Shown here piece by piece: positions 1-64,000 of a stretch of 64,000 nt of DNA. Position 1 is the first letter of the stretch; every line of letters starts with the position of its first letter. The DNA comes from Prosthecobacter sp. (lineage in GTDB: Bacteria > Verrucomicrobiota > Verrucomicrobiia > Verrucomicrobiales > Verrucomicrobiaceae), in NCBI GenBank assembly GCA_019186985.1, contig JABARQ010000017.1, positions 124,001-188,000 of the forward strand. The letters run 5' to 3'. The notes under the pieces are model-generated. The model worked only from the letters and a program-made list of their open reading frames with translations. It was not told where the DNA came from and made no database searches. The translations under genes and the position numbers were made by a program.

Positions 1-363
1 CCGGTAATCTGTACGGGTGTTTTGCCTGAATCCATGAGGGTTCATGCAGGGGAAAATCAGAAACCTTCCCTGACTCAGCCTCTTTTGATTCTCCTCGGCC
101 CAGGCCAGCAGCCCCCACGCGGCGGCCACTTCATCTCCATGTATACCAGAAGACAGGTAGACGGGGGAAGCTGTGCCTGGGCTCTCCAGAAAAAGGATTT
201 TTTCACCCCCAAGCCGGGTCAGCACCTTCGAACGAAGTCCCGCCGCCCGCGCGAGCCTCTCCCAGCTACTCAAGAGAAACCCTGGATCATGAGTTTGGTG
301 GAGTTGCAGGTTGGTCACATGGAATGGATGGCGGTCTTGCGACCTGGGTGCAAGTCCTGGCAT
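1..363 (-). CDS. M14-type zinc carboxypeptidase / aspartoacylase-like protein, 5' part only (runs off left edge)
   Basis: Read on the minus strand, an open frame starts at ATG 363-361, directly after an in-frame TGA at 375-373, and stays open to base 1. The visible 121 residues include YLSSGIHGDEVAAAW, whose H-G-D-E is the HxxE zinc-binding pair of the succinylglutamate desuccinylase/aspartoacylase and M14 carboxypeptidase families. It is followed by FLIFPCMNPHGF, where NPHG matches the usual NPxG after the second strand. These families remove terminal residues or acyl groups from small peptides or amino acids. The C-terminal part with the third zinc ligand and catalytic Glu lies outside the window, so the subfamily cannot be settled. 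GTG at 318-316 is an alternative start. No strong Shine-Dalgarno is seen. Confidence 0.75.
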   Translation of the reverse strand, partial: MPGLAPRSQDRHPFHVTNLQLHQTHDPGFLLSSWERLARAAGLRSKVLTRLGGEKILFLESPGTASPVYLSSGIHGDEVAAAWGLLAWAEENQKRLSQGRFLIFPCMNPHGFRQNTRTDYR

Positions 364-1134
364 TGTGGGCTGTCATGAAGATCTCTGAATTGGAGAAACA
401 GCTGGATAAACATTCAAATTCTGAATTTCCACAACCTCATGAGGAAGAACTGCTGTTGTACAAATGGGCGCTCATTGGCAGAAACAGTCTGTCAAAAGCC
501 TGTTTCCACACTTTCGCGGACCTTCCTGAATTTGTTTAAATTGTTTATTAACAATATTTTACATAGAAGTGAGCGCTCCTCTGCTTGAACACTGAGGAGT
601 GAGTGATCGGAGCCAGAGTCTGCCGATATCGCTTTGAAAGCCCAAGACTCATTGTGGCAGCGTCATTCAATTCTGCGTGGAAAGTCATGTCTAGATTGTG
701 ATTAACACTTTGTTAGTTATAATTGAGAAGATAGCTTAAAAAATTTCAAGCAATATTTTCAAATAGCCAAGTTTTTGTAAGCTAAAAGTGTATAATAATT
801 GAAATTGATCAAATTATTAAATGATTTCGTTTTTATTTCTAAGTATTATTATTGGGTTCTGTTCCATGCAGACGCTTGGGTTCATTTGAGAATTGTTCGA
901 TGCCTTATCTCTTTGTTTTTTCATGAGCAGCACCACGGTCCTCGAAAGTAGGTAATGGGCGCTGCATGCTTCTGAATAGGATGACAGGTGATGATGCGCT
1001 TCGAGACATGCACATCCTCCCGTTAACTGGCATGACCAGCCTGCGAAGTGGTCATGAAAGCCAGGCATGAAAATCAGTGCTGATTGTTTCTTCTGTGGCG
1101 AGTTTTTGGCATCATGACGGGCGTGAATCGCGCC

Positions 1135-1148
1135 ATGTTGGCAAACAT
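1135..1148. promoter_or_regulatory. Short dyad, possible activator-binding site
   Basis: ATGTT (1135-1139) and AACAT (1144-1148) are exact inverted arms with a 4-base spacer. The dyad lies about 70 bases upstream of the -24 element at 1218, within the usual range for enhancer-binding-protein sites. It is short and could be chance. Confidence 0.25.
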
Positions 1149-1217
1149 TGAGATCATAATGGCATTGGTCCTCGACACTAATTCACGGGTTTAGGATGCC
1201 ACGGGCATGTTCAATCG

Positions 1218-1232
1218 TGGCACAGATTGTGC
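1218..1232 (+). promoter_or_regulatory. Sigma-54 (-24/-12) promoter
   Basis: TGGCAC at 1218-1223, a 5-base spacer, then GTGC at 1229-1232. Against the RpoN consensus TGGCAC-N5-TTGC only one base differs, and the invariant GG and GC are correctly spaced. Transcription would begin near 1244 and run into the small membrane protein at 1450 and the export genes after it. The window also encodes a sigma-54-dependent activator at 30385-31848. Confidence 0.55.
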
Positions 1233-1449
1233 GTCATTTGGGGCCTGTTGCATCTGAAAAGCAGGGCACTCCTCAACAATCATGAATCTGACGAAACTTT
1301 TGAATTCCCTGGATTATGCGAGTTTGACAAGGCCTGGACGACGATGCTGTACATGCTACGCTTTGATTGGATAAGCGTGATGCCCTTCTTTAGCACGGTT
1401 GAGGCGTGACGACGGTGTTCAGCTATTCTCCCACATTCATCTCCCTGTT

Positions 1450-1728
1450 ATGCGCCATCTTCTCGAAAACATCATTGCAGTTCACCCGCAGAACACCTCT
1501 TCATTGATCCTCTTCTCCGGGATTGCCCTGTGGCTGGTCGTGTGGCTTGTTCTCATGATTGACATTCTCCAGGCCTCGCGGACGGGTTTGTGGAAGTTTT
1601 TCTGGCTGGTCGTCGCATCTGTCCCCCTCTTCGGAGGCGTCCTGTTTGCGCTTTATATGCTCTTTTCGGCAGATTGGTCAGGTGCATTCTTTTGGAGAAA
1701 AGTTACATCTGCCCGCAGGAAGAAGTAG
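1450..1728 (+). CDS. Small two-helix inner-membrane protein, PLDc_N-like
   Basis: A 92-residue protein starting MRHLLENII. It has two strong hydrophobic helices (about residues 19-39 and 49-70) and a basic tail ending SARRKK. The pattern WLVVWLVLMIDIL, a short polar turn, then W-x-V-x-x-VPLFGGVLFALYMLF resembles the N-terminal membrane hairpin of cardiolipin synthases (PLDc_N), which also occurs as free-standing small proteins. It is the first gene after the sigma-54-like promoter and lies 35 bases before the beta-barrel gene. A longer in-frame start at 1399 would add 17 residues without helping the membrane topology, so 1450 is preferred. Function unknown. Confidence 0.6.
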   Translation: MRHLLENIIAVHPQNTSSLILFSGIALWLVVWLVLMIDILQASRTGLWKFFWLVVASVPLFGGVLFALYMLFSADWSGAFFWRKVTSARRKK

Positions 1729-1762
1729 ACTTCTTTTTTAATCCTTTTATCATTCCCCTCCC

Positions 1763-3544
1763 ATGCGTTCAAACTCGTGCAGTCATCATGAGCCCCACCG
1801 TAGTCGCAATCGCGGCTGCCTGCGGGCTCGCTTGAACTGGCTGTTGGTTCTGTGCTGCCTGCTGATCCTTTGTCCTGGCGGGGCTTATTCCCAGTTGTCT
1901 TCTGGGATTTCAGGTTCGGTTTTGTCCGAAGGGGGGGATTATCGGTATGCTGGACGACAGTATAATTTCATGAAAGGTCCGCCGTCTGCCGGTGGTGTGG
2001 TGGAGGATGTGATTGATGGCGCGCATGATGGGGCGCACATCGTCAATTCTGCCGCAAACTTCATTGATGGGGTGTCGTCGGTCGGGTTCCGGGATCAATT
2101 TGACGACCAGAACGGGCACATTGGTTTGACCGCCGGTTTGAATCCCCGCTGGATCACAGGGATGCGGCATGAGGCCATTGGTTATGGTCGTCCCCGGGGA
2201 ATGAAGTTTGGACCGTTCTTCGTTGACAGTCTGAATGTTGGCTCCGGGGTAATGTATTCAGACTATGACGGGACTCCGTTCCGGTCGACAAAGTTTCGTC
2301 CATCTGACGATCCCTGGTCAGCCATTGTCTGGACCAATTTTCGCTTGTCCGCCTATGTGACGAATAAATTCGCACTCTCAGTGCGTCCTTTCATATACTG
2401 GCTGCCGCTCGAAAACAAGGTTGGCTTTTCGGGGGCTTCAGGGCTTTTCGGGCTGAGGACAGGCTTTTTTCCGAATGCGATGCTCAACTCGGCATATCGG
2501 ACGAACATTGGACCGACTTGGGAATTTTCACTTCAGGAGCGTTTCCACGCTCTGATGGCGCAGCGAACCATCCTGTCCGAGCCCCTGATGTTCAGCGCCT
2601 CCCTGCAGGATCTGTCATCTTATGACACGGCTGGACGCTATGCATTTGGGGGATTTGCGCCGCCGATGATCAACTCCAGGTACCAGGACCGCATCGGGCT
2701 CAATGATCAGCTGTTTGATGAGGACCGGGTACTCTTCCGGAACAGTGCACTGGCTCGATTGAGGGGCAGGGTGGCTGAAAATCTGGAGGCCAACATCTTC
2801 TATGGTCGTTACGACCTGTGGAACAGTGATTTTGATCACCAGAGCGGCTGGAACACGGCGGGTGCGCTGCTTGTGCATGGAACGCCGCTCATCGAGAAAT
2901 ACTTGGGCTATTTTGTGTCATCAAGGGACCAGACCGATTCGCTGCTTCAGTGGGTCTACGCCGGCATGCAGGCAAGGATTGGGCCGAACATGATGGCCTT
3001 CGCCAACGGGGGATACATGTGGAGAGACGGGGGGGACAATGCATTTTCCAGGGACAGCTGGATCGGGCGCGCCGGACTTGAACAGAGGCTGGGGCCCAAT
3101 CTCATACATGGAGTCGCGTTTGGCAGAGCTGTGACGGACCCAGAATTTGGCTCCAGGTACCTCGCAGACTTTGCCCGATATTATCTGGCATTGGATCTCT
3201 CCTCCAGGTTGCAGTTCAGGCTGTTCTATCAGCGCACCGATGCCGAGCGGCTGGATTCACTCACGGCTTCCGACTACAAGTCCGAGGTCTACGGTGCCCT
3301 GCTTTCAATGATTCTTTCCCCCACGGATACGCTCACCGTGCTTAACAGCCATGAAACCTATGATCGCCTCGGCGGTCAGGCGGGCTGGGACATGTGGTCA
3401 CACAGGCTGTCATACATTCATCAGATGCGGGAGGACATGGACATGCAGATGTATTATCAATACCAGCATGGGGACAATAATGCTGCAGGCAGCGAGCCCT
3501 TCTCAGAGCATCTTTTGTACTTCGGCATGATCAAAAGGTTCTGA
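1763..3544 (+). CDS. Outer-membrane beta-barrel protein of the EPS locus
   Basis: 593 residues. A basic N-terminus and a hydrophobic stretch (LLVLCCLLILCPGG) end in a likely cleavage site AYS-Q near residue 44. The rest is rich in alternating hydrophobic/aromatic strands and Gly-Asp/Asn turns (FANGGYMWRDGGDN, LQFRLFYQRTDAE) and ends in LYFGMIKRF, a C-terminal aromatic typical of outer-membrane barrels. Barrels of this size next to Wza/Wzc genes are known in other EPS loci (VpsM-like proteins), where they are thought to help secretion. The position directly before the Wza-like lipoprotein supports an export role. No catalytic motif is visible. Confidence 0.65.
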   Translation: MRSNSCSHHEPHRSRNRGCLRARLNWLLVLCCLLILCPGGAYSQLSSGISGSVLSEGGDYRYAGRQYNFMKGPPSAGGVVEDVIDGAHDGAHIVNSAANFIDGVSSVGFRDQFDDQNGHIGLTAGLNPRWITGMRHEAIGYGRPRGMKFGPFFVDSLNVGSGVMYSDYDGTPFRSTKFRPSDDPWSAIVWTNFRLSAYVTNKFALSVRPFIYWLPLENKVGFSGASGLFGLRTGFFPNAMLNSAYRTNIGPTWEFSLQERFHALMAQRTILSEPLMFSASLQDLSSYDTAGRYAFGGFAPPMINSRYQDRIGLNDQLFDEDRVLFRNSALARLRGRVAENLEANIFYGRYDLWNSDFDHQSGWNTAGALLVHGTPLIEKYLGYFVSSRDQTDSLLQWVYAGMQARIGPNMMAFANGGYMWRDGGDNAFSRDSWIGRAGLEQRLGPNLIHGVAFGRAVTDPEFGSRYLADFARYYLALDLSSRLQFRLFYQRTDAERLDSLTASDYKSEVYGALLSMILSPTDTLTVLNSHETYDRLGGQAGWDMWSHRLSYIHQMREDMDMQMYYQYQHGDNNAAGSEPFSEHLLYFGMIKRF

Positions 3545-3632
3545 CCCATTCACCCCAGTCGGGAGTGGGGCGCTGCTGAGGCCCGGACTTCCGTCCGTGT
3601 GGCTCTTGCCAAGAAGCCCTGGGAGGATACTA

Positions 3633-4337
3633 ATGGGTTCTACTTCAACCACCAGACATCATTCAATGCATCTCAGAGGCCTCCTGCTGATCATCGCCCC
3701 ATTATTTGCCAGCTGTTCCACGAGCCAGGGTCCGGACCTGGACATTGACGCCTTTCAGGCCGCTGCTTCCGGAGGCCAGGGGGCATTGGCATCACCACAG
3801 TCCTACCGCACCAGCGTGGGTGACACCCTTGATGTGTTTGTGCTTGAGGACAGCTCGTTCAACGGAAAGTATGTCATCCGTCCTAGTGGTGACATCATCA
3901 TTCCCAAGCTGGGGAGGATCGGCGTGGTCTCCATGTCGCTGGCCGAGGTTGAGACGGCCATCACCAGGCAGCTCGAGGCGACACAGTTGAAGAAGGCCAC
4001 GGTGATCGCGGACCCTGTTCTGCGCGGGGCTGAGACGGGGGAGACGGTGCTGGCTGGACTTACGGTCTACCTGTCTGGCAACGTCGCCAAATCAGGCCGC
4101 AAGTTTGTGCCATTTGTAGCAGGCAGCCAGGTCACGGCCTTTCAGGCTGTGATGGATGGAGGCGGGTTCACCAACTTTGCAAACAAGAAGAAGTCGTTCA
4201 TTCTTCGCAAGGACCAGTTTGGCGGGACCCAGCGCATCCCGGTTGATTTCGCCAGGATCGAATCCGGCACCCTTCCTGACATCCCCCTGCGTGACGGTGA
4301 CATGCTGGTGGTCCCGCAAAAGATGTTTGGATTCTGA
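3633..4337 (+). CDS. Polysaccharide export lipoprotein, Wza/GumB-like
   Basis: Predicted outer-membrane polysaccharide export protein of 234 residues. The ATG at 3633 is chosen because GGGAGG at 3621-3626 is correctly spaced. An upstream in-frame start at 3597 would spoil the signal peptide. The signal ends in a lipobox LFASC with acylated Cys28. A Poly_export domain follows (YRTSVGDTLDVFVL...YVIRPSGDIIIPKLGRIGV) and then an SLBB-like segment (TVYLSGNVAKSGRK...DGGGFTNFANK). It is shorter than E. coli Wza (about 380 residues) and has one SLBB unit, like many GumB/EpsA types. It sits between the barrel and the Wzc kinase, so the three probably form the trans-envelope channel. Confidence 0.9.
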   Translation: MGSTSTTRHHSMHLRGLLLIIAPLFASCSTSQGPDLDIDAFQAAASGGQGALASPQSYRTSVGDTLDVFVLEDSSFNGKYVIRPSGDIIIPKLGRIGVVSMSLAEVETAITRQLEATQLKKATVIADPVLRGAETGETVLAGLTVYLSGNVAKSGRKFVPFVAGSQVTAFQAVMDGGGFTNFANKKKSFILRKDQFGGTQRIPVDFARIESGTLPDIPLRDGDMLVVPQKMFGF

Positions 4338-4401
4338 GCGGATGGGCCTGACCGAGTTTTCAGGCCCCGAAAAGCGATGAACTGAACACGCCCTGAACCT
4401 T

Positions 4402-6678
4402 ATGGCAAGCTCCAGCAAAACCCTCACCTTTCAGGACACCCTGCAGATTGCCATCCGCTATGTCAAATACTGGAAGACCGCCCTGCTTCTGGTGGCCTTC
4501 GGCATTTCCGCCGCCACGCTTTACCTCGCCTATGGCAAGCCTGGTTACTATTCCCGGTCCCTGGTGTCATTCAGCGACCTGTATTCTCCAATCCGGTCGG
4601 AATCGAGTGAAGTGACGGGAAGCGGGCGCTGGGCCCAGCTCAGGTTGGTCCTGCAGTCATCCTTGAACTCAAGGTGGCTTGTCGAGCAGACGGCAAGCAG
4701 GCTGGGGCTTGTTTCGGAGCCTGGACAGTATGAATACATTCGTGAGAAATATGTCTCGAAGGTCAGTGTCTCGCCCCTTCCCGGAAACCTGATGCAGATA
4801 GAAATCTACGGCTATCAGCCCTGGATTGTCCGTGAATGGCCGGAGGCGATGCTGGCCGCCTATCAGGAATACACCGTCAGCCAGCGTTCCAAGCACCGCG
4901 ATGCCGCCCTTGAATCCTACGGCAAGGAGATGGAGCAGCTGAAAAACAAGATTTACTCCGACCGTGACAACGTCGCCAAGTTTGAGGAGGATAACAAGAT
5001 CATCGAGCAGTACATCAGCAACAATTCCCTGGAGCAGGTGCCCAGTGAGCTGCTGTCACTCAAAAGCAGGATGGAGTCGATGGACCTGGTGCTGCGCATG
5101 ATTGATGACAAGGAAATGTCCCCGGTGGAGAAGCTGTCCGTGATCAAGAAGTTCCGCGGGAAGCCCGTGCCGGTCGGCACCATCATGAGGCGTTCATTGC
5201 CGAACAACATTGTGCAGGCCATCAACCCAGGCCAGCCCGACCTCTCTGTCAGCCTGACATCCGATGCGCCCGGCACAAGCGGGCCGACGGCCGCAGCAAC
5301 GCCGGGCCAGCCGCCCGGAGCCCAGATCGTGGTAGTACCATCCATGGTGGAGGAGCTGGAGCCCTGGGAAAAGACGGAGCGTGAGCTGCGCGTGGTCCGC
5401 CAGGAGCATGAACACCTTTCCAAGACGCTGCTGCCCGGTCATGAGCAGATGAGGATTCTTGCTGACAAGATCAATCAGCTTGAGCTGGCGCTGCAGGCCG
5501 AGCTGGCGACGGCGCTGGCATCCTTCAGCCTCGAAAGGGAGCATTTGAACGAACGTTTCGCCGAGCTTCAGGCGAAGATGCCAGATTACCGCAAGGTTCT
5601 GAATGACTTTGACAGGTTCAAGCAGGACTACAGCCTGATGACCAGCGGACGCGTCATGTGGGAGAGCGCCTATGCCCGGCTGAAGCAGAAGGTCAGCGAG
5701 ATGGAGTACACCGGCACGGAACTGATATCGAACCTTGATTTTCAGGGGTTCACGATGATGCGGGACCAGGAGCCGGTCAGCCCCAACAAAAAAACCCTGT
5801 TCATCTATGGGTTCATCATGGGAATCGGACTTGCAGGGGGGGCTTGTTTTGGCCTGGAGAGATTTCGCTCGACCACATCCATGGTGTCCGACACGGAGGC
5901 GATCACGGGGCTTCATGCCCTGGGCGTGCTTCCCTTGTCAAAGTCCACGGACGACTTTCGCAGGGTGTTCGCAGCCGAGCCCACCAACGCCAGCACGGGC
6001 TATGACATGCGTGAATCCTTCCGCATTGTGCGATGCAGCCTGCCGTTGCATGTGGGCAAGGAGAACAAGTGCCAGGTCATCCTGGTGACAAGTGCCCGGC
6101 CGGGCGAAGGCAAGACGGTTGCCAGCAGCATCTTGTCCCGGTCTTTCGCCGAAGCCGGACAGAAAACCCTGCTGATTGACGCCGACCTGAGAAGAGGGCG
6201 CATTGAGCAGCTGCTTGGTTCAACCATGGGCAAGGGGCTGCGGTCCTATCTTGAAGAGGAGGTGGACTCCTTCGACAAGGTCATCACCCACGCGCCTGGC
6301 GAAAAGCTGGATGTGGTGGTGCGTGGCGGTTACAGTTCCGCCTCAGTCGAGGCGCTGGGACATCCCAGGTTTGCCAGGCTCATCCAGGAGCTGCGGGGCA
6401 AATATGACCGCATCATCATCGACACGCCTCCGATTCTCGGTCTCGCGGATTCATTGATGATTGCACCCAGTGTCGACGGGGTGCTGCTGGTCATTCGTGC
6501 GGACAAGACTACGCAAAGGGACATTCTGACCGGCATTGAACAGATTTCCTCCACCGGGGCCAGCATGTATGGCTTCCTTCTCAACGGTGTCGACCTGAGC
6601 CGGGTGGAAAACTACTACTATTATTCGTCCTACTATCCCAAGTATTACGATCCAGGCTACGACTATGCGGATGCCTAG
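4402..6678 (+). CDS. Wzc-like chain-length regulator fused to BY-type tyrosine autokinase
   Basis: 758 residues. The N-terminal Wzz domain has TM1 near residues 26-44, a long periplasmic coiled-coil region (about 160-430) with a Pro/Thr/Ala-rich insert near 280-308, and TM2 near 465-485. The cytoplasmic BY-kinase domain carries Walker A (SARPGEGKT, 564-572), Walker A' (LLIDADLRR, 590-598) and Walker B (IIIDTPP, 671-677). The extreme C-terminus is a Tyr cluster (about 11 Tyr between 738 and 754), the autophosphorylation tail of this family. Such proteins control polymerisation and export with Wza. No low-molecular-weight tyrosine phosphatase (Wzb) is seen in the window. Confidence 0.93.
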   Translation: MASSSKTLTFQDTLQIAIRYVKYWKTALLLVAFGISAATLYLAYGKPGYYSRSLVSFSDLYSPIRSESSEVTGSGRWAQLRLVLQSSLNSRWLVEQTASRLGLVSEPGQYEYIREKYVSKVSVSPLPGNLMQIEIYGYQPWIVREWPEAMLAAYQEYTVSQRSKHRDAALESYGKEMEQLKNKIYSDRDNVAKFEEDNKIIEQYISNNSLEQVPSELLSLKSRMESMDLVLRMIDDKEMSPVEKLSVIKKFRGKPVPVGTIMRRSLPNNIVQAINPGQPDLSVSLTSDAPGTSGPTAAATPGQPPGAQIVVVPSMVEELEPWEKTERELRVVRQEHEHLSKTLLPGHEQMRILADKINQLELALQAELATALASFSLEREHLNERFAELQAKMPDYRKVLNDFDRFKQDYSLMTSGRVMWESAYARLKQKVSEMEYTGTELISNLDFQGFTMMRDQEPVSPNKKTLFIYGFIMGIGLAGGACFGLERFRSTTSMVSDTEAITGLHALGVLPLSKSTDDFRRVFAAEPTNASTGYDMRESFRIVRCSLPLHVGKENKCQVILVTSARPGEGKTVASSILSRSFAEAGQKTLLIDADLRRGRIEQLLGSTMGKGLRSYLEEEVDSFDKVITHAPGEKLDVVVRGGYSSASVEALGHPRFARLIQELRGKYDRIIIDTPPILGLADSLMIAPSVDGVLLVIRADKTTQRDILTGIEQISSTGASMYGFLLNGVDLSRVENYYYYSSYYPKYYDPGYDYADA

Positions 6679-6718
6679 CAGAAGCCGCCCTCACCAAACC
6701 CCAGGCCCCATTTGAAGC

Positions 6719-8197
6719 GTGGATCATGTCGCGATCTGTGTTGCGATACTCCTCTGGCTGGTGAGGCCTCAGGACTGGCTGAACGGCTTCGCCGGCGTCG
6801 GCTTCATGAAGTATGCCATGCTGGTCGCGGTCCTGGGGCTTTGGTCAAGGTCGCGTCAGATGAACTGGAAGCTGTTCCAGACACCCGCCGACTATGCCGT
6901 GACCATTTACCTGGTCTGGATCGTTCTGACCACCGGCGAATATGTCGACACTGCCAAGGAGGTTCTTCCTTTTGCCGTATTTTACTTTGCCACCGCACTG
7001 TCGCAGGACACTGCCAGGCGGCTGAGGCAGTTTCTCAATTGCTGGGTGGCTGGATTGTGCGTCGTGACCGCGTTCGCCCTGTCCACGCATTTTGGAGGCG
7101 AGTTTGCGGCAGGGTCCGCCGACCTGACTGAATATTTCGACGGGCGGCTCGCCCTGAACACCTGGATTTTCAACAATCCGAACTCTCTCGGGCACGGGGT
7201 TGTGGCCCTTGTTCCATTGGCCTATGTGTGGTTGTGGTGGCGGAGGTCCTGGATGATGAAGCTGCTGGCTGTCGGAGTCATTTATGTTGCGGGTTACTGT
7301 GTGTTTCTGACCCAGTCCAAGGGTGCCTACCTCTGCGGCGCCGCCGCCTTTGGAGTGGTCCTGGTGTTCAGAAAAAGGCTGATTGTCCAGGTGTTCCTGG
7401 TCATTCTGGCGATGACCGCCGGCGTTGCCGCCCTGAAGCTGCTGCCAAGAATGGACACAATGAGCGCCTCTGAGGATGGCATCGCCGGAAGGCTGGTCAT
7501 CTGGCAGATGGCGCATAATGCGATGGTGAACACGAACACCGGGGAGGGTTGGAAGAAGTTCGAGGCCTGGGTCACCATCCCGAAGCAGGGGGTTGTCAGG
7601 AAGGCGACTCATGGATCCTATGTCAACGTGGGGGCGGACCTGGGCTATCCCGGGCTCTTCCTGTTTCTGGCGGTGCTGTATTGCGGCGTGCGTACGGTTC
7701 TGCAGGCCAGGCCTCCGCCAGATGATGCCGAAGCGGGGCGGCTTCAGCGGGCGTTGCTCTCGTTGATTGCCTCCTACGGCGCCTCAGCCTGGATGATCGA
7801 CCGCGCCTATCACACGGACTTTTTCTTCATTGCGGGGGCGGTCGCGGCGTTTCATCGGTTGATGAGTGTTCCTGTCCGGCAGGAGGGGCGAAGTGAACGC
7901 GGTCCCGACGAGCCGTCGGTGCTGGTTCCAGTGACCGCCCTAGCAGTGGCTGCCCATGGTGGAGCTTCAGCAATGGGGGGGCTCAAGCTTGCGATGATCT
8001 CCTCTGCGGGAGACGGCAGCCCTTCCGTGGGGACTGCACGCGGTTTGGGTGAGCCTGACGATCCCGGGCCTTCTCAGTCCGGGACCTGGCTGTCCTGGAG
8101 AAAAATCGGCGTCATTGACGTCCTGCTCATCTATGGCCTTTTTGAACTCGTGCTTTACACATGGGTGGAGATCATGACCCATTTCATTTCATTCTGA
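6719..8197 (+). CDS. O-antigen polymerase/ligase-like (Wzy/WaaL) membrane protein
   Basis: 492 residues starting at GTG 6719 (VDHVAICVAIL). Roughly ten to twelve hydrophobic helices are visible. The family signature is the large periplasmic loop with GRLVIWQMAHNAM...THGSYVNVGADLGYPGLFLFLAVL, matching the Wzy_C motif of O-antigen ligases and polymerases. NPNSLGHGVVALVPL earlier is also typical. It would link repeat units or transfer glycan at the periplasmic face. Unusually, a soluble low-complexity stretch of about 80 residues (near 385-465, rich in Gly, Ser, Pro) precedes the last helix. It lies between the Wzc gene and a methyltransferase and is probably co-transcribed with both. Confidence 0.8.
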   Translation: MDHVAICVAILLWLVRPQDWLNGFAGVGFMKYAMLVAVLGLWSRSRQMNWKLFQTPADYAVTIYLVWIVLTTGEYVDTAKEVLPFAVFYFATALSQDTARRLRQFLNCWVAGLCVVTAFALSTHFGGEFAAGSADLTEYFDGRLALNTWIFNNPNSLGHGVVALVPLAYVWLWWRRSWMMKLLAVGVIYVAGYCVFLTQSKGAYLCGAAAFGVVLVFRKRLIVQVFLVILAMTAGVAALKLLPRMDTMSASEDGIAGRLVIWQMAHNAMVNTNTGEGWKKFEAWVTIPKQGVVRKATHGSYVNVGADLGYPGLFLFLAVLYCGVRTVLQARPPPDDAEAGRLQRALLSLIASYGASAWMIDRAYHTDFFFIAGAVAAFHRLMSVPVRQEGRSERGPDEPSVLVPVTALAVAAHGGASAMGGLKLAMISSAGDGSPSVGTARGLGEPDDPGPSQSGTWLSWRKIGVIDVLLIYGLFELVLYTWVEIMTHFISF

Positions 8198-8201
8198 CAT
8201 C

Positions 8202-9059
8202 ATGCCCGCCGTCCCAACCTGCATCCGCAATTTTTCCAGCACAGGCCGTACGGAGGCGCAGCTGGCCAATCATTACCTGGTGGAGAAATCCCTGGCGGAT
8301 CAAATCCGTGCCAGCACGCGCGAGGAGCGCATGGCCTTGTTTCCGGTCCTGTACGACGAGCTTTTCAAGCGCGTTCCCGACCACCCCAGGCTCACCCGGC
8401 GCGTGAGCGAGGAGGAGGGGGCGCGCACGGTGGCCGCCAGGATGTCGATCCTGAAGGATTTCCTCAAGCCGGAGACCGTCTTCATGGAGATCGCCCCTGG
8501 AGACTGCCAGCTGGCGGCGAAGGTGGCGCAGAGGGTGAGGAAGGTTTATGCGGCGGACATATCCGACCAGCGTGCTCCTGGCATGGAGGTGCCGGCCAAC
8601 TTTGAAATGGTCGTCTTCGACGGCCTGAATCTTGATGTCGCCCCTGGTTCGGTGGATGTGGCCTTCAGCTATCAGTTTCTGGAGCACCTGCATCCCGATG
8701 ATGTGGCGCCTCATTTTGAGCTTGTGGCGCGGGCCTTGAAGCCGGGGGGGGTCTATGTCCTCGACACGCCGCACTCCTTTTCCGGTCCTCACGACATCTC
8801 GCGTTATTTTTCCAACGTTGCCGAGGGCTTCCACATGCATGAGTGGACTTATCGTGAAATTGACGAGCTGGGGAGGCGTCATGGTTTTGACAGGACGAGC
8901 GTCTTTCGTTTTGGACGCTGCTGGGACACACCTCTGGCATTGATGGCGACCCTGATTGCTGAGTCGGTGCTGGGCGTGCTTCCCGCCGCTGCGCGATGGA
9001 AGCTCAGCCAGCGCCTTTTCCTTGGAGTGACCGCCTGCCTGAGGCGGGCGGCATCCTGA
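8202..9059 (+). CDS. Class I SAM-dependent methyltransferase
   Basis: 285 residues. Motif I is VFMEIAPGDCQLAAKVAQRV, the acidic residue ending the second strand is in VYAADISD, and the post-II region VDVAFSYQFLEHLHPDDVAPHFELVARALKPGGVYVLDTPH is characteristic of the Methyltransf_11/23 group. The start is 4 bases after the polymerase stop. The EPS context suggests methylation of a sugar or lipid-linked intermediate, but the substrate cannot be read from the sequence. Confidence 0.8.
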   Translation: MPAVPTCIRNFSSTGRTEAQLANHYLVEKSLADQIRASTREERMALFPVLYDELFKRVPDHPRLTRRVSEEEGARTVAARMSILKDFLKPETVFMEIAPGDCQLAAKVAQRVRKVYAADISDQRAPGMEVPANFEMVVFDGLNLDVAPGSVDVAFSYQFLEHLHPDDVAPHFELVARALKPGGVYVLDTPHSFSGPHDISRYFSNVAEGFHMHEWTYREIDELGRRHGFDRTSVFRFGRCWDTPLALMATLIAESVLGVLPAAARWKLSQRLFLGVTACLRRAAS

Positions 9060-9061
9060 GG

Positions 9062-10216
9062 CTAGGCCGGGAAGGATCGTCGTCCGGCGCAGGCTTCCAG
9101 CCAGACGGAGTACTGCTCCGCCATGCCGGTCCATGAGAAGTGCCGGGAAACCCGTTCCCTGCCTGCCCTGCCGACGACGGGACCCATCTCAGGCAGCACG
9201 GGAAGTATCTCGGAGAGCGACTGCTTCAGCGCCTCGACACCAGCCAGGTCACGCACCCATCCGCCTTCATGGTTCCGTATCATCTCACGGGCCCCGCAGT
9301 TGTCGTGGCTCATGACAGGCACGGCACAGCTCATGGCCTCCAGGGTGGTGTTGGAGAGCCCCTCATTCAGCGAAGGGACAACGAGGAGGTCCATGACCTG
9401 ATACCAGGGGGCGGGATCACTTTGATAACCGGCCCAATGAATGCGTGGGGCCATCTGGCTTTCCCGCGCCATTTGCAGCACGCGTTCCTTTTCCGGGCCG
9501 CCATCCCCCAGCATAAGCAGCCTCGTCCTGGGGTGGTTAGCGGCCAGTGATTCGAAGGCCTGGATGAGGTCGGCATGCCTTTTGTAGGCTCCAAAGCGGG
9601 CCACGATGCCAATCCACTGGAGGTCATCCGAGGCATCGAGGCCGAGCCTGGCCTTGCTCGTCCTGCGTTCATCGTTTGAGGCTGGAGGCTTGAAGTGGTC
9701 GGTGTTCACTCCGTTGAGAATGGCGGTGAGCCGCGGATGGCGCAGACCGGTTTTGAGGAGCTCTTCACGTTGTCCGGAGGAGACGGTGTGCACCGCCCTG
9801 CAGCATCGGTAAAGAAGGCGTCTCTGCCAGAGGCGTTTGCGGGTGAACTCCGCCGGGGTCAGCTGGGCGTGCTCGCCGTGGAAGATGGGGGTGATGCCTC
9901 CCCGTGTGGCGAGGGCGGCATAGATCAGGGGGCTGAGGTTGTGGGTGTGAACCAGGTCAAATCCCTGCCGGAGGATGCCGCGAAGGGCGCGCACGGCGCT
10001 CCATTGGAAGCCTTCCGCCTTCTGAAGCAAGTGCACAGGCACTCCAGGCTTCAACTTGCCGGCATTGACGCCCGCATGCCTGAGGCAGCAGACTTCAAAA
10101 TGAAGGCGTTCCGGGTCGAGGCGGTTGATCAGGTGGACGAGCTGGTGCTCCATGCCTCCGGCTTCCAGGGTGTCGACAACTTCCAGAACACGGATGATTT
10201 TGGCGGGAGCAGGCAC
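9062..10216 (-). CDS. GT4-family glycosyltransferase
   Basis: 384 residues with a GT-B fold. The N-terminal half has a glycine-rich loop (EVVDTLEAGGMEHQLVHL) and the C-terminal half carries the GT4 E-x7-E motif (PSLNEGLSNTTLEAMSCAVPV). WIGIVARFGAYKRHADLIQAF matches the nucleotide-sugar-binding strand/helix. Retaining enzymes of this type add hexoses to lipid-linked glycans on the cytoplasmic face. It is the last gene of the reverse trio beginning at 12199, 11 bases after the acyltransferase, and its stop nearly abuts the stop of the forward methyltransferase. Confidence 0.9.
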   Translation of the reverse strand: MPAPAKIIRVLEVVDTLEAGGMEHQLVHLINRLDPERLHFEVCCLRHAGVNAGKLKPGVPVHLLQKAEGFQWSAVRALRGILRQGFDLVHTHNLSPLIYAALATRGGITPIFHGEHAQLTPAEFTRKRLWQRRLLYRCCRAVHTVSSGQREELLKTGLRHPRLTAILNGVNTDHFKPPASNDERRTSKARLGLDASDDLQWIGIVARFGAYKRHADLIQAFESLAANHPRTRLLMLGDGGPEKERVLQMARESQMAPRIHWAGYQSDPAPWYQVMDLLVVPSLNEGLSNTTLEAMSCAVPVMSHDNCGAREMIRNHEGGWVRDLAGVEALKQSLSEILPVLPEMGPVVGRAGRERVSRHFSWTGMAEQYSVWLEACAGRRSFPA

Positions 10217-10227
10217 GGGAATGGTCT

Positions 10228-11307
10228 TCAGGTTTTGCCACCATCGACGACAGGCTTCGGCAGCAGCCGCTTTAGCAGGGGTTTTTCAATGACGAGGTGA
10301 CAGAGGATGCCTGCTGAGACGGCCAGTGTCGCGCAGGCCAGGAGCACGGTGTCCTTGTTCGCCGGTTCGAGCAGATGCCAGCGTGAGCAAAAGGCCAGCA
10401 TGATCACCAGGGCGGGGCCATGTACCAGATAGGTTGAATACGAGGACCTGGCCAGAAAGGAAATCCAGCATGGAGGTCGTTTTCCTGCCAGGCTGCCCCG
10501 GCATTCCTCCAGGGCGGCTCCGGCGATGAGGCCGCAGAAGGCGGCGGCCCACCAGCAGCGGGTCATCAGGCGGGGCAGGGAGGACAAGGTTTGATGCCCA
10601 TACATTCCGGCCAGAATCAGGCAGCCGCTGGCAAGCAGAAGGATGCGGCCTCCCTTTCGTCCCTGCCAGTGGCGGAAGTGAAGGCAGGTCAGGACTCCGG
10701 CGAAGATCTGCAGGTGGTAGGGGCTGAAGACGAAGCGCCAGGGGGGCGAATCCGCCTGTCCCGGAAGGATCGCATGAAAGGTCACGACCCCCAGGCTCCA
10801 GGCCACCGCCGTCCAAGTGAGCGTGCGTGCGGAGCCATGGATGCCGACGATGGCAAAGATGATGTAGAAGAGCGCCTCATAAGGCATCGTCCAGGCGGCA
10901 AGAAGGACGGGATACTGCCCTGTCGGAACCAGCAGGTAGGAGGAGACAAGGGTGGATGCGTCCAGCGCCTGCTCCTTCCAGCGCCAGCCGCCAAGGGCGA
11001 GGATGATGACGACCTTGACGCTCGTGAGAATGAACAGCAGCGGGTAGAGGCGGAGGAAGCGTCCGCGCAGGAAGGCTCCTGCCTTGACGCCGGCCCCGAG
11101 GCTTCGTCCATGAACCCAGGTGATGATGAAGCCGCTCAGCACAAAGAAGAAGTCCGGCCGCAGCTGGCCCAGGCTGAACATGCCTCCGGCAAAATCCACG
11201 CCATGCTGCTGTGTGGAGATGGCTCCCACATGATGCATGACAACGGCCAGCGAGGCGAGGGCTCTTCCGGCGTCAAGCCAGTGAAGATGTGGAGGTTTGT
11301 CCGGCAC
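10228..11307 (-). CDS. Acyltransferase-3 (OafA/ExoZ-like) membrane O-acyltransferase
   Basis: 359 residues with about ten hydrophobic helices. It begins with HWLDAGRALASLAVVMHHVGAI, containing the conserved R and the essential His of the Acyl_transf_3 family, followed by FFFVLSGFIITW. Near the C-terminus SYSTYLVHGP is the usual closing motif. These proteins move acetyl or succinyl groups from acyl-CoA across the inner membrane to sugars. It lies between the sulfotransferase and a GT4, so it probably decorates the EPS repeat unit. The last helix region ends with a short basic tail. Confidence 0.88.
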   Translation of the reverse strand: MPDKPPHLHWLDAGRALASLAVVMHHVGAISTQQHGVDFAGGMFSLGQLRPDFFFVLSGFIITWVHGRSLGAGVKAGAFLRGRFLRLYPLLFILTSVKVVIILALGGWRWKEQALDASTLVSSYLLVPTGQYPVLLAAWTMPYEALFYIIFAIVGIHGSARTLTWTAVAWSLGVVTFHAILPGQADSPPWRFVFSPYHLQIFAGVLTCLHFRHWQGRKGGRILLLASGCLILAGMYGHQTLSSLPRLMTRCWWAAAFCGLIAGAALEECRGSLAGKRPPCWISFLARSSYSTYLVHGPALVIMLAFCSRWHLLEPANKDTVLLACATLAVSAGILCHLVIEKPLLKRLLPKPVVDGGKT

Positions 11308-11320
11308 GGGGAGGCGGGGA

Positions 11321-12199
11321 TCAGGCGGCCTCTGGATCTAGCCTGACAGCGGACTCCTTCAGCCGGGACAGCATCTGGTCGCAGGCCGCCAGCAGCTCAA
11401 CCGGAATGGCGTCGGGCAGTTCCTTCCGCCGTTCGCGTCGCTCTGGAAACTGGGCGTAGCGCGGGTCGAGATCAAGGCCGACATAGCCGCCGAGGAAACG
11501 CAGGGCTTCCCGGGAATGGCTGACGAGGTCGGCATAGTGAATCGAGACCAGGGGCAGCTCTGGGTTTTGCGCTAGCTGATTGAAGAGAAGCTGGTTTCTG
11601 ACCAGCCAGAACAGGGCGAATCCTGCGGTGGGCGTGGTGACGAGATGCCTGTGCCTGAGGATGAGTTCGCGGGCTTCCTCCCCGAGGTCTTCAGCCTTCC
11701 AGGAGCGCTCGTTCAGTTCGAGCATGTCCTTCAGGTAGGGCATGGGTTCGTAACGGCCCCGGTAATAGGTCAGGTGGGAGAGGATGACCTCATGATAATG
11801 CCGGAAGATCCAGACGCCCTTGGATCCTGGAAAGCGCTGAAGAAGCTCCGCTGCGCGCTGGCTGTCATGCAGCGGCTTGATGAGAAGGACTTCGCTCCGG
11901 CACCGGGAAGCGATCCTTTCGACCTCATCATCGGGCAGCAGGCGAAGGTAACGCGGGTCGGCCTCGGACCCCTGCCAGAAGTAGGGAGGGTCCCCTTCTC
12001 CCTGATCATCAACCCGGGGGTCGAAGCCGATGAAGCTTCGCAGCATCGTGGTGCCGGAGCGCTGGCAGCCGAAGACAAAGACAATGCGCGCCCGGTCGCT
12101 CGGGTTCAGGGCCTGATGAATCCAGGTGCGCAGCTTGTTGACCTTGTAGGAGGACAGGATGCGCCAGCGGAGGGCGGCGAGCATGGGTTCGTCAGACAT
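11321..12199 (-). CDS. PAPS-dependent sulfotransferase
   Basis: 292 residues. The 5'-phosphosulfate-binding loop is clear: ARIVFVFGCQRSGTTMLRSF. The segment GVWIFRHYHEVILSHLTYYRGRYEP fits the family's 3'-phosphate-binding region (R..R..S pattern), and VSIHYADLVSHSREALRFLGGYVGLD the conserved C-terminal helix. It would transfer sulfate from PAPS to a sugar hydroxyl. It is first in a reverse trio with an acyltransferase and a GT4. The EPS operon also encodes CysC, which makes PAPS, so a sulfated polymer is a reasonable inference. Confidence 0.85.
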   Translation of the reverse strand: MSDEPMLAALRWRILSSYKVNKLRTWIHQALNPSDRARIVFVFGCQRSGTTMLRSFIGFDPRVDDQGEGDPPYFWQGSEADPRYLRLLPDDEVERIASRCRSEVLLIKPLHDSQRAAELLQRFPGSKGVWIFRHYHEVILSHLTYYRGRYEPMPYLKDMLELNERSWKAEDLGEEARELILRHRHLVTTPTAGFALFWLVRNQLLFNQLAQNPELPLVSIHYADLVSHSREALRFLGGYVGLDLDPRYAQFPERRERRKELPDAIPVELLAACDQMLSRLKESAVRLDPEAA

Positions 12200-12262
12200 G
12201 TGTGAATTTAAGGGAAGTGAGGCTGGCGTGAAGTGCGTGCGAGGCTATGACTGCGGGCGTCC

Positions 12263-13513
12263 ATGGAAGCAAATCCTTCACCCCGCGTTGAAATGAAGAA
12301 GGCCGATGCCGAGGTCTCCCTGGTCTTCAGGCATTTTCATCCCATCCTGGCGGGGGCTGCGGAGCGTTTCCGCCGATACAGCGTGCCGCTGGCCGCACAT
12401 GGAATGGGCTATGAAGTGTTCACCCTTCGTGAGGATGCGTCGCATCCGGCTCAGGAGGAGATGCATGACAGGCTGCGTGTCAGGAGAATTTCCGCAGAAG
12501 GGAAGCCGTGGCAGCGGGACGCCGTGCTGTTTGAGGCGGCATGGCGGCATCTCTCGGCCCTGCCGGCAAAGGGGCATGTGCTGCAGACCTCGCTGGCCCA
12601 TGACCTTTCCTGGCCCTGGCTCCGGCGCGTCCGAAATCACGGAACTGGCTGCCTTTATGTCGGCACGATGGTGGGGCGTGAGGACACCTCCCTGCCTGCC
12701 TGGCGAAGGCTTGTCCAGAGATGGAAGGCCTGGCGGAACTACCGGCCCTTCCATCGTGTGGTGGTCAGCACCACGGTCATGGCACGCTGGTTTCAAAGCC
12801 AGGGCGTGGCGGCTGAACGAATCCAGGTCATCCCCAATGGTGTTGACTTGAAGCGCTTCAGGCCGGCGTTGGATGTGCCTGAAAAGCTGCACCTGCGCAG
12901 CCGTCTGGGCCTGGAGGCCGCCGCGCCTGTGGTTCTCTTCGCCGGCAGCATCGTGCCGAGAAAGGGGATCGACCTGCTTCTGCAGGCCTGGCCTTCGGTC
13001 CTCGCACGCGTGCCTGACGCCCGGCTGGTGCTGGTCGGCGGTTTTGACAGGCCGACTTTCATGACGAAGGAGCGGATGAACGAGCTCTCCCGGTTCCAGG
13101 AGGAGATGCGGACGCTTGCTGCGCGAGAAGAGTGCCGGAATTCGGTCACATTTGCGGGGGAAAGCTCCTGTGTGGAGGAGTGGATGCGCGCTTCCGACGT
13201 GTTTGTGTTTCCCACGGAGCAGGAAGGCATGGGCAACGTCGTGCTGGAGGCGATGGCGAGTGCGATCCCCTGTGTGATCACCGAGTTCCACGGCCTTCCG
13301 GAAAAGGAGTTTGGGAAGGCGGGAGCGGAGTTTGTCCTGGTGCCCAGAACGCAGGAAAGCCTTGCAGACGGCCTTGTTCACGCCCTCCAGGAACCGGACA
13401 GGTCTGGCGTCATGGGCAGGAGGGGGCATGAATGGGTGAACCGGGAGATGGGCTTTGATCTGACCATTGACCGGTATGCGCGGCTTTATCACGGGCTTGC
13501 CGGACTGGCCTGA
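12263..13513 (+). CDS. GT4-family glycosyltransferase
   Basis: 416 residues, GT-B fold. The N-terminal loop is HPILAGAAERFRRYSVPLAAHGMGYEV. The C-terminal half has VLFAGSIVPRKGIDLLLQAW and the E-x7-E motif in PTEQEGMGNVVLEAMASAIPCV. It stands alone on the forward strand between two reverse blocks, divergent from the sulfotransferase trio (63-base gap). Its last 25 bases overlap the end of the convergent SGNH-like gene. The first ten residues are poorly conserved in character and an internal ATG at 12293 (MKKADAE) is possible. Confidence 0.87.
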   Translation: MEANPSPRVEMKKADAEVSLVFRHFHPILAGAAERFRRYSVPLAAHGMGYEVFTLREDASHPAQEEMHDRLRVRRISAEGKPWQRDAVLFEAAWRHLSALPAKGHVLQTSLAHDLSWPWLRRVRNHGTGCLYVGTMVGREDTSLPAWRRLVQRWKAWRNYRPFHRVVVSTTVMARWFQSQGVAAERIQVIPNGVDLKRFRPALDVPEKLHLRSRLGLEAAAPVVLFAGSIVPRKGIDLLLQAWPSVLARVPDARLVLVGGFDRPTFMTKERMNELSRFQEEMRTLAAREECRNSVTFAGESSCVEEWMRASDVFVFPTEQEGMGNVVLEAMASAIPCVITEFHGLPEKEFGKAGAEFVLVPRTQESLADGLVHALQEPDRSGVMGRRGHEWVNREMGFDLTIDRYARLYHGLAGLA

Positions 13514-14703
13514 ACCAGCATCGATTTCAGGCGCGCCATTTCTTCGACATGGGTCTTCTGGTAGTTTCTGAAGGCCTGGTCAACGGCCCTGATATGGGCG
13601 TCCAGCGTGCCGGCGGCCAGTGCATGTCCGAAATCTCCCGGAGGTTTTGCGCTGCCGGCATCCGTCTGCCATCCGAGGGTGATGTCGAGAAGCTGCTTGC
13701 CGAGGACCTTGTTGAAGTGGCTTGCTTCGTAGTAGTAGCGTGCGAGTCCGGCAGCAGGAACGGGATCGGTGGTCTGGGGCGTGCAGACTCCAAAATCGAG
13801 CAGGGGGAAGGGTGTTTTTCCGCCGGCCTCCTCGGTCACGAGCCTGAGGAGGGCGCGTTTCCAGTCCTGGTACATCTGCCAGCGTCCCTGGAGTTCAAGG
13901 ATGGTGAGATAGCGGACATGCATGGGGGAGAGGGCAAGGCGCAGGTCGATGTCCCTGGCTCGCGCCAGCCTTAGAATGGCAGCCAGGTGCCCGAATTCAG
14001 TGTCGCCAAGCCGGGCGTTGTGATCGACCTGGCCGCCGAGCACCTTCGCCTCATAAGCGGCAAAGGCCCTGATGGCGCCACCCTTGGAGAGAACACGGCT
14101 GTCCTCGGAGGCCGCATCCCGTGAGCCGTCCGGGAGGTAGCGTTTTTCACCCTCACGGCCTCGGAGTGTTGCCAGGCTCCCTTCCAGGGCGCTCCAGGTC
14201 AGCAGGCCGGCAGGCAGATCACACCAGACACCCGAAGCACCAGGGCTGCCATCCGGGCGGATGGCCAGACGTTCTTCCAGAAAGTCAGGCGCAACGGTTC
14301 CTCCAGCGAGGAAAGAAGTGAAATCAAGGAGCACCACGACCTGCCTGACTTCACCAACGGCGCAGGCATGCTCAAGGTACCTCCTGACCTCATAGATGCT
14401 CGCGTTGGAGAGGCCGAGGTTATAGACTGGATGAGCCGTCCATCCGGGGTGCGCCGGGTCGAGGCCGGTTTCAGCACGTGAGCTGCCAAGGATGAGGGCC
14501 TTCGGCTTCAGGTGCCGGGTCTGCGCGGCCTTCACCATGCGCAGATGGGTGAAGGTCTCCGGCTTGTCGACGGCATGCAGCCAGTCGGTTGCGAACAGGC
14601 CATAGGGGTTGACCGCCCGGTTGACGAGTGCGGTCACTGCACAGGTGGCGAGCACCGTGCAGGCAAGCTGACGCAGATACCTGCCTTGGACTGACGGCTC
14701 CAT
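13489..14703 (-). CDS. SGNH/AlgX-J-like secreted protein, MBOAT partner (paralogue 1)
   Basis: 404 residues with an N-terminal signal anchor (LACTVLATCAVTALVNRAVNPYG). LILGSSRAETGL resembles the nucleophile block of SGNH acyl-esterases (Ser in G-S-S-R), and YYYEASHFNKVLGKQLL near residue 340 supplies a C-terminal His. VLSKGG and SPMH are shared with the protein at 19091-20257, giving a clear paralogous pair. It starts 1 base after the MBOAT stop. In alginate and cellulose acetylation an MBOAT protein carries acyl groups across the membrane and an SGNH partner (AlgJ/AlgX) attaches them, so this role is inferred. The family name itself is uncertain. Confidence 0.6.
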   Translation of the reverse strand: MEPSVQGRYLRQLACTVLATCAVTALVNRAVNPYGLFATDWLHAVDKPETFTHLRMVKAAQTRHLKPKALILGSSRAETGLDPAHPGWTAHPVYNLGLSNASIYEVRRYLEHACAVGEVRQVVVLLDFTSFLAGGTVAPDFLEERLAIRPDGSPGASGVWCDLPAGLLTWSALEGSLATLRGREGEKRYLPDGSRDAASEDSRVLSKGGAIRAFAAYEAKVLGGQVDHNARLGDTEFGHLAAILRLARARDIDLRLALSPMHVRYLTILELQGRWQMYQDWKRALLRLVTEEAGGKTPFPLLDFGVCTPQTTDPVPAAGLARYYYEASHFNKVLGKQLLDITLGWQTDAGSAKPPGDFGHALAAGTLDAHIRAVDQAFRNYQKTHVEEMARLKSMLVQASPASP

Positions 14704-14704
14704 G

Positions 14705-16234
14705 TCAGAACTGGAAGTAGAGGAACTCGCTCAGCCTGCCCAGGTGCAGCAGGGCGAGGGCGAGCATGAGCCCGGAGAGGACCGCCCACCCAAGTGACGG
14801 GCGCCAGGTCCATCTGGACGGGCTGGAGGGAAGGGATGGCTGGTTGGAAGGCGTGAGGCTGCCAGCGGCGATCTGCAGGGCGTTGGGAAGCAGGAGCACA
14901 GCTGCGAGCAGCACCGCGACATCAAGAAGCTGTGAGTAGGACTGGAACACCATCCAGTCGGACCGTCCTGCCACGCCGAAGGGCTTCAGCCAGGACAGCC
15001 TGGCGAGCCATGAGGCCGGGACCTCGATCCCAGCCGAACCAAACATGCTGCCAAGCAGGGACGAGGCGGTGCGCAGGTCCGGGGCTCGAAAGAAGGTCCA
15101 GCCGATGACGACGGTGAGGAAGGTGAGCGGCCAGGAAAACAGGACGGCAGGAAGGCCTGAGATCCTCCTGCTGAGCGCCGTTTTCATCCAGGCATGGTTG
15201 ACGAGGAGAGCCAGCCCGTGCCACAAGCCCCAGAAGCCGAAGGTCCATCCGGCACCGTGCCAGAATCCGCCGATCACCATGACGAGCAAGAGGTTGACGT
15301 TGCGCCTGAACTCGCCCTTCCGGTTGCCCCCGAGCGGGATGTAGAGGTAGTCACGCAGGAACAGGGAGAGGGTGATGTGCCAGCGGCGCCAGAAGTCGAC
15401 GATGCTGAGAGCCTTGTAGGGGGAGTAGAAATTTCCAGGCAGGCTGACGCCGAAGATTCGTGCCAGGCCGAGGGCCATGTCCGAGTAGGCGGAGAAGTCG
15501 AAGTAGAGCTGCAGGGTGTAGGAAAGCACCGCGAGCCAGGCATCAAGCATGGGAACATGCTGCACATCATGAACATGGTCGAAGACAGGGCTGACCCATT
15601 GCGCGACATGGTCTGCCAGGACCATCTTCTTAAACAGGCCGATGCTGAGCAGGGTGAAGCCGATGGAAAGATCCTCCCAACGGAAGGCCCGGGTGCGCCG
15701 GTCCTTGAGCTGGGGCAGCATCTCCATGGGGCGGACGATCGGCCCCGCGATGAGCTGCGGAAAGAAGGTCACATAGAGCAGGTAGTGCCTGAAGGTGGTT
15801 CCCTGGGCCCTGCCGGCGCGGCAGTGCAGCAGGTAGGTGAGCTGGTGGAAGGTGTAGAAGGAGATGCCGAGGGGCAGCTCCAGGGGCTGGCCTTCCCAGG
15901 AATGACCGAAGAGGGCGGCGACATTGGAGGCGGCGAAGTGCCAGTACTTGAACCAGGCAAGCAGGCCGAGATTGACCACCACGCCGGCCGTCAGCAGCCA
16001 GCGGTGGCCGCCGGTGTCCGGAAGGGCCAGCCTGCGGCCCAACCAAAAATTGCTGCTGACAGAAATGAGCAGCAGGGGGACGTGGGCCGGGTTCCACCAG
16101 CCGTAGAAGAACACCGAGGCTGCGGCGAGCCAGGTCCAGGCGGCCTCAAGGCCGAGGCGTCGGAAGGCCAGCCCGAAGCCAAGCATCGTCAGCGGCAGGA
16201 AGACGAAGAGGAAGATCGCGGAGTTGAACAGCAT
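14705..16234 (-). CDS. MBOAT-family O-acyltransferase, AlgI-like
   Basis: 509 residues, polytopic. The start MLFNSAIFLFVFLPL is typical of the AlgI/DltB branch. PYKALSIVDFWRRWHITLSLFLRDYLYIPLGGNRKG and the catalytic-His block IGGFWHGAGWTFGFWGLWHG are both intact. Such proteins pass acetyl groups to the periplasm for O-acetylation of exported polysaccharide. The neighbouring SGNH-like gene (start 14703) is its likely partner. It belongs to the long reverse operon that starts at cysC. Confidence 0.93.
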   Translation of the reverse strand: MLFNSAIFLFVFLPLTMLGFGLAFRRLGLEAAWTWLAAASVFFYGWWNPAHVPLLLISVSSNFWLGRRLALPDTGGHRWLLTAGVVVNLGLLAWFKYWHFAASNVAALFGHSWEGQPLELPLGISFYTFHQLTYLLHCRAGRAQGTTFRHYLLYVTFFPQLIAGPIVRPMEMLPQLKDRRTRAFRWEDLSIGFTLLSIGLFKKMVLADHVAQWVSPVFDHVHDVQHVPMLDAWLAVLSYTLQLYFDFSAYSDMALGLARIFGVSLPGNFYSPYKALSIVDFWRRWHITLSLFLRDYLYIPLGGNRKGEFRRNVNLLLVMVIGGFWHGAGWTFGFWGLWHGLALLVNHAWMKTALSRRISGLPAVLFSWPLTFLTVVIGWTFFRAPDLRTASSLLGSMFGSAGIEVPASWLARLSWLKPFGVAGRSDWMVFQSYSQLLDVAVLLAAVLLLPNALQIAAGSLTPSNQPSLPSSPSRWTWRPSLGWAVLSGLMLALALLHLGRLSEFLYFQF

Positions 16235-16246
16235 GGCGCTTCTGGG

Positions 16247-17380
16247 TCAGGTGGAGGCTGCGGCAAGGATGCGTCCTGCAAAGTCTGCCGCCGGGTCGGA
16301 GGGGATGTCGAGCCGGATTCGCTCATGGGCGGAACGGCCCATGGCCTGCCAGCGACCACGTTCGCTCCAGGCTCTTTCAAGCGCCCGGCCGATGTGGAGC
16401 ACGGAGGCTGCCTCGGCGACGAAGCCGTTTTCACCGTCGGTGATCAGTTCGGCATGGCCGGCCACGTCCGTGACCAGGGCCGGGCGTCCGCACATCAGCG
16501 CCTCGACCAGGGAGAGTGGCATGCCCTCGTTGCGTGAAGGCTGGGCGATGAGGTGATGGTCGTTCCAGATGTTCTGGACCGCAGAGACATGGCCGCCGAA
16601 GCTGACCTGGGAGCCGAGGCCGAGCAGGCGGGCCAGTTTTTCAAGGCCACGCCGGTTTTCGCCGTCGCCGAAGAAGGTCAGATGCAGCGGACGGTCACGC
16701 CACTGCGGAGCCGCAAAGGCCTGCAGCAGCAGGTCATGACCCTTGGCCCGGGTCTGAAGCCGGGCCACGCAGGCCATGCGCCAGGTTTCGTCCCCGGCGG
16801 GCCAGGTGAACGGGATGTCCCTGTCCACCTTCACGGGATTGCGGACGACTTCGGCATTGCCCAGCCTGGAGCCGATGTGGTGTTCAAACTCCTCGATGTT
16901 GCGCGCCGCCACCCAGTAGGTGCGCGCGGCGGAGGTGAAGGCAGGGCGCAGGCGGTCGGCAATGTCGTCGGAGGGCCAGACGGCGGGATTGACCCCATGA
17001 GTGACAATCTGGCTGGGGATTCCAAGAACCATCGCCAGTTCCATGAAGGACAAGGCCGAGATGTCATTGCCTTCGGAAAAGACAATGGTGTCCGGTGCTG
17101 ACGCCTTGATGGCCTGCCGTGCTGCGGCCAGCTCCCATCTTTCATGTGGCAGGAAGCGTCGCAGCAGCTTCATCAGCCTGCCTGCCTTTGCCGCGAGGTT
17201 GAGGTGCCGGACCTGGATGCCGGCCTGGCTGAGGGGGGAAAGGCGCTCCGGGGAGCTTTTGCGCCAGTTGACGGCGGCCGAGACCTGATGGCCTGCGGCT
17301 GCAAGCTTCACGGCAGCCTCGATCCACAAGGTTTCGCTGGCCCCGGTTCCATGATGAGAGCTGATGAAGAGGATCTTCAT
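16247..17380 (-). CDS. GT4-family glycosyltransferase
   Basis: 377 residues. The N-terminal Rossmann half begins MKILFISSHHGTGASETLWIEAA with a Gly-rich loop. The second half contains ACVARLQTRAKGHDLLLQAF and the E-x7-E motif in PSRNEGMPLSLVEALMCGRPALVTDVAG. It overlaps the upstream GT2 stop by 4 bases (ATG over TGA), so translational coupling is likely. It is probably cytoplasmic or membrane-associated and adds a sugar to the EPS repeat unit; donor and acceptor are unknown. Confidence 0.9.
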   Translation of the reverse strand: MKILFISSHHGTGASETLWIEAAVKLAAAGHQVSAAVNWRKSSPERLSPLSQAGIQVRHLNLAAKAGRLMKLLRRFLPHERWELAAARQAIKASAPDTIVFSEGNDISALSFMELAMVLGIPSQIVTHGVNPAVWPSDDIADRLRPAFTSAARTYWVAARNIEEFEHHIGSRLGNAEVVRNPVKVDRDIPFTWPAGDETWRMACVARLQTRAKGHDLLLQAFAAPQWRDRPLHLTFFGDGENRRGLEKLARLLGLGSQVSFGGHVSAVQNIWNDHHLIAQPSRNEGMPLSLVEALMCGRPALVTDVAGHAELITDGENGFVAEAASVLHIGRALERAWSERGRWQAMGRSAHERIRLDIPSDPAADFAGRILAAAST

Positions 17381-18144
17381 GGGGATTCCTGGAAGGGGGA
17401 TGGCTTGCGTTTCCTCAGGGCGCCAAAGGCGTATCTGAGGAAGCAGGGCAGCGCCCTGGTCAGGGGCAGGTTTTCATAATGCCGGAGGATGCGCCAGCGT
17501 GCCAGGGCGGCCTTGACCTTGTTGCCGGAGCGGCTGTGCGCGGCGTGCCTGTAGACGGCCAGCGTGTCAGTCAGGCCCTGGGCCACGGTCTGGCGCAGCA
17601 GCCTCAGCCAGAGAATGAAGTCCTCATGCAGGTGCTCCTCGAAGCGGATGTCAGGAAACCGGGAACGACGGACCATGGCGGTGAGGCAGCCGAGCAGGTT
17701 GTCATTCAGCAGATCGTCGTAGGTCAGGCGTGCCGGCGGCGTGACCACGTGCGGCAGGCGCTGGCCGGTCCAGTTCATCTGTGCGTAACCGGTGTAGCTG
17801 AGATCACAGCCCGTGCGTTCCATGAACTCCACCTGCCGTTCGAGCTTTTCGGGAAGCCAGAGGTCATCGCTGTCGAGGAAGGCAAGGAAGCCGCCGCTGG
17901 CACGCTGGATGGCCTGGTTGCGGTTGAAGACGCAGCCGCCCTGGGACAGGCCGGAGATGGGCTTAACACGCCGATCTTTGGTGGCGTAGGACGTGGCGAT
18001 GTCGTGCGTGCGGTCGGAGGAGTTTTTGTCGACGACCAGCAGCAATTCCCAATCCGGCCAGGTCTGTGCCAGGACGGAGTCGACGGCCTCAGCGAGGGTC
18101 TTTTCCGCGTTGTAGGCGGGCATGATGATGGACACCAGGCTCAC
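17377..18144 (-). CDS. GT2-family glycosyltransferase
   Basis: 255 residues if it starts at GTG 18144-18142, which overlaps the TGA of the upstream GT2 (GTGA). That start puts the family's opening SLVSIIMPAYNAEKTLAEAVDSVL at the very N-terminus. The longer frame to 18303 would overlap the neighbour by 160 bases with an Arg/Pro-rich, non-family sequence. GT-A motifs seen are the first nucleotide-binding Asp region (LLLVVDKNSSD) and the metal-binding DxD in FLAFLDSDDLWLPEKLE. An inverting transferase using UDP- or dTDP-sugars is typical. Confidence 0.87.
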   Translation of the reverse strand: MSLVSIIMPAYNAEKTLAEAVDSVLAQTWPDWELLLVVDKNSSDRTHDIATSYATKDRRVKPISGLSQGGCVFNRNQAIQRASGGFLAFLDSDDLWLPEKLERQVEFMERTGCDLSYTGYAQMNWTGQRLPHVVTPPARLTYDDLLNDNLLGCLTAMVRRSRFPDIRFEEHLHEDFILWLRLLRQTVAQGLTDTLAVYRHAAHSRSGNKVKAALARWRILRHYENLPLTRALPCFLRYAFGALRKRKPSPFQESP

Positions 18145-19094
18145 AGGAAGCGGTTGTGGAAGCGTTTGACGAAGCCTCCGGCAATGCCGAGGCGGCGTGA
18201 GAGGGCGGCAAGGGCCCAGGCTGCGGGATACTGCCAGGCGAAGGGCTGGTGCCTGGCTGCCTGCCAGAGGGCGCGTTCGGAGTTCACCTTGTCCGCCGGC
18301 CACAGGGCCTTGCCAAGCTTGCCCTGGTAATAGGCGAAGGCCTCGTTGAACTCAGCCGGAGTGTTGAGGGGATTGGTCCGGTGCTTGCCAAGGCAGTAGA
18401 CGCCGGCCTTGTAAAGCCGTGTCTTGTTCTGGCAGGCGGAGGCGGCATGCTGACGATAGAGGCATGTGATCTCCCGGACGTGCTGGAATTTCACGCCCTC
18501 GGCGCCAAGCCTGAGCCAGAGGTCGAGGTCTTCCGCGTGCTGGATGGCGGGCTCTTCATCGAACAGCCCGGCCTTCAGCAGAAGGTCACGCTTCATCATC
18601 AGGGCCGAGGGCAGGATGTGGCAGCCCTTGACGAGGTAGCGCAGGACTTCGTCGGTGGATTGAAACCGCCAGCCCCAGGTGCGTTCGGACACGGACGGGT
18701 CGGTGTCAGAGTAGCCGCGCGCGCAGGCAAAGACGACTTCTGCGCCGCTGGCATCACGGGCGTCGGCGAGGGTCTTGAGGTGGTGCGGCTCCCACATGTC
18801 GTCGGAGTCGAGAAAGGCGATCCATTCTCCGGAGGCCTCCCTGATGCCCCGGTTGCGTGCCGCGCTGACTCCCTGGTTCTTTTCCTGAACAAGGCAGCGC
18901 ACGGGGAAGCCGGGGTGCAGCGCCGCATATTCTTCGACCACCCTCACGGTGGAGTCGGTGGAGCGGTCGTCGATCACCAGCACTTCTGCGGGGGCTAGCG
19001 TCTGGCTGCGGATGCTGTCCAGGGTCGGCAGGATGAGGATCTCCCTGTTGTAGGCGGGGATGACGACGCTGACCGTTGTGGATCCTTGATTCAT
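18141..19094 (-). CDS. GT2-family glycosyltransferase
   Basis: 317 residues starting at ATG 19094-19092, whose ATGA overlaps the stop of the SGNH-like gene upstream. GT-A motifs: VSVVIPAYNREILILPTLDSI, then VLVIDDRSTDSTV, and the DxD in WIAFLDSDDMWEPHHLK. The C-terminal 90 residues are helical and basic without a visible membrane segment. It is probably one of the enzymes building the EPS repeat unit, and it shares the GT2 core with the gene just downstream, though the two diverge beyond the first 110 residues. Confidence 0.89.
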   Translation of the reverse strand: MNQGSTTVSVVIPAYNREILILPTLDSIRSQTLAPAEVLVIDDRSTDSTVRVVEEYAALHPGFPVRCLVQEKNQGVSAARNRGIREASGEWIAFLDSDDMWEPHHLKTLADARDASGAEVVFACARGYSDTDPSVSERTWGWRFQSTDEVLRYLVKGCHILPSALMMKRDLLLKAGLFDEEPAIQHAEDLDLWLRLGAEGVKFQHVREITCLYRQHAASACQNKTRLYKAGVYCLGKHRTNPLNTPAEFNEAFAYYQGKLGKALWPADKVNSERALWQAARHQPFAWQYPAAWALAALSRRLGIAGGFVKRFHNRFL

Positions 19095-20257
19095 GATTTG
19101 GTTAGGGGTGCCCATGCCTTGTGGAGCGTCTGAAGCCTGTCCTCCAGGCTGTCGAGGGTCACGGGCACGCCGAAGTCCCGGGCGCCGTCAGGCTTGTTTC
19201 CAAGCACTCGGTCCAGCATCATGGCGCCGACGCGGGTGGAGAAGTGCGAGTATTCATAAAAAAGCGGCAGATTGCCGGCGGCTGCGTCGCTGATGATGTC
19301 GTCGATGGTCATCCTGGTCAGGGCTGTGCCGTCAAAATCCCAGAACGTCTGCCTGCCAAGGCCGCAGGCGTCCGCCTCCTTCTGGATGATCTGGACCAAG
19401 GAGCGGCGCCAGCCGAGCACCTCCCCGATGCCGTCACGCTCGATGAAGAGCCGCCAAAGGTGGTCGTGAAAAGGGGTGATGACCCAGACTGGCCGGACCT
19501 TTTTTGCCGCGGCGACGCGCACCATCCTGCGCAGGGGCTCCCAGTCCTTGGCCAGGTCGGTCTTCTGCCTGGGGAAGCGGGAGTCAGTGAGGTTGAAGGA
19601 GCGTCTCAGCCCGCCTTTGGAGAGGATCTTGTCATAGTGGACCTTCTCATTTCTTCCGCCCTCGGGGAGGAAGTCTCGTCCGGATGGAGGTGTGCTCAGG
19701 CAATGGAAAGCCGCCGACAGGCCGTTCCAGGAGGCGAAGGCCATGCGCAGGTCAGCGGCCCGGCTTGTCCAGAGCGGGCCACGGTCCAGCCTTGAGAGCC
19801 GGCCAGGATCAAAAGTGTGCTGATTTTCGGCAAGCCTGTCGCAGGAGGCATAGTCGAGCATGATGAGAGCCTCCTGGAGCGGGGCGACGGAGCAGCAGTG
19901 TTCAAACCAGGCGCTCATCTCCGAGATCGTGGTGCCTGAAAAGGCCATGTTCAGCACAGGCGGATGATTCCAGGCAACATGCTCCGTGGGAATGCCAAGC
20001 TCCGGTCTTGAGGTGCCGATGATGACTGTTCCCGGCCTGATCCTGCCGGCCAGGTGCGCCTTGGATATCCTTGGCTGAACCAGCCTGGCGTCTTTGGACG
20101 GGAGGATGTCGAAGGGGTTCTGCCAGGCGCAAAAGGCCGCAGCCAGACCAAGGAATGCGGCAAGGGCGAGAAGCAATGTCTTCAGGAACCTTCGATGAAT
20201 GGAAGGCGCTGCGACCGGGGTGCCGGTGTCGTGAGTTTCTTTCGCTTCGGCCGCCAT
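19091..20257 (-). CDS. SGNH/AlgX-J-like secreted protein (paralogue 2)
   Basis: 388 residues: a short polar N-terminus, then one signal-anchor helix (TLLLALAAFLGLAAAFCAW). It shares ordered motifs with the protein at 13489-14703: NPF, VIIGTSRPELG (Ser block), MLDYAS, ILSKGGLRRSF, TPFHDHLW, FWDFDG and YEYSHFSTRVG (C-terminal His). A Ser-His SGNH-like fold acting in the periplasm is inferred, perhaps as a second acyl acceptor or donor partner for the MBOAT protein. There is only one MBOAT in the window for two such paralogues. Confidence 0.58.
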   Translation of the reverse strand: MAAEAKETHDTGTPVAAPSIHRRFLKTLLLALAAFLGLAAAFCAWQNPFDILPSKDARLVQPRISKAHLAGRIRPGTVIIGTSRPELGIPTEHVAWNHPPVLNMAFSGTTISEMSAWFEHCCSVAPLQEALIMLDYASCDRLAENQHTFDPGRLSRLDRGPLWTSRAADLRMAFASWNGLSAAFHCLSTPPSGRDFLPEGGRNEKVHYDKILSKGGLRRSFNLTDSRFPRQKTDLAKDWEPLRRMVRVAAAKKVRPVWVITPFHDHLWRLFIERDGIGEVLGWRRSLVQIIQKEADACGLGRQTFWDFDGTALTRMTIDDIISDAAAGNLPLFYEYSHFSTRVGAMMLDRVLGNKPDGARDFGVPVTLDSLEDRLQTLHKAWAPLTKS

Positions 20258-20265
20258 GGTTCAAA

Positions 20266-21051
20266 TCAGGCCTTTTCCGGTGCGATCTCCCTCGGGATGG
20301 CGACGATGTTCTGGAAGGTGAAGATCTCACGCTCCACCACCTTCAGCCTGTCAAGCGCCACCATGCCGTCGCTGAGCAGCCTGTAGAGACGGTGGCCGGG
20401 AAGGCGCTGGACGAACTGATCCAGGAAGAGCCTGCGCGCGACGTGCAAAGAGTTGAACTCAAACTGGATGATGCCGATGCCGTTGTTTTCCAGGGCCCTG
20501 GCCGCGCCGTTGAGGACGTCCATCTCAAAGCCCTCCGTGTCGATCTTGAGGAAGTCGATGCGTGCCAGGCCTTCCTTTTGCATGAACTGGTCCAGTGTCG
20601 TCACCTCAACATCATGCACGACGATGTCATCCTGATACAGGGTGCGGATGGAATCCTTGGAAAGCGATGCATAGACGGATCCATCCACGCCCTTGCGGTC
20701 AAAGAGTTCGGCACGTCCCGGGCTGGCGCCCAGAGCGCAGGCGTGCAGCCTGACGGATGTGGCGGCGCCCTGCTTCAGCCCGGCAAAGGTGCGTGGGTGA
20801 GGCTCAAAAGCGTGGACGACAGCGTCAGGAAATGCCTTCAGGAGGAGGTTGCTGTAGTCGCCATGATGCGCGCCGACATCCAGCATGACGGGCTGCGGGA
20901 CCTTGATCAGGGAGGGCAGGAGCTGCTGGACGGCCCAGAGCTCCCCGGAGCCCTCCATGGTGCGCCAGTTGTTGAAGCCCATGCCTTTCAACGACAGGTG
21001 GTAGAGCCAGCGGTGGACGGCGAAAAGTCGGCGGCGTGCTTGAAGTGGCAT
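20266..21051 (-). CDS. FkbM-family methyltransferase
   Basis: 261 residues. Motif I VMLDVGAHHGDYSNLLLKAFPDAVVHAFEPHPRTF and the FkbM hallmark IDFLKIDTEGFEMDVLNGA are both present, the latter including the KIDTEG core. FkbM-type enzymes O-methylate polyketides and sugars. The gene lies 9 bases upstream of the SGNH-like gene and 20 bases downstream of a second, frameshifted FkbM gene. The N-terminal 40 residues (LQARRRLFAVHRWLYHLSLKGMG) are helical and basic. O-methylation of the EPS is the likely role. Confidence 0.88.
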   Translation of the reverse strand: MPLQARRRLFAVHRWLYHLSLKGMGFNNWRTMEGSGELWAVQQLLPSLIKVPQPVMLDVGAHHGDYSNLLLKAFPDAVVHAFEPHPRTFAGLKQGAATSVRLHACALGASPGRAELFDRKGVDGSVYASLSKDSIRTLYQDDIVVHDVEVTTLDQFMQKEGLARIDFLKIDTEGFEMDVLNGAARALENNGIGIIQFEFNSLHVARRLFLDQFVQRLPGHRLYRLLSDGMVALDRLKVVEREIFTFQNIVAIPREIAPEKA

Positions 21052-21070
21052 GTGTGGGGAGGGTTTCGGT

Positions 21071-21824
21071 TCAGGCGGAGGCGTTCAGCACGGGGCTGTC
21101 TTGAGGCACGAAGAGCAGGTCAAAGTGATCCAGCATGTTGGCATCGTCATGATGCGGGGCGATGAGGTCGAAGAGCACCCACCCGCGTGATTCCATGAAG
21201 TTCAGCAGCTCTGACATCCGGCAGGCTCCCGCCTGCCTTTCCCTGGGGGGTGCCTTCGATCATGACCAGGGAGCATTTGGGCAGGGTTTCGACGGCTCCC
21301 TGAAGGACCTTGAGGTCGTAGCCCTCGGCGTCGATCTTGAAGAAGATGGGGGCCGGCAGCGGGTGCTCCCTGAGGAGGTTGTCGATGGTGCGGATGGGCA
21401 CCTGGACCCTTTCGGTCGCGGTGGTCTGATCGGCCGGGCCGAGGAGGGAGGAGGATTCCCCCTTGGCAGCCACCTGGAATTCGGCGGTGCCTTCGACATC
21501 ACCGGCGGCGACGCAGGCGATCCTCACGTCAATGCCGCGGGCCTTGGAGTCGCGGGCATGTTTTTCGAGCGTGGGGAGGCATTCCTTCCGGGGCTCGATG
21601 AGGAGCTGGGCAGCCTTTGGAAAGCGGCTCCAGATGGCGGGGGTTCCCAGTTCGGTGCCAACATCGATGATGGAGGCGGCCTGAAGTCCGCGTGAGATGG
21701 CAAAGTCGAGCGCGCCGCGGGTGCCCTGCCGGTGGCAGCGGCGGTGCATGCGCTGATGGACGTCACGCCGGACGATGGTGTGGGGGATGATGCGGATGGC
21801 GCGGCGCAGCAGGGAGGTGATCAT
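21071..21824 (-). pseudogene. FkbM-family methyltransferase with a +1 frameshift near its 3' end
   Basis: The first frame (from ATG 21824) reads a normal FkbM protein to MIEGTP at about residue 195, including the core FFKIDAEGYDLKVLQGA. It then crosses a run of six C on the coding strand (21245-21250) and continues with non-family sequence to a stop at 21147. Removing one C gives a continuous second frame (MSELLNFMESRGWVLFDLIAPH...MLDHFDLLFVP) to a stop at 21071, which is the expected FkbM ending. The full span of 754 bases is 251 codons plus one base. Either the gene is damaged, it is phase-variable at the C tract, or the base is a sequencing error. Confidence 0.85.
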
Positions 21825-21852
21825 GGGCGGTTTTTATTTCAGTTGAGGTGCG

Positions 21853-23130
21853 TCAGGCCGGTGGCAGCGGGTGGGTGGGGTCACCGTCCAGGTGCCGGAT
21901 CATCGGCCCCCAGTACAATTTATCCGCCTTGATGGTGAAAGGCGCCAGTCCCTGGACGCGAGCAGGGTATTTGGAGGTCCTGACTTCCTGGAACTGAGCG
22001 ACGATGGAATAACGTCCTCCATTCAATTCCAGCCTGCCGAGCTGGATGCAGGTTTGTGACTGATGGCGCCCGGAATCTGCAGCCTGCCGCCACTCATGGG
22101 GGACGTTGGGAAAGCACATCACCGGGTTCAGCCCCTGGTCCAGCACATAGAGGGTCAGGGTGACCGGCAGGCAGGAGGAGTCGATCATGGCGTTCAGATG
22201 GAGTTCGGCGTGGTCACCCTGCTGGATTTCCACACCAGGGGCGGATGAGGCGGCAGTTGAGCCCCTGGGCCTGATGACCGCTACCTCCACCACCGCCTGG
22301 CCGGAACCGGTGACGCTGACGGGGGTGTCAAAGCACTCCATGTAGGCTCCGATGCCTTCACCGATGTTCGCGGTGTGGGTGTGCACACGTCCGTTGCGCA
22401 TGACCATCACGTCAGTGCAGAAGGTCGAGATCCACTGCATGTTATGGGAGACGAAGATGACTGCGGAGTCCGCCGCCATTTCACGCACGGCGTTCAGGCA
22501 CTTCATGGTGAACCCCATGTCCCCGACGGCAAGGACCTCGTCCAGGAGCAGGACGTCAGGCTTGGTGACCACGGCTGCGACGGCGAAGCCGAGACGCACC
22601 TGCATTCCGGAGCTGTAGCTTTGAACGGGAGCGTCGATGAATTCGCCGATGTCGGCGAAGGCCTCGATGGCGTCGAACTTGGCCTCGATCTGCTTCCGGC
22701 TCATGCCGAGGATGGAGCCGTTCACATAGACGTTCTCACGTCCGGTGAGGAGGGGGTTGAAGCCGGCGCCGAGTGCGATGAGGCCGCCCACCCTTCCCCG
22801 CAGCTCCACCTGTCCGTGGTCCGGCTTGATGAGGCCGCTGAGCATCTTGAGAATGGTTGTTTTGCCGGCGCCGTTTTTTCCGATGAGGCCGAGGCATTGT
22901 CCGCGCCTGACCTGGAAGGAGATGTCCTCGACGGCCCAGAATTCATGAGGCCGCAGCGAGGGCCTGGAGCCTTGCTGTGCGTCCTTCGGGGTGCCCACGG
23001 GCTGCCAACCCATGAAGTCATGGATGATGTCCTGGACGCCATAGAAGAGAGACCTCTTCAGGTCGCGGCAGAAGCGCTTGCCGAGATGCCGGCAGTCAAC
23101 CAGGACATCATCATCAGTGGACACGGGCAT
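21853..23130 (-). CDS. ABC transporter ATPase with Wzt-type C-terminal domain
   Basis: 425 residues. ATPase motifs: Walker A LIGKNGAGKTTILKML, signature YSSGMQVRLGFAVA and Walker B VLLLDEVLAVGD. These are characteristic of the TagH/KpsT/Wzt polysaccharide exporters, including the spacing and the preceding WAVEDISFQVRRGQ. The last 170 residues resemble the Wzt C-terminal beta-sandwich that binds the modified end of the glycan (for example VEIQQGDHAELHLNAMID). In O9a-type systems that domain recognises terminal methyl/phosphate caps, and FkbM methyltransferases lie just downstream here. Confidence 0.9.
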   Translation of the reverse strand: MPVSTDDDVLVDCRHLGKRFCRDLKRSLFYGVQDIIHDFMGWQPVGTPKDAQQGSRPSLRPHEFWAVEDISFQVRRGQCLGLIGKNGAGKTTILKMLSGLIKPDHGQVELRGRVGGLIALGAGFNPLLTGRENVYVNGSILGMSRKQIEAKFDAIEAFADIGEFIDAPVQSYSSGMQVRLGFAVAAVVTKPDVLLLDEVLAVGDMGFTMKCLNAVREMAADSAVIFVSHNMQWISTFCTDVMVMRNGRVHTHTANIGEGIGAYMECFDTPVSVTGSGQAVVEVAVIRPRGSTAASSAPGVEIQQGDHAELHLNAMIDSSCLPVTLTLYVLDQGLNPVMCFPNVPHEWRQAADSGRHQSQTCIQLGRLELNGGRYSIVAQFQEVRTSKYPARVQGLAPFTIKADKLYWGPMIRHLDGDPTHPLPPA

Positions 23131-23156
23131 GGGGGGTGACGTGGGGAGGGTTCGGG

Positions 23157-24020
23157 TTACATGCCCATCCGGGCGGTCAGATGGGGCATGGCGGTGCGCA
23201 TTCCTGAGAGCATCAGGCCGATGACCAGGACGGCGCCTCCGGCGACCAAGAGAACGTCAGGGATTCCTGAGGGCTGGCCATGGAACACCCAGTCACGCGT
23301 GGAAAGGATGACCGGGGTGACGGGGTTCCAGGCCATGAATTCGGCGAAGGCCCCCGTTTTAGGGGGCGGATAAACGACGGGGGCCAGGTAGATGGCCACG
23401 GAAAAGAACAGCACAAGCCCCTGCTGGACGTCGGCATACAAGGCGCTGAGCGGCAGAAGAAGCAGGGCGACGGCAAAGCCCAGGAGCACGCTGGTCGCGA
23501 CGGCGAGGGGGACGAGCGCCAGGGTGGTCTGAAGGGAGGCGCCGTAGTAGATGAAAACTGCGCTGGCGACCAGGATGTAGAGCACGCTGTCAAAAAGGGC
23601 GCGGAGCGGGGCGACGGCCAGGAATGCGCCGAGCGGGATCTTCAGCTTGGAAAAGACGGGCTTGGAGAGCTGGAAGATCTGGAGGGGCAGCACGGCGGCC
23701 CGGTTGAAGCTGCTCCAGAGGATGGTGCCCACCAGCACGAAGAGGGGGTAGGGGATGTCCGGATCGGAAAAGGCGACGACGCGGGAGCGGTTCAGGATGA
23801 TCCAGACCACGGTGGTGGCCAGGGGGGGCAGGAACAGCCATACATAGCCCAGCAGGCTGCCCCGGAAGGTGGCCTTGAGGTCACGGCAGAAGAGGATCCA
23901 GGTCATCTCGCGGTGAGTCCAGAGGTCCTGAAAGGCCAGCAGCAGCGAGCCCAGGGGGCTGCTTGAGCCTGGTCCGCTTTGATAGCGGGTGATTCGCACG
24001 GGCTTGGTCGGGTCGGTCAT
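23157..24020 (-). CDS. ABC-2 type polysaccharide exporter permease, Wzm-like
   Basis: 287 residues with six hydrophobic helices. The cytoplasmic start SLLLAFQDLWTHREMTWILFCRDLKATFRGSLLGYVWLFLPP and the amphipathic sequence RDLKATFRGSLLG are hallmarks of the Wzm/TagG/KpsM group. It lies 26 bases before the ATPase gene and its ATG overlaps the TGA of cysC (ATGA). Together with the ATPase it would move a completed glycan across the inner membrane. Confidence 0.92.
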   Translation of the reverse strand: MTDPTKPVRITRYQSGPGSSSPLGSLLLAFQDLWTHREMTWILFCRDLKATFRGSLLGYVWLFLPPLATTVVWIILNRSRVVAFSDPDIPYPLFVLVGTILWSSFNRAAVLPLQIFQLSKPVFSKLKIPLGAFLAVAPLRALFDSVLYILVASAVFIYYGASLQTTLALVPLAVATSVLLGFAVALLLLPLSALYADVQQGLVLFFSVAIYLAPVVYPPPKTGAFAEFMAWNPVTPVILSTRDWVFHGQPSGIPDVLLVAGGAVLVIGLMLSGMRTAMPHLTARMGM

Positions 24021-24646
24021 GAGCGTGCCGGGTGAAGGGTGGCTGAAGCCAGGATCTGCCGCGTCAGATGCTCCACGCAGTCCTGAATGCTGGATTCGCC
24101 GGTGCGGAGGATGATTTCGGGAGCCTGAGGCTCTTCATAAGGTGAGTCGATGCCGGTGAATCCGCGGATTTCCCCGGTCCGTGCCTTGCGGTAGAGCCCC
24201 TTGGGGTCGCGTTGCTCGCAGATGTCCAGCGGTGCGCTGACATGAACCTCCATGAAGGTCACGCCATCCGCAGCGCAGGATTCCCTGACGCGCTGCCGGT
24301 CGGCGGAAAAAGGGGAGATGAGAGAGCAGATCACGATGACGCCCGCCTGGGCCATCAGCTTGGCGACCTCGCCGGTGCGGCGGATGTTTTCCGACCTGTC
24401 CTCGGCGCTGAATCCAAGATCCTTGCAGAGGCCGTGGCGGAGGTTGTCGCCATCCAGGATGTAGGAGGGGCGGCCGGATTCGTGAAGCCGTGCATCAAGT
24501 CCGACGGCCATGGTGGATTTGCCGGAGCCGGACAGTCCGGTGAGCCAGACAACCAGTCCGCGCTGGCCGAGGAGGTGGGAGCGCATCTGGTCCGACACGC
24601 GCGTCATCGTCCAGGACAGGTTGCCTGACACAGGGGAGGTGTTCAT
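24017..24646 (-). CDS. cysC: Adenylylsulfate kinase (APS kinase)
   Basis: 209 residues. P-loop VWLTGLSGSGKSTMA, YILDGDNLRHGLCKDLGFS, and the family signature KGLYRKARTGEIRGFTGIDSPYE are all intact. It phosphorylates APS to PAPS using ATP. It is the first gene of the EPS operon and overlaps the Wzm permease by 4 bases, so it is probably dedicated to the EPS pathway and not to cysteine synthesis. No ATP sulfurylase (CysD/N or Sat) is visible here, so APS must come from elsewhere. The sulfotransferase at 11321-12199 is the likely user of PAPS. Confidence 0.95.
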   Translation of the reverse strand: MNTSPVSGNLSWTMTRVSDQMRSHLLGQRGLVVWLTGLSGSGKSTMAVGLDARLHESGRPSYILDGDNLRHGLCKDLGFSAEDRSENIRRTGEVAKLMAQAGVIVICSLISPFSADRQRVRESCAADGVTFMEVHVSAPLDICEQRDPKGLYRKARTGEIRGFTGIDSPYEEPQAPEIILRTGESSIQDCVEHLTRQILASATLHPARS

Positions 24647-24691
24647 GATTCAGGGTATTGCAGAAGCAGGCGGGGGCATGCTGCCGCCATT

Positions 24692-24712
24692 GGTCGCGTC
24701 TGAGACGCGGCC
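24692..24712. repeat. Inverted repeat upstream of cysC
   Basis: CGCGTC (24695-24700), TGA loop, GACGCG (24704-24709), extended to GG..CC with one T-G pair. It lies in the 123-base gap between the GbsR-type gene and cysC, 46-66 bases upstream of the cysC start. No T-run follows on either strand, so it is not a classical terminator. A protein-binding site or mRNA structure is possible. Confidence 0.3.
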
Positions 24713-24769
24713 TTGTGCTGAAGGATTTTTGTTTGGAATGCCGCGCATGGGGGATGCGGCCGGGGCTTG

Positions 24770-25300
24770 TCAGAGGAGGTTTTCCAGCAGCCGGCTGGAA
24801 AGGACGGCATCCAGCTTCCTGTGAAGGGAGGCGGCTGCCTTGAGGCGCTTGCGGATCAGCTGGACGTCCGGCGTGGAGGCCCTGCGGTCGTCGGATGCGG
24901 ATGGTGTTCCGGCATGAAGCGTCCGGCCGATCTGGTCTCCTGCCGAGGAAAGCTTCTTGCGGATGCCGGGCAGGAGGCCGTCCCGGACGATCACCCGGAA
25001 GGCGGTCTCGGCCTCATAGAAATGGCGGCGGTCGCCGGACACAGGGACGTGGCGCACGGCATGCCACTGCTCAAGCTGGCGGATGGTCAGGCTGGCGCTG
25101 GCCTTGCTGATCTCCAGGTCGGTGGCGATCCGTTCAAGGCTGAGCGGCCCGGGGTGGAGGTAGAGAAGGGCGTACATCCTGCCGATCAACCTGCCCAGGC
25201 CGAAGGCATGGGTGGTGTTGCCGCTGGCCTCGATGAAGCGGTGCAGCTCCTTCTCCCAGGTGGAGGGCTGTGTCTTGCTTCTGGCGGGAGCTGACGGCAT
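24770..25300 (-). CDS. GbsR/MarR-type transcriptional regulator
   Basis: 176 residues with a winged-helix core: GLGRLIGRMYALLYLHPGPLSLERIATDLEISKASASLTIRQLEQWHAVRHVPVSGDRRHFYEA. The GxxRxxGRxxA-LL start and the KASASLTIRQLE recognition helix are those of the GbsR family, known in Bacillus as a choline-responsive repressor of glycine betaine synthesis. The C-terminal half is helical and may bind a ligand or dimerise. The gene is divergent from a methyltransferase and lies upstream of cysC on the same strand. A near-perfect palindrome touches its start codon, so autoregulation is likely. The regulated function is unknown. Confidence 0.82.
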   Translation of the reverse strand: MPSAPARSKTQPSTWEKELHRFIEASGNTTHAFGLGRLIGRMYALLYLHPGPLSLERIATDLEISKASASLTIRQLEQWHAVRHVPVSGDRRHFYEAETAFRVIVRDGLLPGIRKKLSSAGDQIGRTLHAGTPSASDDRRASTPDVQLIRKRLKAAASLHRKLDAVLSSRLLENLL

Positions 25301-25320
25301 CGTTTAGTAAAAACTGAACG
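25301..25320. promoter_or_regulatory. Operator-like palindrome abutting the GbsR-type start codon
   Basis: Left arm CGTTTAGT (25301-25308), AAAA spacer, right arm ACTGAACG (25313-25320). Seven of eight positions pair. The size and AT-rich centre fit MarR-family operators. On the minus strand the ATG begins at the very next base (25300), leaving no room for a Shine-Dalgarno, so the mRNA may be leaderless or the real start may be slightly downstream. Confidence 0.5.
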
Positions 25321-25439
25321 ATGATGGGCGGCGGAGGGCCGCGATGCAAGCGGCAAATCCTCCACATTCCACATAATAAGGTAGGCCGTCGGCGTCCCGG
25401 CGGTTGCATGGACGCCGCGCCTGCGCTTTGTCGGCGTGC

Positions 25440-26144
25440 ATGCCCCAGAACCCCACGGAACCGGAATTTGACGAGTTTGCCTCCGACTACCAGGCCGCCC
25501 TGCAGAAGGGCCTGCGCCTGACCGGGGAGGACTCGGCCTACTACGCCTCGGGGCGCTGCGGCTGGACGGCGGCCAGGGTCTGCGCCGAAGCAATGAAGGT
25601 GGAGCGTGTGCTCGACTTCGGCTGCGGCACGGGGACCGCCACGCGCTTCCTGCTCGGGGCGTTTCCAGGTTGCCGGGTCGTCGGCACCGATCCGTCGGAG
25701 GCCAGCCTTGAGGTTGCACGCCGGGATCATGCCGGGCTTGCCGCCGAGTTCATCGTGCCGCGGGACCTGCCGCGGGCAGGGGCGGTTGACCTGGCCTATT
25801 GCAACGGTGTTTTTCATCACATCCCGCCGGCGGAAAGGCCCGGCGCCGTGAAGTCGGTCTTCGAGGCGCTGAGGCCCGGGGGCTGGTTTGCGCTCTGGGA
25901 GAACAATCCCTGGAATCCGATGGTCTGGTACGTGATGAGCCGGGTGCCCTTTGACAAGGACGCCATCATGCTCTGGCCGGGCGAGACCGAGGGCCTGCTC
26001 ACGGGGGCCGGCTTCGAGCTGGTTATGACACGGTTTTGGTTCGTCTTCCCGGGCTTCCTTGCGGCCCTGCGTCCCCTGGAGCCGCTGCTTTCTCCCTGGC
26101 CGCTGGGCGGGCAGTATGTCGTGCTGGCACGCAAGCCGCTCTGA
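25440..26144 (+). CDS. Class I SAM-dependent methyltransferase
   Basis: 234 residues from ATG 25440 (MPQNPTEPEFDEFASDYQ), preferred because FDEFASDYQ is the usual N-terminus of this group. The longer frame to 25404 adds Cys/Arg-rich sequence. Motif I VLDFGCGTGTATRFLLGAFPGCRVVGTDPSE and YCNGVFHHIPPAERPGAVKSVFEALRPGGWFALWENNPWNP place it in the Methyltransf_11/25 superfamily. A weak hydrophobic C-terminus may contact the membrane. Substrate unknown. It is divergent from the GbsR-type regulator, which might control it. Confidence 0.8.
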   Translation: MPQNPTEPEFDEFASDYQAALQKGLRLTGEDSAYYASGRCGWTAARVCAEAMKVERVLDFGCGTGTATRFLLGAFPGCRVVGTDPSEASLEVARRDHAGLAAEFIVPRDLPRAGAVDLAYCNGVFHHIPPAERPGAVKSVFEALRPGGWFALWENNPWNPMVWYVMSRVPFDKDAIMLWPGETEGLLTGAGFELVMTRFWFVFPGFLAALRPLEPLLSPWPLGGQYVVLARKPL

Positions 26145-26230
26145 CAGGCCGACGCTGCGATGGAGCCCGGTGCCGGTTGACTCATCCCTTCCCGGCGGCA
26201 TTCTGCAACCCTTCCGAAATCTTCCCCTGC

Positions 26231-27757
26231 ATGATCTCCCTGCGTTTCACGGCGTCCGTCATCCTTGGCCTTGGTGCCATTGCCTCCAGCCTCCTTCCCG
26301 GCCAGGAGCCCGGCCAGGTGACGGACTTCGCCTCCCTCGAAAAACTGGCGGCCCAGCTTGCCCTGAAGCCCTACAAGGCGCCGTCGCAGAAGCTGGATCC
26401 GTTTTTTGAGGAGCTGAAGTATGACGGGCACAGGCAGATCCGCTTCCGACGGGACAAGGCGCTCTTTGCGGACCTGGGTGATGTCTACCGGGTTGAGTTC
26501 TTCCATCCGGGCTGGATGTTCAAGAAGCCCGTCCAGTTCTTCTCCGTCCAGGGGGGCGGCTCGCAGGCTGTCGGGTTTGATCCGAAGCTTTTTGATTATG
26601 GCGAACTGAAGCTGCCGGAGAAGTTTGCCCCTCCTTCCGGTTATGCCGGGTTCCGCATCCTGGCGCCTGACGCCATGCTGAAGAAGCCGTTTGAGTTCAT
26701 GGTGTTCATGGGGGCTAGCTACTACCGGGCCGTCACCACGGAGCTTGGCTACGGCATCAGCGCGCGCGGCGTGGCGGTGAACACGATCGGCGGCAGGCCT
26801 GAGGAGTTTCCTGACTTCACCCACTTCTGGCTGGTGCCGCCGAAGCCCGGGGACAAGTTTTTCAGGATCCTGGCGCTGCTTGACGGCCCCAGCATCACGG
26901 GGGCCTACCAGTTTGATGTCATGCCCGGCAGGTCCACCGAGACGCTGGTGAAGGCGACGCTGCATCTGCGGCAGAAGGTGGAGATGCTGGGCATCGCGCC
27001 GTTTTCCAGCATGTTCTGGTTCGGGGAGAACAGCCATCCCAAGCCCTATGACTTCCGGCCCGAGGTGCATGACAGCGACGGCCTGCAGATCGAGATTGAA
27101 GGCGGGCCCTCGATCTGGCGTCCGCTTGATGTGAGCCGTGACCTGCGCCTGAGCATCCTGGAAACGGACCGCCTGAAGGGCTTCGGCCTTGCCGAGCGGG
27201 ATCGTGACTTCAAGAACTTCCAGGACCTGGAGGCCGTGTATCATCGGCGGCCGGCGGTGTGGGTCGAGCCCCGGGCCGGCTTTGGAAAAGGCAGCGTGGT
27301 GCTGGTGGAGCTGTCGACGGGGGAGGAGACCTGGGACAACATCGTGGCGATGTGGAAGCCGGCGGTGCTGGCGGCGTCACCTCAGGAGGCCATGAAGTTT
27401 GAATACCGGCTGGTGTGGCTGGAGGAGCATCTTCCGGGCACGCTCGCCAAGGTCACCGCGACCCGTCGCGGCTTTGTGATGGACAGCGACGACCATCTCT
27501 ATGTGATCGACTTCAGCCAGGGCATGATTCCGTCCGGCAGACCGGAGGGCTGGGCGCCGGACATGGATGTGATCATCAGCAGCGGGGAGGCGAAGGTGCT
27601 CGACAAGCGGGTCATGAGGAACGGTGAAACCGGCGGCTGGCGCGCCTTTTTCAAGCTGGACGTGCCTGAGAAGACGAACCTGGTCGAGATGACCTGCGAC
27701 CTCAAGGATGGCGAGAAGGCGTTCTCCGAGCGCTGGATGTACCAGTGGCGCCGGTGA
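26231..27757 (+). CDS. Periplasmic glucan biosynthesis protein, OpgG/OpgD family
   Basis: 508 residues from ATG 26231, giving a signal peptide (LRFTASVILGLGAIASSLL). The MdoG core is recognisable: LEKLAAQLALKPYKAPSQK, YDGHRQIRFRRDKALF, YRVEFFHPGWMFKKPVQFF, and later IAPFSSMFWFGEN and RPEVHDSDGLQIE. Length fits E. coli OpgG (about 511). OpgG/OpgD act in the periplasm on linear beta-glucans, making osmoregulated periplasmic glucans. The inner-membrane synthase OpgH is not next to it, and no gene in the window resembles it. An extended upstream frame to 26036 overlaps the methyltransferase and is not supported. Confidence 0.9.
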   Translation: MISLRFTASVILGLGAIASSLLPGQEPGQVTDFASLEKLAAQLALKPYKAPSQKLDPFFEELKYDGHRQIRFRRDKALFADLGDVYRVEFFHPGWMFKKPVQFFSVQGGGSQAVGFDPKLFDYGELKLPEKFAPPSGYAGFRILAPDAMLKKPFEFMVFMGASYYRAVTTELGYGISARGVAVNTIGGRPEEFPDFTHFWLVPPKPGDKFFRILALLDGPSITGAYQFDVMPGRSTETLVKATLHLRQKVEMLGIAPFSSMFWFGENSHPKPYDFRPEVHDSDGLQIEIEGGPSIWRPLDVSRDLRLSILETDRLKGFGLAERDRDFKNFQDLEAVYHRRPAVWVEPRAGFGKGSVVLVELSTGEETWDNIVAMWKPAVLAASPQEAMKFEYRLVWLEEHLPGTLAKVTATRRGFVMDSDDHLYVIDFSQGMIPSGRPEGWAPDMDVIISSGEAKVLDKRVMRNGETGGWRAFFKLDVPEKTNLVEMTCDLKDGEKAFSERWMYQWRR

Positions 27758-27785
27758 ACGGACCGCGGCCAGGCCCCGCAGGATT

Positions 27786-29297
27786 TCATTCCAGTTCCGG
27801 CGGCACATTGCCGTAGGTCCAGGGGCCGCTGAAGGGTGGTGATCGAGGGGGCTCGGGGACCGGTCCGGGCTTCAGTTCACGCGCCAGGGTGATGCCGGTG
27901 TCGGCAAAGGTGCGGCCCGCCGTGATGACCAGGTTGGAATAGGCGGTCAGGCGTGTTTCGTAACCGCCTCCCCCCGGGCCGAAGGCCTCCTCCGTGGGGA
28001 CATAACCCACAATGCCGTTGGCGAGTTCGACGGGGAAGGTGAAGGGGAAGGGGCTGCCCTTTTTGATGTCGAGGCCGAACTGGCAGAAATACTCCGCCGG
28101 ATTGCTGACGAAGGCGGCGGGGCCGACCTGGATGACCTGGACCTCGGCCTCCACTTCAGGGGTGACCTTGCAGAGGTGGTCGAGCATGAGGATTTCCTTG
28201 GCGAACAGGTATTCGGTGGTGTCGCCAGCGGGTTTGCCCCTCTTCACGACCTCGTGGCTGCGCTGGACGCGTGTTGCAGAAGGTTTGCGGCGCGGGATGG
28301 AGAGGACTTTCTGCCTTGAGTCGAGGATGGCTTCACCGGTGCGTGGCATGGAGAGCAGGACGCGCACGGCTTCGGCACCGACACGGCCTCCGACCTGCCT
28401 GGCCCAGTCTTCAGGAGCCGGGCTGCGCCAGGGGCTGAGGTTGTCGACCTGGGTGACGTCACCGCAGGCCCCCTGCATGAAGATGACCGGGGCACGGGTG
28501 TCGAGCGCGCCCTGGATGGTTTTTTCCAGGTAATGAATCCAGTTGGCGGAGATGCCGCCGGGGTTGGTGGTGGCATGGCAGGCGTAGTTGACGATGGTGC
28601 CCAGGAGCCTGCCTTCCAGGTCCCAGGCACCGATGACACCGACCTGGGGGTCGATGGGGCCGGCGTACTCCAGGATGTCGGGGTTGCCGGGACGTGGGTG
28701 GCTCCAGCTCCGGCCGTTTTTCATGCGCAGCCGACGATTGAAGGCCACCTTGTCCTCGTGGCCGAAGCCAAAGCCGAGCTGGGCTGGTCTGCGTGCCATG
28801 CGGGCGGCGCGCAGCCCGGCGACGATTTCCTGGGTCACACGGGTCAGGAAGCCTGGGTCAGCGCAGGAGCTTTCCTCATAGGCGAGCTTTTTCACCAGGT
28901 CGGAGGCGCTGTCGAACTCACCCGGCATGACCATGCCCACAGGGCCCGAGGAGTGTGAGTGTGAGGCGCCGATCATCACGGCTTCTCCTGGGATTTGGAA
29001 TTCCTTCTGAATGGCTGCACGGGCGTCGAGGACAATTTTTCGTGGCACCACCAGCGTGTCCAGGCCGACCAGGACAACGCTGCGCCTGCCATCATCGAAG
29101 AGCGCCACCCGGACCTTGCAGGCGTCGTGGAAGCGCAGGTGGTAGCTTTTGCCATAACCACCCGGCTGCTCCATGCCAATGTCCGGGGTGATGTCGCGTT
29201 CCGCAAAGCCTGCCTGGAGAGTGGAAGAGGGTGGCTGGAGCGGCTGGGCGGGCAGGAGGACGGGAAGGCTCAGGAGGATAAGCAGGGCGCGGGGCAT
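27786..29297 (-). CDS. Secreted neutral/alkaline ceramidase-like hydrolase
   Basis: 503 residues from ATG 29297, whose product begins with a signal peptide (MPRALLILLSLPVLLPAQP). LQAGFAERDITPDIGMEQPGGYG is the standard opening of the ceramidase_alk-like group, and VMIGASHSHSSGP carries the conserved metal-binding His-Ser-His block. NYACHATT and FMQGACGDVTQ are also family motifs. In well-studied members the zinc enzyme cleaves the ceramide amide bond. Many verrucomicrobial homologues have no assigned substrate, so ceramidase activity is only a family inference. It is divergent from ribF (88-base gap). Confidence 0.82.
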   Translation of the reverse strand: MPRALLILLSLPVLLPAQPLQPPSSTLQAGFAERDITPDIGMEQPGGYGKSYHLRFHDACKVRVALFDDGRRSVVLVGLDTLVVPRKIVLDARAAIQKEFQIPGEAVMIGASHSHSSGPVGMVMPGEFDSASDLVKKLAYEESSCADPGFLTRVTQEIVAGLRAARMARRPAQLGFGFGHEDKVAFNRRLRMKNGRSWSHPRPGNPDILEYAGPIDPQVGVIGAWDLEGRLLGTIVNYACHATTNPGGISANWIHYLEKTIQGALDTRAPVIFMQGACGDVTQVDNLSPWRSPAPEDWARQVGGRVGAEAVRVLLSMPRTGEAILDSRQKVLSIPRRKPSATRVQRSHEVVKRGKPAGDTTEYLFAKEILMLDHLCKVTPEVEAEVQVIQVGPAAFVSNPAEYFCQFGLDIKKGSPFPFTFPVELANGIVGYVPTEEAFGPGGGGYETRLTAYSNLVITAGRTFADTGITLARELKPGPVPEPPRSPPFSGPWTYGNVPPELE

Positions 29298-29385
29298 GTC
29301 CAGATTACGGCCTGTGCGCCCTTGGGCTTGCCAGGGAAGGCAAGGACGGGTTGCACGGATGGTGCGCCACGGTAAAGCAGGGAGG

Positions 29386-30339
29386 ATGACCGTTCTGCAT
29401 TCCCTGGAGGAGCTCTCCAAACTGCCTGGGCCCGTGGCGCTTGCCATCGGGGTCTTTGACGGACTGCATCTCGGGCATCAGGAGGTGATCCGGGCGGCGC
29501 TGGAGCATGCGCATCAGCATCAGGGCACGGCGGTGGTCATGAGCTTTGAACCGCATCCGCTGACCATCCTGCGGCCGGGAGCCGTGCCGCCAAGGCTCTG
29601 TGGTCCGGCCTACCGCCGGCTGCTGCTGGAACGCCTGGGCGTTGGCTGCATGCTGCTTTGCCCGTTTGATGAAAACACGGCGACCACCCCTGCGGAGATG
29701 TTTCTCGAAACCTTGACGCGTGACTGTCGTCCGCTCGGATGCATTTCCGTGGGCTATGGCTGGACTTTCGGCAGAAACCGGGGAGGGGACATCCACATGC
29801 TCATGGCGCATGGAGAGCGGGATGGGTTCGCCGTCTATGGAGTGCCGCCGGTCCGTGTGGACGGCCAGGTGGTCAGCAGCACCCTGATCCGTGATGCCGT
29901 TTCCGCTGGCGAACTGGGCCGTGCGAACCGCCTGCTGGGGCGTGATTATGCCTTGTATGGAGAAGTGCTTCCCGGGCGTCGGCTCGCCCGTCAGCTTGGA
30001 TTTCCAACGGCAAACGTGCGTCCTGAGGCGGAACTGCTGCCACCCTATGGCGTGTATGGAGTGCAGGTCGAGGTGGATGGGCAGGCCTGGGCGGGGGTCG
30101 CCAACCTTGGGGTTCGTCCGACAGTCGAGACGGGTGAGGCCGCGCCTTCCCTGGAGGTGCATTTGTTCGACTGGAGCGGCGACTTGTATGGACGAAGCCT
30201 TGAGGTTAGGCTGGGGGATTTCATCCGGCCGGAACAGAAGTTTCCGGGTGTCGAGGCGCTGAAAAAGCAGGTCGAGGCGGATGTCATCCTGGCGCGCGGG
30301 CTTGCCGAGGCCCGGGCGGGCGGCAAGAACGGGTGTTGA
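29386..30339 (+). CDS. ribF: Bifunctional riboflavin kinase / FAD synthetase
   Basis: 317 residues. ATG 29386 follows GGGAGG at a good distance. The N-terminal FAD synthetase domain has ALAIGVFDGLHLGHQEVI (HxGH nucleotide-binding motif) and SSTLIRDAVSAGEL. The C-terminal flavokinase domain has LPGRRLARQLGFPTANV, followed by YGVYGVQVEVDG and VANLGVRPTV. The protein converts riboflavin to FMN and FAD in the cytoplasm. Length matches the family (about 310). Confidence 0.95.
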   Translation: MTVLHSLEELSKLPGPVALAIGVFDGLHLGHQEVIRAALEHAHQHQGTAVVMSFEPHPLTILRPGAVPPRLCGPAYRRLLLERLGVGCMLLCPFDENTATTPAEMFLETLTRDCRPLGCISVGYGWTFGRNRGGDIHMLMAHGERDGFAVYGVPPVRVDGQVVSSTLIRDAVSAGELGRANRLLGRDYALYGEVLPGRRLARQLGFPTANVRPEAELLPPYGVYGVQVEVDGQAWAGVANLGVRPTVETGEAAPSLEVHLFDWSGDLYGRSLEVRLGDFIRPEQKFPGVEALKKQVEADVILARGLAEARAGGKNGC

Positions 30340-30384
30340 CGCCGGAGGGGGCACCAGCTACGAAAACGACCACTTTTTCGCCAA

Positions 30385-31848
30385 ATGTCATCTCCCCAGG
30401 ACTCCCGAATCCTCATTGTGGACTCAGACTCAGACTTTCTGAGCTGGGCCTGCAATCACCTGAAGGCTCCTGGAGTGACGCTGGTCACGGCTGAAAGGGC
30501 GGAAGAGGCCCTGGCATCCTATCAAAAGAGCCGGGCGGACCTGGTGCTTGCCGAGGTCAGGATGCCGGGAACCAGCGGCATCGAGCTGCTCAAGCGGCTG
30601 AGGATGAGCGATCCGAATGCGATGGTCATCCTGTTCAGCGGCCTGGCCAGCAACAGCAACGTGATCGAGGCGATGCGTCTTGGTGCTTACGATGTGCTCG
30701 GCAAGGAGAAGCTGCCCTACGAGCTAAGGACCGTGGTTGAGAGCGCGCTGCGTGCGAACGAATCCCGCCGTGTCACCCGGGCTCAGGCCGCCGAGGTGCC
30801 GACGGAGACCATCCAGGAGACCATCATCGGCCGGTCGGCGCCCATGCAGGAGGTCTTCAAGATGATCGGAAGGGTGTCCCGCAGTGATGCGCCGGTGATG
30901 ATCACCGGGGAAAGCGGCTGCGGCAAGGAGCTGGTCGCCCGGGCGGTCCACAAGTTCAGCCCCAGGACTCAGAAGGAGTTTGTCGGCATCAACATCACCT
31001 CCATTCCCGACAATCTGATGGAGAGCGAACTCTTCGGGCACGAAAAGGGCAGCTTCACCGGTGCCGTGAACCAGCGTGTCGGCCGGTTTGAGCAGTGTGA
31101 TGGCGGCACGCTGTTCCTGGATGAGATCGGCGACATGCCGCTGGCCGTTCAGAGCAAGTTGCTGCGGGTGCTGCAGGAAGGGGAGTTCTGCCGGGTGGGC
31201 AGCAACCAGACCTTGAAATGTGATGTCCGCATCCTGGCCGCCACCAACAAGGATCTCGAGGCCGAAGTGGCCAAGGGCACCTTTCGTGAGGACCTCTTCT
31301 ACAGGCTCAACGTCGTACGCATTCACATTCCGCCGCTGCGTGAACGGAGGGAGGATGTCCGTCTGCTGGCCGAGTTCTTTCTTCAGCGCCAGTCCGCCCG
31401 GCGTCGGGGACCGGTCATGAGGTTTACGGAGGACGCCCTCGCCCTGCTTGAGGCCTATGACTGGCCGGGCAACGTACGGGAGCTTGAAAACACCATCCAG
31501 CGAGCCTGCGCCCTGGCCAACTCCGACGTGCTGCTGCCTTCGGACATCCCCCTGGGCAGCATTGCCAACAGCCGGTTTACCCATCCCACCAACACGGTGA
31601 CCCGGATGCGGGACGCCCTGAGCAGCCTGATCAGTGTCGCCCAGACCCAGCCTGACATCGACCTGCTTCCCTGGGTGGAAAAGGAACTCTGCCGGCTGGC
31701 CTTGCGTCATTTTGAAGAGGATGCGGACAAGGCTGCCAAGTTTCTGGGCATCAGCAGCGAGCAGGTCCGCTCCCGTGCCGACCAGCATGCCCCGCCTGCC
31801 GCCGCCTCACCCGCGAAGAAGTCCGGCGGCAAGAAGACGGCTGCCTGA
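30385..31848 (+). CDS. Sigma-54-dependent activator (NtrC family) with atypical receiver domain
   Basis: 487 residues. Receiver domain 8-120, AAA+ domain about 146-385, Fis-type helix-turn-helix about 425-465, then a Lys/Ala/Pro-rich tail. AAA+ motifs: Walker A GESGCGKE (175-182), sigma-54 contact loop GSFTGA (222-227, usual form GAFTGA), Walker [12 protein letters not shown] (240-250), and arginine fingers in [11 protein letters not shown]. In the receiver the expected phosphoacceptor Asp is Glu57 ([12 protein letters not shown]) and the acidic pair is D13-S14, while Ser85 and Lys107 are kept. Normal phosphorylation is therefore unlikely and the protein may be constitutively active or controlled otherwise. 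No partner histidine kinase is adjacent. Confidence 0.93.
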
Positions 31849-31866
31849 CCGGACCACCTGGGCGAT

Positions 31867-32559
31867 TCAAGGGAGCTCCTTGATGCGGATGTTCCGCCAC
31901 ATCACTTCCTTGCCGACAGCCTCCTTCCTTTTGCCAATCCCATGGACCTGCAGGGCGATCACGCCCTCCCGGGTCAGCTCGTCACTGAAGTCTGCGGCCG
32001 GCACTCCGTTGATGAAGGTCCTGATGCTGCTGCCGCTGCATTCAATGCGCGCCTGGTTCCATTCCCCCTGTTTGAAGGCCTTGCGTGCAGCCTCGTTGTT
32101 TTTCAGGTCAAACAGCCAGCCGCGCCTGCCTTCATCGTAGACCCCGCCGGTGTAGGCACGGGGGCTGGGGTCGATCTCGTATTGATAGCCGTGCACTCGG
32201 TCAGCCGGAAACTTCTTCTTTTTACCGTTGATCTCCACTTCAGTCTCCTGGGTGTAGTAGTTGCTGCGGAACTGGATGCCCGAGTTCATGGAAGGGTCGA
32301 CCTTGAACTCCAATTCCAGGATGAAATTCCCGTACTTGCGCGAGGTGCAGAGGAAGGAGTTGCCGGTGTCGGGCACCGTTTTCCCGATGATCGCCCCGTT
32401 ATCGACTCTGTATTCGGCAGTCCCGCTGTGCTGCTCCCAGCCAGTCAGGCTGCTTCCGTCAAAGAGGGCCGAAAAGCCTGACTCACCGGATTCGGCGGCT
32501 TGAGACAGGAAAAGGGAGGCCGAGGCACAGGCTGCCAGCAGGTGTTTCACAGGATTCAT
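31867..32559 (-). CDS. DUF1080 (3-keto-disaccharide hydrolase-like) secreted protein
   Basis: 230 residues with a signal peptide (HLLAACASASLFLSQAAE). The DUF1080 start FSALFDGSSLTGWEQHSGTAEYRVDNGAIIG is diagnostic, and the lectin-like beta-sandwich continues through FILELEFKVDPSMNSGIQFRS and WNQARIECSGSSIRTFINGV. Members are very abundant in Planctomycetes and Verrucomicrobia. Some act on keto-disaccharides and others only bind carbohydrate, so the activity here is not certain. Convergent with the activator gene (18-base gap). Confidence 0.9.
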   Translation of the reverse strand: MNPVKHLLAACASASLFLSQAAESGESGFSALFDGSSLTGWEQHSGTAEYRVDNGAIIGKTVPDTGNSFLCTSRKYGNFILELEFKVDPSMNSGIQFRSNYYTQETEVEINGKKKKFPADRVHGYQYEIDPSPRAYTGGVYDEGRRGWLFDLKNNEAARKAFKQGEWNQARIECSGSSIRTFINGVPAADFSDELTREGVIALQVHGIGKRKEAVGKEVMWRNIRIKELP

Positions 32560-32689
32560 GACGGGATTAGAACGTCATCAAAAACCTTCATTTCGCCGCT
32601 TTTTTGGCGACCTGAGCCCAGGTTTGAGCAAGGAAAAAATATTTAATGCAGTTTCTAACAAAAGAGCTTCTTTGGAGTTTAACCCCCCA

Positions 32690-33997
32690 ATGTTATCCAA
32701 CCCGTTTTTTGCGGCCCTGGCCGCTTTCCTTGGTGGCTGTCGCCTGCGCGGCAGCCTCTTGTTTTGGCTTGCCTGTGCAGGGAGCCTGACGGCCCAGATT
32801 TCGAGTGTTGAAAACCTCCAGCTGCTGCTCAGCCAGACCACCAAGCCTGCGGCCGTCGACCCGCAGGTCCAGCAGGCCAGGGTAAGCGCAAACCCGAACG
32901 TCTTCTATGCTGCGCCCGGTCCCTGGGGCAAGCTTCGCTGCGCCTACATCTATCTGGAGGCCCCCAAGACGCTGGTGGACAGCTTTCCGCTTCCTAACAC
33001 TCAGCCAAGATGGGTTTTCCCCGAGTCGTCGCTTCCCCAGCTTGGGGAGTTTCTGAAGGATGCCGGGCTGTCGCAGGCGATGGTGGATGCGCTGCTCGAC
33101 CCCAAGACCATCGTGAAATCCGATGGCATGGTCTATCTCTACCCCCGGCCGCCCGACCTGGAGGCCATCCCCCCCCCGACCCGGGCTGTCATCTACACGG
33201 AGCTTGCCAAGTATCCACCCAATGAATTTCACATGGATCCCGTGCTGATCATCGGCAAGGACGTGAAGGAGTGGTATCGGACGAGCAAGCTCCGGCCCGA
33301 CATCGTGGCCCTCATTGAAAAGATGTCCTACAAGCGTGGTGAGACCATCGCCTTCAGCGACATTCCCGTGCTCCTCGGCTACGCCCAGGGTGAGGCGGAG
33401 GCGAGGTCGATCTTCAAGGCGATGACGCGCACCCGCGGCATCATGGTCAAGATCGAGGCCGATCATAACACCAATGTGGAGGAGGTGGTGAACTACTGGA
33501 CCCTGGGGATCGGCCTGCGGCGCAAGGACGTCGAGCCTCTTCTTCAGTCCATCATCGACACGGATGGCATCGAGGCCCTGCCTCTTTCCCACATGCTGCC
33601 AGCCCTGGTTCGCAAGCTTGTCTACACCTACCCGGGCATTGACCTGGCGAAAAACGGCCTGCTGCCCGACTGTCACTGGACGAGCCTGAATTTCTTCAAT
33701 TACGATCCCCATGAATACCTGCTCGACTCCAGGCTGGCGACAAGCGCCGTACTGGAGCGTTTTGAGCCGGTGAGCCCGCCCTACAAGTATGGAGACGTCT
33801 TGTTTTTTCTGAGCAAGGACACGGGGGACGCCTACCACTCCTGCGTCTATCTGGCTGACGGCTTGGTCTTCACCAAGAACGGCCGCAACCTTCTTTCCCC
33901 CTGGCTCATCATGAAGCAGGAGGATGTGGAGAAGGTTTATCTGTACCGTGGCGATGGCCGCGTTCAGGCGTTCAGGCTGAAGCCGACGGAACCTTAA
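32690..33997 (+). CDS. Secreted protein with NlpC/P60-like C-terminal domain
   Basis: 435 residues from ATG 32690. The N-terminus is hydrophobic and consistent with a signal peptide (GSLLFWLACAGSLTAQ, cleavage near 35). The longer frame to 32558 begins inside the upstream promoter region and lacks a signal. The middle 280 residues match nothing I know. The C-terminus has the ordered features of papain-like NlpC/P60 amidases: DCHWTSLNFF (Cys328), YKYGDVLFFLSKD, and YHSCVYLADGLVFTKNG (His383). Such enzymes cut peptidoglycan stem peptides, but the substrate here is unproven and the assignment is by motif only. Confidence 0.6.
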   Translation: MLSNPFFAALAAFLGGCRLRGSLLFWLACAGSLTAQISSVENLQLLLSQTTKPAAVDPQVQQARVSANPNVFYAAPGPWGKLRCAYIYLEAPKTLVDSFPLPNTQPRWVFPESSLPQLGEFLKDAGLSQAMVDALLDPKTIVKSDGMVYLYPRPPDLEAIPPPTRAVIYTELAKYPPNEFHMDPVLIIGKDVKEWYRTSKLRPDIVALIEKMSYKRGETIAFSDIPVLLGYAQGEAEARSIFKAMTRTRGIMVKIEADHNTNVEEVVNYWTLGIGLRRKDVEPLLQSIIDTDGIEALPLSHMLPALVRKLVYTYPGIDLAKNGLLPDCHWTSLNFFNYDPHEYLLDSRLATSAVLERFEPVSPPYKYGDVLFFLSKDTGDAYHSCVYLADGLVFTKNGRNLLSPWLIMKQEDVEKVYLYRGDGRVQAFRLKPTEP

Positions 33998-34377
33998 GCC
34001 TGAAGTTCGGCGATCACTTCAACCTCGATCAGGGCGCCCAGGGGCAGCCCTGCCACGGCGACGGTGGAACGGGCGGGCTTGTGGCCCTGGAAGGCTTCTT
34101 CATAGATCGGGTTCACCTTGGGGAAGTCAGCCATGCTGGTGAGGAACACAGTGGCTTTCACGACATGGTTCATGTCGAGGTTTTGAGCCGTCAGGAGCGC
34201 CCTGATGTTGCCCAGCACCTGCCGAGCCTGCCCTTCGACGTCGGCAGCCTCGATTTTGCCAGTGGAGGGATTGATGGGGATCTGGCCTGAACAGAAGAGT
34301 AGGCCGCCGCAGCGTACGGCCTGGGAGTAGGGGCCGACGGCAGCCGGGACGTTGGGGGTGTTGTTGACGAGTTCCAT
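33994..34377 (-). CDS. ridA: RidA (YjgF/YER057c/UK114) family deaminase
   Basis: 127 residues from ATG 34377 (MELVNNTPNVPAAVGPYSQAV), the normal RidA length. A longer frame to 34440 is rejected. GPYSQAVRCGGLLFCSGQIPINPSTG, then NIRALLTAQNLDMNHVVKATVFLTSMADF, and RSTVAVAGLPLGALIEVEVIAEL with the catalytic Arg are all present. It hydrolyses reactive enamine/imine intermediates from PLP enzymes in the cytoplasm. Convergent with the NlpC/P60-like gene, with 4 bases shared at the stops. Confidence 0.93.
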   Translation of the reverse strand: MELVNNTPNVPAAVGPYSQAVRCGGLLFCSGQIPINPSTGKIEAADVEGQARQVLGNIRALLTAQNLDMNHVVKATVFLTSMADFPKVNPIYEEAFQGHKPARSTVAVAGLPLGALIEVEVIAELQA

Positions 34378-34436
34378 GACGCCCAGGTTTTGGGCCGGAG
34401 GCATGGCTGCGTCAAGCTGCGGTCGGATTTTCTGCG

Positions 34437-37400
34437 TCAATTGGCGGCTTCGATGAAGCTGAGGAGGTCTGCCATGTCCTGAACGCTGAGGCCGCCTTCC
34501 AAACCCTCGGGCATGAGGCTCTGGCCGCTGGAACTGCTGCCCAGGATCTGGGCGCGCTGGAGGGTGACCTGGGCGCCTCCCATCATCTTCAGGGTCATGC
34601 TGCTGGCGTCATCCGCCGTGATGATGCCCAGGATGGTCTGGCCCTCCCGGGTGTTCACCTGATAGGCGATGTATTGGGAGGCGACCTCCTTGTGCGGCTG
34701 CAGGATGGCGGTGAGCAGGGCTTCACGTCCCTTGGTTTTTACGGTGGTCAGGCCGGGCCCGACTTCAATGCCCAGCCCGTTCGCCTGGTGGCAGGCCATG
34801 CAGCGGGAGATGTAATGATTCTGGCCGGCCTTGGCGTCACCCTTCATGCCGACGGCTGGGGAAAAGGTTTTCACCACCTCTTCGCGGGACGGAGGAATGA
34901 CGGACTTGAGGACGGTGACGGCACGTTTGGCGATGCTGGCGTTCTTATGGTTGGCCAGGGCCTGGACCTGGGAGGCGGCAAGCTCCTTCGGTTCGGGGCC
35001 CGTCCCTGCGCTGATGGCCTCCAGAAGGGCCGTCGCGCCGTCATCGCGGGAAAGCAGCACCGTCAGAGCCGTCTCGCGGGCCTTGGGCTTCAGTGCCGTC
35101 CAGGCAGCCAGCACCGGCATGGCGGCGGACTTGCCAAGCAGCTGGTTCAGGGCCTTCACTGAGGCGGTCTGGAGCTTTTCAGCCTGTTCTTTCTCCAGCC
35201 CTTCCAGGAGTGCTGCCTCAGCCTGGTCCTTGCCTGCAAGGGCGAGCAGTTCGATGGACTGAAGTCGTGCAGATTCAGGCTCCGCATTGTTCCGTGCCGT
35301 GGCGGCGGCCTGGGTGAAGACGGCGGCAAGCCTGCCCCCTTTGTCCATTTTGGTAATCGAGCCGCCGCTCTGGCGGAGGCCGTCGGCCAGGGCCTTGAGG
35401 CCGTCCCGGCGCATGGCTGCGGCGGTGCCGGGATCGGCGAGCCACTGGATGGCGCTTTCCACGGCTGCCGGCCTTTTCTGGCGGCCGATCATGGACAGCA
35501 GGGATTCGGCGAGCGCGGGCGTCAGGGGCTTGTCGTGCTTTTGGTTAAGCGATTCCAGAAGCGGAAGCGGGTCGGTGCCCCCGCTGTTGAGCAGGGCCGC
35601 GACGATGAGGGGGCTCTCGGCCGAGGCTGCCAGGAGGCTGGCCTGACGCGCTTCAGGCGTTGTGCCGGCGATGCCGGGGAGCCCGTCAAAGAACCTGCGG
35701 AGGAGCATGGCATAGGTGAAGCGGACGCGCGGGGAGGCGTCCGAGCCGAGGGCGTTGACGGCGGTGGTGATCCGGGGTTCCCGGGGCAGCAGCAGGCCGA
35801 GCTGGACGGCCTTTTCCCTGACCTGGGCGTCCGGGTTTTTCAGCGCGAGCTCGACGTCGCCGACGTCCAGGTCCTTGAGGGAGGCGAGGGTGTTGAGGAC
35901 ATGAAGGGTCTCCAGGCTGGAGGCGGGGCGGGACAGGCTCTCCTTCAGCAGGGGGACGGCCGATTTGTCCTGCTTCTCATAAAGCAGGCGCTGGGCGGTG
36001 TCACGGTGCCAGCCGTTCGGGTGACCGAGGGCCTTGACGAGCTCCTCGACGCCAGCGGAGGCGAGCGTGACCTTGCGACCTTTGCGCGGCGCTCCGCCGT
36101 CGGGCAGGATGCGCCAGATGCGGCCCCGATCGTTGCCGCTGTTCAGGTCAATGTGCTTCTTGATCTCGTCCGGGATGCTCCAGGGATGCTCGATGACCTC
36201 GCGGTACATGTCGCAGACATGGAGGCAGCCGTCGGGGGCGTTGGCGAAGTTGACGACACGGACCCAGGTGTCCTTGCTGGCGGCGAATTCGAAGCCGCGT
36301 TCATCGGCCGGCCGCTCGCCCTCCAGGTTGATGCCGTCCCTGGCATAACGAATGATTTTGCGATGGATGAGCTGGCCGCCGGCGTCGCCGCTGAAGCTGT
36401 TGTTCACAAACTCCGGCCCGTAGGCGTCGCCCCGGTAGATCGTGGTGCCGGTGGCGCCGGTGAAGTAGCCGCTGACACGGCCTCCGCCCTCGACGGCGCC
36501 CTTGACGACTCCGGCGATGCGCCACCGGGTGCGGATGATGCGCCAGGGCTCGTCCGGGCTGATGCGGAAGACCTCGGCGGCTCCGCCGTCCACGGCGATG
36601 CTGCGACGGCTTGGCGGCATGTCAAAGTAGGGGCTGCGCGGGGCCAGTCGGTCGTCATAGAGCCAGTACTGCAGGTGGTCGGAGTTCGAGCAGCCGAACT
36701 TGCGGCCGTAGTTGTCGAAGCTCATGCCATATTGTGCGCCGCCGGACTCGAGGCCGAACTCGTGGGTGAGCGGGTCGAACCAGAAGTCACGCCCGCCGAG
36801 CTCCTGTTCCGGAAGTTCCGGACGCCTGAGGCATTTGATGACGCCGCGGTTGCCGCCTCCGGCGAGGACATGGATGCGGTTGTCCTGGCCCCACTGGAAG
36901 CTGTTCATCAGGCCCTGGACGTTGAGGATCTTCAGGCCGGTGCCAAAGCCGGTGTAGACTTTTTCGCGCACCTCCGCCCTGCCGTCGCCGTCCTTGTCCT
37001 CAAAGCGCCAGATGTCGGGCGTGGCGCCGACATAGAGGCCGCCGTTGGCCCAGATCAGCCCGGTGGGCCAGGGCAGGTCGTCGGCAAAGACGCGTGAGGT
37101 TTCGTAGAAGCCGTCGCCGTCCTGGTCCTCGAGCACGGAGATGCGGCCGAGATGGGGCGTGACGTCGCGCATCTCCGAATAGTCGATCATTTCGCAGGCA
37201 AACATGCGGCCCCGTTCGTCAAAGCAGATGGCGATGGGGTCACGCACCTGGGGTTCATGCGCGGCGGCCTCCAGCTTGAAGCCCTTTTTCACCTGCCAGG
37301 TGGCCGGGGCGTCCTTCGGTTCCACGGCCGGGTAGCGCGGCAGGTCCCTGGCCGGGTCGACGTTCACGGCGTTCTGGGTTTCTCCATAGGCCTTGGCGTA

Positions 37401-37499
37401 GGTGGTCTTGGTCTGGATGCCATCCTTGGGGGCCTGTCCGGACATGGGGGCAGGGGAGATCAACAGAAGGACGATGGGCAGGAGAATCAGCACTTTCAT
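34437..37499 (-). CDS. PVC-type membrane-bound dehydrogenase with HEAT repeats and cytochrome c domain
   Basis: 1020 residues from ATG 37499, which gives a signal peptide (VLILLPIVLLLISPAPMSGQ). The N-terminal domain (about 60-470) is the Planctomycetes/Verrucomicrobia beta-propeller dehydrogenase-like unit (KKGFKLEAAAHEPQVRDPIAICFDERGRMFACEM, then LPWPTGLIWANGGLYVGATPDIW). Helical HEAT-like repeats follow (about 500-850). A C-terminal haem-binding domain has CMACH at 900-904 and a candidate axial Met in SLMPEG. Periplasmic oxidation of a sugar or alcohol with electron transfer to haem c is inferred. The substrate is unknown. Frames extending upstream to 38570 run antisense through nagZ and are rejected. 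Confidence 0.9.
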   Translation of the reverse strand: MKVLILLPIVLLLISPAPMSGQAPKDGIQTKTTYAKAYGETQNAVNVDPARDLPRYPAVEPKDAPATWQVKKGFKLEAAAHEPQVRDPIAICFDERGRMFACEMIDYSEMRDVTPHLGRISVLEDQDGDGFYETSRVFADDLPWPTGLIWANGGLYVGATPDIWRFEDKDGDGRAEVREKVYTGFGTGLKILNVQGLMNSFQWGQDNRIHVLAGGGNRGVIKCLRRPELPEQELGGRDFWFDPLTHEFGLESGGAQYGMSFDNYGRKFGCSNSDHLQYWLYDDRLAPRSPYFDMPPSRRSIAVDGGAAEVFRISPDEPWRIIRTRWRIAGVVKGAVEGGGRVSGYFTGATGTTIYRGDAYGPEFVNNSFSGDAGGQLIHRKIIRYARDGINLEGERPADERGFEFAASKDTWVRVVNFANAPDGCLHVCDMYREVIEHPWSIPDEIKKHIDLNSGNDRGRIWRILPDGGAPRKGRKVTLASAGVEELVKALGHPNGWHRDTAQRLLYEKQDKSAVPLLKESLSRPASSLETLHVLNTLASLKDLDVGDVELALKNPDAQVREKAVQLGLLLPREPRITTAVNALGSDASPRVRFTYAMLLRRFFDGLPGIAGTTPEARQASLLAASAESPLIVAALLNSGGTDPLPLLESLNQKHDKPLTPALAESLLSMIGRQKRPAAVESAIQWLADPGTAAAMRRDGLKALADGLRQSGGSITKMDKGGRLAAVFTQAAATARNNAEPESARLQSIELLALAGKDQAEAALLEGLEKEQAEKLQTASVKALNQLLGKSAAMPVLAAWTALKPKARETALTVLLSRDDGATALLEAISAGTGPEPKELAASQVQALANHKNASIAKRAVTVLKSVIPPSREEVVKTFSPAVGMKGDAKAGQNHYISRCMACHQANGLGIEVGPGLTTVKTKGREALLTAILQPHKEVASQYIAYQVNTREGQTILGIITADDASSMTLKMMGGAQVTLQRAQILGSSSSGQSLMPEGLEGGLSVQDMADLLSFIEAAN

Positions 37500-37655
37500 G
37501 ATCAGTTCCCTACCAACGCCAAGCGGCTGCCTGCTTCCAGCCCGGCCCCGGACGGCTTCCGATATTTTTGGCATGGGCACCGGAGGTGGCAAACAGCAGT
37601 TGCCTGATCTGTGGGAACTGTGAAATGAATGGGCTGCGTCCACCCTCCATTCCGC

Positions 37656-38753
37656 ATGTCCCTCGGCCAACTGCTCCTCACCGGCGTCCCCGGTCCTGAA
37701 CTTGACCCCGAAACCGCCGCCCGCTTCAAGAAGCTCCAGCCCGGCGGCTTCATTTTGTTCGGCCGCAACATCAAGTCCCCGGAGCAGCTCCGGAAGCTCA
37801 TCGACGACCTGCGCGACCTCTCGGACATCGAGCCCTTCATCACCATCGACCAGGAGGGCGGGCGTGTCTCCCGGCTGCGCCTCATTGGCGAGGAACCGCC
37901 GAACGCGCAGGCGCTTCGTGACAAGGGGGACCCTGAGCTGATCAAGACGCATGGCAGGCTGACCGGCCGGATTCTCCGCCTGTTCGGCTTCAATCTCGAC
38001 CTCTGCCCCGTTCTGGACATCAGCTACGACGACCAGGCGGACAATTCCCTGAAGGGCCGCTGCTGGGGGAGGGAACCCCAGCAGGTCATCACCAACGCGG
38101 GCATCTTCAACCGTGCCATGCGCAAGGAGGGCGTGCTCTCCTGTGCCAAGCATTTTCCTGGCTATGGCCCGGCGGAGTGCGATCCGCACGAGTTCCTGCC
38201 GGTGATTTCCAAGAGCCGCCAGGACATGGAGATGAGCGAGCTGATGCCCTACACGGCCCTGCTGCCGGAGCTCGACAGCGTGATGACCTGCCACAGCAAC
38301 TACACGGCCTACGATCCCGGCCGGGGCCGCTGGCCGGCGAGCCTCAGCCACAACATCTGCACGAAGTTGCTGCGCGACCAGCTCGGCTTTGAAGGCCTGG
38401 CGATGACCGATGACCTGGACATGGGGGCCATCCTCAACGAGGTCACCTTTGAACAGGCCATCCAGGAGGCCGTGCGCGCCGGCAACGACCTGGTGATGAT
38501 CTGCCACCGCCTGGAGATGGTGGAGCTTGCCCGCCGGCATCTCGAAGGTGTCGAGCACCCCGTGCTGCATGACGCGCTGCTGCGCATTGAGAAGACCAAG
38601 AAGCGGCTGGTCAGGCCGGACAAGTTTGACCTGGACCGGTTCGCCGCCATCAACCGTGAAATCTGGGATCTGCGCGTGGCAACCCTGGGTGAGGAAAAGG
38701 CCCGCATCCTCAGCGTCGAGGACGGGAAGCGTTCGCCCGTGGAGCTTTATTAG
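37656..38753 (+). CDS. nagZ: Beta-N-acetylhexosaminidase, glycoside hydrolase family 3
   Basis: 365 residues from ATG 37656 (MSLGQLLLTGVPG). A start at 37629 is also possible. GH3 landmarks: FILFGRNIKSPEQLRKLIDDLR, FITIDQEGGRVSRL, the NagZ-specific CAKHFPGYGPAECDPH (general acid His loop) and GLAMTDDLDMGAI (nucleophile Asp). It removes beta-1,4 GlcNAc from anhydro-muropeptides in peptidoglycan recycling and may be cytoplasmic, as no signal peptide is seen. Its last 44 bases overlap the convergent GH-GT fusion gene. Confidence 0.9.
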   Translation: MSLGQLLLTGVPGPELDPETAARFKKLQPGGFILFGRNIKSPEQLRKLIDDLRDLSDIEPFITIDQEGGRVSRLRLIGEEPPNAQALRDKGDPELIKTHGRLTGRILRLFGFNLDLCPVLDISYDDQADNSLKGRCWGREPQQVITNAGIFNRAMRKEGVLSCAKHFPGYGPAECDPHEFLPVISKSRQDMEMSELMPYTALLPELDSVMTCHSNYTAYDPGRGRWPASLSHNICTKLLRDQLGFEGLAMTDDLDMGAILNEVTFEQAIQEAVRAGNDLVMICHRLEMVELARRHLEGVEHPVLHDALLRIEKTKKRLVRPDKFDLDRFAAINREIWDLRVATLGEEKARILSVEDGKRSPVELY

Positions 38754-41151
38754 GGCATGGAGCCAGCCCGGCCGCGAGGGCGGCGTGGTGGCATTTTGAG
38801 GTCTGCCATGACCGGCCGAGCAGCAGGAGGGCGGCGAGGATGCCCGGGCCTGGCTTCCAGAGAAAACCGGAAAGCACGGCCAGTCCTCCGGCGGCCACGG
38901 CCAGCCATGGGCGGCATTGAAGGGACAGCTTCACCCGGGTGAGGGACCTGCCGTCGCCGTGATGTTCGGTCAGGGTCAGGACGGTGGTGCGAAAGGCCGG
39001 GAACCGGCCCCAGGCCAGGTCAAAGGGCTGCCAGCCGTCGTCGGTCCAGAGATTGAGCCCGGATTCGCGGCAAAGTCTGTCCTTGAGAGCGGAGAGAAGG
39101 GGCTCACGGCCAAGATGGTCCTCGTTCCAGTAAACCTGCCAGGAACGGCAGAGCGTCCAGAAACGCGGTGGACGGGCATGTCTGGCGGACGGGGGGGCTG
39201 CAGGCTGACATTCCGGCCTGAGGCCGAATCGTAGGATGCCCGACCAGCGAGCCCAGCCCCGGACGATGGGTTGCAGCCAGTTCAGCAGAAGGAGCTGAAG
39301 CTGTTGAAACACGGACAGTGCATGCGGGGCGGCTGGCAGATGGTGCCAGGACACCCATGACGCCAGGAGGAACAAGGCCAGGAAGGGCATCGTGGACCGC
39401 CAGCCCAGGGCCGGGAGCGCGATCAGAAACAGCGCGATCCAGGGCAGGCCGTTTGCCCATGCTGGAAGCTGACGACCCTGCTGACCATAGATGCCCTGAA
39501 AAAGGCCCGTTCCCTGGGGGCCGTGAAAAATGCGGCCATCCAGCGGCAGGGATGAAGGAGGGTCCTCATAGATGGCTCCCTGCCAGCGGGCGCCTCCCCG
39601 GCAGGTGAAGCGCTCGGGATGATCCTTCATCAGCAGGGCTTCGGCATGACCGTAGCCGCGCTGCTGCCTGAGATAGGCCCGGAGGGTGCGTCGCCGATGG
39701 TGCCAGACCATGGCGCCAGGTATAAAGCGCAGCCGCCCGCCGGCCTCCCGCAGCCGCCAGCAGACATCCACGTCATCCCCTGCCGTGTGATAGTGAGTGC
39801 GGAAGCCGCCGATGGCCTTCAGGCTGGCCTTGCGGATGACGAGGTTGCAGCCGGGCAGGTGCTCGGCTTCGACATCGTTCAGCATGACATGAGTCGGGGA
39901 ACCCGGGGCGGCGGCGACCACGGCCTCGGTCGCGTTTCGCGGCCTGGGTGGAATGTTCGGCCCGCCGCAGGCCGCCCAGGCTTCGTCATCAAAACCCGCT
40001 GCGACATGACACAGCCAGTCCTCCTCGGCGATGCAGTCGTCATCGGTGTAGGCCAGCAGTTCGCCCCGTGCCTCCTCCATGCCCAGGTTGCGGGCGGCGC
40101 TTAGTCCGGCATGATCTTGACGGAGATAACGAACTTGAGGAAAAGCCAGGGCGATCCGGCCGATGTCCTCTGTCGAGCCATCGTCAACCAGCAGCACTTC
40201 GTAGGCTGAATGGTTCAGCTTTTCCAGGGACTCCAGGCAGGCGGCCAGGGTGGCCGAGCCATTGTAGGTGCAGACGATGACGGAGATGAAGGCTGGCGAC
40301 CGGTTGCCCTGTCCTGAAGCCCGGGGCGGAACGGGCATCTTCGGCCTGCGATTCCTGTCCACGAGGCCGAAGCTCCATTCCGTGACATCCCTGCCGCCCC
40401 GGTGCCATTCATCCGTGTAGGCGAACCACAGCGTGCCCGCGACGGAGGCGTGGCGGCACTCGGCTTCAAACCACGCGAAGGTTTCCTCCAGTTGACCGGC
40501 AGATGGCCGGGGGGCGTCGAGCCCGAATTCGGAGATGACCAGCGGCTTGTTGCCTGCGAGGACCTGAAGACGGGCAAGGTAGGCTGCAAACTCCGCCCGT
40601 TTTTCGAGGAAAACATTGATGGCCAGAAAGTCGGCGTTGCGGGGGACAAGGTACTCCGTGCTGGGATAGGTGGCGTAACTGAACAGCCGGTCAGGCGCCG
40701 CAGCCCTGCCGGTTTCGATCAGTTTCTCCAAAAACCTGCGGACACGTTCCGGGCCCATCCAGCGGGCCAGGTTTTTGTCGATTTCATTGCCGACCAGAAA
40801 GGCCGCGACCGCCGGATGCCCGCCCAGCCGACAAGCGGCGTCCCGCACCGCCCGATGAGCCTGCCTGACCAGGCTGCGTTGGCCGAGGAAATCGACATGA
40901 TCCGTCCAGGCGATGCCGACGATCAGGTTCAGGCCGGTGCGGACGGCTTCGGAAAGCAGGAAATCCGAAGGCGGTTCGTAGAGGCGCACCGAGTCAAAGC
41001 CCATCTGCCGGATCTGGTCGAAGTCAGCCCTGAGCCGGGCGTCCTCGGGGAAGGGCTCGCCATGTGAATTGCGGCGGAACGGCCCGTAGCAGACGCCCCG
41101 GAGGCTGATTTTACGGCCCTGCTGGCGGAAAAACTTGCCCTCGGCAGCCAT
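38710..41151 (-). CDS. Glycosidase-like TIM barrel fused to a GT2 glycosyltransferase
   Basis: 813 residues from ATG 41151 (AGGGG upstream). ATG 41202 is an alternative start. Residues 5-275 are a GH2/GH5-like TIM barrel with both acidic residues in place: Glu123 in FLVGNEIDKN (acid/base) and Glu208 in PLVISEFGLD (nucleophile). Residues 288-520 are a GT2 domain (FISVIVCTYNGS, LLVDDGSTED, LAYTDDDCIAEEDW). At least two hydrophobic helices follow (around 600-640 and near 760-785). A single polypeptide with glycosidase and glycosyltransferase domains is uncommon; it might trim and extend or swap glycans at the membrane. No signal peptide is visible, so the barrel is probably cytoplasmic. Confidence 0.82.
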   Translation of the reverse strand: MAAEGKFFRQQGRKISLRGVCYGPFRRNSHGEPFPEDARLRADFDQIRQMGFDSVRLYEPPSDFLLSEAVRTGLNLIVGIAWTDHVDFLGQRSLVRQAHRAVRDAACRLGGHPAVAAFLVGNEIDKNLARWMGPERVRRFLEKLIETGRAAAPDRLFSYATYPSTEYLVPRNADFLAINVFLEKRAEFAAYLARLQVLAGNKPLVISEFGLDAPRPSAGQLEETFAWFEAECRHASVAGTLWFAYTDEWHRGGRDVTEWSFGLVDRNRRPKMPVPPRASGQGNRSPAFISVIVCTYNGSATLAACLESLEKLNHSAYEVLLVDDGSTEDIGRIALAFPQVRYLRQDHAGLSAARNLGMEEARGELLAYTDDDCIAEEDWLCHVAAGFDDEAWAACGGPNIPPRPRNATEAVVAAAPGSPTHVMLNDVEAEHLPGCNLVIRKASLKAIGGFRTHYHTAGDDVDVCWRLREAGGRLRFIPGAMVWHHRRRTLRAYLRQQRGYGHAEALLMKDHPERFTCRGGARWQGAIYEDPPSSLPLDGRIFHGPQGTGLFQGIYGQQGRQLPAWANGLPWIALFLIALPALGWRSTMPFLALFLLASWVSWHHLPAAPHALSVFQQLQLLLLNWLQPIVRGWARWSGILRFGLRPECQPAAPPSARHARPPRFWTLCRSWQVYWNEDHLGREPLLSALKDRLCRESGLNLWTDDGWQPFDLAWGRFPAFRTTVLTLTEHHGDGRSLTRVKLSLQCRPWLAVAAGGLAVLSGFLWKPGPGILAALLLLGRSWQTSKCHHAALAAGLAPCPNKAPRANASRPRR

Positions 41152-41305
41152 GGGCACCCCTGGGGGCACATGGGCGGCGTCGGAGGGCGGGCGGAGGCGC
41201 ATGATCGGGAAGGCTGCCAGACATGCCGCAGCGGACGGGAACACGCAACTTGCAGAGCATGGGTTGATTTCTGTGACAGTCTCGCCAATCTCGCGGCCCT
41301 TCCCC

Positions 41306-42238
41306 ATGATCGACTCCTACAAGGTACTCAGCGGCAGCGCGCATCCCGAGCTGGCCAAACTCATCTGCCAGAACCTCGGCATCAACCTGTGCGCCGCCGA
41401 ACTCACGACCTTCCCGGACGGGGAAACCTTTGTCCAGATTCAGGAGAACATCCGCGGGCGGGACATCTTCATCGTCCAGCCGACCTGCCCTCCGACCAAC
41501 CAGAACCTCATGGAACTGCTGATCATGGTGGACGCCGTCCGCCGCGCCAGCGCCGCCCGCATCACCGCCGTGCTGCCCTTCTTTGGTTATGCCCGCCAGG
41601 ACCGCAAGGACCGTCCGCGGGTGCCGATCACCGCAAAGCTGGTGGCCAACCTGCTGGTCGCCTCAGGCGTCAATCGCGTGCTGACCATGGACCTTCATGC
41701 CGGTCAGATTCAGGGCTTCTTCGACATTCCGGTGGATCACCTCTACGCCGGTCCCGTGCTGATCAAGGCCATCAAGGAGCGCAACATCCCCGACCTGGTC
41801 GTGGTCTCGCCGGATGTTGGCGGCATCAAGATGACCCATGCCTACGCCAAGGCCCTCAAGGCTCCCATGGCGATCGTGGCCAAGAACCGGGTCAGTGCGG
41901 ACGAGGTGGAGGCGCTCAATGTCATCGGCGACGTGGCGGGGAAAAATGTCCTGCTGGTTGATGACCTCACCGAGACCGCCGGCACGCTGACCGCAGCCTC
42001 GGAACTGCTTCTCAAGCACGGTGCCAGGAACATCTACGCCGGGGTCTCCCACGGTGTCCTGGGCGACAAAGGCAGGGCCCGCATCGCGAAATCGCCCATC
42101 ATTGAGCTTTTTGCCACGAATTCCGTTCCCCAGGCCCATGGTGAAAAGGTCACCGCCCTGGATATTTCCGGACTTCTGGCCCAGGCAATCCAGCGCATCC
42201 ACAACGACGAGTCCGTGACCTCGCTCTTCGAGATTTGA
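41306..42238 (+). CDS. prs: Ribose-phosphate pyrophosphokinase
   Basis: 310 residues from ATG 41306. YKVLSGSAHPELAKLICQNLG, FPDGETFVQIQENIRGRDIFIVQPT, YARQDRKDRPRVPITAKLVANLL and the PRPP loop VLLVDDLTETAGTL are all intact. It makes PRPP from ribose 5-phosphate and ATP for nucleotide, His and Trp synthesis. First gene of a housekeeping run (prs-rplY-pth-rpsF), though a promoter of its own for rplY is likely. Longer upstream frames have no family sequence. Confidence 0.96.
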   Translation: MIDSYKVLSGSAHPELAKLICQNLGINLCAAELTTFPDGETFVQIQENIRGRDIFIVQPTCPPTNQNLMELLIMVDAVRRASAARITAVLPFFGYARQDRKDRPRVPITAKLVANLLVASGVNRVLTMDLHAGQIQGFFDIPVDHLYAGPVLIKAIKERNIPDLVVVSPDVGGIKMTHAYAKALKAPMAIVAKNRVSADEVEALNVIGDVAGKNVLLVDDLTETAGTLTAASELLLKHGARNIYAGVSHGVLGDKGRARIAKSPIIELFATNSVPQAHGEKVTALDISGLLAQAIQRIHNDESVTSLFEI

Positions 42239-42257
42239 CCCCGTTGTCAACAACCCT

Positions 42258-42285
42258 TTGACATCCGGGGGCCGGCGTGTAGTCT
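42258..42285 (+). promoter_or_regulatory. Candidate sigma-70-type promoter for rplY
   Basis: TTGACA at 42258-42263 is a perfect -35. A 16-base spacer leads to TAGTCT at 42280-42285 (TAnnnT). The predicted start is about 42 bases before the rplY ATG at 42334. Confidence 0.45.
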
Positions 42286-42333
42286 CGCGCCCCTTTTCCC
42301 CCAATCCTAACTGTTCACCAGAACTCAAGCACC

Positions 42334-42990
42334 ATGGCCAAGATCCTCGACCTCGTCGCCCAACCCCGCACTGTTTCCGGCACCGGTGCTGTCAAGCGCC
42401 TGCGTAATTCGGGCAGCACCCCCGCCGTTGTCTATGGCCGCAAGGTGGCTCCGGTGAACGTGCAGGTCGACACCAAGACCTTCACCAAAATCCTTCAGGG
42501 CAGCGCCTCCGACAACATCCTGGTCAGCCTGAAGCTGGACAGCGGTGAACAGCTGGCCCTCGTGCAGGAAGTGCAGCATGACCACCTCAAGGGCGGCATC
42601 ACCCATGTGGACTTCCACGCCATCGCCATGGATGAGGAAATTCACGCCGAGGTGCCCGTTGAAATCGTCGGCGAGGCTCCCGGCCTGAAGTTTGGCGGCC
42701 TGGTGGAAGCCATTCATCACACCCTGGAGGTGCGCTGCCTTCCGAAGGATCTTCCTGAGCACATCACCGTTGACGTCTCCGCCCTCGAGCTTGGCAAGGC
42801 CATCCATGTGGGTGAAATCAGCTTCCCCGAAGGCGTCCGTCCCAAGCTTGCCGCAGAAGTCGTGGTCGTCATGTGCGAAGAGCCCAAGGTGGAGGCTGAG
42901 CCTGAGCCGGCGGCCGCAGCCGCTGCTCCTGCCGCCAAGGCCGCCGCCCCCGCAGCCAAGGCTGCCGCCGCGCCTGCCGCCAAGAAGTAA
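42334..42990 (+). CDS. rplY: Ribosomal protein bL25, long (CTC) form
   Basis: 218 residues. The L25 core (AQPRTVSGTGAVKRLRNSGSTPAVVYGRK) binds 5S rRNA, and the C-terminal TL5/CTC beta domain (IPVEIVGEAP-type: EVPVEIVGEAPGLKFGG, HITVDVSALELGKAIHVGEI) is present, so this is the long form, unlike the 94-residue E. coli L25. The last 35 residues form an Ala/Pro/Lys-rich tail (repeats of AAKAAAP) of the kind seen on some actinobacterial and verrucomicrobial ribosomal proteins, with a probably disordered structure. Confidence 0.95.
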   Translation: MAKILDLVAQPRTVSGTGAVKRLRNSGSTPAVVYGRKVAPVNVQVDTKTFTKILQGSASDNILVSLKLDSGEQLALVQEVQHDHLKGGITHVDFHAIAMDEEIHAEVPVEIVGEAPGLKFGGLVEAIHHTLEVRCLPKDLPEHITVDVSALELGKAIHVGEISFPEGVRPKLAAEVVVVMCEEPKVEAEPEPAAAAAAPAAKAAAPAAKAAAAPAAKK

Positions 42991-43056
42991 TGTCCTTCAA
43001 TCGTGCCGCCTGCGGTGTCTGCTGATGCTCCATCCAAGCCAGATGCAGGAGGCGGC

Positions 43057-43638
43057 GTGATTCCGAAGCTGATCGTCGGCCTGGGCAACCCTGGAATCGA
43101 TTATCGCGACACCCGCCATAACATCGGATTCATGGTCCTCGACGAACTCGCCCGCCGCCTTGGCACCTCCTTCAATGAGGAGAAGCGCTGGCATGGCCTG
43201 GTGGCTAAGTTCGCCGGCGGCTGGCTGCTGAAGCCTCAGACCTTCATGAATGACTCAGGGCGCAGCGTGCGTCAGGTCTCCCAGTTTTACAAGGTGTCCC
43301 CCGGCGAAGTGCTTGCCGTCTACGACGATGTGGACCTGCCCCTGGGAAAGCTGCGGCTCAGACTTTCCGGCTCCGCCGGCGGGCATAACGGCATGAAGTC
43401 CATGATCAGCGACCTGGGCACTGCGGCATTTCCCCGTTTGAAGCTGGGCATTGCCACGGATTCAGGACGGCCTGCCGGCGACCGGCTTGTCGGTCATGTG
43501 CTTGGCAGGTTCCGCGATGAAGAACGGCCCACCCTTGACCTGGTCATCCAGGCGGCCGCCGATGCCATCATCAGCGCCTTGCAATCCGGCCTTGATGCTG
43601 CGATGAACCGATTCAACCGAACCACCCTCTCCGTTTAA
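43057..43638 (+). CDS. pth: Peptidyl-tRNA hydrolase
   Basis: 193 residues from GTG 43057, four bases after AGGAGG (43047-43052), matching the usual family length. A GTG at 43003 would add 18 residues of non-family sequence. Motifs: LIVGLGNPGIDYRDTRHNIGFMVLDEL (catalytic His in RHN), LLKPQTFMNDSG, AVYDDVDLPLGKLRLRLSGSAGGHNGMKS. It releases tRNA from prematurely dropped peptidyl-tRNA. Lies between rplY and rpsF, an arrangement common in bacteria. Confidence 0.94.
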   Translation: MIPKLIVGLGNPGIDYRDTRHNIGFMVLDELARRLGTSFNEEKRWHGLVAKFAGGWLLKPQTFMNDSGRSVRQVSQFYKVSPGEVLAVYDDVDLPLGKLRLRLSGSAGGHNGMKSMISDLGTAAFPRLKLGIATDSGRPAGDRLVGHVLGRFRDEERPTLDLVIQAAADAIISALQSGLDAAMNRFNRTTLSV

Positions 43639-43660
43639 AGCCCCCAACACCCGCACCTCA

Positions 43661-43945
43661 ATGAAACGCAACTACGAAGCCCTGATCGTCCTCGACCTTA
43701 AAGGCAAGGAAGAAAACGTCGAAACCCTCGTCTCCAACATCGGCAAAGATTTTGAAAAGGCGGGCGCGAAGCTGGAGCAGATCGACCAGCTCGGCAAACG
43801 TGACTTCCCTTACAGCCCCCGCCATGTCACCAGCGGCTACTTTGTGAAGTACCATCTCAATGCCGACAATGACGCCCTGAACGCCGCCCGTGCGAAGCTG
43901 AAGCTCAACGACAGCGTCTATCAGCAGTATTATCAGCGCTCCTGA
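43661..43945 (+). CDS. rpsF: Ribosomal protein bS6
   Basis: 94 residues. MKRNYEALIVLDLKGKEENVETLVSNIGKDFEKAGAKLEQIDQLGKRDFPY matches bS6, including the strand-helix pattern and the conserved GKR(D/R)FPY block. It binds the 16S rRNA platform with bS18, though no rpsR is seen after it. Transcription ends at a strong terminator 21 bases later. Confidence 0.94.
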   Translation: MKRNYEALIVLDLKGKEENVETLVSNIGKDFEKAGAKLEQIDQLGKRDFPYSPRHVTSGYFVKYHLNADNDALNAARAKLKLNDSVYQQYYQRS

Positions 43946-43966
43946 TTTCGACTTTTTCCTGATTCA

Positions 43967-43999
43967 GGCTCCGGGGTGTTTCCGCCCCGGAGCCTTTTT
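43967..43999 (+). terminator. Rho-independent terminator after rpsF
   Basis: Perfect 10-bp GC-rich stem: GGCTCCGGGG (43967-43976), 8-base loop, CCCCGGAGCC (43985-43994), then TTTTT (43995-43999). Confidence 0.92.
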
Positions 44000-44014
44000 C
44001 ATTGAACAGGGATC

Positions 44015-44629
44015 TCATCCGAGGCCTCCTTGGCAGCATCTGCGCTTTCGAATCGCCAGCATGCCGAGAACGGACAGTGCGGCGGTGGTTGGCAGAACCA
44101 CCCAGGCTGGAGGCGTCCAGAGGCTTGCAGGGCGTGGGATGCTCAACGGAGGGGAGGTGTCCCCTCCAAGAAGAAACACGGACTTGGCCTCGCCACGGTC
44201 CGTCAGGCGCCAGAGAAGCACGTCATTGCGGTTTCCTCTGGCGACGCCAAAGGCGATTTCAGGGCTGTCGGGCCGCCATTGCCAGGAGGCGACAAGCATT
44301 CGATGCTGCTCACCGTCAGGCGGGGGAATCAGCGAGGCGGGGATGGTGTCGTCCCAGCCGTCCACAGCTTCCAGCTTCAGGGGCGCGAGCTGGGCGAAAG
44401 GCGTGGCTTTGCCGTCATGGAGGACCAGGAGGGCGTTTCGCAGGGCCTTTTCAGCCGCAGCTTCATCAGGCACCAGGGGATTGGAGAGATAGTCGACCGC
44501 CAGCCTCAGGGAGACTGCGCGGTCCGGGGCCTGAACGGCAAGCCTGGCAACAATGAACTCCGAGCCATGGCCCTGGCTGCTGGAGGGGTGAGCCAGAAGG
44601 CCAAGGCAGCAAAGCAGCAGGGGGAACAT
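44015..44629 (-). CDS. Secreted or membrane-anchored protein of unknown function
   Basis: 204 residues from ATG 44629 (MFPLLLCCLGLLAHPSSSQG), giving a signal peptide. The mature part has no motif I recognise. It ends with one hydrophobic helix (PAWVVLPTTAALSVLGMLAI) followed by RKRRCC, so it is probably anchored by its C-terminus with most of the chain outside the cytoplasm. It follows the NHL-type gene on the same strand after 47 bases. A 9-bp perfect hairpin covers its start codon. Confidence 0.65.
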   Translation of the reverse strand: MFPLLLCCLGLLAHPSSSQGHGSEFIVARLAVQAPDRAVSLRLAVDYLSNPLVPDEAAAEKALRNALLVLHDGKATPFAQLAPLKLEAVDGWDDTIPASLIPPPDGEQHRMLVASWQWRPDSPEIAFGVARGNRNDVLLWRLTDRGEAKSVFLLGGDTSPPLSIPRPASLWTPPAWVVLPTTAALSVLGMLAIRKRRCCQGGLG

Positions 44630-44641
44630 GATTGTTCCCCC
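44620..44641 (-). promoter_or_regulatory. Perfect hairpin covering the start codon of the 44015-44629 gene
   Basis: On the minus strand GGGGGAACA (44641-44633), ATCA loop, TGTTCCCCC (44628-44620). The ATG uses the last loop base and first two bases of the right arm, and the only purine-rich SD candidate (GGGGG) is in the left arm. Folding would hide both. Confidence 0.6.
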
Positions 44642-44676
44642 TGCGGTTGATGAGTCCTGTCTGTTCGGATGAAGGT

Positions 44677-45789
44677 TCACTTCCTGTTCCACTTCAGCAC
44701 ACGACCCCACTGGTTCCATTCGGTTTCAAGAATGTTGCCGTCATTGTCAAAGCTGATGCCGTGAGGGCTGGTGACGATGCCCTGCTGCCAGTCCTTCGGG
44801 GGGATGCCCGGAGTATTGGTGGTGCTGGGATTGGTGCCGCATTCGGCGACCATCTTTCCCTCCTTGTCCCAGACCGAGACGCGTCCGGCGATTTCAGCGA
44901 TGCAGACGAGGTCGCCATGGAAGGAGGCGGAGGAGGGGTTTCGGAGGTCGGTGGCGATCACGCCGAGCAGGTTGCCTTCGAGGTCGGTGTGCAGGATGCG
45001 CTTGTTGCCGCGGTCGCAGCAGAAGACCCGGGCGGGCTCAAAGCGGCGGTCGATGAAGACCTTGTGGGTGTTGGCGAACTTGTAGGGCTCGTCGGGGCCT
45101 CCAAAGACCTTTTTAAAGCGGCCTTCGCGGCTGAAGATGAAGACGTGGCTGCGCCCGTAGCCGTCGACGACGTAAATGTCACCGTTGGGGGCGACGTCGC
45201 AGTTGGTGAGCTTGAGGCCGCCGGCGGCATTGACGCCCTTTTCCTTGGGGATGACCTTTTCCGTGCCGTCGGCCAGGGTGAGGACGATTTCCTTGCCATT
45301 GTCGGACTTTTTCACGCCGGCGGCGATCGGTGTGGTTTTAGGGCGGCCTTTGCCATCCTTGTCACCCGTGGCCTTGGAAACGGTGACATAGTCACGCTGG
45401 GCGGCGGGAAAGGCGGAGGTGGGGATCTCCATGACAACCTGTCCGTCGAGCTTCGCCTTGATGACACGGGCCTCCTTGAGGACGGCGCCGAACAGGTATT
45501 CGCCATCGCCATCCTTGCGCACGACGAAGCCGTGCAGGGAGTCCGGCAGCTTCAGGGTTTTGATGTACCTGCCGTCCGGTCCATAGACCTGGATGCCGGC
45601 GTCGGCCTCCTGGACGCTGACATAGATGTTGCCGGCGGAGTCCACGGCGATTTCTCCATGGCCGTTGCCGATCGTTTCCCTGCCGGGCGGTGGCTTGATG
45701 AAACCGGGTGCCAGTTCGTAGGCCGGTTCGGCTGCGGAATATCCGGCGAGCATGAGGCCGGAAAGGAGAAGGAGATGTTTGAGCTGCAT
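44677..45789 (-). CDS. Secreted NHL/SMP-30-type beta-propeller protein
   Basis: 370 residues with a signal peptide (HLLLLSGLMLAGYSAAEP). Repeated blade motifs are visible: GEIAVDSAGNIYVSVQ, GIQVYGPDGRYIKTL, CDVAPNGDIYVVDGYGRSHVFIFS, RVFCCDRGNKRILHTDLEGN and GISFDNDGNILETEWNQWGRVLKW. This fits an NHL-repeat six-bladed propeller, commonly a sugar-lactone or peptide-binding scaffold outside the cytoplasm. No catalytic residues can be assigned. Confidence 0.8.
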   Translation of the reverse strand: MQLKHLLLLSGLMLAGYSAAEPAYELAPGFIKPPPGRETIGNGHGEIAVDSAGNIYVSVQEADAGIQVYGPDGRYIKTLKLPDSLHGFVVRKDGDGEYLFGAVLKEARVIKAKLDGQVVMEIPTSAFPAAQRDYVTVSKATGDKDGKGRPKTTPIAAGVKKSDNGKEIVLTLADGTEKVIPKEKGVNAAGGLKLTNCDVAPNGDIYVVDGYGRSHVFIFSREGRFKKVFGGPDEPYKFANTHKVFIDRRFEPARVFCCDRGNKRILHTDLEGNLLGVIATDLRNPSSASFHGDLVCIAEIAGRVSVWDKEGKMVAECGTNPSTTNTPGIPPKDWQQGIVTSPHGISFDNDGNILETEWNQWGRVLKWNRK

Positions 45790-45884
45790 GGGTGGGTGAT
45801 TTCAAACGATGGCGCCATGCCGAGTCAATCACACGGGCATGAGGAATCCTGACTCCAGATTGGCGTGATCATGCTCAGGCAAGG

Positions 45885-45916
45885 AAAAAGGCGCGCCCTG
45901 ATGCGGGGCGCGCCTT
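45885..45916 (-). terminator. Rho-independent terminator after dnaA
   Basis: Minus strand reads AAGGCGCGCCC (45916-45906), 7-base loop, GGGCGCGCCTT (45898-45888), continuing into a run of T (45889-45885). The 11-bp stem is perfect. It lies 26 bases after the dnaA stop. Confidence 0.9.
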
Positions 45917-45941
45917 GGGAGTGGAAGGGCTGTTGGAAAGT

Positions 45942-47423
45942 TCAGGCTTCGAGCAGCTTCGACTGAAGCCGGTCCACCATGGTGCGAAACTCAGCGGTTT
46001 GGTTCATGCGCTGGCTGATGACCTTGCAGGCATGGATGACGGTGCCATGGTCGCGTCCGCCAAACTCCTCGCCGATTTGAATCAATGGCAGCTTCACCAT
46101 GTGACGGGTGAGGTACATGGCGACCTGCCGGGCTTCGGCGATGTTTTTCGGGCGTCGGGGGCCGGTGAGGTCGCTGACACGGAGGTCGTATTCCGTGGCC
46201 ACGGCCCTTTGAACCCGGTCGACGGTGATGGACTTGGCCGGCTCCTCGTCGATGACGTCATGGAGGAGCTGGGAGAGGGCGGTTTCACTGGCGATGCCGC
46301 CTTCGAGGGAGACATGGGCGGCGACGCGCATCAGGGCGCCTTCGAGGCGGCGGATGTTGGTGCGGATGCGCTGGGCGATGAACTCCAGGATCCAGGGCTC
46401 CAGGGTGACGTTGAAGTCGTGCATCTTGCGGCGCAGGATGGCCACGCGGGTTTCGAAGTCCGGAACCTGGATCTGGGTGGTCAGGCCCCACTCAAAACGG
46501 GAGACCAGACGGCTTTCCAGGTCCTTGATCTCACCGGGCGGGCGGTCGCTGGCGAGCACGATCTGCTTCTGGCTGTTGAAAAGTTCGTTGAAGGTGTGGA
46601 AGAATTCCTCCTGCGTGCTGTCCTTGCCGGCGAAGAACTGCACGTCGTCAATCAGCAGGACGTCCACTTTGCGGTATTTCTGGCGGAACTGGCTGAAGGT
46701 CTGCTTTTTGATCGCCTCCACATACTCGTTGGTGAACTGCTCCGAGGTCACATAGCGGACGACGGCGCGTTTTTTCCGCATCAGCACCTCCTGCCCGATG
46801 GCCTGCATGAGGTGGGTCTTGCCGAGGCCGGTGGGGCCGTGGAAGAACAGCGGGTTGTAAATCCGTCCCGGCTTTTCGGCGACGGCCTTGGCGACGGCGG
46901 CGGAGTAGCTGCAGTTGTTGCCCACGACGAAGCTGTCGAAATTGAACTTGGCGTTCAGGCCGGCGTCGGCGAAGGAGCGGATGCTCAGGCTGTCGTCGCT
47001 GACATGAGGGCTGGCGCGTTCTTCCGGAGTGTTGCGCGTCAGGAGGGCACGGGCGGCCCGCTTTTCCAGGGAGGCGTTTGCCGGCAGCGGGCGCAGGGGT
47101 TCGCTGGCGATTTCGTACTCAATGGTGGCGGCGGCTCCCAGGACTTCGGCCACGGCGTCCGCGAAGGTTCCGGAAAAGTTGCTTTCGATCCAGACCTGGT
47201 GGATCGGATTCGGCACATGCACGACGACCCTCAGGTCATCCGTGATGCTTGCCGTGGTTCCTGAGAAGCAGCGGGTGTAGTTGTCGCGTCCAAGCTTCCT
47301 CAGAAGGATGGCGCAGACCTGCTCCCAGGGAGAGGGCAGCACGGCAAGAGACGGTGTCGAACTTTCGAGGACGCTGGCTTCTGGAGTGGGTGAGGGCTGA
47401 AGGTGTTCATGGGCGGTCTCCAT
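45942..47423 (-). CDS. dnaA: Chromosomal replication initiator DnaA
   Basis: 493 residues. Domain I about 30-105, a linker, AAA+ domain about 155-380, DNA-binding domain about 395-493. Motifs: FVVGNNCSYSAAVAKAVAE, Walker A GPTGLGKTH (196-204), Walker B VLLIDDVQFF (255-264), sensor VLASDRPP, Arg finger SRFEWGL (around 308), and the helix-turn-helix signature GGRDHGTVIHACKVI (455-469). It opens oriC and controls its own gene. No dnaN or rpmH is adjacent, so the usual dnaA neighbourhood is not kept. Confidence 0.97.
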   Translation of the reverse strand: METAHEHLQPSPTPEASVLESSTPSLAVLPSPWEQVCAILLRKLGRDNYTRCFSGTTASITDDLRVVVHVPNPIHQVWIESNFSGTFADAVAEVLGAAATIEYEIASEPLRPLPANASLEKRAARALLTRNTPEERASPHVSDDSLSIRSFADAGLNAKFNFDSFVVGNNCSYSAAVAKAVAEKPGRIYNPLFFHGPTGLGKTHLMQAIGQEVLMRKKRAVVRYVTSEQFTNEYVEAIKKQTFSQFRQKYRKVDVLLIDDVQFFAGKDSTQEEFFHTFNELFNSQKQIVLASDRPPGEIKDLESRLVSRFEWGLTTQIQVPDFETRVAILRRKMHDFNVTLEPWILEFIAQRIRTNIRRLEGALMRVAAHVSLEGGIASETALSQLLHDVIDEEPAKSITVDRVQRAVATEYDLRVSDLTGPRRPKNIAEARQVAMYLTRHMVKLPLIQIGEEFGGRDHGTVIHACKVISQRMNQTAEFRTMVDRLQSKLLEA

Positions 47424-47869
47424 AGTGCAGAGGTTGGTGCTGGGCTGCTCGGTTGATGCGTTTCGGGAGGTGACAAATTCGGCGCTGATTCGGGAGAAGC
47501 AGCGCCGTGTCGTTTTTTAAAATTAACGACGTTTGTTTATGGCGGAACCGACACGATTCAAAGCAAAACTTGCGGCTCTTTTAAAAGAGTTGGGAAACAT
47601 GGCCCGTGTTCCACGAAGTTTTTAACCTTTGGACATGCGAAGCATTGCCAACAACTCTGTGCAGAGAAGGTGAAAGGCTTGTGAAAAGGATGTGAAGAGC
47701 TGTGCGTAACGATGGTTTGGCACGTTTTTTGAAGGCCTGGTCCGTGATGCATGGGGCTGACGAAATTCATGCCTGGGCCGCAAGGATCATCCGGGGGCCA
47801 TGTTCGCCAAAATAGGCGATGTGACGTTGTTGGGCGCATGGCACACTTCCCGCGTCAACCTTCATCCCC
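47424..47869. other. Gene-free region upstream of dnaA and pckG with inverted repeats
   Basis: 446 bases between divergent dnaA and pckG. Contents: inverted repeat GTCGTT (47509-47514)/AACGAC (47525-47530) around an AT-only core, a perfect 14-base palindrome CTCTTTTAAAAGAG (47576-47589), a cluster of TGTG-starting 9-mers at 47650-47710 of which TGTGCGTAA (47701-47709) is one base from a DnaA box, and a partial sigma-54-like TGGCAC...TTGA at 47718-47732 (the -12 GC is not kept). It may be a control region for dnaA, an origin, or both. Confidence 0.5.
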
Positions 47870-49699
47870 ATGAGCACCAAGACCGACTCCTCGAAACCGC
47901 TGAGCAAGAACCCGCACCTGATCAAGTGGGTGAAAAAAATGGCCGCCCTCTGCAAGCCGGACCGCATTCACTGGGTGGATGGCTCCAAGGCCGAATATGA
48001 TAGGCTCTGCGAGGAGATGGTCGCCGGGGGGACTTTCATCCGTCTGAACCAGAAGCAGTGGCCGGGCTGCTTCTATGCGAAGTCGGATCCAAGCGACGTG
48101 GCCCGTGTGGAGGAGCGCACCTACATCTGCTCCCATTCGAAGGAGGGGGCCGGCCCAACCAACAACTGGGTGGATCCGTTTGAGATGAAGAAGAAGCTGC
48201 GCGGCCTGTTCAACGGCTGCATGAGGGGGCGGACGATGTACGTGCTGCCCTACAGCATGGGCCCCCTGGATTCGCCCATCTCCCAGATCGGCGTGCAGCT
48301 CACCGACTCGCCCTACGTCGTCGTCAGCATGCGCATCATGGCCCGCATTGGCAGAAAGGTCTTTCAGATCATCGACAAGGGGCGGAAGCGCGTCGTGCCC
48401 TGCATGCACACGGTCGGAGCCCCGCTGAAGAAGGGGCAGAAGGACGTGCCATGGCCCTGCAACAAGGAGAAGTACATCGTTCATTTCCCCGAGACGCGCG
48501 AGATCTGGAGCTATGGTTCCGGCTACGGTGGCAACGCCCTGCTGGGCAAGAAGTGCTTCGCCCTGCGCATCGCCTCCGCCATGGCCAGGGACGAGGGCTG
48601 GCTGGCCGAACACATGCTGATCCTCGGCGTCGAGAATCCGAAGGGGCGGAAGACCTACGTCGCCGCCGCCTTCCCGAGCGCCTGTGGCAAGACCAACTTC
48701 GCCATGCTCATTCCGCCGAAGCATTTTGCGGACAAGGGCTGGAAGGTGTGGACGGTGGGGGATGACATCGCCTGGCTCAAGCCGGGCCCTGACGGTCGTC
48801 TTTATGCCATCAATCCGGAGGCGGGCTTCTTCGGGGTGGCCCCGGGCACCAGTGAGAAGACCAACCCCAACGCCATGGCCTCGCTGCGGAAGAACACCAT
48901 TTTCACCAACGTGGCCCTGACCCAGGACGGCGGTGTCTGGTGGGAGGGCATGACGGACACTCCGCCTGAAAAGCTGACGGACTGGCAGGGCAACCAGTGG
49001 ACCCCTGAAATCGCCAGGGAGAAGGGCGTCAAGGCCGCCCACCCGAACTCCCGTTTCACGGCGCCTGCCTCGCAGTGCCCGACGATTGATCCGGACTGGG
49101 AGAAGCCGGAGGGGGTGCCCATCGCCGCCATCATCTTCGGCGGCCGCCGTGCCACGACGATGCCGCTCATCTTCCAGGCCTTCAACTGGGTCAGCGGCGT
49201 CTACGCCGGGGCCACCATGGGCAGCGAGATGACCGCCGCCGCTGCCGGCACCATCGGCAAGGTCCGGCGTGACCCGATGGCCATGCTGCCGTTCTGCGGC
49301 TACAACATGGGCGACTACTTCCGCCACTGGATCTCCATGCAGCGCCGTCTGACCGAGACTCCCCGCATCTTCCATGTGAACTGGTTCCGCAAGGACAAGG
49401 ATGGCAAGTTCCTCTGGCCCGGCTTCAGCGAGAACATGCGCATCCTGAAATGGATCACGGACCGGGCGACCGGACACGGCATGTCCAAGGAGACGCCGAT
49501 CGGCTGGGTGCCCCATCATGAGGACATCGACTGGACCGGCATGGACTTCCCCAGGGAGAAGTTTGAGGAGCTGCAGGCCTTTGACCGGGATGCCTGGCGT
49601 CAGGAGATCCTTTCCCATGAGGAGCTGTTCCTGGACCTCAAGACGCACCTGCCCAAGGAGCTCGTTTATGAGCGTGAACTGCTCATCTGCCGGATGTGA
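47870..49699 (+). CDS. pckG: Phosphoenolpyruvate carboxykinase, GTP-dependent
   Basis: 609 residues, the normal length. Kinase-1a motif [13 protein letters not shown] with reactive Cys272, kinase-2 [14 protein letters not shown], and [15 protein letters not shown] are intact, as are [10 protein letters not shown] and [13 protein letters not shown] (nucleotide/substrate loop). It interconverts oxaloacetate and GTP with phosphoenolpyruvate, GDP and CO2, feeding gluconeogenesis. Divergent from dnaA and monocistronic, ending at a terminator overlapping its stop codon. Confidence 0.97.
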
Positions 49700-49738
49700 C
49701 CCCCGTCGTTTCAGGGCGGGGCCGCCCGGTCACTTTTT
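49696..49738 (+). terminator. Terminator after pckG
   Basis: Outer stem GTGACC (49696-49701)/GGTCAC (49728-49733), inner GGGCGG/CCGCCC hairpin (49714-49727), then TTTTT (49734-49738). The stem begins within the TGA stop region. Confidence 0.75.
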
Positions 49739-51463
49739 CGGCGCCCCTGCCTTGAACTTCTTCATCAGTTCCTGAAACCGCTGGTTCGCGGCCTGGTACT
49801 CCGGGCTCTTGCGATCCATTTTGTTACGCTCGGCGGCAAGGGCCTTGATTTCACCGGCGAGGGCGCGCCGCTGCTCGCCAGCCCTGGCGGCCTGGGCGTC
49901 CACCTTGATTTCGACATCGTCCCAGTCGTCGGTGCGGAAGACCGAGGCGGGCAGGCCTTCGCTGTTCACGAGGTTGGCCCCTTCCGGATTGGCGGCCCAG
50001 GCGTAGCGGACGGCGACGGGTTCGGGCACTTTCGGGCTGCTCACCCGCACGCTGTCCAGGCCGTCCACGCTCGCGTCGGCCCAGTGCCAGACCTTGTCCG
50101 CACCGGCGATCTCAAAGCGCTTCAGGGGGCCGCCGTCGCGTGATTTCAAGCCGCCTCCGGCCTGGGCAAAAGTCACGCGGATGCCGCCGTTTTGCGGGCT
50201 GCCGGCCTTGAACAAGGGGCCGGACCAGACCAGGTCCCTGCCGTAATCCTTGGCGAGCGCCCAGCGTGCCAGGCGTTCCCCGGGATCCTTCTTGTTCCTG
50301 GGGTGGATGTCGTTGGCATCGCCGACGTCGTTGGTGATCGCCATGCCGGTCTTCGGCGTGGTGTCGAGAATCCGGCGCATGCGGTCCTGAAGCAGGGCCC
50401 AGGCATCAGGGGTGCCGGGCTTGGTGGAGGGGGCATGGTAGCTGGCAAGCTGGACAAAGTAGAAGGAGAACTCGTCATTCCAGCGCTTCCGCCAGTCGTT
50501 GATCATCAGGGGCAGCGTCTGGTCGTAGGGCACCGCTCCCGGCTTGGCATTGGCTTCACCCTGATACCAGATGGCCCCGCGCATCGTGTAGCCGGCGAAG
50601 GGATGGATCATGGAGGCGTAAAGGACACCTGGCTTGCCTTCGGTGGCGAGGGGACGCTTGGGTGCCTCAGGCTTCTTGCCGAGGCGCTTGCGTTCGCCCG
50701 CCGGGCGGCCCTTCGAGGAGGCCATGGCGGCCTTCCATTGTTCAAGGGCCTTTTCATGGGCGGCCTGGGCCTTGACCGGGTCAAACTGGGCGTCGGCCTC
50801 CATCAGGGCGCTGACCATGGCACGGGTGCCCGGAAGCGTGTTGAGCGCCTCCCGGCTGGTGAAGGTCTCGACCGGCTTGCCGCCCCAGGCCGACTTGATC
50901 ACGCCGACCGGGATGCCGAGCTCGAGGTGAAGCTTGCGAGCGAAGAAAAAGGCCACTGCTGAAAAGCCGGGCACGGTTTCCGGCGTGGCGGCCTGCCATG
51001 CACCTTCAATGTCGTCCTGGTCCTCAATGGCGGTCACCAGCGGGGCGTTGAACATGCGCAGGCCGGGGTGGTTCGACTGCGCAATCAGTCCGGCGTATTC
51101 CGGCGAACGGTTCATGGTGAAGTACATGTTCGACTGGCCCGAGGCAAACCAGACCTCGCCGACGAGCACGTCCTTGATTTCAACCTTGTCGGAGCCGGAG
51201 CTGATGCTCAGCACGCTTCCGCCCGCATCTGCGGGGCCGGTTTCAATCTGCGCCCGCCATTTGCCATCCACGCCCGCCCTGGTGGATGCCGTCCTGCCTT
51301 TGAAGGCCACGGTCACCTCGGTTCCCGGGTTCGTCTTGCCCCAGATAGCGGCTGCGCGTTCACGCTGAAGCACCATGTGGTCGGAGAAAAAACGGGGCAG
51401 GCTCAGCGCTGCGAAGGCAGGGCTGGCAGCGATGAGGAGGATGAGGGGCAGGAGATGTCTCAT
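49730..51463 (-). CDS. Sialate O-acetylesterase-like SGNH hydrolase
   Basis: 577 residues with a signal peptide (LLPLILLIAASPAFAALS). After a beta-sandwich start (LPRFFSDHMVLQRERAAAIWGKTNPGTEVTV), the SGNH domain has VWFASGQSNMYFTM (nucleophile Ser) and GAIWYQGEAN, with the C-terminal His region near NDIHPRNKKDPGERLARWAL. Family members deacetylate sialic acids or acetylated plant sugars. Here an acetyl-polysaccharide is as likely. A charged insert (about 225-285: EKALEQWKAAMASSKGRPAGERKR) and a Lys-rich tail are unusual. Confidence 0.9.
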   Translation of the reverse strand: MRHLLPLILLIAASPAFAALSLPRFFSDHMVLQRERAAAIWGKTNPGTEVTVAFKGRTASTRAGVDGKWRAQIETGPADAGGSVLSISSGSDKVEIKDVLVGEVWFASGQSNMYFTMNRSPEYAGLIAQSNHPGLRMFNAPLVTAIEDQDDIEGAWQAATPETVPGFSAVAFFFARKLHLELGIPVGVIKSAWGGKPVETFTSREALNTLPGTRAMVSALMEADAQFDPVKAQAAHEKALEQWKAAMASSKGRPAGERKRLGKKPEAPKRPLATEGKPGVLYASMIHPFAGYTMRGAIWYQGEANAKPGAVPYDQTLPLMINDWRKRWNDEFSFYFVQLASYHAPSTKPGTPDAWALLQDRMRRILDTTPKTGMAITNDVGDANDIHPRNKKDPGERLARWALAKDYGRDLVWSGPLFKAGSPQNGGIRVTFAQAGGGLKSRDGGPLKRFEIAGADKVWHWADASVDGLDSVRVSSPKVPEPVAVRYAWAANPEGANLVNSEGLPASVFRTDDWDDVEIKVDAQAARAGEQRRALAGEIKALAAERNKMDRKSPEYQAANQRFQELMKKFKAGAPKK

Positions 51464-51517
51464 GAATCAAAAATGGGTTGGGGCGGGCCAGGTGTGGCCG
51501 GGACGCTGGGAGTTGTT

Positions 51518-52819
51518 TCAGGCAAACAGGCCGTTCAGCGTGCTGCGGCCCGTTTCGTTGAAGCTTTCCATCTCCAAGCCGAACTGACGCGCCAGGGTCA
51601 GGTGCAGGTCGGCCAGCGGGGTGCCCGGAGCGAAGGCGATGTGGCGGCCGGTCCGCAGCCGGCTCTGGGCTCCACCGAGAAGCACCAGGGGCAGGTCCTC
51701 CTTGATGTGGCCGTTGCCGTCCTTCATCTCGCTGCCGTAGAGGACCAGGCTGTTGTCGAGCAGCGTGCCGTTGCCCTCATCGACTGCCTTCATCTTCTCG
51801 ACGAGGTAGCGCACCTGTCCGGCATACCAGCGGCTGACGGTGGTGTATTCCAGCACGAGGGCGTCCTGGTTCTTGTGGTGGCTCATGCCGTGGTGGTCGT
51901 TCTTCACGCCGTCCAGGAAGGTGAAGTTCTGGCGGCTGAAGCCGTGGGCGCTCATGAAGGTGGCGACACGGGTGGTGTCTGTCTGCAGGGCGAGCACGAG
52001 GAGGTCGAGCATGAGCTTCATGTGCTGATCCTTGCCCATGGGGATCCCGGCCGGTGGGCGTGTCAGGTCAGGCGATTTCAGGGGTGTCCATTCCGGCGCG
52101 GGAGGATTAAGGGTGCGTTCAATCTGCTGCTCCACGCTGCGGAGGCCTTCGAGGTATTCGTCGATCTTCTGCCGGTCGCGTCCGCTGGCGGCCTTTTGCA
52201 GCCGTCTGGCATCCTCCAGGACGAGGTCGACCACGCTCCGGCGGTTTTCGGCGGCTCGTTTTGCCTCAGGTGAGGAGGGATCACGGAAAAGGCGGTCAAA
52301 GGCGGCCCGGGGGCTGATTTCGGGGGAGATGCGCTGGGTGGGGCTGCTCCAGGAGACCGTGTTGGCGAGCGCGATGGGATCGTCGCCGGCCATGCCCTGG
52401 CGGGGAGGCTCGGTGCCGAGCTCAATGCTGGCAAAGCGGGTTCCCCGGCCGATCTGCCGGGCGATGACCTGATCGACTGAAACACCGTTCACGCCGTTTT
52501 CGATGGCGGTGCCGGTGAGGAAGGCGCCGGTAAGCTTCACATGGCCCTTGCCGATGCTGTCGATGCCGCTGAGCACGACCAGGTCCTTTTTGAACTCAGC
52601 CAGCGGTTCCAGGATGGGTGACAGGCTGAAGTCCTGCCCGAGGCCGGAGACGTTCCACGCTTTTGGATAGACTCCGTTGGGCTGGAAGAAGGTCACGAAG
52701 CGGCGCGGAGGCGGCTTTGCGGCAGCACGGGCCCTGGGGGTCATGATTTCCAGCCAGGGCAGGGCCAGGCTGGCTCCCATTCCACGGAGGAGGGTGCGGC
52801 GTTCGATTCTGGGCGACAT
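51518..52819 (-). CDS. DUF1552 secreted protein, Tat-exported
   Basis: 433 residues from ATG 52819. A twin-arginine signal ERRTLLRGMGASLALPWLEI opens the protein, followed by the DUF1552 body (RFVTFFQPNGVYPKAW, LVVLSGIDSIGKGHVKLTGAFLTG, FDRLFRDPSS, YGSEMKDGNGHIKEDLPLVLLGG). The family is abundant in Planctomycetes and Verrucomicrobia, usually beside a DUF1592/DUF1588 cytochrome c gene, which is absent here. Function is unknown. The family resembles DUF1501 sulfatase-like proteins in layout. Confidence 0.88.
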   Translation of the reverse strand: MSPRIERRTLLRGMGASLALPWLEIMTPRARAAAKPPPRRFVTFFQPNGVYPKAWNVSGLGQDFSLSPILEPLAEFKKDLVVLSGIDSIGKGHVKLTGAFLTGTAIENGVNGVSVDQVIARQIGRGTRFASIELGTEPPRQGMAGDDPIALANTVSWSSPTQRISPEISPRAAFDRLFRDPSSPEAKRAAENRRSVVDLVLEDARRLQKAASGRDRQKIDEYLEGLRSVEQQIERTLNPPAPEWTPLKSPDLTRPPAGIPMGKDQHMKLMLDLLVLALQTDTTRVATFMSAHGFSRQNFTFLDGVKNDHHGMSHHKNQDALVLEYTTVSRWYAGQVRYLVEKMKAVDEGNGTLLDNSLVLYGSEMKDGNGHIKEDLPLVLLGGAQSRLRTGRHIAFAPGTPLADLHLTLARQFGLEMESFNETGRSTLNGLFA

Positions 52820-52900
52820 TGGCGCGGTAACGCCTGCCACCGCAGCCAGCTTGCAGGCTCCTGGCGGCAGGGGGTGTTTTTTCGGTCAGGCCGCCGCCGG

Positions 52901-55900
52901 TCAGCCGAGCCGCAGGTCGAGGGTGAAGGGGAATTCGGGCACCTGCTCGATTTGCACCGGGGTGAACCTGTCCTGGGTGTGGCCGCTGGCGAAGAAGCGC
53001 GCCAGGCGTCGGCTTTCGGCCTCGTAGCTGTTCACGGGGAAGGTTTCATAGTTCCGGCCGCCGGGATGGGCGACATGGTAGGTGCAGCCGCCGAGGCTGC
53101 GCTTGTTCCAGGTGTCGACGATGTCGAAGGTCAGCGGGCTGTGCACCTTGATGGTGGGATGCAGGCATTCCCCGGGCTGCCAGGCACGGTAACGGACTCC
53201 GGCGACATATTCGCCGTTGATGCCGGTCGGGTGAAGGGGGATCTGCCGGCCGTTGCAGGTGATGACATAACGTCCGCCGACCAGGCCGGCGGTCTTCACC
53301 TGGATTCGCTCCAGGCTGCTGTCGACGTAGCGGACAGTTCCGCCTGCCGCCCCTTCTTCGCCCAGCACATGCCAGGGCTCGAGTCCGGTGCGCAGGTCCA
53401 GATGCACTCCCCGATGGGTGATGGCTCCGATGGAGGGAAACTTGAACTCGAAATGCGGCGCAAACCATTCGGCCTTCAGGTCATAGCCGAAGCCCTGCAT
53501 GTCGGCGATGATGTCGCACAGGTCCTCCCAGACGAAGTGCGGCAGCAGGAAGCGGTCGTGAAGCTCGGTGCCCCAGCGCACGAGCTTCTCCTCGTAGGGC
53601 TGCTTCCAGAAGCGGGCGATGGCGGCGCGCAGCAGCAGGTGCTGGGCGAGGCTCATCTCCGCATGGGGCGGCATTTCGAAGGAGCGCAGCTCGACCAGGC
53701 CCAGGCGGCCGCTGCTGCTGGACGGGTCAAAGAGCTTGTCGATGCAGAACTCGCTGCGGTGCGTGTTGCCGGTGGCGTCGACCAGCAGGTTGCGGAAGAG
53801 ACGGTCGACGAGCCAGGGCGGGGGCGTGCCGGAGGACTGGGTCTGGCGGTCCAGCTCCTTGAAGGCCAGCTCGAGCTCGAAGAGGGCGTCGTTGCGCGCC
53901 TCATCAACGCGTGGGTGCTGGCTGGTGGGGCCGATGAAGAGGCCGGAGAAAAGATAGCTGAGGCTGGGGTGGTTGTGCCAGTAGCCGAGCAGGCTTTTCA
54001 GCAGGTCGGGCCGGCGCAGAAGCGGACTGTCCTTGGGACGTTCGCCGCCGAAGACGATGTGGTTGCCCCCACCGGTGCCGGTATGGCGGCCGTCGATCAT
54101 GAACTTCTCATTGCCCAGCCTGGTCTGGCGCGCCTCCTCGTAGAGCACGGTTGTGTTGTGGACGAGGTCCTGCCAGTTCGTCACGGGGTGCATGTTCACT
54201 TCGATGACGCCGGGGTCGGGCGTGACCTTGATGACGTTGAGACGGGGATCGAAGGGCGGTGGCGTGCCTTCGATGATGACCGGTGTTTTCAGGGCGGAGG
54301 CCACGTCCTCAATCGCGGCAACGAGGTCGAGGTAGTCCTCGGTGTCCTCGACGGGCGGCAGGAAGATGTGCAGGCGGCCGTTTCTCGGTTCGAAGCAGAC
54401 GGCGGTGCGGATGATCCAGGAGGCGGACTCCTGCGGCAGCGGGTATCGTTCCCTGGCGCTGCCGTGCGGGTCTTCCGCAGGCGCGGGCAGGGGATCAAGC
54501 CGACGACGTTCAGGACGGCCCTGGCCTGCATACTTGGCAGCCGCATAGCTGGACGGGGTGCCAGGCAAACCCGGTGTTTCCTGAAGCCACCCGGCGACTT
54601 CGCTGAGGAAATGCTGGCGGCTTTCCGGACGCGGAGGCAGGTCCGGCCAGTCGCTGGAAGGATCCGTGGGATAGATCCAGGGATAGTCGCTGCTGCTGAC
54701 CCAGGGCAGGCAGTCGAGCGGCAGGCGCAGGCCCATCGGTGAGTCACCGGGGATAAGGTGCAGGGTGTCGTCCCTCACAAACCATGGGCCGCTCTGCCAG
54801 CGCAGCTCGCTGCCTTGCCAGGCCCGCTCAAGCGGCAGGGCATAACCCACGATCTTGTCGAGTCCTTGTTCGAAGATGCGGGCCAGGCGGGCGCGTTCCT
54901 CCTTGTCCTTCAGGTTCGACTTGAAGGGGTCGACGTTCACCGGCAGGCGTTTTTCCCGCCACAGATAGTAATAGACGTCCTCGTAGGCCTCCTTGAGCCA
55001 GCGTGGATTGACACCGAGCGCGGCGGACAATGCCAGTCCGAACCTGCGTGCCTCGGCTTCGCCATGCCCATAGTCCCGGGATTCATCGGCAATGAGGCTG
55101 TCGTCGTTCCAGACGGGCACGCCGTCCTTGCGCCAGTAGCAGCCAAGCGCCCAGCGGGGCAGTGATTCGCCCGGATACCATTTGCCCTGGCCGTAGTGAA
55201 GCAGGCCTCCGGGACCGAAGCGGTGACGCAGGCGTTTGATGAGTTCGCCAGAAAGCAGGCGCTTCTTCGGGCCGACGGCGGCGGTGTTCCATTCGGCGCC
55301 ATCCATGTCGTCAATGCTGACGAAGGTGGGTTCTCCCCCCATGGTGAGCCGAACATCTCCGGCGATGAGGTCTTCGTCGATGCGGTGGCCGAGCTTTTCA
55401 ATCTCCGCCCATTGTTCCGCTGAGTAGGGCTTGGTCACTCGGGGCGATTCAAAGATTCGCGTGACCGACATGGCGTGGTCAAACTCCACCTCGCTCTTGT
55501 CCACGGCCCCGGTGATGGGCGCGGCGCCCTGTGGGTCGGGGGTTGCGGCGAGGGGCAGGTGGCCTTCACCCGCCAGCAGGCCGGAGGTGGGGTCGAGGCC
55601 GATCCACCCTGCACCGGGCAGATAAACTTCACACCAGGCGTGAAGGTCGGTGAAGTCCGTTTCCGCGCCGCTGGGGCCGTCGAGGCTTTTGACGTCCGGC
55701 TTGAGCTGGATGAGGTAGCCGCTGACAAAGCGTGCAGCCATGCCAAGGTGCCGGAAGAGGGTGACAAGCAGCCAGGCGGAGTCACGGCATGAGCCGCTGC
55801 AAAGCTCGAGGGTTTCCTCGGGTGTCTGGACGCCGGGCTCCAGGCGGATGGTGTAGCGCAGATCCTTCCAGAGCATCTGGTTGATTCCGACGAGGAAGTC

Positions 55901-56449
55901 GATGGTGCGGACCCGTGTGTCGTTGTCTGATTCCTGGAGCGCGACGTCCGACTCGGGCAGGATGCCGTGGGCATGAGGGTCGGTGGTTTCCGAATGGGGC
56001 ACCGGAGCATGGGTGAGCGGTGCATGGCCGTTCATCAGCTGGTGGCGGATTTCACGGAGGTAGGCCGTGACCAGCGGGGTGAGGGGGAGCCTGCGCTGGA
56101 ATGGCTCCAGCTCGTGATTGAGCGCGGGGTCGTAACGGAAGGGGAAGTGCTCCGCCTGGGGCTCCAGGAAGAAGTCGAAGGGGTTGTAGACCGACATCTC
56201 GGCCACCAGGTCCACCTCGATGCAGAACTCCGTGGTCTTTTCCGGGAAGACGAGGCGGGCGAGGTAGTTGCTCTGCGGGTCCTGCTGCCAGTTGATGAAA
56301 TGCTGGTTAGGCGTGACCTTGAGCGAATAGCTCAGCACCGGCGTGCGGCAGTGGGGGGCCGGACGCAGCCGGACCACCTGCGGTGAAAGGGTGACGGGGC
56401 GGTCGTATTTGTACCGGGTGACGTGACGGAGGGCGACGTGGATGGCCAT
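52901..56449 (-). CDS. Transglutaminase-like protein with DUF2126 domain
   Basis: 1182 residues. The N-terminal bacterial transglutaminase-like unit (MAIHVALRHVTRYKYDRPVTLSPQ) is followed by a papain-like core whose triad residues are visible: Cys221 (SGSCRDSAW), His270 (TDLHAWCEVYLPGAGW) and Asp286 (GLDPTSG). The remaining 850 residues are DUF2126 (YSAEQWAEIEKLGHRIDEDLIAGDVRLTMGGEPTFVSIDD, then GGGNHIVFGGERPKDSPLLRRPDLL). Proteins of this build are usually coded with a DUF403 and a circularly permuted ATP-grasp gene, neither seen here. Peptide or amide chemistry is suspected; substrate unknown. No signal peptide, so cytoplasmic. Confidence 0.9.
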   Translation of the reverse strand: MAIHVALRHVTRYKYDRPVTLSPQVVRLRPAPHCRTPVLSYSLKVTPNQHFINWQQDPQSNYLARLVFPEKTTEFCIEVDLVAEMSVYNPFDFFLEPQAEHFPFRYDPALNHELEPFQRRLPLTPLVTAYLREIRHQLMNGHAPLTHAPVPHSETTDPHAHGILPESDVALQESDNDTRVRTIDFLVGINQMLWKDLRYTIRLEPGVQTPEETLELCSGSCRDSAWLLVTLFRHLGMAARFVSGYLIQLKPDVKSLDGPSGAETDFTDLHAWCEVYLPGAGWIGLDPTSGLLAGEGHLPLAATPDPQGAAPITGAVDKSEVEFDHAMSVTRIFESPRVTKPYSAEQWAEIEKLGHRIDEDLIAGDVRLTMGGEPTFVSIDDMDGAEWNTAAVGPKKRLLSGELIKRLRHRFGPGGLLHYGQGKWYPGESLPRWALGCYWRKDGVPVWNDDSLIADESRDYGHGEAEARRFGLALSAALGVNPRWLKEAYEDVYYYLWREKRLPVNVDPFKSNLKDKEERARLARIFEQGLDKIVGYALPLERAWQGSELRWQSGPWFVRDDTLHLIPGDSPMGLRLPLDCLPWVSSSDYPWIYPTDPSSDWPDLPPRPESRQHFLSEVAGWLQETPGLPGTPSSYAAAKYAGQGRPERRRLDPLPAPAEDPHGSARERYPLPQESASWIIRTAVCFEPRNGRLHIFLPPVEDTEDYLDLVAAIEDVASALKTPVIIEGTPPPFDPRLNVIKVTPDPGVIEVNMHPVTNWQDLVHNTTVLYEEARQTRLGNEKFMIDGRHTGTGGGNHIVFGGERPKDSPLLRRPDLLKSLLGYWHNHPSLSYLFSGLFIGPTSQHPRVDEARNDALFELELAFKELDRQTQSSGTPPPWLVDRLFRNLLVDATGNTHRSEFCIDKLFDPSSSSGRLGLVELRSFEMPPHAEMSLAQHLLLRAAIARFWKQPYEEKLVRWGTELHDRFLLPHFVWEDLCDIIADMQGFGYDLKAEWFAPHFEFKFPSIGAITHRGVHLDLRTGLEPWHVLGEEGAAGGTVRYVDSSLERIQVKTAGLVGGRYVITCNGRQIPLHPTGINGEYVAGVRYRAWQPGECLHPTIKVHSPLTFDIVDTWNKRSLGGCTYHVAHPGGRNYETFPVNSYEAESRRLARFFASGHTQDRFTPVQIEQVPEFPFTLDLRLG

Positions 56450-56603
56450 GCGGGGGAGGTTGGGCGGATAGGCTTCAAAGCATGGCCCATGCCAGGGCTT
56501 GGACTCACTCCACCGGCCTGCTCACGACCGGCTGATTTATTCGGTTTCGCAGCATATCTGAGAGAGCTTGCGGCAGCAAGTGGGACGCTGGTAGCGCTGT
56601 TGA

Positions 56604-59600
56604 ATGACCTTCTTAAACATCCTGCCCGTGCTGCTGCTCCTGCCTCTGAGGCTTTGCGGTCAATTGAACTACGCCGGGGGGCTGGTGATGCAGAGCTTTG
56701 ATTCGCTGCCGGTTTCCGAAACTTTTGATTATACCGATCATGGGGTGGCCAAGGGCCCGGCCCTGTTGACGCAGGCGCCGGTCATGGCCGCCGGGACGGC
56801 GGGCTGGGGGATTCATGCCAGGGCCGGGACACAGCTGCTCTTCCAGGTTGGAAACGGCTCCACCGGTGCTGCTGCCGTGTATTCCTTCGGTCATCCGGCA
56901 TCCCGGGACAGGGCGCTGGGATCGCTGGCCGGCGGCGCACATTCTGCGAGCCTGGGATTGAGCCTGGTGAATCAAACGGGCCGGACTTTGAGCCAGTTTA
57001 CCATCAGCTTTTTCGCCGAGCAGTGGCGCAATGGCGGTACCGCATCACTGACGGGCCTGAAGGGTGAATGCCGGGTTGCGACTGGTGGCGGCATGGATTC
57101 AGGCACCTTCAAGGCGGTGGCTGCCATGGATGTGCCGGTGCTAAGCGCGGTGCCGGGGGCGGCTTTCAGCATGAACGGCAACTCTCCGGCCTGCCGGACC
57201 GAATGCAGCGCGACCGTGACCGGTTTGTCCTGGGCGGCCGGGCAGACGCTGGTCCTGCGCTGGCGGGACCTGGATGAAACTGGGGCTGACAACGGGCTCG
57301 CGCTGGATGACGTGGTGTTCTTTGCCCCGTCAACTCCGCTGCCACCGGAGGTCGCTGCGGTGGATCCTGCCTCGGATGGAGCCGCCGCCTGGGGGCTTCG
57401 GCCTGTGGTGGTGACCTTCAACCAGCCTGTGACACCTGGGGCGGCGTGGTTTGAGCTGAGAGGGAGCGTCAGTGGTGTGATTGAGGCGTCGGTGAGCCAT
57501 GCCGGGCCGATGCGTTACACGCTCACGCCCTTGAAGCCCTGGCCGGCGGGCGAGACGGTGACGGTGCGCATTTTCGGCAGCCAGGTGATGAACGACCTCG
57601 CGCAGCCGATGGCGGCGGATCATGTGAGCGCCTTTGAAACCCTGCATGGCCCTGAGTCGGTGACACGCATTTCGTTCGTCCAGGGCCAGGATGGTTGCAG
57701 CCCTCTGGCGGGCGCGGTCGTGAAGGTGAGGGGCGTGGTGACGGCGGACTTTCAGGGGGGCTCTCCGGCGCTGGGAGGCTTTTACATCCAGTCTTTTCCC
57801 GGTGACGAGGATGAGGATCCGGGGACTTCCGAAGGCTTGTGGATTGCTGACCGGGGCAGTGTGGCTTCCGTGCCGGTTTCGGCGGGGGATGCGGTGAGTG
57901 TCACGGGCATGGTGTCGGAGTCGGGAGGCCTGACCCAGCTGGTCAGCGTGTCAGGCATGTCCGTGGAGGGAGGTGCCGAGCTGCCGGAGCCCGAAGCCCT
58001 GGGCCTGCCCATGGCATCAGGCGTCTCCTTTGAAGCCCATGAGGGGATGCTCGTGCGCTTTTCCCAGGAGCTGTCGGTCACCAGCACCAGCAGCATCTCG
58101 GGCGGGTTGGACAATTATGCACGCTATGGCGAGCTGACGCTGGCGGCCGGTGCCCCGCTGGTTGTGCCGACGGAGTTCATGGATCCGAATGACGTGCCGG
58201 CCTCGGGGACCACGGCTGCGGGCAGGGGCAACGCCGCCGCAGTACATGATTATGAACGACAGATGGTTAGGTGTGTGATCACCCTCGATGACGCCTCCAC
58301 GGACCAGTTCCCCGATCCGACGCCCTTTCTAAACAGCCGTGGAACCCGTCGCTGCGGCGACAGGGTGACCGGCCTGACGGGCGTGATGACCTTTGGCAAC
58401 GGCGGCTACAAGGTGCTGCCCGCAGGGCCGGTGACATTTGTCGATGCGAACCCGCGTCCGGATGTCCCGCCCGCCGTGCCCGGCCGGCTGAGGGTCGCGG
58501 GAATGAACATGCACAACTACTTCACCACCTTTGGCGGAGCCTCGGACCGGGGGGCGGCGGGTCCGGAGGAGTTTCAGCGGCAGAAGGACAAGGTGGTGGC
58601 CGCCTTGGCAGGTTTGGATGCGCATGTGCTGGGCTTGATGGAGGTGCAGAACCGTGCGGAGACGGTCCATGACCTGCTGACGGCGCTAAACGCTGCCGTC
58701 GACGAGCACTATGCTGTGGTTCCTGATCCGCCGGGCGGCTATCCTGCGGCAGGGGCCGCCGCCGATCACATCCGCTGCCTGCTGCTCTACCGGCCTTCGC
58801 GGCTCAGCCTTGCGGGAGAATGCCGGATGGACACGGATGCCGCCTGGTATTCACCGGGGGCAACACCATTGCCCCTGCGTTTTCCGCTGGCGCAGACCTT
58901 TGTGGAGCGTGAGAGCGGCGAGAAGTTCACCCTTTGCGTGAATCATTGGAAGTCGAAGTCGTCCTCGGGCGCCACCGGGATGGATCAGGATCAGAACGAC
59001 GGCCAGTCAGCCTACAACGACCTGCGTCGCCGGCAGGCGGCGAGGCTGAGCGCCTGGCTTCGGGAGCTGGCGGCTGAAGGCGGCGAGCCTGACCAGATGA
59101 TCCTTGGTGACCTGAATTCCTACGGGGAGGAGGATCCCCTGGATGTCCTGCGTGCCGGCGGCTGGCAGGATCAGGGTCAGCGTTTTCATGGCGTTAATGA
59201 TTACAGCTACCTCATCAACGGCCGGAGGGGGCGGTTGGATCATTTGTTCGCCACCGGCAGCATGGCGGCCCAGATCACCGGTCAGGAGCACTGGCACATC
59301 AATGCGGACGAGCCTGAGTTTTATGACTATCGTCTGTCAAGCAAGAGCCCTGCGCAGAAGCTGCTGAATGTTGGCAGTCCATTCCGCAGCAGTGATCACG
59401 ATCCGGTCCTGGCGGGTGTCACCCTCAGCGTGCCTGAAATGGACTACGATGCATGGAGGCTGGCACGGGACTGGAAAGGAAATCCGGACGCCGCCGTGCA
59501 GGATGACCCTGATGGTGATGGCCTGGCAAACCTGGCGGAATTTGCCATGAACCTTGATCCTTTGCTGGCCGGACATGACCTGATGCCCAGGGGCTTCCTG

Positions 59601-59822
59601 GCGAAGGATCAATGCCTGTTTGAGTTCCGCCGGCATCGCCAGGCGCGCGGAGTGGCCCTGATTCCAGAGTGGTCCACCGACCTTTTCCAATGGCATGAGA
59701 TGCCGGGGATGGAAGTCGTGGAGGCCTTGGATGCGAGGACGGAACGAATGCGTGCGCGGCTGCCTCTTCAAGGATTGAGCCGGGTCTTGTTGAGGCTGCG
59801 AATTGTTCTCATCGCCCCGTGA
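56604..59822 (+). CDS. Large secreted endonuclease/exonuclease/phosphatase protein (ExeM/NucH-like)
   Basis: 1072 residues with a signal peptide (FLNILPVLLLLPLRLCGQ). The N-terminal third is beta-rich, with an Ig-like unit near 255-350 (VAAVDPASDGAAAWGLRPVVVTFNQPV). The middle has an OB-fold-like part (VVKVRGVVTADFQGG). The EEP nuclease domain (about 630-935) shows LRVAGMNMHNYF, LGLMEVQNR, NHWKSKSS, ILGDLNSYGEEDPL and the catalytic SSDHDPVLAGV. After a calcium-type DPDGDGLANLAEFA motif the protein ends with a verrucomicrobial-style module (FEFRRHR...WSTDLFQW...RVLLRLR). It probably degrades extracellular DNA. Confidence 0.88.
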   Translation: MTFLNILPVLLLLPLRLCGQLNYAGGLVMQSFDSLPVSETFDYTDHGVAKGPALLTQAPVMAAGTAGWGIHARAGTQLLFQVGNGSTGAAAVYSFGHPASRDRALGSLAGGAHSASLGLSLVNQTGRTLSQFTISFFAEQWRNGGTASLTGLKGECRVATGGGMDSGTFKAVAAMDVPVLSAVPGAAFSMNGNSPACRTECSATVTGLSWAAGQTLVLRWRDLDETGADNGLALDDVVFFAPSTPLPPEVAAVDPASDGAAAWGLRPVVVTFNQPVTPGAAWFELRGSVSGVIEASVSHAGPMRYTLTPLKPWPAGETVTVRIFGSQVMNDLAQPMAADHVSAFETLHGPESVTRISFVQGQDGCSPLAGAVVKVRGVVTADFQGGSPALGGFYIQSFPGDEDEDPGTSEGLWIADRGSVASVPVSAGDAVSVTGMVSESGGLTQLVSVSGMSVEGGAELPEPEALGLPMASGVSFEAHEGMLVRFSQELSVTSTSSISGGLDNYARYGELTLAAGAPLVVPTEFMDPNDVPASGTTAAGRGNAAAVHDYERQMVRCVITLDDASTDQFPDPTPFLNSRGTRRCGDRVTGLTGVMTFGNGGYKVLPAGPVTFVDANPRPDVPPAVPGRLRVAGMNMHNYFTTFGGASDRGAAGPEEFQRQKDKVVAALAGLDAHVLGLMEVQNRAETVHDLLTALNAAVDEHYAVVPDPPGGYPAAGAAADHIRCLLLYRPSRLSLAGECRMDTDAAWYSPGATPLPLRFPLAQTFVERESGEKFTLCVNHWKSKSSSGATGMDQDQNDGQSAYNDLRRRQAARLSAWLRELAAEGGEPDQMILGDLNSYGEEDPLDVLRAGGWQDQGQRFHGVNDYSYLINGRRGRLDHLFATGSMAAQITGQEHWHINADEPEFYDYRLSSKSPAQKLLNVGSPFRSSDHDPVLAGVTLSVPEMDYDAWRLARDWKGNPDAAVQDDPDGDGLANLAEFAMNLDPLLAGHDLMPRGFLAKDQCLFEFRRHRQARGVALIPEWSTDLFQWHEMPGMEVVEALDARTERMRARLPLQGLSRVLLRLRIVLIAP

Positions 59823-59913
59823 ATTCGCCGGGTGGAGCTGTTACAAAAGAATCGTTGGCAAGCCCTGGCGGCAGATGCAATGAACGTGCTTCAACCTTCA
59901 GGCCACGCGGATT

Positions 59914-60603
59914 TTGAAATACTCCATCGTTATACCTTTCTTTAATGAGCAGGCGACCGCCAAGGCCGTGCTGGAAGAGGTGATCACCACGAATCCCGAG
60001 GCGGAGATCATCGCCGTGGACGATGGTTCAAGCGACGCCACCTGGCAGATCCTGTGCAGCTTTCGTCCTCGTGTCGTTGCCTTGAAGGCGAGCAGCAACC
60101 GAGGTCAGTCCGCCGCAATGTATGCGGGCATGAGGAACGCCACCTGCGCCCATGTCGGCCTCATGGACGGGGACGGGCAGAATGATCCTGCGGAGCTGCC
60201 CAGGCTCTGGGCGGAACTGCAGGGCAGCGGCAGGGATTTCGTCTGCGGCTACCGCGCCCATCGGCAGGACACGGCCTCCAAGAAGATCGCCTCCAAATGG
60301 GCCAACCGGATCCGGCGCGCCTTTTTGCATGACGGCGTCAGGGACACCGGCTGCTCGCTGAAGATGATGAAGAAGGAGTGCGTGGATCATCTGGTGCCCT
60401 TCAACGGCATGCACCGCTACATCCCGACGCTGCTGCTGCAGGCGGGATACGCCTTCACGGAGATTCCGGTGAATCATCGCCAGCGGCTGGCCGGCGTGAG
60501 CAAATACACCAACTGGGAGCGCGCCCTTCGCGGACTCTATGACCTGGTGGGCGTGTCCTGGCTCATCAAGAGAAAGGTCAGGTTTGATGTCTCCTCGATG
60601 TGA
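59914..60603 (+). CDS. GT2-family glycosyltransferase, DPM1-like
   Basis: 229 residues starting at TTG 59914 ([24 protein letters not shown]). No in-frame ATG or GTG lies closer upstream. GT-A motifs: [14 protein letters not shown] and [16 protein letters not shown], and the C-terminal [45 protein letters not shown], all typical of dolichol/polyprenyl-phosphate mannose synthases. No C-terminal transmembrane segment is present, so it may transfer a sugar to a lipid phosphate at the membrane surface. The rare start codon suggests modest expression. Confidence 0.88.
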
Positions 60604-60628
60604 CGTGAAACCGCTGTGATGCCCGGCT

Positions 60629-61798
60629 TTACCAGGATGCGATGACTTCGTAGGCGTAGCCGGTCAGATATTCGGTTTCCGGAATGGTGGCCAGGATCGG
60701 ATGATCGGGACGCTGGGTGTAGGTGGTGACACGGCGCAGGGTCTTGCGGGCATCGACGGCGGCGTCCTCGATGGAGGCATGGAATTCACCGCGGCTGACG
60801 TGGTGGCTGCAGCTGAAGGTGGCCATGATGCCGCCAGGCTGAAGCATCTTCAGGGCACGCAGGTGGATCTCCTTGTAGCCGCGCATGGCGTCCTTCACGG
60901 AGGCCTTGGTCTTGGTGAAGGAGGGCGGGTCCAGGATGATGAGGTCGTAGGTCGCGCCCGAGGACTCCTGCTGCTTGAGGAAATCGAAGCAGTTGGCGGA
61001 GATGAACTTCACCTGCGCTCCGGCGATGGCGGCGTTTTTCTCCGCCAGGGCGACGGCGGAATCGCTGATGTCCACGGCGACAACATCGGCGGCCCCGGCC
61101 AGGGCGCTGGCCTGGGCAAAGCCGCCCTGGTTGGTGAAGCAGTCGAGAACCCGGCGGCCTTTGGCGAGCCGGGCGACATGCTGGTAGTTGTCGAGCTGGT
61201 CCAGGTAGAGGCCGGTTTTCTGGCCTTCGAGCAGGTCGGCGTGAAAGGCGCTGCCCTGATGACGGACGACGAAGGGATCGGGCTGCTCGCCCCAGACGAC
61301 GCCCTTCACCTGGTCGAGCCCCTCGGCCTTGCGGACGTTGCCTTCATTGCGCTGCACGATGCTGCGTGGGGAAAGCACCTGCACCAGGGCCTGGATGAGG
61401 AGGTCCTGGCGCTGGGCCATGGCCAGGGTGAGGGTTTGCAGAACCAGGTGGTCGCCATAGCGGTCCACGATGACGCCAGGCAGGCCGTCGGACTCGCTCC
61501 AGATGAGCCGGCAGAGGCTTGTGTCGACGCCTGCCGCCTCGCGTGAACGCAAAGCTCGTTCGACCCGGCGGATGAAGAAGTCGAGGTCCAGGTCCTGGCG
61601 TCGGTAGGAAAACAGCCGCGCACTGATCTGGGACTTCGGGTTGTAGATGGCGCTGCCCAGGGGCTTGCCGCGCATGTCCTGAAGCTGGACGACATCCCCG
61701 GGCTCGGGATTGCCATAACGAGCTTTGATTTCAGTGGCATAAACCCACACATGGCCATGGAACAGGCGGGCACGGGGCTGGATGGACAGGGCTGGCAT
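60629..61798 (-). CDS. rlmI: Class I rRNA methyltransferase, RlmI-like
   Basis: 389 residues. An N-terminal PUA-like domain (HGHVWVYATEIKARYGNPEPGDVVQLQDMRGKPLGSAIYN) is followed by the SAM domain: VLDCFTNQGGFAQASALAGAADVVAVDIS (motif I) and YDLIILDPPSFTKTKASV (motif IV, DPPSF). E. coli RlmI methylates C5 of 23S rRNA C1962. The close match in both domains supports a family name, but related proteins methylate other positions, so the exact target is open. Confidence 0.88.
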   Translation of the reverse strand: MPALSIQPRARLFHGHVWVYATEIKARYGNPEPGDVVQLQDMRGKPLGSAIYNPKSQISARLFSYRRQDLDLDFFIRRVERALRSREAAGVDTSLCRLIWSESDGLPGVIVDRYGDHLVLQTLTLAMAQRQDLLIQALVQVLSPRSIVQRNEGNVRKAEGLDQVKGVVWGEQPDPFVVRHQGSAFHADLLEGQKTGLYLDQLDNYQHVARLAKGRRVLDCFTNQGGFAQASALAGAADVVAVDISDSAVALAEKNAAIAGAQVKFISANCFDFLKQQESSGATYDLIILDPPSFTKTKASVKDAMRGYKEIHLRALKMLQPGGIMATFSCSHHVSRGEFHASIEDAAVDARKTLRRVTTYTQRPDHPILATIPETEYLTGYAYEVIASW

Positions 61799-61900
61799 GA
61801 GACAGGTGCTTAGCGGTGCTTTGCGCCTCAGGCAAGAGGGCAGGGGGCTTTTGCCCCGTTCTGCTCTCCCCCGGCTTCGAGGGGCGGGCCTGCGCCTTCT

Positions 61901-64000
61901 TCAAGCCGCCACTTCGATCCGGCTCGTTCCACCTGCACCGCGAACCACCCGCACCTGGGTCGTCAGGCGCTCCTTGAGCAGGTCCACATGGGAAATGAGC
62001 CCGATGGTCTTGCCCCGCGAACGCAGGTTTTCCAGGGCGCTCAGGGCGATCTCCAGCGTCTCGGAATCCAGCGTGCCGAAGCCTTCGTCGATGAAGAGCG
62101 AGTCGATGGGATGATGCCGGCTTGCCAGTTCGCTCAGTCCCAGGGCCAGGGCCAGGCTGGCCAGGAAGCTCTCGCCGCCTGACAGGCTTTCCATCGGCCG
62201 GTCCACGTTCGCCTGGTAGAGATCGACGATGCGCAGGTCGAGCTCATCACCCGGCGCGGCCATCAGTCGGTAGCGTTCCGCCAGCACCTTCAGATGTTCA
62301 TTCGCCAGCCCGATGAGCTGCCGCAGGGTGAGCGACTGGGCAAAGCGCGAAAACTTCGCGCCATCGGCGGAGCCGATCAGCTCCTTAAGCCTTCCCCACC
62401 TCAGCGCCTCGGCTTCCGCTGACTGCAGTTCCGCTCCTCCGGCCTCGCGACGTTTCCGCGCGTCATCGTCGTTTTTGATCCGTTGCTCCAGGGAGCCGAC
62501 GTCCTTGTGCTTGGCGGCAAACGCCTCGCCGAGCTGCCTGGTGGTCGCTTCTAGCTCGTTGAACGCTGCCGCACTCAGCACGCTCTGGCCTTCGAAAGGC
62601 TTCCGGCGTGTTTCAAGCTGTTCCAGCTTTGCCTGCGTGGCCGTAAGCTGGGTTTGCAGCGCACGCAGCTTCGTCTCCGCCTCGCGCAACGCCTTCTCCG
62701 CCGATGTCACGCGGCCTTCATGCTCCTGACGATCCTCCGCCAGTGTCTTGCCGCCGAGCAGCTCGCTCAACTGCGCCTTCAACGCATCGGCCCTCGTTCG
62801 CAGCGAAACACCCTCGGCCTTCAGCTCATCCAGCCGCTTCGTTTTCGCCACCTCATCCGCTTTCGCGAGCTGCACATCGCTTTCGAGCTTCTGCCGCTCG
62901 CTGCGTTGCTGCGCCGCTTCCTGCTGCTTCTTCGTGAAGGTGGTCGAGCGCGTCTCCAAGGCATCGAGTTCACGCTCGACGTCTTGAAGCGTCGGCTTTC
63001 CGGCCTGTGCTTCTTCACTGTCTGCGTTCACGCAGGCTAGAAAAGTGATGCTGCGCCGCGCCCGCAGTTCCTCGGCTTCCAAGGAACGCACATCCGGCAC
63101 CGCAGTTTCAGCCAGCCCCTTCCGCACCTCCTCCGCCCGCTTCTTCTCGGCGCCCAGTTCCGTCTCCATCCTCACCAGTTCACGCTCCAAAAGTGTCAGC
63201 GCCCGATGAGCCTGCTCATGCTGCTTCTCCAAGCCCGCGAGCAGCTTCCGCGCGGCTTGCAGTTGCGATTCAAAGCTCGTCTCTCCGCTCGCAAAGGGAT
63301 GCTCCGTCGCACCGCAGAGAGGGCAGGGCTCTCCAGGCTTCAAATCATGCCGGTGCTCGTCGAAGCCAGCCACCAGTTCCGACTTCCGCACGATCTCGCG
63401 CTGCACTTCGATCTTCTCTGCAAGCCGCTTTTGCTCGTCGCGATCCTTCTCGGCCTTCGCGAGGCCTTCGGCGGCTTTTTTCGTCCAAACCGCAGTTTGG
63501 GTCTCCGAGTCGTTGAGTCGCTTTTTCAGTGCTTCAGCCTCCGCATGGCGTTTGCGGCCTTCGACCAGCTTGACATGCGCTTCACGCCAGTCACGCACAG
63601 CGGGACGGAGTTTCGGCAAATGCTCGCCCAGTTCGGCATCGGCCGCGTGCTGCTTCAGCCACGCTTCGAGCGCCTGCGCGGCCTGCTGATGTGCGGCGAG
63701 GGCTTTTTCGGCGGCATCGCGCTTGGTGGCGGCCTCCTTCTGCTCCTTTGCCCAGGATTGATAAGTGGCGCGACTCTCCGCGAGCTGCTTTTCGAACTGC
63801 TCGCCCTGCGCCGCGAGACCCGCCGCCTGTTCCCAAACGGGCTCACGCCTCGTGCGCCTGGCTTTGGCGTCTTCGGCGATGGCTTTCACCTTCGAAACGT
63901 CCGCCTCGGCGGTTGATTGCGCGCTTTGGAATTGCTTCACGTCTTCGCCTAGCTTCGTGATCTCCGCCACGATGGTGGCGTGCTCGCGTTGGGCGTGGAG
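61901..64000 (-). CDS. sbcC: SbcC/Rad50-type ATPase, C-terminal part (runs off right edge)
   Basis: About 700 residues of a larger protein, open to the window edge. GTG 63970 is internal, as the frame continues to 64000. Long coiled coils flank a zinc hook CPLCGATEHPF (63330 region). The C-terminal ABC half has the signature LSGGESFLASLALALGLSEL and Walker B IDSLFIDEGFGTLD. Walker A lies beyond the window. With SbcD it processes DNA ends and hairpins. The sbcD gene is not visible, though it often lies just upstream. Confidence 0.93.
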   Translation of the reverse strand, partial: LHAQREHATIVAEITKLGEDVKQFQSAQSTAEADVSKVKAIAEDAKARRTRREPVWEQAAGLAAQGEQFEKQLAESRATYQSWAKEQKEAATKRDAAEKALAAHQQAAQALEAWLKQHAADAELGEHLPKLRPAVRDWREAHVKLVEGRKRHAEAEALKKRLNDSETQTAVWTKKAAEGLAKAEKDRDEQKRLAEKIEVQREIVRKSELVAGFDEHRHDLKPGEPCPLCGATEHPFASGETSFESQLQAARKLLAGLEKQHEQAHRALTLLERELVRMETELGAEKKRAEEVRKGLAETAVPDVRSLEAEELRARRSITFLACVNADSEEAQAGKPTLQDVERELDALETRSTTFTKKQQEAAQQRSERQKLESDVQLAKADEVAKTKRLDELKAEGVSLRTRADALKAQLSELLGGKTLAEDRQEHEGRVTSAEKALREAETKLRALQTQLTATQAKLEQLETRRKPFEGQSVLSAAAFNELEATTRQLGEAFAAKHKDVGSLEQRIKNDDDARKRREAGGAELQSAEAEALRWGRLKELIGSADGAKFSRFAQSLTLRQLIGLANEHLKVLAERYRLMAAPGDELDLRIVDLYQANVDRPMESLSGGESFLASLALALGLSELASRHHPIDSLFIDEGFGTLDSETLEIALSALENLRSRGKTIGLISHVDLLKERLTTQVRVVRGAGGTSRIEVAA

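Follow-up and report, generated by a model that had tools for sequence, protein, structure and literature searches.

The window analysed here, a 64,000-nucleotide stretch of DNA from a Prosthecobacter sp., encodes one MBOAT (P0003) together with two paralogous partner proteins (P0001 and P0002), and comparison with related genomes points to the exchange of such partners around one MBOAT lineage. The reading that we favour, at a probability of roughly 0.55, is that these genes encode an MBOAT-SGNH acyl relay serving a surface polysaccharide, with the one MBOAT feeding two alternative, interchangeable terminal transferases in parallel. The MBOAT-SGNH relay is itself known; it is the exchange of partners around one MBOAT lineage that is new. 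The features on which the argument draws are given below by their positions in the window.

10228..11307, minus strand: AT3 acyltransferase of 359 aa (PF01757, 7.6e-29, its sole family match), without a fused SGNH domain
11321..12199, minus strand: sulfotransferase-like protein, downstream (PF13469, 7.7e-10)
13489..14703, minus strand: P0001, downstream-type (D-type) partner of 404 aa, predicted SGNH-like; candidate nucleophile S75 with E326/H329, also N95, D127, P260 and H262
14705..16234, minus strand: P0003, MBOAT of 509 aa (PF03062, 97.9 bits against a cut-off of 27)
14708..14725, minus strand: C-terminal acyl-shuttle hexapeptide FLYFQF (FXYXXF) of P0003 with candidate acyl-Tyr506, from motif conservation and PMC12148441
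15257..15259, minus strand: H326 of P0003 (WHGA), candidate catalytic His
16247..17380, minus strand: glycosyltransferase of the Glycos_transf_1 type (Pfam scan of neighbours)
17377..18303, minus strand: glycosyltransferase family 2, its listed start probably too early given a 163-base overlap with the next gene
18141..19115, minus strand: glycosyltransferase family 2, overlapping the 3' end of P0002 by 25 bases
19091..20257, minus strand: P0002, upstream-type (U-type) partner of 388 aa, predicted SGNH-like; candidate nucleophile S83 with E335/H338
20266..21051, minus strand: FkbM-type methyltransferase (Pfam scan of neighbours)
21147..21824, minus strand: FkbM-type methyltransferase (Pfam scan of neighbours)
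21853..23130, minus strand: ABC transporter ATPase (PF00005), presumably of the polysaccharide-export (Wzt) type
23157..24020, minus strand: probable ABC transporter permease (Wzm-like), so named from position and resemblance only, with no Pfam match at E 0.001
24017..24646, minus strand: APS kinase (PF01583, 2.4e-68)

From the APS kinase gene to that of P0001, 11 predicted genes follow one another on the same strand with intergenic gaps of at most 95 bases. P0001 begins 1 base past the stop codon of the MBOAT, as an earlier note on this DNA had remarked, and P0002 stands apart from it, the three glycosyltransferase genes lying between them on the same strand. That note had proposed one MBOAT and two SGNH-like paralogues in a single operon, an arrangement which gene order supports and which we consider probable. 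The neighbouring genes suggest an exported glycan rather than peptidoglycan as the acceptor, and a Pfam scan of 16 neighbouring proteins detected no DltA or DltC carrier families. At one of the other loci (L014), the gene pair adjoining the MBOAT matches ABC2_membrane and ABC_tran.

P0003 scores above the curated PF03062 cut-off and is the sole MBOAT found in its own genome (a single match in the genome search). The label AlgI-like that had been attached to it proves loose: it is an MBOAT, but its best curated model is that of DltB (TIGR04091, 161 bits, under that model's cut-off of 375), and DltB is also its best solved-structure match. The C-terminal hexapeptide reads FLYFQF or FIYFQF in all eight aligned MBOATs, in which H326 and Y506 are invariant, and FXYXXF is present in 94 of 94 MBOAT ORFs of at least 440 aa among the loci collected; the MBOAT side of a relay, namely a C-terminal FXYXXF and a conserved His, is as such present in P0003. 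In PatA, the Tyr of this motif is auto-acetylated and the acetylated motif peptide serves as donor for PatB, according to the excerpted text of PMC12148441, and it is by analogy with PatA and DltB in the same excerpt that we assign a candidate catalytic role to H326. Among plasmids, 136 records match P0003, every one at less than 60% identity.

The two partner ORFs are present as the earlier note had described them, and are full-length paralogues whose overall identity is indeed low (25% over 390 columns, E 3e-34, BLASTP), with the reported motifs in identical order in both proteins (GSSR/GTSR, LSKGG/LSKGG, SPMH/TPFH and EASHF/EYSHF). Chance sharing of motifs is ruled out by a Smith-Waterman score of 311, against a mean of 36 (s.d. 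5, maximum 55) over 500 shuffles, and since the score with the four motifs masked is still 214, against the shuffled maximum of 55, the homology extends beyond them. LSKGG is common to P0001 and P0002 but is not family-wide, and both proteins have a hydrophobic N-terminal segment. Pfam and NCBIfam scans returned zero matches for either protein, and we found no model in these collections for the partner family described here; phmmer searches of the PDB with the single sequences likewise returned zero matches. A 37-row partner profile found no significant SGNH structure in the PDB, its top matches being dynein heavy chains (E 0.008 to 0.014, some 58 positions aligned), matches that we attribute to chance, followed by NUP88 (0.21), AlgX (0.27 and 0.3) and glutamine synthetase (0.84). 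Among the same 37 rows, Pfam reported Lipase_GDSL_2 in two (best 0.021) and DltD in one (0.13), with other weak matches (best LigB, 0.0066) that we judged to be chance. These rows (alignment A5) represent 37 of 53 partner matches, leaving aside L015 (a near copy of L014), L131 (an over-long ORF) and the smaller, mostly weaker matches L022, L024, L026, L048, L052, L057, L058, L060, L062, L065, L068, L070, L074 and L075; one scoring step considered the best 4 candidates per genome. No relatives were recovered from genome contigs searched with P0002 and P0001, from viral contigs searched with A1, or from plasmids searched with P0001.

Conservation within the family was counted over all 53 partner matches. 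In P0001 numbering, G73, S75, P260 and H329 are each present in 53 of 53, which supplies the GxS of block I and the His of a block V DxxH placed in canonical order after the Ser, and position 326 is Asp in 41 and Glu in 12, with Glu in both P0001 and P0002. N95 (45 of 53) and D127 (36 of 53) are tentative candidates for the oxyanion-hole residues, the Gly of block II and the Asn of block III. We infer that the GxS Ser is the nucleophile. AlgX and AlgJ, with which the earlier note had suggested a comparison, are the wrong templates: the excerpted text of PMC4148444 describes them as circularly permuted, with DxH ahead of the Ser, whereas P0001 has its Ser at 75 and its ExxH at 326-329, and by this canonical order of GxS and D/ExxH neither P0001 nor P0002 is of the AlgX/AlgJ type.

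A flavodoxin-like alpha/beta/alpha fold, as in SGNH enzymes, is tentatively proposed for both partners from low-confidence models. The predicted structures are weak (mean pLDDT 43.7 for P0001 and 45.5 for P0002), and VIA-align comparison of these models gave best Z scores of 9.7 for P0001 (TesA; PatB 9.2, DltD 8.3) and 10.1 for P0002 (TesA; PatB 8.1, DltD 7.1), only moderately higher than the 7 to 8 at which models without a clear match typically peak. The 50 matches listed per model are mostly SGNH/GDSL enzymes, many of them esterases. At the ends of the TesA alignments, the TesA His (residue 157) is offset by 2 to 3 residues from H338 of P0002 and H329 of P0001. Foldseek found no PDB match at E of 0.001 or below for either model, and above that threshold its list includes aldolases, carbonic anhydrases and other proteins alongside SGNH enzymes. 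The earlier note had named a different fold, or a GSSR Ser far from the His, as outcomes that would tell against its idea; the invariant Ser and His and the SGNH/GDSL character of the VIA-align matches bring no refutation, but with pLDDT below 46 and the Foldseek result as it is, the assignment of fold, and with it the superposition of a catalytic triad, stays provisional.

The case for partner exchange comes from related genomes. The MBOAT of the window groups with those of two genomes of the same genus, G007 and G020 (support 100/99 in a tree of 36 of the 96 MBOAT ORFs); the G007 MBOAT adjoins a P0001-type partner and the G020 MBOAT a P0002-type one. More widely, a lone P0001-type gene follows the MBOAT in G007, G005, G037 and G039, and a lone P0002-type gene precedes it in G020, G048 and G058, directly upstream on the same strand with gaps of 21 (G020), 169 (G048) and 58 (G058) bases. 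Partner trees were built from 34 rows and then from 31, with three long-branch rows removed; in the second, D-type (100/98) and U-type (100/100) form separate groups. Under constraint tests whose p-values are optimistic, the groups having been picked after inspection of the first tree, a group of the four D-partnered MBOATs that excludes the one of G020 is worse by 15.3 lnL (p-AU 0.035), a group of the window, G007 and G005 that excludes G020 by 47.5 lnL (p 0.0003), and a group that unites the G020 MBOAT with the remaining U-partnered ones by 71.0 lnL (p 9e-11); the MBOATs of the window and G020 as sisters are compatible with the data (p-AU 0.33), and placing the G020 partner, a long branch, within the D-type costs 24.9 lnL (p 0.0125). 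The partner and MBOAT trees disagree, which points to partner exchange, the new part of the finding. The G020 genome is 68% complete, and a P0001-type gene may lie in its missing part.

The U-type partners of the window and G020 are only 32% identical although their MBOATs are 82% identical, and in G020 the U-type gene immediately precedes the MBOAT, whereas in the window it lies three genes upstream. Given this differing position and low identity, we lean towards separate acquisitions as the source of the two-partner state, over an ancestral two-partner state with differential loss. The same identities would suit a second partner newly acquired and displacing the first, a redundant or decaying duplicate with no distinct function, and with only a U-type at the G020 locus and only a D-type in four relatives the window could be transitional. 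We nonetheless regard a duplicate of this kind as very unlikely, as both ORFs are full length and retain all candidate catalytic residues, both genes resemble the window in GC (0.627 and 0.618 against 0.622), the U-type pair of G058 and G048 has a dN of 0.105 and a dS of 0.645 over 387 codons (the relatives of the window copy are too distant for such a comparison), and an origin of both partners by duplication within the genome is rejected (p-AU 0.0001).

The partner family occurs in 10 of 68 genomes of the window's family, and only the genome of the window holds two members, alongside its one MBOAT. In a count over 17 genomes, out of 23 that gave a family match (G040, G147, G245, G402, G414 and G472 were omitted), partners outnumber MBOATs in three when MBOATs of at least 350 bits are counted, and in the window's genome alone when every MBOAT match is. 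The window and 30 loci fetched by partner match contain 37 partner ORFs, of which 31 have an MBOAT on the same strand within 200 bases. P0002 is among the six exceptions, separated from the MBOAT by three genes, and could conceivably act independently of P0003, either as an O-acylesterase, since SGNH enzymes include esterases and many of the structural matches are such, or as the SGNH component of a system with the separate AT3 acyltransferase (10228-11307), which has no fused SGNH domain match. The position of its U-type relatives directly upstream of a same-strand MBOAT in G020, G058 and G048, and the proximity to an MBOAT that prevails in the family even if P0002 does not share it, make such independence unlikely.

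In the parallel relay that we favour, P0003 would pick up an acyl group on the cytoplasmic side, most likely acetyl from acetyl-CoA, and its His326 would load this group onto Tyr506 of its own C-terminal tail at the outer side. From the acyl-Tyr tail the group would move on to the active-site Ser of one of the two SGNH-like, membrane-anchored partners, P0001 (Ser75, Glu326/His329) or P0002 (Ser83, Glu335/His338), and that partner would esterify a hydroxyl of the glycan produced and exported by the neighbouring genes. P0001 and P0002 would work in parallel, each on its own position, residue or glycan, as interchangeable modules of which relatives retain either, and the window's genome both, with one MBOAT lineage. 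The suggestion of the earlier note that two partners could serve two positions or two glycans is somewhat better supported than before, now that both types have been found singly next to MBOATs of one lineage.

Each of the closest known systems resembles this one in part. PatA/PatB, the peptidoglycan O-acetyltransferase, likewise combines a C-terminal FXYXXF tail on the MBOAT with an SGNH partner that is a protein of its own and may be anchored through an N-terminal helix (PMC12148441, in excerpt); unlike it, the window has two partners, neither with detectable sequence similarity to solved PatB, and a likely acceptor, judging by the neighbours, other than peptidoglycan. DltB/DltD (with DltX), of teichoic acid D-alanylation, provides the nearest curated and solved MBOAT and a partner of similar design (about 400 aa, Ser early, D/ExxH late), yet its shuttle motif resides on DltX, whereas here it is fused to the MBOAT, and neither P0001 nor P0002 matches the DltD family PF04914. 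AlgI/AlgJ/AlgX and WssH/WssI/WssF share the polysaccharide operon with one MBOAT and two SGNH-like proteins, with AlgJ and AlgX proposed to act in series, the former passing the group on and the latter carrying out the terminal transfer (PMC4148444 and PMC10302187, both in excerpt). A serial relay, with P0001 as the AlgJ-like intermediary and P0002 as the AlgX-like terminal transferase, would accord with that precedent and with the placement of both genes in one same-strand run. We consider it decidedly unlikely, as other genomes carry either partner type by itself next to a related MBOAT, where neither seems to need the other, and as P0001 and P0002 are paralogues that resemble each other in length and layout.

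To our knowledge, the recognition of SGNH partners by MBOATs and the basis of acceptor specificity are open questions in the field. The loci compared here amount to a natural experiment, in which the MBOAT is nearly constant and the partner varies, both types being present in the window and either type alone in related genomes. It is possible, though we hold this with a little less than even confidence, that an MBOAT with an acyl-Tyr tail is a common outlet for plug-in SGNH-like transferases of differing acceptor specificity, such that this group would re-pattern the acylation of its surface glycans by swapping, losing or adding partners while the MBOAT is kept, the window being a case in which one tail may serve two transferases.

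The two SGNH-like proteins that the earlier note set beside an MBOAT gene are genuine open reading frames (ORFs) at the coordinates it gave, and the paralogy claimed for them is borne out: P0001 and P0002 align over their full length with 25% identity across 390 aligned columns (E 3e-34), and when the four common motifs are masked the alignment still scores 214, where the highest of 500 shuffles scores 55. They lie among the following features.

3597-6678: genes labelled as Wza/Wzc/Wzy-type from reading their translations
6719-8197: Wzy_C domain match
11321-12199: sulfotransferase-like gene
12263-13513, plus strand: glycosyltransferase gene, convergent with P0001 and overlapping its 3' end by 25 bases
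13489-14703, minus strand: P0001, SGNH-like partner of the downstream (D) type, 404 aa
14705-16234, minus strand: P0003, MBOAT membrane protein, 509 aa
19091-20257, minus strand: P0002, SGNH-like partner of the upstream (U) type, 388 aa
21853-24020: ABC exporter pair
24017-24646, minus strand: APS kinase gene

Three glycosyltransferase genes and P0003 lie between P0002 and P0001, and P0001 does follow the MBOAT gene after a single base, as had been claimed. Eleven predicted genes, with no gap exceeding 95 bases, run along the minus strand from the APS kinase gene (24646) to P0001 (13489), which makes a single transcription unit likely. Based on its neighbours, which comprise glycosyltransferases, methyltransferases, the ABC exporter and the APS kinase, with the sulfotransferase-like protein and an AT3 acyltransferase farther off, we interpret the region as a surface-glycan locus. 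The APS kinase and sulfotransferase-like genes flank the glycan genes, and as such the polymer may be sulfated besides acylated. Both Wza/Wzc/Wzy-type genes (3597-8197) and the ABC exporter pair seemingly occur in one locus. A similar convergent glycosyltransferase gene stands at the same place in two of the loci compared (L012 and L018, from reading translations).

P0003 scores above the PF03062 cut-off, has DltB as its nearest solved structures by sequence, and is the sole MBOAT found in the window's genome (96% complete), whether PF03062 or P0003 itself served as query. Its final six residues are FLYFQF. The corresponding motif, FXYXXF, terminates all eight aligned close relatives and stands exactly at the end of all 94 MBOAT ORFs that are 440 aa or longer from the window and the loci examined, every one of them picked by similarity to P0003; such a tail is thus nothing unusual in an MBOAT of this kind. 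It also ends MBOATs whose neighbours fall outside the present partner family, and is absent from both MBOAT ORFs shorter than 440 aa (n = 2), one of which is cut by a contig end. As described in PMC12148441, a Tyr of this C-terminal motif in PatA is auto-acetylated from acetyl-CoA, PatB takes the acetyl group from an acetylated motif peptide, and the Dlt system carries the motif on the small protein DltX. The FLYFQF tail suggests the route by which an acyl group would exit P0003.

Neither P0001 nor P0002 has a match in Pfam, NCBIfam or PDB sequences, and both carry a hydrophobic segment near the N-terminus. Among all 53 partner matches in the loci examined, G73, S75, P260 and H329 (P0001 numbering) are invariant, position 326 is D in 41 and E in 12, and N95, D127 and H262 are present in 45, 36 and 37, respectively (36, 34 and 34 of the 37 closer rows). 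Widening the count from those 37 rows to all 53 strengthens the case for Ser and His and weakens the figures for N95, D127 and H262. Ser precedes D/ExxH in the partners, which is the canonical SGNH order. In AlgJ and AlgX, by contrast, DxH lies ahead of Ser, an order described as circularly permuted in PMC4148444; P0001 and P0002 therefore share the residue layout of DltD and PatB. Structure prediction with only the two window sequences as input yielded models of low confidence, with mean pLDDT values of 43.7 and 45.5. Foldseek returned no match at E <= 0.001, its lists mixing SGNH enzymes with unrelated proteins. VIA-align (50 rows per model) returned mainly SGNH/GDSL enzymes. For P0001 the Z scores were 9.7 with TesA (rmsd 3.6, 151 residues), 9.2 with PatB and 8.3 with DltD, and for P0002 they were 10.1 (rmsd 3.7, 142 residues), 8.1 and 7.1. 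Provided that the opening stretch of the alignments to E. coli TesA is free of gaps, Ser75 and its P0002 counterpart Ser83 fall opposite TesA residue 10, the nucleophile of that enzyme. Counted from where the alignments end, the His of TesA (residue 157) is 3 residues off H329 and 2 off H338. The models support an SGNH fold for both partners, without proof.

The partner family is present in 10 of the 68 genomes of the window's taxonomic family, with two members in the window's genome only. A first search found a P0001 relative in 9 of 96 genomes; one of the nine is the window's, and in the other eight the relative adjoins an MBOAT. A P0001-type gene lies directly downstream of the MBOAT in four genomes (G007, G005, G037, G039), a P0002-type gene directly upstream in three (G020, G048, G058), and a distant family member downstream in G040; a genome-wide profile search found one partner gene in each of the first seven. 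The partner tree separates the D set from the U set (supports 100/98 and 100/100; 100/99 and 97/99 in the first tree). The MBOAT tree unites the window with G007 and G020 (100/99) and makes the latter two sisters (97/92), and the alternative in which the window and G020 MBOATs are sisters is not rejected (p-AU 0.33). The G020 MBOAT, 82% identical to the window's, is thus nested among D-pairing MBOATs though its own partner is of the U type. Agreement of the two trees was rejected on the MBOAT side (p-AU 0.035 for the four D-partnered MBOATs without that of G020, 0.0003 for the window, G007 and G005 without G020, and 9e-11 for G020 with the other U-partnered MBOATs) and on the partner side (0.0125 for the G020 partner placed in the D type), values that are optimistic since the groups were selected after the tree was viewed and the G020 partner sits on a long branch. 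In G020 (only 68% complete), the position that P0001 has in the window, flanked by the MBOAT and a convergent glycosyltransferase, is occupied by two separate ORFs (L018:1244-3238), with matches to an AT3 domain and to an SGNH domain of the AT3 type.

Partner:MBOAT counts cover 17 of the 23 genomes with the partner family. When MBOATs scoring 350 bits or more are included, the window's genome stands at 2:1 and G261 and G329 each at 4:3, and none of the remaining 14 has more partners than MBOATs; counting every MBOAT match at E <= 1e-20, G261 and G329 become 4:4, and partners outnumber MBOATs in the window's genome only. An MBOAT is present in 28 of the 30 loci fetched for a partner match, and 31 of 37 partner ORFs from those loci and the window have an MBOAT on the same strand no more than 200 bases away. 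In genus g28, blocks run partner-MBOAT-MBOAT-partner (L110, L116, L119), and a G329 block (L113) holds three partners and two MBOATs. Five g28 loci (L110, L113, L116, L119, L127) have MBOATs in tandem pairs, flanked by partner genes on one side or on both, and the six g28 genomes examined carry two to four partner genes each, falling in three tree groups.

An acyl relay is the best-supported account of P0003 with its SGNH-like partners: the MBOAT would load an acyl group onto the Tyr of its own tail, the tail would hand it to the Ser of a partner, and the partner would acylate the exported glycan. The nature of the acyl group and of the acceptor is inferred, as is the pairing between P0002 and P0003. 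MBOAT-SGNH relays are already known, and PMC4148444 and PMC10302187 describe one MBOAT with two SGNH proteins for alginate and cellulose. In searches of open-licence papers, we found no description of the P0001/P0002 family, nor of a single MBOAT lineage whose canonical-order partners are exchangeable. The main rival explanations are a serial relay of the kind put forward for AlgJ/AlgX, and P0002 acting with the AT3 protein of the locus or as an esterase. Since either partner type can be found without the other beside MBOATs of a single lineage, each probably suffices by itself, which favours parallel rather than serial use of P0001 and P0002 in the window.
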